From IMG/VR virus record IMGVR_UViG_3300030333_005945, positions 1 to 37,644 of that record: DNA of 37,644 nt; one strand, given 5' to 3'. Each line of letters opens with the position of its first letter. The first letter of the stretch is position 1. A program made the translations under genes and the position numbers. The notes under the pieces are model-generated. The model saw nothing but the letters and a program-made list of their open reading frames with translations. It searched no databases and was not told the origin of the DNA. This document shows positions 1 to 37,644 of this stretch, piece after piece. This stretch comes from a virus.

Positions 1-294
1 AACGCTCTTTGCGGCAGCGTGTGCGTGCCAGACTTTAAGTTTACAAAGCCCGTCTTTGCGGTGGAAGACAACGACATACCGTTTAACTTCTTAATTAAGA
101 ATCACATTAAAAAATACATAGGTAAAGAATGCGAAGCAATCAAAACTAAAAGTATTTACTATAAAGACAAGGAAGATTTCAAAGCTTATTTAACATTTAA
201 ATGCATCAATAACAGAACGACTTTGGATAAACCTAATCTAGATCATATGACCAGCAACGAATTCTGCTTGGAGGCTTACAATGACGCCGTTTAA
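1..294 (+). CDS. Unknown protein, 5' end cut by window edge
   Basis: The reading frame is open from the first base of the window to the TAA at 292-294, so the gene most likely begins to the left. The GTG at 19 could serve as a start but has no ribosome-binding site ahead of it. The visible part is about 97 residues, mixed charged and hydrophobic, with several Cys residues and no motif I recognise. Its last 14 bases overlap the start of the cupin gene at 281, which suggests translational coupling and a shared transcript with the replication genes downstream. No function is assigned. Confidence 0.6.
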   Translation, partial: NALCGSVCVPDFKFTKPVFAVEDNDIPFNFLIKNHIKKYIGKECEAIKTKSIYYKDKEDFKAYLTFKCINNRTTLDKPNLDHMTSNEFCLEAYNDAV

Positions 295-646
295 CCCAAA
301 AAAAGTAAATAAAGAATGGGGCCATGAAATATGGTTAGCCAACAACGAACAGGAAGACTATTGTGGTAAAATTCTCTTCATCGAAGAGGGTCACTCAACC
401 TCCATGCATTACCACGTAGACAAACACGAAACCTTTTACGTGTTAGAAGGAACGCTCAGGGTAGACATGTTGAGAGACAAAGAGAACCCAGAAGCCCACC
501 CCTTTACAATGACGGTTAAACAAGGCGAAAGCATGGAGATGGAGAGAGGTCAGGCTCACAAACTTATGGCAGTAGACAGGGATGTTACATTAATCGAGAT
601 CAGCAAATTCCACAGAGACGAAGACAGCCACAGACTTTATAAATAA
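281..646 (+). CDS. Small single-domain cupin protein
   Basis: This 121-residue protein is a single cupin barrel. Cupin motif 1 is visible at residues 37-57 (G37, H43-x-H45, E50, G57) and motif 2 has H93 in RGQAHKL. These four residues are the usual metal ligands. The WGHEIWL segment near residue 13 resembles small cupins related to the C-terminal domain of type II mannose-6-phosphate isomerases and other sugar isomerases. A role in sugar or sugar-phosphate metabolism would fit the glycosyltransferases 4 kb downstream, but the substrate cannot be read from sequence. The gene overlaps the preceding one by 14 bases and is 10 bases from the next. Confidence 0.85.
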   Translation: MTPFNPKKVNKEWGHEIWLANNEQEDYCGKILFIEEGHSTSMHYHVDKHETFYVLEGTLRVDMLRDKENPEAHPFTMTVKQGESMEMERGQAHKLMAVDRDVTLIEISKFHRDEDSHRLYK

Positions 647-656
647 TATAGACGCA

Positions 657-1136
657 ATGAATTTATCAAAAGACAAGCTAAAGAAAATCGCCAAAGAGCG
701 CGAAGACGTACATCAAAACCACGCGTCTAGCAGACCTTTAAGTAAAGACTATGAGTACATCGGTCTTGTGGGAGAATCTGAATTCGCCAATCAATTCAAC
801 TTCAAGCTTGACCAAGAATTACGCCCATCTGGCGACGGAGGCAGAGACTTTAATTCACCTTTAGGTTTAATAGATGTTAAGACTGCTAGAAAAGCTTTTA
901 ACCTAATCGTGGAAGAAGGAAAAGTAGATTCAGACATTTATGTTCTTGCTCAGTACCACGAAAAAACTGAGTCCGCCTCCTTACTGGGGTGGGCTTATAA
1001 AAAAGAAGTTTTAGAAGCACCAAGAAAAGACTTTGGCTACAAAATTATTAATCACTATATAAACAAACGAAACCTAAGAACGATTGACTCTTTAAAAAAA
1101 CTACTAGAAATCAAAGTGGACAATTTTCCTTTTTAA
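657..1136 (+). CDS. Putative PD-(D/E)xK-type nuclease
   Basis: The 159-residue protein has the layout of a small restriction-endonuclease-fold nuclease. There is an early acidic residue in GLVGESEFA (E40 or E42), then GDGGRDF (D60, D64), then a strand LIDVKT (D73-x-K75), which fits E...D...(D/E)xK spacing. A metal-dependent DNA nuclease is the family expectation. Its place directly before a proofreading-type exonuclease and a DNA polymerase suggests a role in phage DNA replication, repair or host DNA breakdown. No partner domain or DNA-binding motif is visible. The gene ends one base before the start codon of the next, so the two are probably translated together. Confidence 0.65.
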   Translation: MNLSKDKLKKIAKEREDVHQNHASSRPLSKDYEYIGLVGESEFANQFNFKLDQELRPSGDGGRDFNSPLGLIDVKTARKAFNLIVEEGKVDSDIYVLAQYHEKTESASLLGWAYKKEVLEAPRKDFGYKIINHYINKRNLRTIDSLKKLLEIKVDNFPF

Positions 1137-1137
1137 A

Positions 1138-1776
1138 ATGGACGAACATTTACTCAGATACGACAAAAAGAAGATTTACGTTTTCATCGACTGTGAAACG
1201 TTAAATCTTTGCCTCAATTACTGCCACAACCTACCTTGGCAGATTGCGATGATCAAAGCCAAAGGCGACGACAAGTTCGACGAGAAAGATTTTTTTATCA
1301 AGTGGGATACTAACCTAAAAATTAGCGATGACGCCGCACGTATCACCCGCTTTGACCAAAAAGTTATTGACCGTAAGGGAGTAGCTCCTGAAGAAATCTT
1401 TCCAACCATGAAAGACTGGTTGGATAACGCTGATTACATAGTCGGCCACAACATCCTTGGCTTCGACATATATCTTATCAAAGAGTATTACAAAATGATG
1501 GGCGAATCAGCAGATCACCTGTACGAAAAAATCATTGACACACATTCAGTAGCCAAGGGGTATAAACTTAGCTTGCCGTACAAGCAGGGGGGCTCCTTCC
1601 TAGAGTATCAGTACATGGCGGCTTTCAAGAAGAAGAAGGGCGTCAAGACAAGTCTCTCAGCCCTAGGAAAAGAGTTTGATATAGAACATGATTATGGTAA
1701 ATTACATAATGCGCTAGTAGATTTAGAGTTAAACTTAAAAGTCTGGAACAAGCTAAAGTGGAACGTAGAAGTATGA
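1138..1776 (+). CDS. DnaQ-like 3'-5' exonuclease (DEDDh family)
   Basis: The protein is 212 residues. The DEDDh exonuclease motifs are in order: Exo I FIDCET (D18, E20), Exo II HNILGFD (D110), and Exo III H190-NALVD195. These are the two-metal catalytic residues of the DNA polymerase III epsilon/RNase T class, which remove 3'-terminal nucleotides. The next gene is a polymerase III alpha homologue whose ATG overlaps this gene's TGA in an ATGA arrangement (1773-1776). That pairing makes a proofreading subunit the natural inference. No polymerase-binding C-terminal extension is obvious. Confidence 0.85.
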   Translation: MDEHLLRYDKKKIYVFIDCETLNLCLNYCHNLPWQIAMIKAKGDDKFDEKDFFIKWDTNLKISDDAARITRFDQKVIDRKGVAPEEIFPTMKDWLDNADYIVGHNILGFDIYLIKEYYKMMGESADHLYEKIIDTHSVAKGYKLSLPYKQGGSFLEYQYMAAFKKKKGVKTSLSALGKEFDIEHDYGKLHNALVDLELNLKVWNKLKWNVEV

Positions 1777-4322
1777 CATTCGATAAGCAATTCAAAAGTT
1801 ACGACCTAGATATTCATGGGGTTAGATTGCCTCAGTTCGATATTGAGAAAAGACACAAGCATCAAGCCTTGGTCAGTGAGGATTGTAGTAATTACGATTT
1901 TCTAAGACAACTGTGTTTAAATGGTTTTAAAGAACTAGGTGTCAGGAAAGGCTCCAAGAAGTATGAAAAATATGTAGAGCGAGCAAAATACGAGCTGGCG
2001 ACACTCAAGGACTTAGGGTTTATTGATTATACTCTTTTAGTGTGGGACGTTATCAACTACTGTAAAGAGAAAGATATTCCGACAGGTCTTGGTCGCGGTA
2101 GCGCCGCTGGTAGTCTAGTTCTGTTTCTTATTGGAGTAACAGGCATAGACCCTGTAGAGCATGACCTTTACTTCGAGAGGTTCGTTTCAAAGATTAGAGC
2201 TAAGAAGAAAGTCGTTGACGGCGTCACGTACTTGGATGGCTCACTCATGTGTGATGTAGACTTGGACATTTGCTACTATAGACGAGGGGATGTAATCAAG
2301 TATCTGGAGGAAAAGTTCGTAGGTAAAACAGCGAAGATTTTGACGCTTAACACTTTGAGTGGAAAGCTCCTAATGAAAGAGTGTGGCAAGATCGTGTCTG
2401 CAAAAAACGAAACAGAGATGAATCAAGTGTCAGGATTTATCCCTAAAGTATTTGGTCAGGTGGCCGACATCGAAGATGCATACGAAGAAGAAGAAAAATT
2501 TAAAGAGTGGTGCGACGAAAACAGAGAGGCTTACGAAGTAGCTCTAAAGCTTAGAGGCTTGGTAAAAAACAAAGGTGTTCACCCCTCCGCAATCTCTTTA
2601 TCTTACGAAAAGATGATAGACTCTTGTCCAGCGGAGCTAACCTCAGCCAAGGACGCTGCGGTTGCTTCGTATGACATGAATTGGATTTCTATATTTAACG
2701 TCAAGCTCGATCTTCTGGGGCTTAGAAGCGTTTCCGTGGTGGATGACGTATGTAAGCAGGTGGGCATTAAAGTTACAGACATAGATTTAAACGACAAGTT
2801 TATTTACAGAAGTCTTCAAGACCTCAAAACTCCACACGGCTGCTTCCAGATTGAGGCAGACACTAACTATAAGGTTTGCCAGAAGGTAATGCCTAAGAGT
2901 CTAGAGGAATTGAGTGCCGTGCTGGCACTGGCACGTCCGGGCGCGATGGCGTTCGTAGATCAGTACGCGAGTTACGCGAACAACGACGTCTACGAACCCA
3001 TCCATCCGTTTTTTGATGACATCCTAAAAGAAACAGGAGGAGTAGCTCTGTACCAAGAGCAGCTAATGAAAATGGCGAACAAGATTGGCTTCACCCTTGA
3101 TGAAGCGGAAATCTTACGTCGTATTGTTGGTAAGAAAAAGCGGTCTGAAGTTACGAAGTGGAAGAAGAAGATTAAAGACAAGATCAAAGAGAAGGGTCTC
3201 GACCCTGAGATCGGTGACATTCTTTGGCAGATTCTAGAGGACTCCGCTAACTACTCGTTTAATAAATCACATAGCGTTAGTTATGCCGCCTTGGCTGCGT
3301 CTACCGTTTACCTAAAGTTTAAACACCCAAAAGAGTTCTTCCTGTCATTACTAAAGATGACCAGACACGAGCCTGATCCCATTGCTGAAATCTCTAAGAT
3401 TCACAAAGAGATGGACCTGTTCGACATCAAGCTCTTGCCACCGCATCTCACCAAGTCTGAAATGGATTTTACAATCGAAGGTAACGATATTAGATTCGGC
3501 TTGCTTTCTATCAAAGGCATATCTGAAAAGTCCATTGAAAAGATCAACAACTTCAAAGATATATATGCTAACAAATTCGAAATATTTAAAGCAGCAGAAG
3601 AAGCCAAGCTTAACATCGGTGTTCTGTCCGCGCTTATACAGGCAGGAGCGTTAGAAAACGGAGTGCAACAAAGCAGAAGTAAGGTCGTACTTGAGGCGCA
3701 GCTTTGGAACCTGCTGACAGCAAGAGAGAAAAAGTACGCAATGCATCTTGGTGAGCAGATGAAATACGATTTAGTAGAAGTATTAAAATTTCTAACCAGA
3801 TTCAAAGACGAGAAAAACAAGGTAGTGATTAAAGAGTCAAGGTATGAAACAATCAAAAAGAAATACAAGCCATATTTAAACATATATATGCTTAATTCTA
3901 AATCCGAAAGCTTTGCTAATTGGTACTACGAAAAGATGCTCTTGGGATACACTTACAACAAAACACTCATAGATATCTTCTCTGAAAAACGTAGAGACCT
4001 ACAAGGTATAAGAGAGATCGTAGAGCTGCCAGAACGCGTCAATACGGCCTTTATAGGGCGCGTAGAGGACGTTTGGAAGGGGAAGTCCCGCGCTGGCAAC
4101 AAGTACCTTAAGATCGAAGTCTCGGACGAAACAGGCACTATACAGGCCCTTATATTTAACGACAACATAGACAAATGTGAGAGTATGAATAACGGCCTAC
4201 CAGAGAAGAAGAACATTGTAATTGTAAAAGGTCGAAAGACGGATGGTGATGCGGTTTTCGCCAATTTAATAGGGGTGCAGGATCAGAAGGTATACACTAA
4301 ATTATCCGAGCTTAAAGCTTGA
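1773..4322 (+). CDS. dnaE-like: DNA polymerase III alpha subunit (DnaE-like), lacking PHP domain
   Basis: This replicative polymerase of the bacterial C family has 849 residues from the ATG at 1773. I prefer that start because it forms an ATGA overlap with the exonuclease stop; a GTG at 1758 is possible. Palm motifs are clear: GRGSAAGS at residues 107-114, the catalytic pair D161 and D163 in MCDVDLD, and the third aspartate D313 in KLDLLGLRS. Fingers motifs include YQEQLMKMA, a GKKKR segment and FNKSHSVSYA. A helix-hairpin-helix-like segment and a C-terminal OB-type domain (about residues 745-790) follow. E. coli DnaE is about 1160 residues; the N-terminal PHP domain of roughly 270 residues is absent, since the protein enters the palm by residue 107. 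Proofreading is probably supplied by the adjacent exonuclease. Confidence 0.93.
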   Translation: MTFDKQFKSYDLDIHGVRLPQFDIEKRHKHQALVSEDCSNYDFLRQLCLNGFKELGVRKGSKKYEKYVERAKYELATLKDLGFIDYTLLVWDVINYCKEKDIPTGLGRGSAAGSLVLFLIGVTGIDPVEHDLYFERFVSKIRAKKKVVDGVTYLDGSLMCDVDLDICYYRRGDVIKYLEEKFVGKTAKILTLNTLSGKLLMKECGKIVSAKNETEMNQVSGFIPKVFGQVADIEDAYEEEEKFKEWCDENREAYEVALKLRGLVKNKGVHPSAISLSYEKMIDSCPAELTSAKDAAVASYDMNWISIFNVKLDLLGLRSVSVVDDVCKQVGIKVTDIDLNDKFIYRSLQDLKTPHGCFQIEADTNYKVCQKVMPKSLEELSAVLALARPGAMAFVDQYASYANNDVYEPIHPFFDDILKETGGVALYQEQLMKMANKIGFTLDEAEILRRIVGKKKRSEVTKWKKKIKDKIKEKGLDPEIGDILWQILEDSANYSFNKSHSVSYAALAASTVYLKFKHPKEFFLSLLKMTRHEPDPIAEISKIHKEMDLFDIKLLPPHLTKSEMDFTIEGNDIRFGLLSIKGISEKSIEKINNFKDIYANKFEIFKAAEEAKLNIGVLSALIQAGALENGVQQSRSKVVLEAQLWNLLTAREKKYAMHLGEQMKYDLVEVLKFLTRFKDEKNKVVIKESRYETIKKKYKPYLNIYMLNSKSESFANWYYEKMLLGYTYNKTLIDIFSEKRRDLQGIREIVELPERVNTAFIGRVEDVWKGKSRAGNKYLKIEVSDETGTIQALIFNDNIDKCESMNNGLPEKKNIVIVKGRKTDGDAVFANLIGVQDQKVYTKLSELKA

Positions 4323-4347
4323 CTTATCAACAAGAAAGGAGTATAGT
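4319..4347 (+). promoter_or_regulatory. Sigma70-type promoter for the SSB-like gene
   Basis: The -35 element TTGACT (4319-4324), a 17-base spacer and the -10 element TATAGT (4342-4347) match the bacterial housekeeping consensus closely. The ATG at 4354 is 6 bases after the -10, so transcription would begin at or within a base of the start codon. An AAAGGAG sequence at 4335-4341 lies inside the spacer, 12 bases before the ATG, and could only serve read-through mRNA from upstream. The promoter overlaps the end of the polymerase gene. Inferred from sequence only. Confidence 0.6.
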
Positions 4348-4353
4348 ATATAA

Positions 4354-4893
4354 ATGGTACAATTCTACAAACCGAACGCGAAGATGACAGGATGCGCCTG
4401 TCAATTCTATCTAAATCATAACGATGGCTCGTTCTTTACAACGCTTATCAAACAGGCGTCTTGGGATGCCAATAAAAAAACGGGATCGTTTCAAGCCAAC
4501 AAAGATAACCCAGCAAAAAATGTAATCATTAAATTAAATCAAGCCGAAGTAGCTGGCTTTATCGACGCTCTAGAAAGAAGCGTTGAATTTAAGGGGTATC
4601 ATAGTAGCAGCCAGCAAGTAGTACAGTTTTCTTTTGGCCCATATCTTAGAGAGGGAAAGCAAGTAGGATTTTCTTACTCTGTAACCAAGCAAGGCAAGGA
4701 AGACACCACGCAAAAGGCGTCGTTTTTAATGGGTCTATACTTTAACGAGGCGGTCTTACTGAGAACGCACTTGGAATTCCTTCTTAACAAAAGCTACGAA
4801 ATCCAAGAGCAAAAAGTATTAGAATCAACAAACAAAGGCAGGTATAATAAATCAGAGACTCCACCTCAAGAAGATGAGGAAGACATCTGGTAA
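4354..4893 (+). CDS. Putative single-stranded DNA-binding protein with acidic tail
   Basis: The 179-residue protein has a beta-rich body with aromatic and basic residues and a short hydrophilic linker (about 150-168). It ends in an acidic tail with a terminal aromatic residue, PPQEDEEDIW. Acidic tails that end in an aromatic residue are typical of SSB-class proteins (bacterial SSB, T7 gp2.5) and recruit replication partners. Its position between the polymerase and other replication genes supports the call, but I cannot match the core to a named OB-fold family. It has its own promoter (4319-4347). The stop codon directly abuts the ATG of the glycosyltransferase gene, suggesting one transcript. 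Confidence 0.5.
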   Translation: MVQFYKPNAKMTGCACQFYLNHNDGSFFTTLIKQASWDANKKTGSFQANKDNPAKNVIIKLNQAEVAGFIDALERSVEFKGYHSSSQQVVQFSFGPYLREGKQVGFSYSVTKQGKEDTTQKASFLMGLYFNEAVLLRTHLEFLLNKSYEIQEQKVLESTNKGRYNKSETPPQEDEEDIW

Positions 4894-6837
4894 ATGAAAA
4901 AGAAAAAAATTGTATTTCAGAGTGATTATTCACTTGCGAAAACGGGCTTTGGTAGAAATGCTAAAGCCATTTTAACGTATTTATATAAAACTGGAAAATA
5001 CGATTTGGTTCATTACTGCTGCGGGGCTAGTTGGTCAGCAGAATTTTTAGGTAAAACGCCGTGGAAATCAGTGGGTACATTACCTGATGATGAGGTCGAA
5101 TTGCAGCACATAAACAAAGACCCAAACCTAGCTAGGTTGGCTGGGTATGGAGCGCATTTTATAGATCGAATAATCAAGCAAGAAGAGCCTGACGTATATA
5201 TAGCAGCCCAAGATATCTGGGGCGTAGACTTTGCGATAGAAAAACCTTGGTTTAGCAAAATAAACTCAGTAATCTGGACAACGCTAGACTCTTTACCTAT
5301 ACTTCCATCAGCGGTAGAAAAAGCTAATAAGGTTAAAAACTATTGGATTTGGAGCAGCTTCGCAACGAACGCCCTACATGAGTTGGGTCATAAACACGTT
5401 ACTACAACTCACGGAGCGTTAGATACAGAAGTCTTTCGTAAACTAGAAGATAGTAAAAGATTGCAGTTGCGGAAGCAAAATAAAATTGATAAAGACGATT
5501 TTGTCATAGGGTTTGTTTTTAGAAATCAATTACGCAAAAGTGTACCAAATCTTTTGGATGGTTTTAAAAAATTCAAAGACAATAACCCTTCAGCGAAAAA
5601 CGCCAAGCTGCTACTACACACCAGCTTTGACGAAACTTGGGATATCCCAGCGCTCGCTAAGGAAAAAAATATAAGCTCTAAAGATATACTATCAACATAC
5701 GTATGTAAAAATTGCCACAAGTATAGCGTTAAAGAGTACGCTGGCGAAAACCTTAACTGCTCGCACTGTATGACTTCAAAATCAGTAGTAACAGTTAACC
5801 CTGTAAACGGAGTTACAGAAGAAGAGCTTAACGAAATATATAATTTAATGGATGTATATTGTCATCCGTTTACATCTGGTGGCCAAGAGTTTCCGATCCA
5901 AGAGGCAAAGCTAACAGAACTCATCACCTTGGTGACTAATTATAGCTGTGGAGAAGAAATGTGCCAAGAAGGTGCCGAGTCCTTACCTTTGGAATGGTCA
6001 GAGTACAGAGAAACGGGAACACAATTTATCAAGGCCTCCACCGACCCAGTATCTATAGCTAATCAGTTAGAAAAAGTTTTCAAAATGCCTCGAAAAGAAA
6101 GAGCAAAGATTGGTAAAAGGTCTAGGCAGTGGGCGAAGGAAAACTTCTCTATAGAAGCCGTGGGGAAACAAATAGAAGCCTTCTTAGATTCTTGTCCAGA
6201 AGTAGATTTTGATTTTTCAACAGTTGGTGAAATAGAAGAGAAAGAGCCGTTTGTAGAAGTCCCAGAGATTAAAGAAGATAAAGACTGGGTTCTGTTTATA
6301 TATCATAACATATTGAAAATGCGTCAAGTCGATGAGCACAACAACGGCTTTAAATATTGGATGCAAGAGTTAGCTGACGGCACAAGCAGAAGAGAAATAG
6401 AAAAGTATTTCAGAACGGTAGCACAAAAAGAAAACCAAAAAGATAAGTGGAACTACCTAATGGGCGTCGATGGTTTTACGGAGCTTTTAGACGAAGACGA
6501 CGAAGGTAAAAGGCTGCTTTATATAATGCCAGAAAGCATAGGGGATATTTTTCTTTCAACAGCTTTATTTAGGTCTATAAAAGAAACCTATCCAGACTAT
6601 AATCTTTACGTCGCTACAAAACCGCATTTCGCTGAGGTTCTAGACGCCGCCCCGTATGTCCATAAAGTAATCCCTTATCTTCCACAGATGGAAAGCTTTA
6701 CCTTTTTGGAGGGAGCAGGAACACACAAGGGATATTTCGAAATAGCATTCATGCCTTTTGTAAATAGCCAAAGGATTATTACTTACCCACACAACGGCAA
6801 AGATAAAATTGCCTTTAAAGATTATAAATATGAATAA
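4894..6837 (+). CDS. Multidomain glycosyltransferase: GT4-like, DUF4214-like, N-half of GT9-like
   Basis: The 647-residue protein has three parts. Residues 1-435 form a GT-B (GT4-like) transferase: an N-terminal Rossmann half beginning IVFQSDYSLAKTGFGR and a C-terminal half with the donor-site motif SGGQEFPIQEA (residues 328-338). A CxxC...CxxC zinc-ribbon-like insert (C271, C274, C289, C292) interrupts the second half. Residues 465-510 resemble DUF4214 (Y-x-x-I-L, GFKYWMQELADG, then EKYF). Residues 540-647 match the start of a GT9 heptosyltransferase-like domain (MPESIGDIFLSTALFRSIK) but stop before the donor-binding half, which begins in the next gene. It probably transfers sugar to a phage or host surface component, or to DNA; the acceptor is unknown. 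Confidence 0.75.
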   Translation: MKKKKIVFQSDYSLAKTGFGRNAKAILTYLYKTGKYDLVHYCCGASWSAEFLGKTPWKSVGTLPDDEVELQHINKDPNLARLAGYGAHFIDRIIKQEEPDVYIAAQDIWGVDFAIEKPWFSKINSVIWTTLDSLPILPSAVEKANKVKNYWIWSSFATNALHELGHKHVTTTHGALDTEVFRKLEDSKRLQLRKQNKIDKDDFVIGFVFRNQLRKSVPNLLDGFKKFKDNNPSAKNAKLLLHTSFDETWDIPALAKEKNISSKDILSTYVCKNCHKYSVKEYAGENLNCSHCMTSKSVVTVNPVNGVTEEELNEIYNLMDVYCHPFTSGGQEFPIQEAKLTELITLVTNYSCGEEMCQEGAESLPLEWSEYRETGTQFIKASTDPVSIANQLEKVFKMPRKERAKIGKRSRQWAKENFSIEAVGKQIEAFLDSCPEVDFDFSTVGEIEEKEPFVEVPEIKEDKDWVLFIYHNILKMRQVDEHNNGFKYWMQELADGTSRREIEKYFRTVAQKENQKDKWNYLMGVDGFTELLDEDDEGKRLLYIMPESIGDIFLSTALFRSIKETYPDYNLYVATKPHFAEVLDAAPYVHKVIPYLPQMESFTFLEGAGTHKGYFEIAFMPFVNSQRIITYPHNGKDKIAFKDYKYE

Positions 6838-6842
6838 TTAAA

Positions 6843-8027
6843 ATGCACTTACTAGATACATACGCTTTACATTGCGGCTTAAAAGTTGACAAGCCTTACA
6901 TATACACGCTCTATTACCCACTAGGAGTAGATAGGTATATTACTTTTCAACCGTTTAGCAACTTTGCGGAAAAGCAGTACGATTTTTGGAATGAGGTTAT
7001 AGATTATTTAAGCCCAATACTAAAAGATCAAGGGATCAGAATAGCTCAGATAGGAGCAAAAGACGACACCCCAATGAAAGAATGTATATGGACCCAAGGA
7101 ACAACTAAAATAAGTCAAGCAGCTTACCTTATCAAAAATGGAATGCTCCACTTAGGGGTAGACAGCTTCGGAGCGCACGTAGCCTCTGGGTTTAATAAAA
7201 AAATTGTAGCACTGTACTCAACTAACTGGGCCAACAACTGTAAGCCTTATTGGAGTGACCCAAAAGACGTAAGACTTTTCGAGCCAGACAGAAGCGTAAG
7301 CAAACCAACCTTTAACCACGAAGAAGGGCCAGACAAATCAATCAATAAAATAAAGCCTGAAGACATAGCTAATAGTGTTTTGGACTTACTAGGTTCGAAA
7401 GCAAAGGTAAAAAAAGAAACGGTATTCTTTGGGGATGATTACAATAAGATGAAAATGAATATCGTTCCTTCTTCGGCGTCGCTAGCCTTGATGGAATTCG
7501 GTCACCTAATCGTTAGGATGGATTTGCATTTTGATGAAGAAGTCTTAGAATTTTTAATCCAAAATTACCCTTCGGTTTCAATAATAACTAAAAAGCCTAT
7601 CGACACAAAGCTTTTAAAACACTACAAGAATAAAATCCAAGATATAGTATACTGGGTCAATGAAGATAACGATATCGAATTTGTCAAGGGTATTCACGGT
7701 CTAGGCATAAATTATATTTTACTTACCAGTTTAACGGGCGACAAATTTAGTGATCTAAAATTTAAGTATTTAGATTATAACTTTATCTTCCAAAGAATTG
7801 CAAACAAAAAGAAGAGAAAAGAAATTTTAAAACTAGGGCGTAAAAATCTTCAATTCAGAACGCGTCAAAAAATAGTCAAAGATGGAAAAGTATACAATGG
7901 AGTAGCAGCCCTCAAAAAAGGAGTGGAAGAGAATGGGTTAGTGCAGGAGTCTTTTGTAGATTTGATAGATACTGAAGATTTCTGGGTAGATTTGGAGGAC
8001 GCCTACATAGTCAAAAAGCTTGACTAA
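6843..8027 (+). CDS. GT9-like glycosyltransferase C-terminal half plus unknown domain
   Basis: The protein is 394 residues. Its first residues (HLLDTYALHCGL) align with the H-x-x-D-x-Y-x-x-x-x-G-L segment normally found in the middle of GT9 heptosyltransferase-like proteins. Residues 104-126 carry the donor-site signature (LGVDSFGAHVASGF, D107, H112). The missing N-terminal half is at the end of the preceding gene. Residues about 190-394 form a separate alpha/beta region that I do not recognise. There are only 5 bases between the genes and no clear Shine-Dalgarno sequence, so reinitiation after the upstream stop is likely. This may be a natural split, or a frameshift in the phage or assembly. 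Confidence 0.7.
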   Translation: MHLLDTYALHCGLKVDKPYIYTLYYPLGVDRYITFQPFSNFAEKQYDFWNEVIDYLSPILKDQGIRIAQIGAKDDTPMKECIWTQGTTKISQAAYLIKNGMLHLGVDSFGAHVASGFNKKIVALYSTNWANNCKPYWSDPKDVRLFEPDRSVSKPTFNHEEGPDKSINKIKPEDIANSVLDLLGSKAKVKKETVFFGDDYNKMKMNIVPSSASLALMEFGHLIVRMDLHFDEEVLEFLIQNYPSVSIITKKPIDTKLLKHYKNKIQDIVYWVNEDNDIEFVKGIHGLGINYILLTSLTGDKFSDLKFKYLDYNFIFQRIANKKKRKEILKLGRKNLQFRTRQKIVKDGKVYNGVAALKKGVEENGLVQESFVDLIDTEDFWVDLEDAYIVKKLD

Positions 8028-8048
8028 CGCTTAAGGGTATGCTATATT
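8020..8048 (+). promoter_or_regulatory. Sigma70-type promoter for the gene at 8055
   Basis: TTGACT (8020-8025), a 17-base spacer and TATATT (8043-8048), with TG at 8040-8041 giving an extended -10. The ATG at 8055 follows 6 bases after the -10, so the mRNA should start at the start codon. The architecture and upstream sequence (AAGCTTGACT) repeat those of the promoter at 4319. The element overlaps the stop of the previous gene. Confidence 0.62.
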
Positions 8049-8054
8049 TAAGAT

Positions 8055-8807
8055 ATGGCTAGAAAAAAAACTGTCGGCTTCTCTCAGGTGGAAGAATCAA
8101 TTACGTCTATTCAAAGAGACGAGAACGGTCTTATCTCTCAACCGAAAGTAGATTACGTATTTGACGACAGCGGTTTCATCAACTGGAGAAAAATGGCTAA
8201 GCCAGAGTATCTAGTACCCAACAGACAGCGCACTCAAGAAACTGACGTAACCCAACTAGACGACAAAGACCTCCTCATCCTTTTAGGAGGCATTAAGGAG
8301 TTAGCTCAAATCAGGGGATACTCTTCAGTGGAGTATGACGTTAAAACTCCGAGCGCAGATTATGTAGTCGCCACTTGTAAAATCAAATGGATTCCCAACT
8401 TCGAAACAGAAGGAAGAGAGGTTGTGTTTTCAGCGATTGCAGACGCTTCTCCAGCTAATACCCACAGCTTTGCTTCGGATTATCTGGCAGCTATAGCAGA
8501 AAACAGGTCTTTCGTTCGGTGTGTTAGAAACTTTTTGAGAATTAACATCGTAGGACAGGACGAACTCGGCGCTGGAGGCGGCTCTAAACAAGCTCAAAGC
8601 GGTCAAAGCGCCCCAGCCGCAAACTTCGACCCCAAAGAGCACCTGTCCACTCTCCTCAAGCAGAGAGGTATTACTTTTGATCAATTGAAAAATAAATTAT
8701 CAAAAGAAGGTTATGAAAAAGCGGACAGCTTAAACTCCGTTAAAGATATCCCAAACATTAAAATATTTGAGTTGATCGACAGAATACAAAACGCTAAGAA
8801 GACTTAG
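8055..8807 (+). CDS. Possible recombination / strand-annealing protein
   Basis: This 250-residue protein has a conserved-looking core at residues 128-172 (IADASPANT ... IAENRSFVRCVRNFLRI). It recalls the GDAsPeNtn...RMAETRAkaRALR pattern of phage and plasmid proteins thought to be Rad52-like annealing or replication factors. I recall that resemblance from memory and could not check it. A Gly/Ser/Gln linker (about 172-190) leads to a helical C-terminal module (195-245) that could bind DNA or a partner. The replication-cluster context and a private promoter shared in design with the SSB-like gene support a DNA-metabolism role. The last 14 bases overlap the convergent gene on the other strand. 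Confidence 0.35.
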   Translation: MARKKTVGFSQVEESITSIQRDENGLISQPKVDYVFDDSGFINWRKMAKPEYLVPNRQRTQETDVTQLDDKDLLILLGGIKELAQIRGYSSVEYDVKTPSADYVVATCKIKWIPNFETEGREVVFSAIADASPANTHSFASDYLAAIAENRSFVRCVRNFLRINIVGQDELGAGGGSKQAQSGQSAPAANFDPKEHLSTLLKQRGITFDQLKNKLSKEGYEKADSLNSVKDIPNIKIFELIDRIQNAKKT

Positions 8808-9120
8808 GGTTATTCTCTTTGACTTGTTCTATATACTCAAGAAGATCATTTAATTTTTCAGGCCTGTCCATATGAAACTCTGTTATAGCTTCGAATTGCT
8901 TTTCCATCGGCCACTTAGAGAGTATTTCTTCTTGTCTTTTTTTCTGAACGCCGTTGTTTTGAATTGGGGCGCTATGATTATCCCACTTGTCTTGCAGTTC
9001 TTCGAGCGTGGGTTTGGCTATAGAATTTTCTTCGCTCCAGATTAGATTGTCGTAATCATCATTAGTTATCAACCACTGATAATCCGAGTAAAAAGTTTCT
9101 AAAACCTCTGTTATATTCAT
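8794..9120 (-). CDS. Small protein at end of adhesin operon
   Basis: This 108-residue, acidic, largely helical protein starts MNITEVLETFYSDYQWLI and has LIWSEEN...KPTLEEL, a pattern seen in short proteins encoded next to phage tail fibres. The C-terminal half (KWPMEKQFEAITEF...) is amphipathic and resembles the helical segment of small tail-fibre accessory or chaperone proteins. It is the last gene of the minus-strand operon, 8 bases after the short IPT/TIG protein, and its end overlaps the convergent gene by 14 bases. A role as a fibre chaperone is inferred from position only. Confidence 0.55.
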   Translation of the reverse strand: MNITEVLETFYSDYQWLITNDDYDNLIWSEENSIAKPTLEELQDKWDNHSAPIQNNGVQKKRQEEILSKWPMEKQFEAITEFHMDRPEKLNDLLEYIEQVKENNPKSS

Positions 9121-9128
9121 AATAATTC

Positions 9129-9905
9129 TTAATTATCGATTTCTGTTATGGCGATCCACGAGCTTGTGGCTCCGCCGTAGGGTGTAGAACTTTGGGAGTT
9201 CCTGTTTAAATATATAAGCGGGTAAGTCCCCGCCGCTCTTCCTATTCTTACTCTCCATGTCTGAGAATTTAAATTGTCTATGTCCGCTACATAACTTAAC
9301 TTAGCTATTTGACCAAAGTTTAAACCTAGTAAGGCGTAATTCCAAACTTTAGAAGGGTTAGTTTCATTATCTTTGAAAAGACCGACAACCGCAGAGCCCC
9401 AAAAATTAGATTGCAAACTCATCTCACACTGAATTATTAATTTGTTACCTATTTTTGCTGGTTGATACGACAAATCTAAAACCTCAAACCCTTCAGTGTT
9501 TGTTGGTGTGTCACTTATCTCCGCGTTAATAGTTATCTTATCGCTCACCTGTTTTGCATCATCCCCAGAGATGTTCTGGACGTTTGTTTGTGTGGCTTGA
9601 TAGGGAGAAAAGCAACAATGATCGTCAAACCCCAAAGAGTTTTGTACCCTAACTACATACTCACCCAACGTGGTGTCTATGTTTGGTATCGTGCCAGTTA
9701 TATTAACCGTATCAGAAGCCTCTCCAATTATAGTGTAGGTGTTAAAAGTAGCCTGATAAGATTTACCAAAAGAATCTATAAAATAAACCGTCTCAACATC
9801 TTCTAAGTTGTGGCCTTGTATAGTAAAAGCGTTGCCAGCAAAACCAACGCTTGGACTAAGAGCTGTGATCTGCGGCTTGTTGATAAATGTAACTGTACTA
9901 TTCAT
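9129..9905 (-). CDS. IPT/TIG protein with fibre-tip-like C-terminal domain
   Basis: The protein is 258 residues. Residues about 10-100 form one IPT/TIG immunoglobulin-like domain (PQITALSPSVGFAGNAFTI, GHNLEDVETVYF, then a strand ending GEYVVRVQNSLG). Residues 130-258 form a beta-rich domain with an SSWIAITEI ending. This resembles C-terminal domains of phage fibres and spikes that fold into a trimer tip, so receptor binding is the best inference. Its start overlaps the end of the upstream gene by 8 bases, a sign of coupled translation. No signal peptide is present, as expected for a virion protein. Confidence 0.65.
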   Translation of the reverse strand: MNSTVTFINKPQITALSPSVGFAGNAFTIQGHNLEDVETVYFIDSFGKSYQATFNTYTIIGEASDTVNITGTIPNIDTTLGEYVVRVQNSLGFDDHCCFSPYQATQTNVQNISGDDAKQVSDKITINAEISDTPTNTEGFEVLDLSYQPAKIGNKLIIQCEMSLQSNFWGSAVVGLFKDNETNPSKVWNYALLGLNFGQIAKLSYVADIDNLNSQTWRVRIGRAAGTYPLIYLNRNSQSSTPYGGATSSWIAITEIDN

Positions 9906-11676
9906 GATAAGGCGTTAAAATTTTAAACTCTCCAGACTTCTTAGTGAATCCAAAGTCAAGGGTGTTGACGCTAATGCTATGCCTTTGCTCGTAGCTACTA
10001 GCCGTTCCTGTGTCACTAACGGCTATACCCCTAGTCAAGCTGTTGTTGTAATTGATAAATTTGTCTTGTGAAATTTTAGTGACTTGATTCATTCCTGATA
10101 GCTGAACACCCGTAGCGCCTAAAAAGTAGTTGCCAGAGATGGACAGGTCTCCAGAAATGGAGGCCCTATTTAAACTTAAACTTGTCACAACAGGTTTTTT
10201 GCCGCTTATGGTTATTTTTTGACCTGTTACGCTTGGTATAACAGACTTGATATTATAAAGGTTTATATTATTCTTTAATTGACTTATAGATGCTTCTCCT
10301 TGGATTTGGGACCGTGATATCAAAAAGGGATGACCCTCCCCAATGAATGACGCGTTAATGGTAGCTGATATAACCGTACTCCCAGTCGAGGGGTCAGAAG
10401 CTACGGAAGAATTATCTAACGTCATGCTTTCAAAATAGTAATTTGCTTCACTGGTGTTTTGTTGGTTCGATATATATTCTATTTCATACGCACCACTCTT
10501 TACTAAGTTGGCTCCTGTTATACCTACTGCGCCGAATATCTCGAAAGCGTTGGACGCGTTTATAGTAACCACAGAACCTACCGTTAAGTTATTAGAGGAC
10601 ACGGAGTCTATAGTTGGAAGCGGATAAAATATAAAATTACTATAAGAAAGTCCAGAGCAGGAGTTTTGATAACCGCTGGCGACTATCCTGTCGGACTTAA
10701 TATTTTTAGGAATCTTTACGGTTTTATAGTATTCACCAGAGTTAACAAGGGTAGCCTGATCGTATTTATTGTTGTAATTTAAAAATAGTATTTTACTATT
10801 GTTTAAGTTTATGCCAGAAATTAAAACATCTTCGTTATGTTTGCCATAGGTCTTATCAGAAGATTGTATGTATGGTGAGCTTACGTCTATAGGGTATACC
10901 CCAAACTCTTCGTAAACGGTAGAATTATAAACGTTATTTATAAATTGGCCAGATTGATTTTGTAGGTAAACCGTGGTTTCATCTCTGACTCCTTGGGGTA
11001 AATTGAAAAATAGGCCCGTAGAACCTGCGTGTGTTATATCGGCGCTGTTGGTATAGAGCAGTTGATTCAGCCCTTCGAATTTAATTCTATTTACTTTGTG
11101 TAAAGCTCGTCCTTGTACGGTAATTCTATCGCCGTAGTAATTAGTTCCGTCACCAACTATTTTACCTTCTATTGGGGGAACGATCCCTGTTACCATTTGG
11201 CTTGACGTAGTGGAGCCCACTCTTGAAAATAGGTTAATGTTCCCAGTGGTGAAGTCGTCTGGCATGTAAAATGTTAAGCTTCTTTTGGACGGCATGTCAA
11301 ACGAAGCGGTATACGTTCTTCCCACGGCGCTTTCTAAACTAACACCCGTAACGTCTTTTAAATGGTTTCCCCTTAAGGTAACAGTCTTACCCCAGTCTCT
11401 AGACAAATGAGATATAGAATCTATACTAGGAAATCCTATATAGTCATACTCTTGAGCTCCCGTAAAGCAACCAACCTTATTACATAGAATTACTTTATTA
11501 GTGTCTTGCAAGCCAGCAGGAACCATAACCGATATACTGTTGTTTGATGGAGGCGAAGTTATAGCCGCTAGGTTGTCCACATGAATAGAGTTCCAATATA
11601 CGACGGTATCCGCGCCAGCGTAAATATTCTGACCGTTGATGCGTAAATTTTCTCCCTGTCGTATAACTTTATTCAT
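9898..11676 (-). CDS. Multi-repeat IPT/TIG-domain virion protein
   Basis: The 592-residue protein consists of about six consecutive IPT/TIG-like modules (roughly residues 1-80, 82-165, 168-260, 268-355, 355-490, 493-590). They are recognised by recurring starts such as PSIDSISHLSRDWGKTVTL, G-x-x-L/N-x-x-V and short strands ending in a hydrophobic-x-hydrophobic pattern. Ig-like modules of this class decorate phage tails and bind surface glycans or proteins. There is no signal peptide, transmembrane segment or catalytic motif. The ATG overlaps the upstream stop by one base (TAATG-type). A tail fibre shaft or decoration protein is the most likely role. Confidence 0.65.
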   Translation of the reverse strand: MNKVIRQGENLRINGQNIYAGADTVVYWNSIHVDNLAAITSPPSNNSISVMVPAGLQDTNKVILCNKVGCFTGAQEYDYIGFPSIDSISHLSRDWGKTVTLRGNHLKDVTGVSLESAVGRTYTASFDMPSKRSLTFYMPDDFTTGNINLFSRVGSTTSSQMVTGIVPPIEGKIVGDGTNYYGDRITVQGRALHKVNRIKFEGLNQLLYTNSADITHAGSTGLFFNLPQGVRDETTVYLQNQSGQFINNVYNSTVYEEFGVYPIDVSSPYIQSSDKTYGKHNEDVLISGINLNNSKILFLNYNNKYDQATLVNSGEYYKTVKIPKNIKSDRIVASGYQNSCSGLSYSNFIFYPLPTIDSVSSNNLTVGSVVTINASNAFEIFGAVGITGANLVKSGAYEIEYISNQQNTSEANYYFESMTLDNSSVASDPSTGSTVISATINASFIGEGHPFLISRSQIQGEASISQLKNNINLYNIKSVIPSVTGQKITISGKKPVVTSLSLNRASISGDLSISGNYFLGATGVQLSGMNQVTKISQDKFINYNNSLTRGIAVSDTGTASSYEQRHSISVNTLDFGFTKKSGEFKILTPYHE

Positions 11677-12884
11677 TACATTAATTTGCTAGTTGTTAAA
11701 TTTCCCGTGCCTATAAAGTGGGAGTTAGTCGAGTCTACAAAGGAGCCGCTCTTATATAAAAGCCTATAGTTTCCAGCTTCGAAAGAGCCTTCCCAGCAAC
11801 CGCTTCCACCATGCTCTGATTTAGCATCGCAATGTTTTTCGTAACCACCCACGGCTTTAGTGCATGACACATCAACGGATGCTATATATCCATCATACCC
11901 AGCCGCTTTTACACCAACGCCGCTGCTGGTCCAAGTTACTTCGCTTCTATTAAGAGAAACAATCGCTTCCGTTTCTGGGCAGTTTACATCTGCCATGACC
12001 TTTATTTTTTCTCCACTAAAGGTAGGATTGTATTTTACATAGTATTGCTTGTCTGCAAAGCCGGTCATGTGAGACTGATAACCATTATTGAACCCATAGG
12101 TGCTCGGCGTGTTAAAAGATATAGAAGCGTTATGCACACTCTGTTTTCCAGAAACTCCTTGCAGCTCATTTATGCACATCCCGCTGTTGTAAAACAAGTT
12201 TGAAAAATGAGTTCTTCTAGTGTTTGCTTCGTTTTCTGTGGCTCCCGTTGCCGCTATGTGACACATTTCAAACGATCCTACTGTAACCCCAGTTTCTATA
12301 GAGCTAGAGGTTATGGTATAACTCGAATAGTCTCCCGACAGCTCTTGCTTTGTAGTCTTAATTAAACCTGTTAAAATACCACTTAAATATGACTGCAACG
12401 TGCAATCGCCATCACAAACGTAATCACCAGAAACGCATTCATCACCAGAGATATTATTTGTTGTAAAATAAGACCCTCCCCCCATATTTGGATGGTTTGG
12501 GCAGAAAGGGTAGATGTCGAAGTAAAATTCACTAGATATCCACATTCTCGGCATATCAACTTTTGTGGAGGCTCCAGCATTTCCTGGAACTCCACAATAA
12601 TATACGCCTTCGCTAGAACCCATCGTATCGGCGCTTCCCCCACCGTGTGTGCCATCTTGGGTGGTGGATAAATAAAACGGGTGATTAACGTTCGAAGGAT
12701 CAGATTGGTCAAATTTATATATCTTCATCCCCGTGGTTGCCCAGCCACAGTCGTTATGATAATCTAGAACCTTATTAAAGTCTTGACTCCACGAAGTATC
12801 GCCCGAACCGCTTATGAAAAATTCATTTTGCCCAAAGCCATTATCGGCAACTTTTATATAATATGTAACGTGTGGTTCAGGCAT
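11676..12884 (-). CDS. Cupredoxin-like domain virion protein
   Basis: In this 402-residue protein, residues 50-140 have a cupredoxin pattern: a KFDQSDPSNVNHPF segment with H68, followed by YPFCPNHPNMGGG with C128, H131 and M134. The spacing C-x2-H-x2-M is the copper-binding loop of amicyanin, and the four residues are a complete type 1 copper ligand set. The rest (150-402) is Ser/Gly/Thr-rich and beta-like, with many extra Cys (for example CVSGDYVCDGDC), and I do not recognise it. The gene sits between two large IPT/TIG genes with 1-base junctions, so it is probably part of the same tail structure. Whether it binds copper is not known. Confidence 0.7.
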   Translation of the reverse strand: MPEPHVTYYIKVADNGFGQNEFFISGSGDTSWSQDFNKVLDYHNDCGWATTGMKIYKFDQSDPSNVNHPFYLSTTQDGTHGGGSADTMGSSEGVYYCGVPGNAGASTKVDMPRMWISSEFYFDIYPFCPNHPNMGGGSYFTTNNISGDECVSGDYVCDGDCTLQSYLSGILTGLIKTTKQELSGDYSSYTITSSSIETGVTVGSFEMCHIAATGATENEANTRRTHFSNLFYNSGMCINELQGVSGKQSVHNASISFNTPSTYGFNNGYQSHMTGFADKQYYVKYNPTFSGEKIKVMADVNCPETEAIVSLNRSEVTWTSSGVGVKAAGYDGYIASVDVSCTKAVGGYEKHCDAKSEHGGSGCWEGSFEAGNYRLLYKSGSFVDSTNSHFIGTGNLTTSKLM

Positions 12885-12885
12885 T

Positions 12886-14997
12886 TTAACAGTATCCGTG
12901 GGTTGTGCCAGACCTAATGATGGTCTGAACGCTTGTTATTGTCGATACATTATAATTGCCAGTTTGACAATTAACGTAATAATTATTTTTCTCAATCTCT
13001 ACATTACTTCTGGCAGTAGACTCACTATTCGACACGCCGCTCAGGGTCGTATTGTAAGAGAAATTATTTGAGCTAGAGTGAGAGCATCCGCTAGAGACAA
13101 TCCCTGTTGCTGTATTACCATAGGGGTAAAGCTCAGATTTTCCCGAAGCATACAATTTATCCCAAAAAGAATTAGAGCAATTAGTTAAAATGTTGGTGGC
13201 AAAAGGATAGCTTATACCTGATCCGTAATTGTAAGTCACTACGTTGTTTGCGCTATGGTGAGCGATACCATTTAAAGTATAATCAGGATAATTAGCCGTC
13301 ATATCTTGAGTTATACTATTTGTATTCTCCTGTTTGATGGCTGCATCATTTCCGGTTTGAGCTGTGCCAGTTGCATAAAGAGTCACGAAAGATGCGTCCG
13401 CACTGAACCCATATTGAGAGTTGCCAGAGCTAGTAATCTCACATAAGCAAGGCTGTAATTTATACGCAGATTGATCATATTCGTTTCCGTGCTCATCAGT
13501 AGTCCAAACGCCACTTCTCCATTTGTTGCCAACTATAGTCATACTCTCCATCCAAGAGTCCCCAGTTCCTTTAATAAAATACTTATCTATGTGAGTAGAT
13601 GCTGGGTTAACTAATGCCTGTTGTAATTCGTAAGATGCAAACCCGCTGGTAGCAGAATTATTTTCGAATTTCAAACAGAACCTTTCTACGTCTTGCGTTG
13701 TAGAAAAAGAATACGTTTTGTTAGCGAAGGCGGACTGAGTAGATTGCCTATCGTTATAGTTTTGAGGCTCATTTATCAGCGCCACACTAGAAACGCCGCT
13801 ATAAGAATAAGAAAAGCTCGGCGTGCCAATCACTTTGAGTACGTTGTCCGAAGACGCGCTGTTTAAAGAGTTAGCTATGGTTATATCATATACTCCAACC
13901 TGCAAATTTTGAGGGGAGAAGCTAACTTGATCAGAAGTATAACCAAAGCTAGAATCACCGAACACGGACGTATGAACTGAGTTTTCATCCGTCAACTGAG
14001 CCAAAGTTAACCCAGAGATGTTCGAGCCCATAATGTTTACATTGTCTGTGGAGCCTTGATTAACCGTTATAGATTGACCGCTTGTTATTTTTAGAGTTCT
14101 ATCCAAAGGAGCTCCAGCCAAAGGAGAGAAGGAAACGAATTCATTTAAACTAGTTCCTTTGAGCCCCGAAGCTCCAACTACTTGGACTTTGTGCGCAAAA
14201 GTTCCAGCGGGTATAGAACCAGTTATTTCATAATTACTAACTACTTGATGCGACACTTGGGTGTCGTTGATAGTAACCGACGTAACTCCAGATAGAGCGT
14301 TGCCCACAATTTTTAAATTGTCTCCTTGACTAGCTTCTTTGGGGTTGAAGTCTGTTATTAAAGGGATGGGAACAAAGCTGTAGTTAGTGGTTTCCACACT
14401 AGCTTCGGAACAGGTAACATCAAGCTTGGCCGTTTTGTAGATAAAGTTTCCAGTATCCTCAACGAAGCCGATAGCTAACCAATCTCCAGATTGATTTTGG
14501 AATGTAGAGTAGTTGTTTAGTCTAGTATTGTTTTCTGAATAGCCGCTAGAAGTAAAGCCGTTGGTGTTATCTCCGCAGTAACCACTTCCGTATGCATTAT
14601 AGATTACCCCTGAAACCTCTGATTCAGAATTACCTGTAACTCTCAAGTCGCAGATCGCTGTTGCTTGATAGGAGTTACTATAAACTATGTCTCCAGAAGT
14701 GCAGCTTGCAGAGTATAAACCTAAAGACGTAAGCTCGCTTTGGAGATCGCTCAAAGCGCCAGAGTTCGCGTACCCAGAGCCAGCCACATTGTATACAGTG
14801 GTTTGATTCGTTTTGTAAAAGCTTACAGGTCCCCAATGCGCATCAGTGGGTACTCTAGCTAAAACAGAAACGGAATCGGGCTGGACCTTAAAGTTCTTAG
14901 AGATAGCGCTAGCGCCGAATTTAACACCAGTAATAGTCCCAGCGTTTAAAACGTCGAATTCTATACTTTCTCCTATATTTCCGCTATAGATTGGCAT
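12886..14997 (-). CDS. Large IPT/TIG-domain virion protein
   Basis: The protein is 703 residues. IPT/TIG-like modules are visible at about residues 1-65, 213-290 (PLITDFNPKEASQGDNLKI, GNALSGVTSVTI) and 300-390. Between the first two lies a Cys-containing, Ser/Asn-rich segment (about 75-205), and a similar compositional style fills the C-terminal part (392-703). Similar Cys-bearing phrases (CDLRVTG, LDVTCSEA) recall the second half of the cupredoxin-like protein downstream, so the two may share a domain type. The start ATG shares a base with the upstream stop (TAATG). It is probably a tail fibre or decoration subunit; its exact place in the virion is unknown. Confidence 0.6.
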   Translation of the reverse strand: MPIYSGNIGESIEFDVLNAGTITGVKFGASAISKNFKVQPDSVSVLARVPTDAHWGPVSFYKTNQTTVYNVAGSGYANSGALSDLQSELTSLGLYSASCTSGDIVYSNSYQATAICDLRVTGNSESEVSGVIYNAYGSGYCGDNTNGFTSSGYSENNTRLNNYSTFQNQSGDWLAIGFVEDTGNFIYKTAKLDVTCSEASVETTNYSFVPIPLITDFNPKEASQGDNLKIVGNALSGVTSVTINDTQVSHQVVSNYEITGSIPAGTFAHKVQVVGASGLKGTSLNEFVSFSPLAGAPLDRTLKITSGQSITVNQGSTDNVNIMGSNISGLTLAQLTDENSVHTSVFGDSSFGYTSDQVSFSPQNLQVGVYDITIANSLNSASSDNVLKVIGTPSFSYSYSGVSSVALINEPQNYNDRQSTQSAFANKTYSFSTTQDVERFCLKFENNSATSGFASYELQQALVNPASTHIDKYFIKGTGDSWMESMTIVGNKWRSGVWTTDEHGNEYDQSAYKLQPCLCEITSSGNSQYGFSADASFVTLYATGTAQTGNDAAIKQENTNSITQDMTANYPDYTLNGIAHHSANNVVTYNYGSGISYPFATNILTNCSNSFWDKLYASGKSELYPYGNTATGIVSSGCSHSSSNNFSYNTTLSGVSNSESTARSNVEIEKNNYYVNCQTGNYNVSTITSVQTIIRSGTTHGYC

Positions 14998-16010
14998 TAC
15001 GGTATAAAGGTTTGATTGTTCATTGTTACGTTGTAGCTAACTTCCCCATTCGGAGTAATTATCCTAACTGGTCCTGATCTAGCAAACCTAGGGACTATCA
15101 GGGATATCCCTTTCTCGCCAGTGGAAGAGTTTACTTCTCCAGTTGTTATTTTTTGAGCTTTAATGTTGTTATGGAAATAAACCGTGGTAGTATCCTGCAA
15201 ATTAGTACCCCAGATATACAGTATATTTCCAACGGACACTGTGGTACTGTTGTTTGATAAAACGGGGGCGGCTCCGTAAGAATTCGACTTAACGCTGAGA
15301 TTAGCTTTAATTTTGTCCGCGAAAGCAAACCCTACATCTTTAGCCTCCATTATACCGTCTACATTATATTCGTTTGATCCCAAGGAAAAGTTTACAGAGA
15401 CGCTTTTACCATCGTACGGCAAAGCCTCCACAAAATTGTAAGATTCCAAACTTAAATTAGTGATTACGTTGTTTAATCTTAACTCAGAAGGCGTTAAACT
15501 TCCAAGTAAATAAACAGGATCAACAGTCTTGGAGACGCTGTAGCTCATCGAAGTTATATTAGAAGTAGCATCTATCCCTTGAAAGGAGATGTCCATATCA
15601 GAAAATTTCAAATAAACTCTTTCCTCATTCGGAAGGGTGGCTGGAGTAAAGCTCCCCCCAAAGTCCTCATATATGGACAAGGTCGCGCTAACTTTCGCGG
15701 GTCCGAACGGATCGGCCGTAATAGAATAAGATGTTAAATAAGCTTTGGATTGAGTAAGTCCAGCCGCATCAAAAGCGAAAGAGGAATCAGAGTACAAGTA
15801 CGGAAGTAATGGGTCAGCTCCTTCCAAATAGTAGGATAAAGATAAAGAGCCTTCTGCTCCATTTTCTACAACATACTTAAAGTCGCCCTTTTTATCGATT
15901 TCTTGATTTTCGGAGATTCTTGAACCCAAGGAAAAGGTGACGCTATCAACCAAAATAGATTGATTAGCTACAGTAAATTTTACATTATTGTGTCCGTAGT
16001 ATATGGCCAT
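14997..16010 (-). CDS. Tail-tube-like protein with C-terminal IPT/TIG domain
   Basis: The 337-residue protein appears to have two related beta-sandwich halves (about 1-120 and 125-245). The pattern VKFTVANQSILVDSVTFSLG..., a gap, then GSLSLSYYLEGADPLLPYL recalls tail tube (gpV-like) or related tail-ring proteins. Residues 250-337 are an IPT/TIG domain (GNILYIWGTNLQDTTTVYF ... SGPVRIITPNGEVSYNV). Lambda gpV also carries a C-terminal Ig-like domain, so this arrangement has precedent. It is the first gene of the minus-strand operon. A Shine-Dalgarno AAGG (16018-16021 on the plus strand) lies 7 bases before the ATG. The alternative is a baseplate hub or another decoration protein. Confidence 0.5.
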   Translation of the reverse strand: MAIYYGHNNVKFTVANQSILVDSVTFSLGSRISENQEIDKKGDFKYVVENGAEGSLSLSYYLEGADPLLPYLYSDSSFAFDAAGLTQSKAYLTSYSITADPFGPAKVSATLSIYEDFGGSFTPATLPNEERVYLKFSDMDISFQGIDATSNITSMSYSVSKTVDPVYLLGSLTPSELRLNNVITNLSLESYNFVEALPYDGKSVSVNFSLGSNEYNVDGIMEAKDVGFAFADKIKANLSVKSNSYGAAPVLSNNSTTVSVGNILYIWGTNLQDTTTVYFHNNIKAQKITTGEVNSSTGEKGISLIVPRFARSGPVRIITPNGEVSYNVTMNNQTFIP

Positions 16011-16037
16011 CCTTAAACCTTATCCCTTATTTTATTA

Positions 16038-16065
16038 TTTACACTGATAAACCTCTAAGTATATT
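16038..16065 (+). promoter_or_regulatory. Plus-strand promoter for the tail-tip module
   Basis: TTTACA (16038-16043), a 16-base spacer and TATATT (16060-16065). The predicted start is near 16072, giving a leader of about 40 bases. A Shine-Dalgarno GAGGA (16099-16103) lies 9 bases before the ATG at 16113. The -10 overlaps that of the opposing promoter. Confidence 0.5.
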
Positions 16066-16091
16066 ATATTTTCAGCCCAGATAAGTGTAAA
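16063..16091 (-). promoter_or_regulatory. Minus-strand promoter for the adhesin operon
   Basis: On the minus strand the sequence reads TTTACA (16091-16086), a 17-base spacer, then the perfect -10 TATAAT (16068-16063). The predicted start is near 16056, giving a leader of about 45 bases with a Shine-Dalgarno AAGG 7 bases before the ATG at 16010. This is the closest match to consensus in the window. Confidence 0.65.
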
Positions 16092-16112
16092 ATAAAGTGA
16101 GGAAAAAGGAAT

Positions 16113-16628
16113 ATGGCTTCTATATATGAAATAAGCACTTGGGTTGGTGGAACCGTAGCTAGTAAAAATGCGGTTTACTTTTATTCAGATAGATATTACT
16201 ACAGCTTAAATGACGCGAATCATGACACGCCAAGCCTAGGAGCTGGTAAATGGGGCGGATATACGTCCTATGGAACTGCTAACGAAATTGTTCCCCACTT
16301 TTTTTGGACTCCAAGTTATGCGCCCAGCATCAATTCAGAACCCACAGTTAATATCGTAAAGTTTGGTGACGGATACGAACAAAGGTCTCCTGAGAATATC
16401 AATTCGAACCTCTTAAAAGTAAGCTTAAGCTTTGACAAAAGGGACGAAGCCGAAACTAAAGCTATATCTCATTTCCTTCATCAAAGAGGAGCTCAAGAAG
16501 CTTTCGCCTTTACGCCTCCCTCTCCATACAATTCAATGAAAAAATTCGTATGCAGAAGTTGGGACGTAACAATGAACTTTCAAAACAATTATTCAATTTC
16601 AGCCACGTTTGAAGAAGTGGTAGACTAA
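16113..16628 (+). CDS. M-like: Minor tail protein, lambda gpM-like, with N-terminal CBM-like extension
   Basis: The protein is 171 residues. Residues 62-171 match the phage minor tail protein M family: FGDGYEQR at 84-91, then LSFDKRDEAETKAISHFL, a FAFTPPSPY segment, and a final ISATFEEV. In lambda, gpM is needed to assemble the tail tip. Residues 1-50 form an extra module with W10, paired Tyr (Y28-Y30) and WGG (47-49). This resembles small carbohydrate-binding modules of the CBM5/12 type and is not usual in gpM. A Shine-Dalgarno GAGGA lies 9 bases before the start. It is the first gene of the plus-strand tail-tip operon and is followed after 2 bases by the gpL homologue. Confidence 0.85.
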   Translation: MASIYEISTWVGGTVASKNAVYFYSDRYYYSLNDANHDTPSLGAGKWGGYTSYGTANEIVPHFFWTPSYAPSINSEPTVNIVKFGDGYEQRSPENINSNLLKVSLSFDKRDEAETKAISHFLHQRGAQEAFAFTPPSPYNSMKKFVCRSWDVTMNFQNNYSISATFEEVVD

Positions 16629-16630
16629 TC

Positions 16631-17764
16631 ATGACGCCCAATCAAGCTCAATCAGTAACAAAAAAAATATCTAAAGAAATACACTCTTTAGAGCCCTCTG
16701 CTTTGGTGACTCTATTTGAGATAGATATGAGCGCTCTAATGATCAGGAATGAAAGGGTAGTCAACTCAAATCAAAACCTAAGCTCCGAACTTAGATTCCA
16801 CAACAATTTAAAAGCGATCAACACTTCTATATGGTTTGACGGCAAAGAATACTGGCCAGCCCCTATAAGCGCAGAAGGGTTTGAAACTTCAGCGAAAGGC
16901 TCTCCCCCTAGCCCAAGGCTCTCTATAACTAGCAATCCAAAAGGTTTAGACCCAGACGTAGAAGATAGAATCAAGTATATTAAATACGCAATCAGAGATT
17001 TAGATAACCTCTCTGGCGCGAAAGTAAAACGCATAAGAACATTTGCTAAATACATTGATAGCAGAAACTTTTACAAGTCAGACGGCACCACCTTGATATC
17101 GCCAGCGAATCCTGCACCCGAAGGTTTTGCCCCAGACCCTAACGCTAGGTTCCCAGAAGATATTTATGTTATAGATAGAAAATCTGGAGAAAATAAAAAT
17201 ACACTAGAGTTTGAATTGGCCAGCCCATTTGATGTTCACGATTTAAAATTGCCAGGTAGAATAGTCACGGAAGTCAATTGCGTATGGACATATAGAGGGC
17301 AAGGGTGTTGTTACGAATACAATTCCGTAAAAACTGCGGAACAAAACTCAAAGGAATATGATCATGACAGCCTGTTCTTTAATCCTAATGGAGAATGCAA
17401 GGCGACCTCTAATGGGGACGCGCCCCCAATAGCCACCTACAAAAACGAAAAGATAATAGATTTAATCAGTGTATCAACACTAAACCCATCCACAAGAGGC
17501 AATGCGGCAGCAGACAAATATGTAGCAGGGGCTCTTTGGAATTCCGAAACTCAATACGTAGAAGGAGATTTTTGCAGGATTCAATTAAACGGCGTGAATT
17601 ATTATTTCGTAGCCAAGGCCAGCAGCAAAGCTGCGCCTCCCCCAAACTCAACTTACTGGATCGCTGACGAATGCTCAAAAACTATAAGTGGTTGCAGAAA
17701 GAGATGGCCTAGCCCACTACCCATAGGGGCCTTTCCGACGTCAAGAAGAGGAGGTACTTCCTAA
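16631..17764 (+). CDS. L-like: Minor tail protein, lambda gpL-like, with CBM-like insertion
   Basis: The protein has 377 residues against about 230 for lambda gpL. Family features include FEIDMS near residue 29, SIWFDGKEYWPAPISAEGFE, LSGAKVKRIRTF, a DIYVIDRKSG strand, LEFELASPFDVHDLKLPGR and NCVWTYRGQGCCYEY. Lambda gpL binds a 4Fe-4S cluster through four Cys. Candidates here are C217, C226 or C227, C348 and C355, in DECSKTISGC. The two Cys pairs are separated by about 120 residues containing an extra module (about 293-345: W303, Y309, G312, YYF, YWI) that looks like a carbohydrate-binding module. The stop and the next start share a base (TAATG), so translation is coupled to the gpK homologue. 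Confidence 0.85.
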   Translation: MTPNQAQSVTKKISKEIHSLEPSALVTLFEIDMSALMIRNERVVNSNQNLSSELRFHNNLKAINTSIWFDGKEYWPAPISAEGFETSAKGSPPSPRLSITSNPKGLDPDVEDRIKYIKYAIRDLDNLSGAKVKRIRTFAKYIDSRNFYKSDGTTLISPANPAPEGFAPDPNARFPEDIYVIDRKSGENKNTLEFELASPFDVHDLKLPGRIVTEVNCVWTYRGQGCCYEYNSVKTAEQNSKEYDHDSLFFNPNGECKATSNGDAPPIATYKNEKIIDLISVSTLNPSTRGNAAADKYVAGALWNSETQYVEGDFCRIQLNGVNYYFVAKASSKAAPPPNSTYWIADECSKTISGCRKRWPSPLPIGAFPTSRRGGTS

Positions 17765-18471
17765 TGCTACTTACAGAGCAGATTAAATGTGATATTAAAT
17801 CTCACGCGAAACAAGAGGCCCCTAGAGAATGCTGTGGGTTTATCCTTGACGAAGAAAGAGTTTATAAAGCGAAAAATATATCTACAGAAATTGGCAAATT
17901 CAGCGTTAACCCAGAGGATTTTTTATCTGCATCCAAACTGGGAGACATATTGGCAGTTTACCATTCTCACCCTAAAGAGCAAGAGCCTAGGTTTTCGGAG
18001 TACGATAAATTTAATAGCGTTTTACATAATTATATTTATATCTTGTACTCTTTAAGGGATAATTCTTTTTCGAGGTTTGATCCTTCCGCATCTAACTTTA
18101 ATGAGTACATAGGGAAAACTTTTAAAATAGGCGAATCAGATTGCTATACATTAATGAGAGACTTTTATAAGAATGAGTTGGGTATTAGTTTAAATGATTA
18201 CCATAGAGACTCAAATTGGCAAAGTTATCTAGACAGACTCTTTGACAGTAACTTCGAAAAAGAAGGCTTTACAGAAGTAAGCGATCTTCGCCAATACGAC
18301 TGCGTACTAACCAAAAGCAGAAAGAATATCAACTCAAACCATATAGCTATCTATTTAGGGGGAGGTTTAATTTTACACCAGCCGCCAAACTCTTACTCTA
18401 GGATAGAAGAGTATACAGAGAAGCATAAAAAAATAACCAACAAAATTATAAGACATTATGAAGTTAACTAA
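17764..18471 (+). CDS. K-like: Tail assembly protein, lambda gpK-like (JAMM + NlpC/P60)
   Basis: The 235-residue protein has two enzymatic domains, as in lambda gpK. The N-terminal JAMM/MPN metalloprotease-type domain has E22 in PRECCGF, then H67-S-H69-P and S78-x-x-D81. The C-terminal NlpC/P60 domain has the catalytic Cys C127 in GESDCYTLMRDFY and His H193 in SNHIAIYLGG, with H205 as the likely third residue. NlpC/P60 domains cleave peptidoglycan stem peptides, and in tails this activity may process tail-tip proteins or open the cell wall on infection. The gene overlaps its upstream neighbour by one base and the gpI homologue by 14 bases, the usual K-I gene order. Confidence 0.9.
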   Translation: MLLTEQIKCDIKSHAKQEAPRECCGFILDEERVYKAKNISTEIGKFSVNPEDFLSASKLGDILAVYHSHPKEQEPRFSEYDKFNSVLHNYIYILYSLRDNSFSRFDPSASNFNEYIGKTFKIGESDCYTLMRDFYKNELGISLNDYHRDSNWQSYLDRLFDSNFEKEGFTEVSDLRQYDCVLTKSRKNINSNHIAIYLGGGLILHQPPNSYSRIEEYTEKHKKITNKIIRHYEVN

Positions 18472-19117
18472 AATTACATTGCACGGAAACTTAGGAGAGC
18501 AAGTAGGCAAAGATTGGGAGTTGCAAGTAGAATCTATTCCAGAGGCCATGCACGCCATAAATGTAATGACCAACAAAAAGCTTTTTAAAACGATCATAGA
18601 AAACGACAAACAAAACGTAAAGTATAGAGTACTCGTTGACGGGAAAAGCGCCGTGTCCAAAAGCATAGAGAAATTCGAAGACGCTCCTCAATCAGAAATT
18701 TATATCAAAAGAAAAATGGAAACATTGGATATTGTCCCTGTTCTAGAGGGGGCTGGCGGCGGAGGTGATGAAGGCAAAGACTGGATGATGGTGTTTGGTG
18801 GTGCGCTTACTATGGGTATAGGCTTTGGTATGGAGGGCGCTTTTGGAACGACTCTAATACAGCTCGGGCTGTTTGCTGTTGTCACTGGTTTATCTAATCT
18901 ACTTGCGGAGCCCCCAGAGTTCGAAGATTTTAGAGAGATAGACGCTGTTAATAAAAGGGAGTCTTATTTGTTTAATGGCCCCATTAATACTTATAATCCG
19001 GGTGGACCAGTTCCAATGGGTTACGGAAGATTACTGGTAGGCTCTGCGACGGTAGGATTTGCTCAAGAAAATAGAGACAAAAAGATTTACGATAATGGAA
19101 CTTGGTATCCAGTATAA
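18458..19117 (+). CDS. I-like: Tail assembly protein, lambda gpI-like
   Basis: The 219-residue protein has an N-terminal ubiquitin-like (beta-grasp) region of about 85 residues starting KLTKITLHGNLGEQVG. This is followed by a Gly-rich linker (GAGGGGDEG), a hydrophobic Gly/Met-rich stretch (about residues 108-150) and the C-terminal signature NPGGPVPMGYGRLLVGSATV, which is characteristic of lambda gpI relatives. gpI acts with gpK and gpJ in starting tail assembly and is not abundant in virions. Its start overlaps the gpK homologue by 14 bases and it ends 13 bases before the gpJ homologue. Confidence 0.88.
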   Translation: MKLTKITLHGNLGEQVGKDWELQVESIPEAMHAINVMTNKKLFKTIIENDKQNVKYRVLVDGKSAVSKSIEKFEDAPQSEIYIKRKMETLDIVPVLEGAGGGGDEGKDWMMVFGGALTMGIGFGMEGAFGTTLIQLGLFAVVTGLSNLLAEPPEFEDFREIDAVNKRESYLFNGPINTYNPGGPVPMGYGRLLVGSATVGFAQENRDKKIYDNGTWYPV

Positions 19118-19130
19118 ATAGGAGTTTAAA

Positions 19131-22100
19131 GTGGCTGAAAAAGACGAAAAACCAAAGGGGATATATTACGGTACTGACACTGAAGTTAGATACATTAGCA
19201 TAGCTAGTGCCGAAGTGTACGATTTGCTGTGCGAAGAGCAAATCGAGGGCTTGGTCCATCAAACTTTCGTACCGCCCACGACGAGGCAAGAGGGAGACGT
19301 GGGTTGGGGCCAAAACGGCATGACAGTCACAGAGTTCATAGGCTCTAACAACTCAAATATAGCGTCAGGCTCAACCAATATAGATCATGGCAAAATGTGT
19401 TCTATATATTGGAACGAGGTTCCAGTGGTGGACAAGACTAGCGGCAAGTTTAACTTTACTGACATTGACGTAGAAACAAACCAAACAATTTTCAACACTC
19501 AAGGCTTTAAGAATAAAAGGATAAAAGCCGTAGGAGAAGTGATTAAGGGGTCAGAAGAAAATCAAACCTCTCATCATAGATTTTATAAAATATATAATAA
19601 AGAATGCTCTAAAATTAGACTGGGTATTAAGATAGGCAGCTTGGGCAAGATAGACAGATTTAAAGGTACTCCCCAAAACCCAAATGAATCCTATGGTCAA
19701 TTACTCGATAGTGACGTCACGATAGATTTCATGTTCAGGCCCATATACACCTCTAAAGAGGTAAGCTTTTCTCTAGGCAAAAGAGAGATTTTTAAGGGCA
19801 ACTTGGCCACGCCCTACATAAGAGACGTGAATCTTGTAATGCCGCTTTCTTCAGCTAGAACAGAAGCGGATACAAACGACAACTACGGAGATTTCTTAGG
19901 CTGGGAAATCCAAATCATAAGGCAGACTGAGCAGCCAAAAACCCAAGATGTTAAAAACACAACTATCTTGGATACGATTCAAGAAGAGATTCAAGACACC
20001 TTTACAGCGCCGAACAGTTATATAGTTAAAAGCAAATTCGACGCGCAATTTTTTGGTCAAATCCCAGAGAGAGCGTTCGATGTCAAACTGCTAAAAGTCA
20101 AAGTGCCCAGCAATTATGACCCCATAAACAGGTATTACGATGGCACTTGGGACGGTACGTTTAAAACAGACAAAGTTTGGACCGATAACCCAGCGTGGTG
20201 CTTCTACGACCTAATGGTAAACAAGCGTTACGGCTTGGGTAAATACATAGATCAAATCAAAATAGATAAATGGACCCTTTATCAAATAGCTCAATACTGC
20301 GACACGTTAGTGACTTCAGCGGACGGCGGACTCGAGCCTAGGTTCACCTGTAACGTTTTGATTCAAACTAGAGAAGACGCCTTTAAGGTTCTTACTGATA
20401 TGGCGAGCATCTTTAGGGCTATGATATATTATAGCACCGGAACCGTTTATGCAGTTCAAGACTCAAAGAAAGATTCGGTATTTCAATTTACAAATAGCGA
20501 CGTAGAAAACGGAGACTTTACCTACAGCAGCACTAGCGCAAAAGTTAGGCATACTGTAGCCATAGTCAGGTACAATGACAAAGATAATTTTTATAAACCC
20601 GCCGTAGAATACGTAGATGACATCGAAGGCATTAGAAGGTACGGGATCAAAGAGAAAGAGATTACCGCGTTCGGCTGCACCAGTAGGGGCCAAGCCATTA
20701 GAATGGGCAAATGGATACTCTCCACTGAAAGGCTAGAAACAGAAACGGTATCGTTCGCCACAGGCTCTCAAGGGGCTATGCTAAGACCGGGCGATGTATT
20801 CACTGTTTCTGACTCTAATAGATTAATGAAGCGACGCGGAGGTAGAGTTTTAGACTTCACTCGCATAAATAATTCTAAATTTACTATCCTCTTAGACAGT
20901 AAGCTAGAACCCTTAGACTCTGCTGGAGACGGAGAAGATGGAAACAATAAAGGTAGAAATTACGAACTTACTCTTTCAGCCCCATCATTCTTTTATGACC
21001 CAGCTCAGACAGATATAGAAGACTCGTCACAGGCTCAATTCATTCGCAATCATCACGTACAAAAATTTACAATAACGAATGAAGATGTCGATTATGATAG
21101 CGGCACGACAGGCAAATCGTTAGTCACCATAGAGTGTAAAGACGAAAACGGAAATGACGTCAATTGTCTTAACTCTGCTGGTACACAAATTAATCTAGGT
21201 GACGTTATAGATAAAATGTCTTGGAGCATTTTGACCAACAGTGTTGATGCTGATGTAAACATCGATATTCAAGAGCAAATAAATCAGTCAAAAAGATTTA
21301 GGGTTATTAATGTAGTTGAAAAAGAAATAAGTAAATATGAAATTTCAGCAGCGGAATACAGTGAGGATAAGTATGACGAGATAGACAAAAGGCTAACTTA
21401 CTCTAATACCCTATCTTTCCAAAAACCAAAAGACCCAGCGTCCTTTAACTTCGCGGATAGGAGCAGAGAGATTACAGCCAACACAAAGGCTATAGATTAT
21501 ACTATATCTGGACACGCAACAGATAGAAACGGGCTGTCGCACTACGTTGTGTACGTATCAACAAGCGCGTTTGGGGCGGGAGTACCTAGCGACGATTTTT
21601 TGGTTGATAAAATCTACTCTATAAATAGCCCTTCAGGAACTTACATACCCTCTTCTCAAAGCAATTATTATTTCAGAGCCTACGCCGTTAATTCTTTAGG
21701 GGAATATTCAGACAATCCAGTGGATAATTCTGTAACCTCCGCGCAATTAGGCGCAGTGAATCCAATAAAAGACGTATCGATCACCGCTCTAAGGCTAAAC
21801 GACGACACAGAAGAGTTGGGCAACGATCCTGGTGCAAGTGATCCTGTAGCTGGCACAATTAAAAACGGCCATAAAGTAGACGAGTTCGACGGAACAAACA
21901 TACGAATAAATTGGAGAACTGATATCCCAGGCGTACTGGGAACAAACACCTCCTTCGAATTCTCTTATAGAATTAGAATTTACAAAGGGTATCCCGAAAC
22001 AGGAACCTTACTTTTTACAAATAATGATTTTAGGCCAGTTGACTGGGACTTGGGATTCACTTCTTTCGAGCTTCCTGAAAGCGAGCTAATAAACCTAACA

Positions 22101-23594
22101 AAGCAAGAAAATAATGGCTCAATAGATTTAGATGATGTTTATAGAAGTCTAAGCTTTGTAGTAGACGCAAGAGATTATTCTAGTACGCCTAAATACTCTT
22201 CTGAAAATAATAACAACGACGGGTTCGATGTGTTGTACGTCGAAAATCCAGCCCCAAGGAAGGCGGATCAGAACAAAGCTATAGAAGGGTTTATTGACAT
22301 TAATGGCCACATCAAAATATTTAATACTGACAGACCTACTGATGCACGATCTGTTTATATTATAGCTGCGGTTCAGTCATTTACTTATAACGATTATGTA
22401 AACGCCACAGAAAGCAGCAGCCCCAAAAGGTCCACGTACAAGTTCAACACGCTGAGAGTAAATCCCATAGATAGTACCGATCCAGTTTTCGAAATAGACC
22501 CGAGCTTTAAAACTGACGACATGGATAAAGCTTACGTTGCCATAGCTTATACAGATGATTTTGACGAAAATTTAATAACTTACAAAACGCTAAACGGAAT
22601 CACTTGGGATATAGACAAGAAGTTTTCCGACAGAATCTCTGACGTGTTGGAGGTCAAAAAGGTAACGCCAGAAGTTATAGATTTAATTGGTGAAGGTTGG
22701 AAGGCTTGGATAAAAGTTGACATCAACGGAGAGTGGCAAGGTACAAATATAGAATGTATTAAAGACGTCACTGATGAATACCAAGACTATAAAGGTTATG
22801 TTCCATTTTATTGTGGTAGAAAAATACCTTGGATTCAATATAGAATGCTATATGATCAAGGAATAAATTATAATGACTTACAAGTTAGAGTTAATCCCAG
22901 CCCAGGTTTAATGGTGGGAAGCCAAGTGGAAGACTTATTTACAGCTAGCTGCCTTTATTATTTACCCGAGGGAGACACGAGCGCGAGGCCTCATGGAGAT
23001 TATACTGATAATACTTTTCTTATAGGAGGTTATACAAATCAAACTTGGCACACAACCGACGCCGATAGCCCGTATTACAAGAGAACAGATACGGGAGGAG
23101 GCAACGTCGAGTATTATAGATTTACCAAAGGATTCAAAAGGTACAGAGTATACTTTAAGCCGAACAAGGGTTTTGACCCAGATCATTATTGGGTAGTAGG
23201 CATGAACGCTAATGAGAAAGCTTATTTCTACAACAGCATGCTAGCGGGCCTTGGTAGATTTGCCGCAGCAGCAAGCAACGAAACAGTTAATGGTTACGAG
23301 GGTCAGCTAGTAGGTGGGGCGACAGACGCTCTAACCGCCACGGGTGGTACTGAGATACCTTGGGACGATGGGCAAGGAACTTTGGATCACGTACATATTG
23401 GTGGTAGTGACGCTTACTTTAATTATCACCCAGCAGGATTCGTTCAAGGATTCGGAGGGCTTCCGAAAGAGAGCTCCCATTTCGATATTCACTTGGGCCA
23501 CATGGTAGACGGATCATACCTAAAGGACGCCATATTCTTTGTTATGGCAACCAACCAAAACGAAAAAGAACCAGACGTAAATTGCCCTAACTAA
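19131..23594 (+). CDS. J-like: Tail tip / host specificity protein, lambda gpJ-like
   Basis: The protein has 1487 residues, against 1132 for lambda gpJ. It starts at a GTG with a strong ribosome-binding site AGGAG (19120-19124) 6 bases upstream. The N-terminal two thirds follows the gpJ/tail-tip hub plan, including RYGLGKYID, a segment IFRAMIYYSTGTVYAVQD, and RLETETVSFATGSQGAMLRPGD. Fibronectin type III-like domains follow at about residues 763-876 and 876-1036, and probably 1037-1180. The last 120 residues are His- and Gly-rich (DHVHIGG ... HFDIHLGH) and unlike lambda, so this end is the likely receptor-contacting part. gpJ forms the hub and central fibre that determine host range. Confidence 0.9.
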   Translation: MAEKDEKPKGIYYGTDTEVRYISIASAEVYDLLCEEQIEGLVHQTFVPPTTRQEGDVGWGQNGMTVTEFIGSNNSNIASGSTNIDHGKMCSIYWNEVPVVDKTSGKFNFTDIDVETNQTIFNTQGFKNKRIKAVGEVIKGSEENQTSHHRFYKIYNKECSKIRLGIKIGSLGKIDRFKGTPQNPNESYGQLLDSDVTIDFMFRPIYTSKEVSFSLGKREIFKGNLATPYIRDVNLVMPLSSARTEADTNDNYGDFLGWEIQIIRQTEQPKTQDVKNTTILDTIQEEIQDTFTAPNSYIVKSKFDAQFFGQIPERAFDVKLLKVKVPSNYDPINRYYDGTWDGTFKTDKVWTDNPAWCFYDLMVNKRYGLGKYIDQIKIDKWTLYQIAQYCDTLVTSADGGLEPRFTCNVLIQTREDAFKVLTDMASIFRAMIYYSTGTVYAVQDSKKDSVFQFTNSDVENGDFTYSSTSAKVRHTVAIVRYNDKDNFYKPAVEYVDDIEGIRRYGIKEKEITAFGCTSRGQAIRMGKWILSTERLETETVSFATGSQGAMLRPGDVFTVSDSNRLMKRRGGRVLDFTRINNSKFTILLDSKLEPLDSAGDGEDGNNKGRNYELTLSAPSFFYDPAQTDIEDSSQAQFIRNHHVQKFTITNEDVDYDSGTTGKSLVTIECKDENGNDVNCLNSAGTQINLGDVIDKMSWSILTNSVDADVNIDIQEQINQSKRFRVINVVEKEISKYEISAAEYSEDKYDEIDKRLTYSNTLSFQKPKDPASFNFADRSREITANTKAIDYTISGHATDRNGLSHYVVYVSTSAFGAGVPSDDFLVDKIYSINSPSGTYIPSSQSNYYFRAYAVNSLGEYSDNPVDNSVTSAQLGAVNPIKDVSITALRLNDDTEELGNDPGASDPVAGTIKNGHKVDEFDGTNIRINWRTDIPGVLGTNTSFEFSYRIRIYKGYPETGTLLFTNNDFRPVDWDLGFTSFELPESELINLTKQENNGSIDLDDVYRSLSFVVDARDYSSTPKYSSENNNNDGFDVLYVENPAPRKADQNKAIEGFIDINGHIKIFNTDRPTDARSVYIIAAVQSFTYNDYVNATESSSPKRSTYKFNTLRVNPIDSTDPVFEIDPSFKTDDMDKAYVAIAYTDDFDENLITYKTLNGITWDIDKKFSDRISDVLEVKKVTPEVIDLIGEGWKAWIKVDINGEWQGTNIECIKDVTDEYQDYKGYVPFYCGRKIPWIQYRMLYDQGINYNDLQVRVNPSPGLMVGSQVEDLFTASCLYYLPEGDTSARPHGDYTDNTFLIGGYTNQTWHTTDADSPYYKRTDTGGGNVEYYRFTKGFKRYRVYFKPNKGFDPDHYWVVGMNANEKAYFYNSMLAGLGRFAAAASNETVNGYEGQLVGGATDALTATGGTEIPWDDGQGTLDHVHIGGSDAYFNYHPAGFVQGFGGLPKESSHFDIHLGHMVDGSYLKDAIFFVMATNQNEKEPDVNCPN

Positions 23595-23595
23595 A

Positions 23596-24348
23596 ATGAA
23601 AAACAACAATTTAATTATTTACTATAAAGATAAATCTAGAGACGTTTTTTCTTTTGCCTCAGACGTTTCTGAGGAACAGGCCATATCTAAATTCGAGGCT
23701 ATTCGCCCAGAGGTAGACAAAGAGCAAATAGAAAAATACTTTTATCACACAAACGATGAGCTGCCAATCGAAATGTACGGCAAGTTCACATCGCTAACCG
23801 AAGAGGGTAAAATAGAAATTAACACGCGTGCAGTGATGATTGAGGAGAGACTTGACGACATAAGAAAAAAACGCGACCTGCTCATATCAAAGTTGGACAT
23901 CCCTTTCATGAGAGCTTTGGAAGACGATAACGACACGGTTAAAAATCACATTAAAAAAATTAAAAACTTCCTCAGAGATTTACCAAGCAAGCTAAGGTTT
24001 CATGAATTAAATGACGAAGATATATTGTCTTATAATCCATTTGGTAACATACTTGAGATAGCAATAATAACTGGTGGTAGCGGCTATCAATCTCCACCCA
24101 AAGTAACCATAGATGAGCCTAAAAGGCCCGCTGTTGGATTTGCTCCGAAAGTGGTGGCTACAATAAAAGACGGCGCGGTTTCTAAGTTGATTTTAACCGA
24201 CTTTGGTTGCGGTTATAATTTTGTCCCTAAGGTTGAGATAGAAGCTCCTGAAAACGGAGAAAGAGCCTTGGCCCTTTGCTTGCCTCCCCAAAATACAGTG
24301 TTAACTGAAGAGCAAATATTCGAAAACACTCGCTCTAACTATCAGTAG
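23596..24348 (+). CDS. Tail-associated protein with chaperone-like helix region and paired GGxGY repeats
   Basis: The protein is 250 residues. Residues 83-130 (a KKRDLLISKLD segment, then IKNFLRDLP) resemble the R-x-x-RD-x-L-L...YR-x-x-LRD-x-P pattern of small phage tail accessory or chaperone proteins. Residues 152-218 hold two copies of a beta motif: IAIITGGSGYQSPPKVTI and, from residue 197, KLILTDFGCGYNFVPKVEI. This GGxGY-x-x-x-P-x-V-x-I type repeat occurs in phage structural proteins and suggests an elongated beta fold. It starts one base after the gpJ homologue, so it is likely made together with it. Whether it is a virion subunit or an assembly factor is open. Confidence 0.6.
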   Translation: MKNNNLIIYYKDKSRDVFSFASDVSEEQAISKFEAIRPEVDKEQIEKYFYHTNDELPIEMYGKFTSLTEEGKIEINTRAVMIEERLDDIRKKRDLLISKLDIPFMRALEDDNDTVKNHIKKIKNFLRDLPSKLRFHELNDEDILSYNPFGNILEIAIITGGSGYQSPPKVTIDEPKRPAVGFAPKVVATIKDGAVSKLILTDFGCGYNFVPKVEIEAPENGERALALCLPPQNTVLTEEQIFENTRSNYQ

Positions 24349-27300
24349 AGCATTCCACCCGGTTTCTTTTCTTGCACCAAGGTCGATAGCACGGTGCTCT
24401 TGATTCTGTCCGCAAGCTCCTTGGTTTCCGTCTCACTGAGAGGCGTGCTGCCGTAGCCTTGGCTTTCAGTAATTTCATTGGAAACTCCTCCAGCAGCATC
24501 AACGTTAACTGTGATGTTGATATTGTTGGTTTGATCCCCTGAGCCGCCAGCATCAAGTTTAGTTGCTTGATTACCGCTGGAGGTTACGGGTTTCATCCTG
24601 TGTGGCTTAGTGACTAATCCACCTGTTGCGTAGGCAGCTATGTTGCCACTATTAAGTCTATCAAAGAACGCGGTTCCATATTTGTCAACGATGTCTTTTC
24701 TTACGACATATTCTCCACCCATTAGCAGGGCTGGTATATCATCTCCAGATTGTCCGCCCTTAGCAAACATCTTGTACCCACCTTTACCCCCAGTGAGTGC
24801 GCTCGACATCAACAATGAAGCTCCACCAAACAAGAATCCGTATCTACGGCCCTGCTTCTCGCGCTCGTGTTTCTCCATAGCTTCTTGCTGGTCTTTAAGG
24901 AACTGCATTCTCTCGTGTTGGTAACCGAAGAACGCATCCATCTTTTCGAACTTGAATCTATTCTGCGGATTGTTCTCGTCCGTAAGAGCGTTGGCGGATA
25001 GCCTTGAGTCTCGGAGATGGATCGCGTTTTCTGGGCGCTTAAGATTATCAAATATAAATCTATTTTTAAGGTGAGCTTTGTATTTACCCGAGCCTATTTC
25101 AACGCTGCTCTCATCAAACATTTCTCTATCCATATTTTTGCCTACGTCTGGATACTTTTTGAGAACTTCTTTTATAGCTGCAAGTCTTTCTGAATTAATT
25201 GGTCGTTTTAAGTCTACTTTGTAGTCAGACTTAGTATGGATTACGGGCTCGCTTGTTTCCCTGCCCAACCAATCTTCTTTCTTTTTCTCTGGGTCTGCTT
25301 CTCTATATGAGAACTGCGAAATTCCAGCAGCGCTAAGCTCTCTTTGTCTTCGGGCTTCAGCGCGTCTCATCATTGCTATTTGAACCGCGTGTTTTGGGTC
25401 TTTAGATATCATGCCACCTGTAGCCGCTTGTGTAATTCTGCCCGAATTTAAAGAGTCGAAGAAGTCTTTACCCAGCGCATCAACCGAAGACCTTTTGATT
25501 ACATACTCTCCCTTACTCAAGTAAGCGGGTACGTCATCCTTGGTTCCTGAGCCGCCGCGGACCATGCCTCCTGTAGAGTAACCTTTTACTGGGCCTCCCT
25601 TGGAGAATGGCATAACAGCGTCAAATATAGAGTTAACACCCATTTGCAGAGTCCTATCAAGCATCTTATCAGCCATCTTGGCCAGCATGTCACCAAAAGC
25701 GTCCTTGAGCTTGGCTGTGCCCCTGATGGCCTCGCCAAACGCGCTGGCCACTCCAGTACGGAAGTCCTGAGAAAACTCCTTAGCCATTGAATTCAGGTCA
25801 CTATAGAAGTCTCTGGAGCTGTATAAGAAGCCGCCCAGTAGGGAGTCGGTAAAGTTCTGAACGCCGTAGTTTCCAGCGTCTAAAGCGGCCTCGTTAGCGT
25901 CATCGATAGCCTTTCTCATTGTGTCGCTGGCCATCGTTCCTTTTTTGTAAATTTTTTCTGTTTGCTCTAATTCGACTCTGTATTTTTGCGCTCTAAGGTT
26001 GGCGACTTTTTGCATTTCGTCAAGCTTTGATTGCTCCGTACCCGGATCAGCGCCAGAAAGCTCTATGAATCTTTTCTTTAACTTATCCAAGATGGCCGTA
26101 CCTTCTGAGGCGGCTATAGCGTTTCTTCTCACAGCAGCAGCGTAATACTCAACTTCGTTTGAGGCGGCTTTAGAGTTGTCTCTTATGTTTTGTAATAGTT
26201 TTTTCTCGACGAAAATATCTGCTGCGTTTTTGCCTGGCGTATTGGCCGCTTCTGCTTCTATCTCCGGAGCGAATTGCCCCATTTTAGCTGCTGCATTAAG
26301 CTTCTCAAACGCTGAGTTTACCAAGCTCAAGGCTCCTGGCATTTCTTCTAAAATTTTCTGAGAGGCTTCCAGTTCGTCGGTCCAAGACTTCAAAGCGTTC
26401 GATTGACCCTCTCTTATTAAATCTATTACAGACTTGCCATAAGTTGCTTCTTCCGCGTCTGCCGCGTTATCAAGCCTTGCGTTATCTTTCTTGGCTTGCT
26501 CAAGGGCTTTTTTAGCTGCGTCAACCCTACCCTTTCTTCCTTTTTTCTTGCTGGCTTCAGCCTTTGCGACATCTTCCTCTAGTTTCTTTAATCTTTCCGC
26601 TCTCGCTTTCGCTTCTGCAAAATTGGCCGCTCTAACTTCTGCTAGCTTTGCTTGTCTTGCGCTGTCGTCGCTCAAGAACCTTCTCATTTCTGGATTCTCT
26701 ACCACGCCTTTCATGTAGGCTTCCAAGCCCGATTTCATTGTGTCTCCAGACACAGCTCCAACCATAGACTCATGAAGCAGCGACGCAAATGTAATTCCAG
26801 TGTTGGTAGCGGCTACCGAAAGATGCTTTCTTATCGCGTCATGGTCTACAAACTTACCAACGTCCTGCGCGGCTTTCTTTAAATTTTGGAAGCTGGAGTT
26901 AACTTTCTCAATGCTGCCAACACCTTTTCCATACAGATCGAGCTGGTGTTCGTAAGCGTCGGTTGATCTCTGATAAGCGTTTTCCAAGCTGAGCCTGATG
27001 GCTTCCTCCTCGGTCATTACGTCGAACAGCTTGCGGATCGCGTTGATGACATCCTCGTACTGCTCAGGTTTTAGCGCGGGATCATTGAGGATGCTCATGA
27101 GGTTGTCTTGATTTGAGGCCACCCACTTCTTAAGTTCTGCGGAAGTAAGGTTTTGGCCATCTTTAAGAAGTCCTAATTTTTCTAATCTCTCGCCTTGCGC
27201 CCACTTCTCTTCCACTGAGCCGTCAGAAGCTTCTAGAGTACCCATCATTGTGTTGTACCAGTTTGTCGTCGCTCTTTGGCCTCCAGCGCTTTGTAAATTT

Positions 27301-30300
27301 GTTCTTCTTCTGTTTCTGATCTCAGTAAGAATCGAAGCGTCTCTTGCGCTAGCTTTAGCTTTACCCGGTGTTTCTCCAATCGCGCCGAAGAGCGCGGCGT
27401 CGATGCCTGACTTGCCAAGGGCGTCGGCAGTCTTGCCTCCTGTGACTCGGCTCTTATGAGCTTCAGCCAAGGCTTTGATTATATTGTCTTGGGCTATGTC
27501 TCTTTGTAGATCACCGAAGGCGTCCACGAGCCTACGAATCTTGGACGTATCTTGATTAGCTTCGCCAAGAGATTTGTTGATGTCTATGTTTTTGAGAGAT
27601 AGGTCTCTTAATAGTTTTAAACGTTCTTTTTCTAAAGTCTTTTGGTCGTCTAATAAGGATAGCGCCTCGCCTTCAACGGTTAAAGCTTCTTTGGTTGCAT
27701 TCAATTGCTTTCTTTTAGCCGTTTCTTGAGCGTATCTTTGCCTAGCAATCTGCTCATCCATATATTCGAAATCATTATCATAAACCCACTGTTCAAATGA
27801 CTTTGCCAAATGTGGTAGGGCATCAATTTCTGCGTTTGTGTCTTCCAATAGCGTTTTGAGTTTTGAGGCCGCTGCTCTAATCTCTTCTAGGCTCAAGTCT
27901 TCCCGCTGCTTGATTGTGTTCATGAACACTTCTGCTCTAGCTATAGCTTGATTAGATTCCGACTGAGGTGAATAGCCTACATCTTTAGGTTTGATGCCGT
28001 CTATACCTTCGGTTGGTTTGAAATCTGGACCGCCCGGTTTTGTTGGGTCTGTGGGGGGAGTTTCGTTTCTGCGTATCAGTATTAACCTTTTTAACTCCTC
28101 ATTTATATACCCAAGTTGTTCCGCGTTTAATTCTAACCCCTTATCTAAGTCGAGATTAGCCTTAGCTTGTTGCACAAGGGTTTTCTGTGCGACTGAAAGA
28201 GAATCGACATTTCCATCCCTTAGAGCTTTTTGTATTGCCGCTAGGTTATCTTTAATAGCGTCCGTTGGAGTCTTAGGTGTTGTTTTATCAGGGTCTTTAG
28301 CTTGTGAGGCTGTTTTCGGTAAAATCTTGAGTTTAAGTTCTTCTAATTTTTTCAGCGCCTCTGTAAGCTCCACAACGCTTTTCGCGGCTGCATCTCCAAC
28401 GACGGATATTTCTTTGTATTCTTCTCTAAGTTGTTTTAATTCTCTTGCGGCTTTGAGTGTTTCGAGTCTTGCTGCCGCTGCCTGCTGATTTAATTTATTA
28501 TCGTCTCCTTTTCCTTCTCTTTGTTTAGCGATCTCATCTTCTCGAGCTCTCGCCGCCGTAAGCCTAGATGTTGCCGCTTCGATTTTTGCTTGCGCCTCTT
28601 TTTGTTGCCCCCCAGCACGGGCTCTATCTCTTACGCCCTCGGCTTCTGCGAGTTTTCTGTTTAATTGATCTTCATAGTTTTGGACTATCTCAGGCACAGG
28701 TATCGCTTCGGTTGCTAGAAATTGCAGACGACTAGGCATAACGCTTCTTGAGCCTTGCACTGGCCTACGCTGCTGTACTTCACTCCAGCCTTCAGGATTC
28801 AATTGATTAAGTCTATTAAGTAAAGTTTGGTCGGCCTGTTTTCTAAGTTCGGCTATTTTTTCAGCCCTAAGTTGCTCTTCGGTAACAGACCTAAAATACT
28901 GCATTCTCATCGGGCCTTGTATTTTACCCTCTGCCATAGCCTGTCTTTGCTTGTCGCTATACGTTTCTAAAGCTTCTTTTTCCGTCTTAAATCTTCCACC
29001 CTCAGCTCCGAGCCACTCCGTCTCCATTCTAATCTTGCTATCGTCAAGGCTTTTTTTCCACTCTTCTAGGGCGTCTGCTGCATCGCTTGCTTTATCCTTT
29101 AATTTAGTAAGGCGGTCTATTGTGGCTTTATTTGTGTTTTGTCTTTCCGCTTCTACTTTATTGAATTCGGTTTCAGCATACTTTCTAACGTCTCTAATAT
29201 TAGCCTCTGAAAAGAAGTCAGCCATGCCAAATGTGTCAGATAATTTAGACATCTTCCCAATGACGTTATTAATGGCTACCTCCATTTTCACTGCGTCACC
29301 TTGGGATAAACCTTCAGTCATAACCTTTCTCATCTCTTTACCCAAGACTTCCAGCCCGTAATCAATTTCACCCCCCGTTACGTTGTTTCTCATGAACTGT
29401 TCTAGAGTATCCATGATACCCAACTGCCCTCTTTCATAGGGCTGAAATTTACGCGCTTCAGGGTCCCAAAAAGCCTTTGCTCCTTTGTCGGCTAGTTGTC
29501 CAAAAGTTTCTCCAGGTTTTGAATACCTAAATCGTCTATCTCGAGCGGCTAAAGCCATTGATTCTTCGCCGCCGCCCGCGGTTCCGCCTTCAGCTCTTTC
29601 TCTAGGGTCTCTTCCCCAAACGACGTCTATCGACCTCCTTTGCCATCTTGTGCTTTCAAACTCATTACTAGCCTTTTGAGCTGCGGCTAAATCTTTTTCT
29701 TGCTGCCAACCAAAAGCTTCAGCTTCTTTAATTTTTTGAGCACCAAGATTTATGTCTCTTTGCGCCGCCGTTGCCTCGTTAAGTTCTTCTATTGGGTCTC
29801 TAAAATTAATTAGTGCTTCGGCTACATTCGTACCGATTTGCCCCATAGAATTAGTCAACGCTGTTTGCAGACTGGTAAGCCCCACTCCCATAGCTAAACC
29901 GTTTGCCTTAGCAAATTCGGCTGGTATGTTTGCGGCAAGAGTTTGGAATTCGGCAGAAGCTCCTAGTAAATTTTCGAAACCAAGCTCATTGGTCATTCTA
30001 ACTTTACCCACGCTTTGTCCAACTTGATAACCAGATTTTAATACATTTTCTCTAAGAGCTTGCCTGACTTTGTCCGTAGCTTTAGCTGTAACTTGGGTTC
30101 CAAGTGCCGCAGCCCTCATGTTAGTTGGGATTCCGTTTAACTTCAAGGCGTCATCAAAAGCTCCTTCGTTTGCGCCCACCAATGTATTTGTTTGAAGAGC
30201 AACCAAACGATTTAAGATTTCGCTGTTCTTTCTGATTTCAGCGATGTCGTCAGGCATCTGGTTAAGCTTGAGTTGAGCGGCGATCTGCTCGGTGGCGACC

Positions 30301-33300
30301 TTCTCTGCGTCCACATCAGGAAGCTGCATGTCTGGCGCAACTATACCCGAAACTCTTCTGGCGAATCCGACTTGTCTATTTATGTCTTCAGTTCTACCTG
30401 CGATAGCACTGCTCAAAAGCGGGGCGATGCCCGGACCAATGTCCCGCAACTGATCAAAGTTCATTTTATTAATGAGTTGATCCAAAAGCTGCGCGTTGGC
30501 TCTGCCTACGTCAACGATAGATGTTGATACAGCGCCCTTGATTTGAGCTCCCAAAACGTTTGCCATACCTTCGAATGACTTGGATAATCCAGCCATGCCA
30601 GCGCTTCCGAATATCTCTCCTTGGCCACCAAATGAAGCGATTCTCTCTTGTAGCTGCGCACTCCGTTCAGCCCAATAAGCCTGACGTTCAGCTATTTCTA
30701 ACTGTTGGTTTCTTTGCTGGACGGCAAGAGCCAGCTCGTTTACGGTGGTCGTTCCGCTTTGTTTAATCTCTTCAAGTAAAAGCTTGGCGGCGTTTTCCGC
30801 GTTGTTTTCGGCTATGCGATTATTTTTTAAGATTTGAGCGGTTTTTGCAGTAACCGCTTTCATGGCGTTAATGTCTTTTGGCGCAGTAGCCCAAACTTTA
30901 AACGCTTCCTCAATTACAGGAATCATAGCTTCTTGAGCTTTTCTGTTTCTTGCTAATTCACCGAGCTGTTCTTTACCTGATTTTGTAGCCAAGCCAGCGG
31001 TTTGCTTTATGACTTTTTGATTTAAGTCTGTGAACTTTTTAACGAATACTTCCAAGTTTCTTTTGGTGCCGTCCGAAACGGCTTTTCTAAATTGGACTAA
31101 AGAAGCAGTTTTAATTTCAAAAGATTTGTCTATAAGCTCGGCTCTTACTTTCATCTCTTTAGACATGAATGGGTCTTCGAGTTGTCGTGCGCCTTTTAAA
31201 TCTTCTTGAGCTAAGTCTATTGTAAATTCTTTTACTTTGTCTGTAAGCTGAGCAATGGTAACCAGTCTATCTTGAATACCTTTTACGCTCTTGCCAACAA
31301 TAGTATTAAAGTCTTCTATTGCTCTGTTTAAAGCTTTCTGTTGTTTGATTTGAATTTGGTCTAGTGCGTTTTTCTTTTGTAAATCTCTAGTAGCTTGAGC
31401 GGCTATTTTAGCTCCGGATTTCATTCTATCGAAAACGTCTTGCATGAGTTTTCCGATGTGCTGAATGTCGCTATCGTCTACTTTGCCTTGCAAATTTTCA
31501 AGCATTGCGCCGAAGCCCTCTCCGGTGAATTTTTGCATGTTTGCCATGTTGGAGAAGTCAACGTCCATGCCAGAGTCTATGGCTTTTTCTAAATCTTCTT
31601 TGTTCAACGCCATTCCTATGGCTTGTTTCATTTGTGCTTGGACGCGCTTACCTTCGGCGGATAGTACGCCTCCCCCTAACGTGTCAAACATTTTAGTATC
31701 CGCGCTCCAAAAGCTCATTCCTCTCGCGCCCGAGCCGAACTCTTTTTGTAATTCGTAGCCCATTTTTGCAGCGTCTAAATCGTTTTTGCTTTTCTGTAAG
31801 TCTTGAGTTATTTCTCCGAAAATTTCTTTTATCTTTTCTGCGTCGCCAGCGGCGGCTTTAAATCTCGCTTGGAATTCTTGAGGTACTTCCGCTAGCGCTT
31901 CGGTCATCTTGCTGCGAACTTTGGCGAGATCATCTGCGGTGACATTGCCAGACTGATCTTTCATCATTTTGTCTAGCTTGTCTAGGCTGTCCATGTAGGC
32001 TTGTCCGCCAGAAGTAACACTATTGAGCTTGGTGCCCATTGCTTCCGCCTCTTTACCAACCGCCTCCAGCTTCTCAGCGATTTCGGCCTTTTTAATATTG
32101 TCGCCAGCCATCATTACTCCAGCGCCGAGGCCAAGCACCGCCCCCGCAGCCATACCCCAACCTCCAAAAGCTTGTCCCATTTGCACGCCTGTACCTACCA
32201 TGCCCACGGCGTTACCGACGCCTTCAGCCGTAGCTTTTCCTGAAAGGTTATCTTTGCCCATGAATTGAGAAGCTACGCCGCCGATCATGGGTCCACTGGT
32301 CATCATGGCCATTGCTCCTCCGCCTTCTACAAAGCCGCCTAGTCTACTTTTAAGCGATTTGCCTCCCTCTAGTCGTTTTGTTTCCTGTCTAGCTTCTCCG
32401 TGTGATTGCGCGGTTGCTTTAGCTTGGTCTCTAGAGGGTTGCGTTTGTTCTTTTCTTCTTTCGTTGGCTTCTGCTTTTGCGTTTGCTTCTGAGGCTTCAG
32501 CGTCTCTCAATTCGGCTTTTACGCCTCTTTCTATTGCTTTTTTCTCTTTCTTCTTTTTGTCTAAAATATCTTGTTCTTCCCGAATGGCTTGTTTAGCTAC
32601 TTCAACTTCTTCATCGGCCAAGCGGGCGGCTTCTTTTGCTTGTTCCGACTGCCTCTTGAGAGCTTCTAATTCTTCAGCTATCTGTTTTTTTCTCTCGTCC
32701 CTACCCTCTCTACCAACTCCAGTCTCCGCTGAGTAGTCTACCTCTTCACCAGTAGAGAAGTTCCTGATAGGTTTTGCTCTAGAACCCCTTAACGCCTCGT
32801 CCTCCATTTCAAGCTCCCCAATTCTCATGTCCGTTTCATTCGCTGTTTTTCGCGCGCCTTCAGCTGTATTTTTTGCTCGGTCCCTGAGATCAACAGCTGC
32901 ATTTACTTGTCCCTGTTGCTCGGCAATTTTAGCGTCAATCGGTTCCATTTCTGCCGCGCCAGTTTCAAGTATATTGCGTTCTGCCGTCTCTCTGTCTTGG
33001 GCGGCTTTTTGAATTGTTTCATTGTATGAGGAATCAGCATCCAGTCGAGCTTGCTTCGCTTCCTCAATAGCGCTAATCATCTCATCACGAGCTTGTTTCT
33101 CCCTGTCTTTAGCGGCGTTTATTTGTTCTTCGGTGCCTTCGGTGCTTTGAAGTAACGCTTTACCTGCTTGGCCAATGTCTTTTAAACTAAATGCCATCAT
33201 GGACAATGAGCCCATCAACATGGCGGTGTCTAAACTGTCGCTTGCGAAGTTTGGAACCAAACCTTGGCTGGCTCCTTGAGATTGAATTCCAGTTATAGTA

Positions 33301-36300
33301 TTACCAGAAGCTAAATGCATATTAATAGCATTGCTAAGAGAACCTTCAGTGGTGTTGTAAACTCCTATGCCGCCACTGGATTTTAATCTGCTATCATAAC
33401 CAACCCTAGGTTGTCCTTGGCCAGCAGCTTTTTCACGGCCTATCGCCGCCTTGAGAGCGTCTTCTGCAAAGTTGGGCACAAGGCCGCGAGCAAATGTTCC
33501 AAAAGAACGAAGCGTAGACGAATCCATTTTTCCCCTCATCTGCATGAATCGATCCATTTTGGCTTGGTCTAAAACCGTGGTAAACGCTTTCGCGCCGAGG
33601 GTATTTATTACCATCTTTTCAAGGCCAACAGTATAAGCTTTGATGGTCTCTTTATCTGAAGCGTATTTACCGAACTCTCCAGTCTTGTTGAGCATACCCA
33701 TGTCTACCTGTGATAACCCACTAAACTCATTACCCGCAAGAGGTTTAAAGTCTACAGACTCCAATTCGTTAAGAGTTGGATTGCTGCGAGCAACCATTTC
33801 GTGACTCAACCCAGTACCGTGAATAGAATCAACTTGGGTAGTTCCATCTATACCTTTATTAGCCAGCCCTTTGTTTTTAACAAACTCTTCCGTTGAAGTA
33901 ATTAAAATTCTGTTTGCATCTGGATACGCATTTTTAAATACGCCTTCTAAGGAATTATACCAGCTAGATTGAGTTGAATTTTTTGGAAATACTCCGCCCC
34001 AAAAACCGTATTGACTCGCAAGAAAGCCCGCGCTCGTATGTATTTCGCTTTTAACTTCGTCTTTAGTAACGTTTCTTTGTTCTCGTAGCGCTTCTGTCGT
34101 GTTGTCCATGACCTTACTCTTTTTAGAGTCTGAGAAAGTATCTTGAAACTGTCTGCCAGTCATATTCTTTTTGATGGCCATTTTTCTTCTGGCGACATTT
34201 CTTCTAGCGTCCTCTTCATTAAAGACCGCGTTAAAGGTGGGTCTTTCATCGCTTTCGATCCCATATTTGGCTTTTAGCCTATCTCTTGCGCCTTGATCTT
34301 GAGTATTAAAAGATACGGAGCCTGGGGGTGGAATCCTGACTGCTCCAGTTCCATACGTAGCCAAATACTCTGGCACGCCCATAGCCCTTAAGGCTTTACC
34401 TTGTGAAGCGGCTACCCTTGCTGAATTGATTTCGGCTTCCAAAGCGTTGCTAGTGGCTGATTCGGCGTCCCCAAAATCCATCCCCATTCCCTCATCCCAA
34501 GTAGCTTTTCCTCGGTTTCGAAGAAGCTCTGCGCGCTCTTTATCTTCAAGGCTTTGGCCAAATTGCTGATAAGCGTCAGCTTCCGCAAAGTAAAAGTTTG
34601 GAACAAAACCGCCGAACCCTTTGAATCCGCCAGCTTTAAATTTAGAATGGCTTACGCGCTTCTTCTTGTAAATTCCAGGAGACCCTTTGGCTGGAGAGCT
34701 TTTGCCATCTCTAAACTTACCGTGACTTCCTTTGGTTTGTGATTTCCAAGTTCTAGCAAAATTAGGAATAAGCCCCATAGATTGCATACCCATCGGGCCG
34801 AAAGTTTTAGCCCAGTCTTTCTTAACCGCTGGGTTTTGGTTAAGCACTGCCATAGCCTGTTGGAATCTGTCTGGCGTGGTGACGCTAGACAAACCATGAG
34901 TCTTAATATTATGAGAAAGTATATCTACTAAATACTTACTAAAGCTAGAAGCAATGTCTACAACTTTTGTTTTATCTCTTTTACTTCTTTCGTGCAGAGC
35001 TAGTTTAGCTTGTATGTTCTTTTGGGTCTTGAGGTTCGCGGCGATCTTTTCTCCCACTACAAAATCAGAGCCTTTCTTGGCTCCCGGTTTTGCTTGACCT
35101 AAGGACGCTGCCATTTCGTTTTCGAACTTAATTCCTGCCATTGCGCCCGTTGTACCTTCTGGGTCCCAATTAGCTCCAGCAACTCCACCCACCAAATCGT
35201 AGGCCAGACCATCGAACAAATGAGGCACCTCATTTAGCATGGTTCTCCAAGCTGGGCCAGCCTTTTTAATCTTTCTTGCTGTAAGGCCAGTAGCGATCAT
35301 GCGTCCTGATCTACCAGCCATATCCGTAGCAACAACTAGCGTTTCGCCTTCTGGGCCACGAATCATTCTCATGCCAGCGGTCATTTTTTGTACCTGCTCA
35401 TCCGAGAGGTTGGTTCCCATAGCCCCTTTTCTACCAATCATTGTTGTGCCAAAGTCTTTTTCATGTAGACCCTTGTAAGCAAAGCTGGGAACGAAACCTT
35501 CTGAAGCGAAATTAAGATTTAATCCAAGTCTATCCCAAGCCTTGCCCCCATAACCACTCATTCTAGCCTTGAGAGCTCTGCGCTTATTTTTAAACATCTC
35601 TCTAGCTTCGGTGATCTCACCGAGCTCACCAACCTTCTTGTTGCCGTATTTAGCTTTAAACGCTGCAAAGTCTTCATCCAGAATTGACATGCCTTTGGCC
35701 GCTTTGTCTTTTCTGTCTTGTATGTATGCTGCTCGTTTTTGTAGAACTGGTATATTGTTTTTAATTACTCTAAAAACTTCTGGCGGAAGATTGTTTTTTA
35801 AAGTATTAAGGTCTCCATCAACAACGGCTTTTCTAATTTTGGTTCCGCTTACTCCGCCCAGCCTACCCTGCACAGCAGTAACACCCTTAAATGCCCCAAA
35901 GCTTTTGGTCATGTCTTCTGCTCCGCCTGATACTCTATCCGCGCCTAGAGCGACTTTTGTATCAGCCTTTCTCATTCTGTAGGCTTTGCCTCCGTGCTCA
36001 AAGTGCTCTTGAATTCCTGCGGTACCAGGAACGGCCATCATGTTTGGATTAGCGAGTTCTATTAGTTTCGCTTTTTCTCTGGTTGACAAACCTATATCGT
36101 AATCTCTGCTAGCGCCTTTACTTACGAACGCAACGCTTGCTCCAGCCTGTCTAGCCATGTCTGAGTGACCACTAGTAAAGGGCGCGAATGCTCCTATTGT
36201 GGCTGTGGCCCCTTTGATTTCATTTATCTTTTCAAATTCAGAAGCCTGTTTCAGACTCATGTCGGCCTGTCGCTCGAATACGCTTAACTTATTCGAATAC

Positions 36301-37644
36301 TTTTCCGCCAATAAAGCCTCAGTCAAAATACCAGAGGTGGAACCAAACTTTTGGTTTGCATCTCTACCAAAACCTGTTTGGGAAGTTCCTGAACGAATTT
36401 GTTTGGAGCGTTTATCGCGCATGCCCATTACGACGTCTTTAGCTCCTTTTAAGAAAGTGATTTTTCCTGCCTTAGTAAACTCTGGGCTATCGACAACGCT
36501 TTGAGCAGCTCTAACCACAACCAATTGATCCGATGGATTTAGGTCTGCTGCACTGGTAACAAAATTAGCCCCACCAGCCCTCTTTATAGCTTCTGTGGTT
36601 TTTCCTATTCCAGCGGTGCCTACGATAGTCTCACTGATTTGACCTCGTTGAGCGGCTTGGCTAACTATAGAATCGAATATTTTTTTAGCGTCTCTACTAG
36701 CAACAGGTACGCCCATCGCTTGAGCTAACTGATCTTTATCTAAAATCTTGGTGGCGAAATTTGGAATTATACCACTGAAAGCAAGAGCCTCTTCCAGCTT
36801 TGCTTTGTTAATATCATCATGCATCCAATCCAAAGTAAACTGCTTTTTGTCGTGCATGATTTGATTGGCGGTTGTTCTTTGCAGCAGCTCGTTTTTAAAG
36901 TCTGCCCAGTGGCCCCTAGCAACGCCCCAAAGCGTGGATGAGCCCTGAACTTTTCCATCCGCTCCTTGCCCTAAAACGTCAGTATACATCCTGCCATCGC
37001 CCGATTGCTTTGCAACATCCATTGTATCGAGGGCCGGTTTGTTGGGGTCCCATTTTCCACCAGTAGTAGGATAAAAAGCCTCAGCCATTGTTTGTGCATA
37101 GCTGCTAGAACCCCCAGATTTTATAGCGTTGTATCTCAAAAATTTAGAAATCCATAGGCTCTCGGAATGTCCCGCGCCAACGTGAGCGTCACCTATGTCA
37201 GTTTTAGAATTCATTGAAATAGCTTGTTTAAGCTTTTGCGAACGGGCGTCGTTAGGTATGGTGGAAGGGCCAACAAAATCAAAAGGAATGTTTCTAGCGC
37301 CCTTGGTGCCAACACCTATTTGAAAATACGTCATCAAGTCGTCCTCAAAGGTGTTTCCTTCTTTAACGTTTTTTAGTCTGTTATTTTCTTGGTGATCTTT
37401 AAGTAGGGCAGCGAACGTTCTAGCTTTCGAGTGCGACTTCGGGAAAATTTTTGGATCAAAATTTAGAGCTCCTGTTCCTCCTGCGTAACCCTTAACCCAG
37501 TTTGTTGGGGCACCTTGAGCTACGGGAAGTTTTTGAGCCTTTCTCCAAGAGGTTATGCTAGTCCCATCTTGCTTCAAGAAGCTAATGGACTGCTGTAAAT
37601 ATTCTGCTACCGCTGAATCCTTTGCACTTTGGGATAAATTTTTC
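24342..37644 (-). CDS. Giant tape measure protein with N-terminal enzymatic cargo region (N-terminus cut by window edge)
   Basis: The frame is open from the right edge to the TGA at 24342-24344, more than 4,430 codons. A TTG at 37577 (numbered 1 here) is the first possible start in the window, but the frame continues upstream, so the true start is outside. Residues 1-1445 are globular segments separated by six G-[FLI]-[VI]-P-[NS]-F-[AY] motifs, with a P-loop (320-328) and a nucleotidyltransferase-like domain (about 450-615). Residues 1485-1735 are predicted coiled coil, and 1749-1823 are Gly/Met-rich hydrophobic segments typical of tape measure proteins. A very long Ala/Lys/Glu helical region follows. 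The C-terminus has duplicated GG...DDVPA-x-L-x-x-GEYV motifs and ends EKKPGGMLY. The C-terminal part sets tail length and is ejected at infection. Confidence 0.85.
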   Translation of the reverse strand, partial: KNLSQSAKDSAVAEYLQQSISFLKQDGTSITSWRKAQKLPVAQGAPTNWVKGYAGGTGALNFDPKIFPKSHSKARTFAALLKDHQENNRLKNVKEGNTFEDDLMTYFQIGVGTKGARNIPFDFVGPSTIPNDARSQKLKQAISMNSKTDIGDAHVGAGHSESLWISKFLRYNAIKSGGSSSYAQTMAEAFYPTTGGKWDPNKPALDTMDVAKQSGDGRMYTDVLGQGADGKVQGSSTLWGVARGHWADFKNELLQRTTANQIMHDKKQFTLDWMHDDINKAKLEEALAFSGIIPNFATKILDKDQLAQAMGVPVASRDAKKIFDSIVSQAAQRGQISETIVGTAGIGKTTEAIKRAGGANFVTSAADLNPSDQLVVVRAAQSVVDSPEFTKAGKITFLKGAKDVVMGMRDKRSKQIRSGTSQTGFGRDANQKFGSTSGILTEALLAEKYSNKLSVFERQADMSLKQASEFEKINEIKGATATIGAFAPFTSGHSDMARQAGASVAFVSKGASRDYDIGLSTREKAKLIELANPNMMAVPGTAGIQEHFEHGGKAYRMRKADTKVALGADRVSGGAEDMTKSFGAFKGVTAVQGRLGGVSGTKIRKAVVDGDLNTLKNNLPPEVFRVIKNNIPVLQKRAAYIQDRKDKAAKGMSILDEDFAAFKAKYGNKKVGELGEITEAREMFKNKRRALKARMSGYGGKAWDRLGLNLNFASEGFVPSFAYKGLHEKDFGTTMIGRKGAMGTNLSDEQVQKMTAGMRMIRGPEGETLVVATDMAGRSGRMIATGLTARKIKKAGPAWRTMLNEVPHLFDGLAYDLVGGVAGANWDPEGTTGAMAGIKFENEMAASLGQAKPGAKKGSDFVVGEKIAANLKTQKNIQAKLALHERSKRDKTKVVDIASSFSKYLVDILSHNIKTHGLSSVTTPDRFQQAMAVLNQNPAVKKDWAKTFGPMGMQSMGLIPNFARTWKSQTKGSHGKFRDGKSSPAKGSPGIYKKKRVSHSKFKAGGFKGFGGFVPNFYFAEADAYQQFGQSLEDKERAELLRNRGKATWDEGMGMDFGDAESATSNALEAEINSARVAASQGKALRAMGVPEYLATYGTGAVRIPPPGSVSFNTQDQGARDRLKAKYGIESDERPTFNAVFNEEDARRNVARRKMAIKKNMTGRQFQDTFSDSKKSKVMDNTTEALREQRNVTKDEVKSEIHTSAGFLASQYGFWGGVFPKNSTQSSWYNSLEGVFKNAYPDANRILITSTEEFVKNKGLANKGIDGTTQVDSIHGTGLSHEMVARSNPTLNELESVDFKPLAGNEFSGLSQVDMGMLNKTGEFGKYASDKETIKAYTVGLEKMVINTLGAKAFTTVLDQAKMDRFMQMRGKMDSSTLRSFGTFARGLVPNFAEDALKAAIGREKAAGQGQPRVGYDSRLKSSGGIGVYNTTEGSLSNAINMHLASGNTITGIQSQGASQGLVPNFASDSLDTAMLMGSLSMMAFSLKDIGQAGKALLQSTEGTEEQINAAKDREKQARDEMISAIEEAKQARLDADSSYNETIQKAAQDRETAERNILETGAAEMEPIDAKIAEQQGQVNAAVDLRDRAKNTAEGARKTANETDMRIGELEMEDEALRGSRAKPIRNFSTGEEVDYSAETGVGREGRDERKKQIAEELEALKRQSEQAKEAARLADEEVEVAKQAIREEQDILDKKKKEKKAIERGVKAELRDAEASEANAKAEANERRKEQTQPSRDQAKATAQSHGEARQETKRLEGGKSLKSRLGGFVEGGGAMAMMTSGPMIGGVASQFMGKDNLSGKATAEGVGNAVGMVGTGVQMGQAFGGWGMAAGAVLGLGAGVMMAGDNIKKAEIAEKLEAVGKEAEAMGTKLNSVTSGGQAYMDSLDKLDKMMKDQSGNVTADDLAKVRSKMTEALAEVPQEFQARFKAAAGDAEKIKEIFGEITQDLQKSKNDLDAAKMGYELQKEFGSGARGMSFWSADTKMFDTLGGGVLSAEGKRVQAQMKQAIGMALNKEDLEKAIDSGMDVDFSNMANMQKFTGEGFGAMLENLQGKVDDSDIQHIGKLMQDVFDRMKSGAKIAAQATRDLQKKNALDQIQIKQQKALNRAIEDFNTIVGKSVKGIQDRLVTIAQLTDKVKEFTIDLAQEDLKGARQLEDPFMSKEMKVRAELIDKSFEIKTASLVQFRKAVSDGTKRNLEVFVKKFTDLNQKVIKQTAGLATKSGKEQLGELARNRKAQEAMIPVIEEAFKVWATAPKDINAMKAVTAKTAQILKNNRIAENNAENAAKLLLEEIKQSGTTTVNELALAVQQRNQQLEIAERQAYWAERSAQLQERIASFGGQGEIFGSAGMAGLSKSFEGMANVLGAQIKGAVSTSIVDVGRANAQLLDQLINKMNFDQLRDIGPGIAPLLSSAIAGRTEDINRQVGFARRVSGIVAPDMQLPDVDAEKVATEQIAAQLKLNQMPDDIAEIRKNSEILNRLVALQTNTLVGANEGAFDDALKLNGIPTNMRAAALGTQVTAKATDKVRQALRENVLKSGYQVGQSVGKVRMTNELGFENLLGASAEFQTLAANIPAEFAKANGLAMGVGLTSLQTALTNSMGQIGTNVAEALINFRDPIEELNEATAAQRDINLGAQKIKEAEAFGWQQEKDLAAAQKASNEFESTRWQRRSIDVVWGRDPRERAEGGTAGGGEESMALAARDRRFRYSKPGETFGQLADKGAKAFWDPEARKFQPYERGQLGIMDTLEQFMRNNVTGGEIDYGLEVLGKEMRKVMTEGLSQGDAVKMEVAINNVIGKMSKLSDTFGMADFFSEANIRDVRKYAETEFNKVEAERQNTNKATIDRLTKLKDKASDAADALEEWKKSLDDSKIRMETEWLGAEGGRFKTEKEALETYSDKQRQAMAEGKIQGPMRMQYFRSVTEEQLRAEKIAELRKQADQTLLNRLNQLNPEGWSEVQQRRPVQGSRSVMPSRLQFLATEAIPVPEIVQNYEDQLNRKLAEAEGVRDRARAGGQQKEAQAKIEAATSRLTAARAREDEIAKQREGKGDDNKLNQQAAAARLETLKAARELKQLREEYKEISVVGDAAAKSVVELTEALKKLEELKLKILPKTASQAKDPDKTTPKTPTDAIKDNLAAIQKALRDGNVDSLSVAQKTLVQQAKANLDLDKGLELNAEQLGYINEELKRLILIRRNETPPTDPTKPGGPDFKPTEGIDGIKPKDVGYSPQSESNQAIARAEVFMNTIKQREDLSLEEIRAAASKLKTLLEDTNAEIDALPHLAKSFEQWVYDNDFEYMDEQIARQRYAQETAKRKQLNATKEALTVEGEALSLLDDQKTLEKERLKLLRDLSLKNIDINKSLGEANQDTSKIRRLVDAFGDLQRDIAQDNIIKALAEAHKSRVTGGKTADALGKSGIDAALFGAIGETPGKAKASARDASILTEIRNRRRTNLQSAGGQRATTNWYNTMMGTLEASDGSVEEKWAQGERLEKLGLLKDGQNLTSAELKKWVASNQDNLMSILNDPALKPEQYEDVINAIRKLFDVMTEEEAIRLSLENAYQRSTDAYEHQLDLYGKGVGSIEKVNSSFQNLKKAAQDVGKFVDHDAIRKHLSVAATNTGITFASLLHESMVGAVSGDTMKSGLEAYMKGVVENPEMRRFLSDDSARQAKLAEVRAANFAEAKARAERLKKLEEDVAKAEASKKKGRKGRVDAAKKALEQAKKDNARLDNAADAEEATYGKSVIDLIREGQSNALKSWTDELEASQKILEEMPGALSLVNSAFEKLNAAAKMGQFAPEIEAEAANTPGKNAADIFVEKKLLQNIRDNSKAASNEVEYYAAAVRRNAIAASEGTAILDKLKKRFIELSGADPGTEQSKLDEMQKVANLRAQKYRVELEQTEKIYKKGTMASDTMRKAIDDANEAALDAGNYGVQNFTDSLLGGFLYSSRDFYSDLNSMAKEFSQDFRTGVASAFGEAIRGTAKLKDAFGDMLAKMADKMLDRTLQMGVNSIFDAVMPFSKGGPVKGYSTGGMVRGGSGTKDDVPAYLSKGEYVIKRSSVDALGKDFFDSLNSGRITQAATGGMISKDPKHAVQIAMMRRAEARRQRELSAAGISQFSYREADPEKKKEDWLGRETSEPVIHTKSDYKVDLKRPINSERLAAIKEVLKKYPDVGKNMDREMFDESSVEIGSGKYKAHLKNRFIFDNLKRPENAIHLRDSRLSANALTDENNPQNRFKFEKMDAFFGYQHERMQFLKDQQEAMEKHEREKQGRRYGFLFGGASLLMSSALTGGKGGYKMFAKGGQSGDDIPALLMGGEYVVRKDIVDKYGTAFFDRLNSGNIAAYATGGLVTKPHRMKPVTSSGNQATKLDAGGSGDQTNNINITVNVDAAGGVSNEITESQGYGSTPLSETETKELADRIKSTVLSTLVQEKKPGGMLY
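24618..25571 (-). repeat. Duplicated tape-measure C-terminal motif
   Basis: Two divergent copies of a roughly 50-residue motif are encoded at 25413-25571 (GSGTKDDVPAYLSKGEYVI ... DFFDSLNSG ... ATGG) and 24618-24761 (SGDDIPALLMGGEYVV ... AFFDRLNSG ... ATGG). The motif is usual near the C-terminus of tape measure proteins, where the protein contacts the tail tip. They are separated by about 220 residues of charged sequence. Confidence 0.75.
32109..32333 (-). other. Hydrophobic Gly/Ala/Met-rich segments of the tape measure
   Basis: Residues about 1749-1772 and 1788-1823 (for example AFGGWGMAAGAVLGLGAG) are hydrophobic and glycine-rich. Such stretches are common in tape measure proteins and are thought to insert in the host inner membrane during DNA ejection. 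They lie just after the coiled-coil region (about 32373-33125) and mark the change from cargo to tape measure. Confidence 0.6.
35733..36230 (-). other. NMN-adenylyltransferase-like nucleotidyltransferase domain
   Basis: Residues about 450-615 have three landmarks of the HxGH nucleotidyltransferase superfamily in the correct order and spacing. These are GAFAPFTSGH (T468-x-G470-H471, the (H/T)xGH motif), LGADRV (544-549), and VSGTKIRKA (576-584), the I-S-x-T-x-I-R motif. They are followed by VVDGDLNTLKNNLP, as in phage NMNAT-like enzymes. Members transfer AMP or CMP to phosphorylated substrates; a role in NAD metabolism is possible but not shown. Confidence 0.7.
36594..36620 (-). other. Walker A (P-loop) motif in the giant protein
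   Basis: Residues 320-328 read GTAGIGKTT, a full G-x4-GK-T/S nucleotide-binding loop. The surrounding segment (about 276-450) has alternating strands and helices (NFVTSAADL, QLVVVRAAQ, GKITFLKGA) compatible with a small kinase-like P-loop fold. A Walker B acidic residue is not certain. It lies between the first VPNFA-type motif and the nucleotidyltransferase-like domain. Confidence 0.55.

Follow-up and report, generated by a model that had tools for sequence, protein, structure and literature searches.

The analysis indicates that the giant protein encoded in the final third of the window (the whole stretch of DNA analysed, a linear IMG/VR virus contig of 37,644 nucleotides) is a phage tape measure protein (TMP) with an internal cassette of enzyme-like modules, which are bounded by short PNFA-type motifs such as GFIPNFA. 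We consider it probable, at roughly 60%, that this is an exchangeable, motif-bounded enzyme cassette which is housed inside the TMP of a long-tailed phage and reaches the host cytoplasm on infection.

The TMP gene (24342–37643, minus strand) is a single open reading frame (ORF) of 4433 aa, whose 5′ end is missing and which is open at the right end of the contig. Residue 1 aligns to residue 673 of the TMP of a relative, L003. The contig is thus without approximately 672 N-terminal residues, and the full-length protein is predicted to have about 5105 aa. A search of the window returned no match to PF10145 (PhageMin_Tail) because the contig stops before this N-terminal domain, which is found at the TMP N-terminus of the relatives L001 (E = 1.3e-26) and L003 (E = 6.7e-26). 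The L001 TMP is complete, with an intact ORF of 5136 aa. As PF10145 precedes the cargo in these complete relatives, the cargo is an internal insertion before the TMP body, and not "fused ahead" of the TMP as a preliminary description of this DNA had put it. Other parts of that description were borne out. Multi-enzyme cargo and TMP do share one polypeptide, the boundary between them falls at 33243, where the last VPNFA-type motif ends (residue 1467), and tape-measure hallmarks follow the cargo. These hallmarks are a charged coiled-coil-like stretch (approximately residues 1500–1770, by inspection) and then a Gly-rich hydrophobic segment (best 19-mer at residue 1829), together at 32094–33146, and a body matching the PHROG tail-length tape measure family over residues 3497–4082 (25398–27155, E = 3.3e-6), all on the minus strand. 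Lambda-like tail-tip genes encoding a minor tail protein, a JAB+NlpC/P60 protein, and a Phage-tail_3 host-specificity protein provide the context on the plus strand (16113–23594). Being the largest tail gene product, with a long helical or coiled body and adjoining tail-tip genes, the window protein is by membership a phage TMP of the PhageMin_Tail/TP901 type.

The cassette region corresponds to the first 1467 residues of the window ORF and consists of globular segments and six VPNFA-type motifs, starting at residues 291, 716, 957, 1012, 1387, and 1461 (all features below are on the minus strand). The first segment, module 0 (residues 1–289; 36777–37643), has a nuclease-like signature, GNTFE / PFDF / GDAH..GH. 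It is followed by motif 1, GIIPNFA (residues 291–297; 36753–36773), at the start of module 1 (residues 291–715). The preliminary description had also noticed a P-loop and a nucleotidyltransferase-like domain among the globular segments, and both are present in module 1. The P-loop, GTAGIGKT (residues 342–349; 36597–36620), lies in its N-terminal half, and a HIGH-type nucleotidyltransferase at approximately residues 477–640 (35724–36215) matches PF16581 above the Pfam cut-off (E = 7.8e-8). The nucleotidyltransferase motifs are PFTSGH at residue 488 and SGTKIR near residue 598; PFTSGH and VSGTKIRK are kept in L001, and the domain has a weak profile match (E = 0.004) to the solved HIGH nucleotidyltransferase 3gmi. 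Distant TMPs contain P-loop modules related to this one (hhalign E = 8e-9 for L085 and 1.4e-5 for L044), with the PNFA motif itself making up part of these alignments. Motif 2, GFVPSFA (residues 716–722; 35478–35498), opens module 2 (residues 716–956; 34776–35498), which bears a second nuclease-like signature, GIKFE / SDF / QAK, and is shared with four relatives at 51–85% identity. Motif 3, GLIPNFA (residues 957–963; 34755–34775), comes next, and a basic linker of 54 aa separates module 2 from module 4. After motif 4, GFVPNFY (residues 1012–1018; 34590–34610), the globular module 4 (approximately residues 1019–1386; 33486–34589) is about 52% identical to its L001 counterpart and had no match in Pfam, PHROGs, NCBIfam, or PADLOC; the latter two gave no useful matches overall. 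The cassette ends with motif 5, GLVPNFA (residues 1387–1393; 33465–33485), a closing domain of about 70 aa that is conserved in nearly all relatives (..AIGREKAAG..GVYNTTEGSL..; 33264–33464), and motif 6, again GLVPNFA (residues 1461–1467; 33243–33263). An AF2 model of residues 286–1391, built from a four-row alignment, reached a pLDDT of only 35.

Scans of IMG/VR with the TMP N-terminal domain returned 41, and then at least 573, relatives, and six MAG contigs, mostly of Flavobacteriales, were also found with this domain. Nearly all fetched members share one order: PF10145, a motif at about residue 540, a domain of about 82 aa, a motif at about residue 620, the cargo, a motif, a domain of about 73 aa, a motif, and the TMP body. 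The 85 complete TMPs have a median length of 2238 aa and usually four motifs, so that the window TMP and that of L001 represent the large, multi-module extreme of the family. The two small domains flanking the cassette were considered as mutual duplicates, which was not supported (hhalign E = 0.4). L105, a contig of a Flavobacteriaceae MAG, encodes a 1449-aa TMP that has a nuclease-like cassette and is without a recognisable PNFA motif.

This spread bears on whether the ORF is an assembly chimera in which separate genes were misjoined. The window ORF runs off the contig, and the near-identical L001 and L002 differ by an ORF break, as a chimera would allow. Nevertheless, the same order occurs in dozens of independent metagenomes and the ORF of L001 is intact, and we regard misjoining as extremely improbable. 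The domain order that the preliminary description proposed to look for in metagenomic phages is thus present in many independent contigs, which contradicts the assembly error it had raised as a caveat; its other caveat, cargo encoded by a separate gene in homologues, found no support either, as no stand-alone copy was detected. L001 and L002 come from different metagenomes, and the break of the L002 TMP ORF near 15202 is probably a frameshift or an assembly error.

The motif G-[FY]-[IV]-P-N-F-[AS] was nearly invariant across 407 instances (P 100%, N 97%, G 96%), although a less strict version of this very pattern had been used to select the instances, so that the percentages arise partly by construction. 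At approximately 105 loci, the pattern G[FYLHI][VIL]PN[FYL] occurred 397 times in 243 kaa of TMP, whereas the other ORFs at these loci (431 kaa) had four instances, none of them with PNF, and its presence in TMPs is not due to chance. When viral contigs were scanned, independently of TMP relatedness, for DNA encoding GFIPNFA, at least 114 ORFs with the motif were obtained among the matches listed, and nearly all of these appear to belong to TMPs. The TMP N-terminal domain was carried by 73 of these; another 37 run off the fetched stretch, most of them looking like parts of the same protein, and the remaining 4 are short and resemble chance matches. The L008 cassette was modelled with AF2 from 45 sequences (pLDDT 76), and its motifs fall in linkers of pLDDT <50 between confident domains. 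An intein reading was set aside by inspection, the repeated PNFA boundaries being unlike splice junctions.

Low-confidence linkers between folded domains are also what would be seen under the main rival explanation, according to which the TMP is a polyprotein: the PNFA linkers would be cut by a protease during assembly, and the modules would end up as separate proteins of the virion or the cell rather than leaving with the TMP. HExxH metallopeptidase modules do occur in some of the same TMPs (L039, L045, L084, and L085), and zincins are thought to process polyvalent proteins (PMC5512222). However, no protease module was found in the window fragment, and the motif likewise delimits the pair of small conserved domains that nearly every member has. 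Furthermore, we know of no protease with specificity for a PNFA motif, which counts against cleavage. On this evidence, we consider a polyprotein cut at the motifs unlikely.

The commonest cargo among the relatives is a module with invariant G, F, E, K, and K residues and the signature G..FE, D/E, (D/E)xK, whose host cassettes are mostly 25–49% identical. The residues expected of a PD-(D/E)XK nuclease are conserved in nearly every sequence (E in 45/45, D/E in 44/45, D/E in 45/45, and K in 45/45). This cargo matched no Pfam or PHROG family. With an iterated profile it was detected in 88 of 104 TMPs (93 copies in total), and reversed decoys reached E = 0.47 at best. The assignment as nuclease-like with a PD-(D/E)XK signature is made at the level of residues, since the L008 model had no significant match in PDB or BFVD in a fold search. 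Modules 0 and 2 of the window were not significant against this family with the iterated profile (E = 1.6 for the L003 copy of module 0), and a profile comparison of module 2 with the family aligned nothing beyond the PNFA motif. In both modules the E and D are present, and the third element is DxH (module 0) or QxK (module 2) in place of (D/E)xK. The DAHxGxGH form of module 0 is found in L003 as well and likewise replaces (D/E)xK in L126, L151, and L209, that is, in distant TMPs, and this recurrence marks it as a conserved variant rather than decay.

Other cargo identified with Pfam includes GNAT, SNase, and PcfJ-like domains, together with a GHKL ATPase-like domain and a sigma-70 region 4-like helix-turn-helix, both of which scored below the cut-off. 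HAD-like modules with a DxDGT motif were also found in relatives, and some modules bear a possible resemblance, judged by eye only, to ART or protein kinase domains. Several individual TMPs combine such modules. Those at L085:11831-15283 and L113:2588-4240 each contain GNAT, metallopeptidase-like (HExxH or HExxxH), and HAD-like (YDWDGT) modules, and the L085 TMP additionally has nuclease-like modules and a P-loop. The TMP starting at 9842 on the 208.9-kb contig L039 has about 11 PNF-type motifs, three HExxH metallopeptidase modules, and the sigma-70 region 4-like helix-turn-helix, which, if real, would be an injected transcription module.

Comparison of closely related TMPs revealed exchange of cassettes. 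In some pairs the N-terminal flanks are up to 95% and the closing domains up to 99% identical, while the cargo between them has an identity of only 20–31%, approximately the alignment background. The breakpoints are sharp and located at the motifs, as exemplified by the pairs L007/L011 and L062/L072: from about 0.9 as far as motif 2, DNA identity drops within 10 codons to about 0.3, and at motif 3 it is back at about 0.9. The window and L001 show a complementary pattern: module 1 is 77% and module 2 is 85% identical between them, their TMP bodies are only 33% identical, and an unrelated module in L001 takes the place of the first module of the window. Judged by these alignments, it is at GFIPNFA boundaries that the cassette acquires, loses, or exchanges its modules. 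The cargo is maintained as protein, as follows from the dN/dS values relative to L001 of 0.066 for module 1 and 0.057 for module 2 (with dS near saturation) and from the dN/dS of 0.30 for module 0; the values for modules 1 and 2 indicate strong purifying selection.

Exchange at fixed boundaries, together with the dominance of nuclease-like modules, could also point to a mainly selfish or mobile unit, in which these modules drive their own spread into the TMP gene in the manner of homing endonucleases or domain-shuffling hot spots and have no role in the host. We consider this improbable, given that the cargo also includes GNAT, HAD-like, GHKL-like, nucleotidyltransferase, peptidase, and sigma-like modules, that cassettes are almost always present in the fetched relatives rather than sporadic, and that selection on modules 1 and 2 is strong.

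The flanks of the cassette are consistent with delivery into the host. With hydrophobic segments called at a hydropathy of 1.3, one lies between PF10145 and the cassette in 85/85 TMPs, and another lies within 300 aa after the cassette in 78/85; elsewhere, there were 12 in 44 kaa of cassette and 41 in 92 kaa of remaining body. In the subfamily of the window, the segment after the cassette is Gly-rich and weaker, and it calls to mind the glycine zippers described for TMPs and for the effector Tde1 (PMC10240207). When lambda injects its genome, TMPs are located at the inner membrane (PMC13190303), and the TMPs of a gene transfer agent have to exit ahead of the DNA (PMC7296036).

The N-terminal side of a TMP is head-proximal in siphophage tails, and the cassette would be located within or at the portion of the tail nearest the head. 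We propose that on infection the TMP is ejected and opens a path for the DNA through the inner membrane, by which the cassette would enter the host cytoplasm before or together with the DNA, possibly exposed as a loop flanked by two hydrophobic segments that insert into the membrane. The GFIPNFA motifs would sit in flexible linkers. The modules of the window, namely the P-loop/HIGH nucleotidyltransferase, one or two nuclease-like domains, and module 4, may then act before phage gene expression, as is thought for polyvalent injected proteins. A bolder and more tentative version, which we hold to be possible though not favoured, is that GFIPNFA, as a short linear motif, serves as a delivery grammar by which this large lineage of uncultured phages fits enzyme modules of any kind into its TMP and delivers them as a loop between two membrane-inserting segments, which would make ordinary phage tails a natural, modular means of injecting proteins. 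Counting against delivery, folded enzymes must pass through, or be packed in, a narrow tail lumen. The atypical DxH and QxK modules, the absence of a fold match, the pLDDT of 35, and the weak flanks in the window subfamily count against it as well.

Alternatively, the cargo might act in the periplasm or in tail assembly, as cell-wall or envelope enzymes or in length control or neck docking, and not in the cytoplasm. TMPs with peptidoglycan hydrolase domains are well known, and SPbeta-type relatives are annotated as lytic transglycosylases. Nevertheless, the HIGH nucleotidyltransferase, GNAT, sigma region 4, and P-loop modules need cytoplasmic substrates, and no cell-wall hydrolase was found in any cassette scanned. 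We therefore regard this explanation as very improbable.

Delivery into the cytoplasm would place the cassette beside several known systems. For the polyvalent proteins that phages and conjugative elements encode, entry into the host together with the DNA has been predicted (Iyer et al. 2017, PMC5512222), in agreement with the established theme that the preliminary description had invoked. As in those proteins, several unrelated enzyme domains (metallopeptidase, GNAT, and others) occur in one large phage polypeptide, and in the window itself the P-loop and the HIGH nucleotidyltransferase provide two disparate activities, in line with the polyvalent criterion of at least two. The zincin-like metallopeptidase, the commonest polyvalent domain yet present in only about 36% of them and not strictly defining, was absent from the window fragment. 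The present proteins differ from polyvalent proteins in that the carrier is a TMP and the cargo is internal, motif-bounded, and exchangeable; the word "tape" never occurs in PMC5512222. The TMP-related effectors Tme (PMC11126660) and Sle1 (PMC13277306) of contractile injection systems, the latter representing a type of effector with diverse functional domains, likewise join a tape-measure-like carrier to an enzyme or effector domain in a tail-like particle. They belong to bacterial, non-phage particles and have a C-terminal functional domain, whereas here a true phage TMP holds internal multi-module cargo with PNFA motifs. A Tme-type effector of a contractile injection system was rejected for the window protein: no cassette scanned had a Pfam match to DUF4157, and the tail-tip genes of the window are those of a lambda-like siphophage, with no contractile-system genes. 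The type VI secretion effector Tde1 resembles the present proteins in having enzyme cargo joined to a Gly-zipper membrane segment related to TMPs, and differs in being a secretion effector with one toxin domain and no phage particle (PMC10240207). Cultured siphophage TMPs, such as those of the Bacillus phages SPbeta and Staley, share the N-terminal PhageMin_Tail domain, which alone matches SPbeta-type and other TMPs at 25–29% identity; unlike the domain, the cassette was found in none of 50,697 phage records. Searches of the open-licence literature found nothing describing enzyme cassettes in phage TMPs, and nothing joining PNFA-type motifs or a cytidyltransferase with TMPs. To our knowledge, internal, motif-bounded, exchangeable enzyme cassettes in phage TMPs have not been described.

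If delivery holds, TMPs would be not only rulers and DNA pilots, and would also carry a swappable enzyme payload that precedes the first phage gene, which would explain a class of unannotated giant proteins in hundreds of uncultured phages. A nuclease-like family would be gained along with many effector modules, which are probably tools of anti-defence or takeover, and polyvalent proteins would be connected with the TMP-derived effectors found in injection particles. Such TMPs would also offer a natural model on which to base the delivery of proteins with phage tails.

Two further regions of the window deserve mention. The stretch 1138–4322 encodes a DnaQ-like exonuclease and, after it, a short protein of the DNA polymerase III alpha type (854 aa), a replicase not usually seen in phages. 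At 9129–16010, the minus strand encodes structural-looking proteins of 703, 592, 402, 337, and 258 aa opposite the tail-tip genes, a possible set of tail fibre or appendage proteins.
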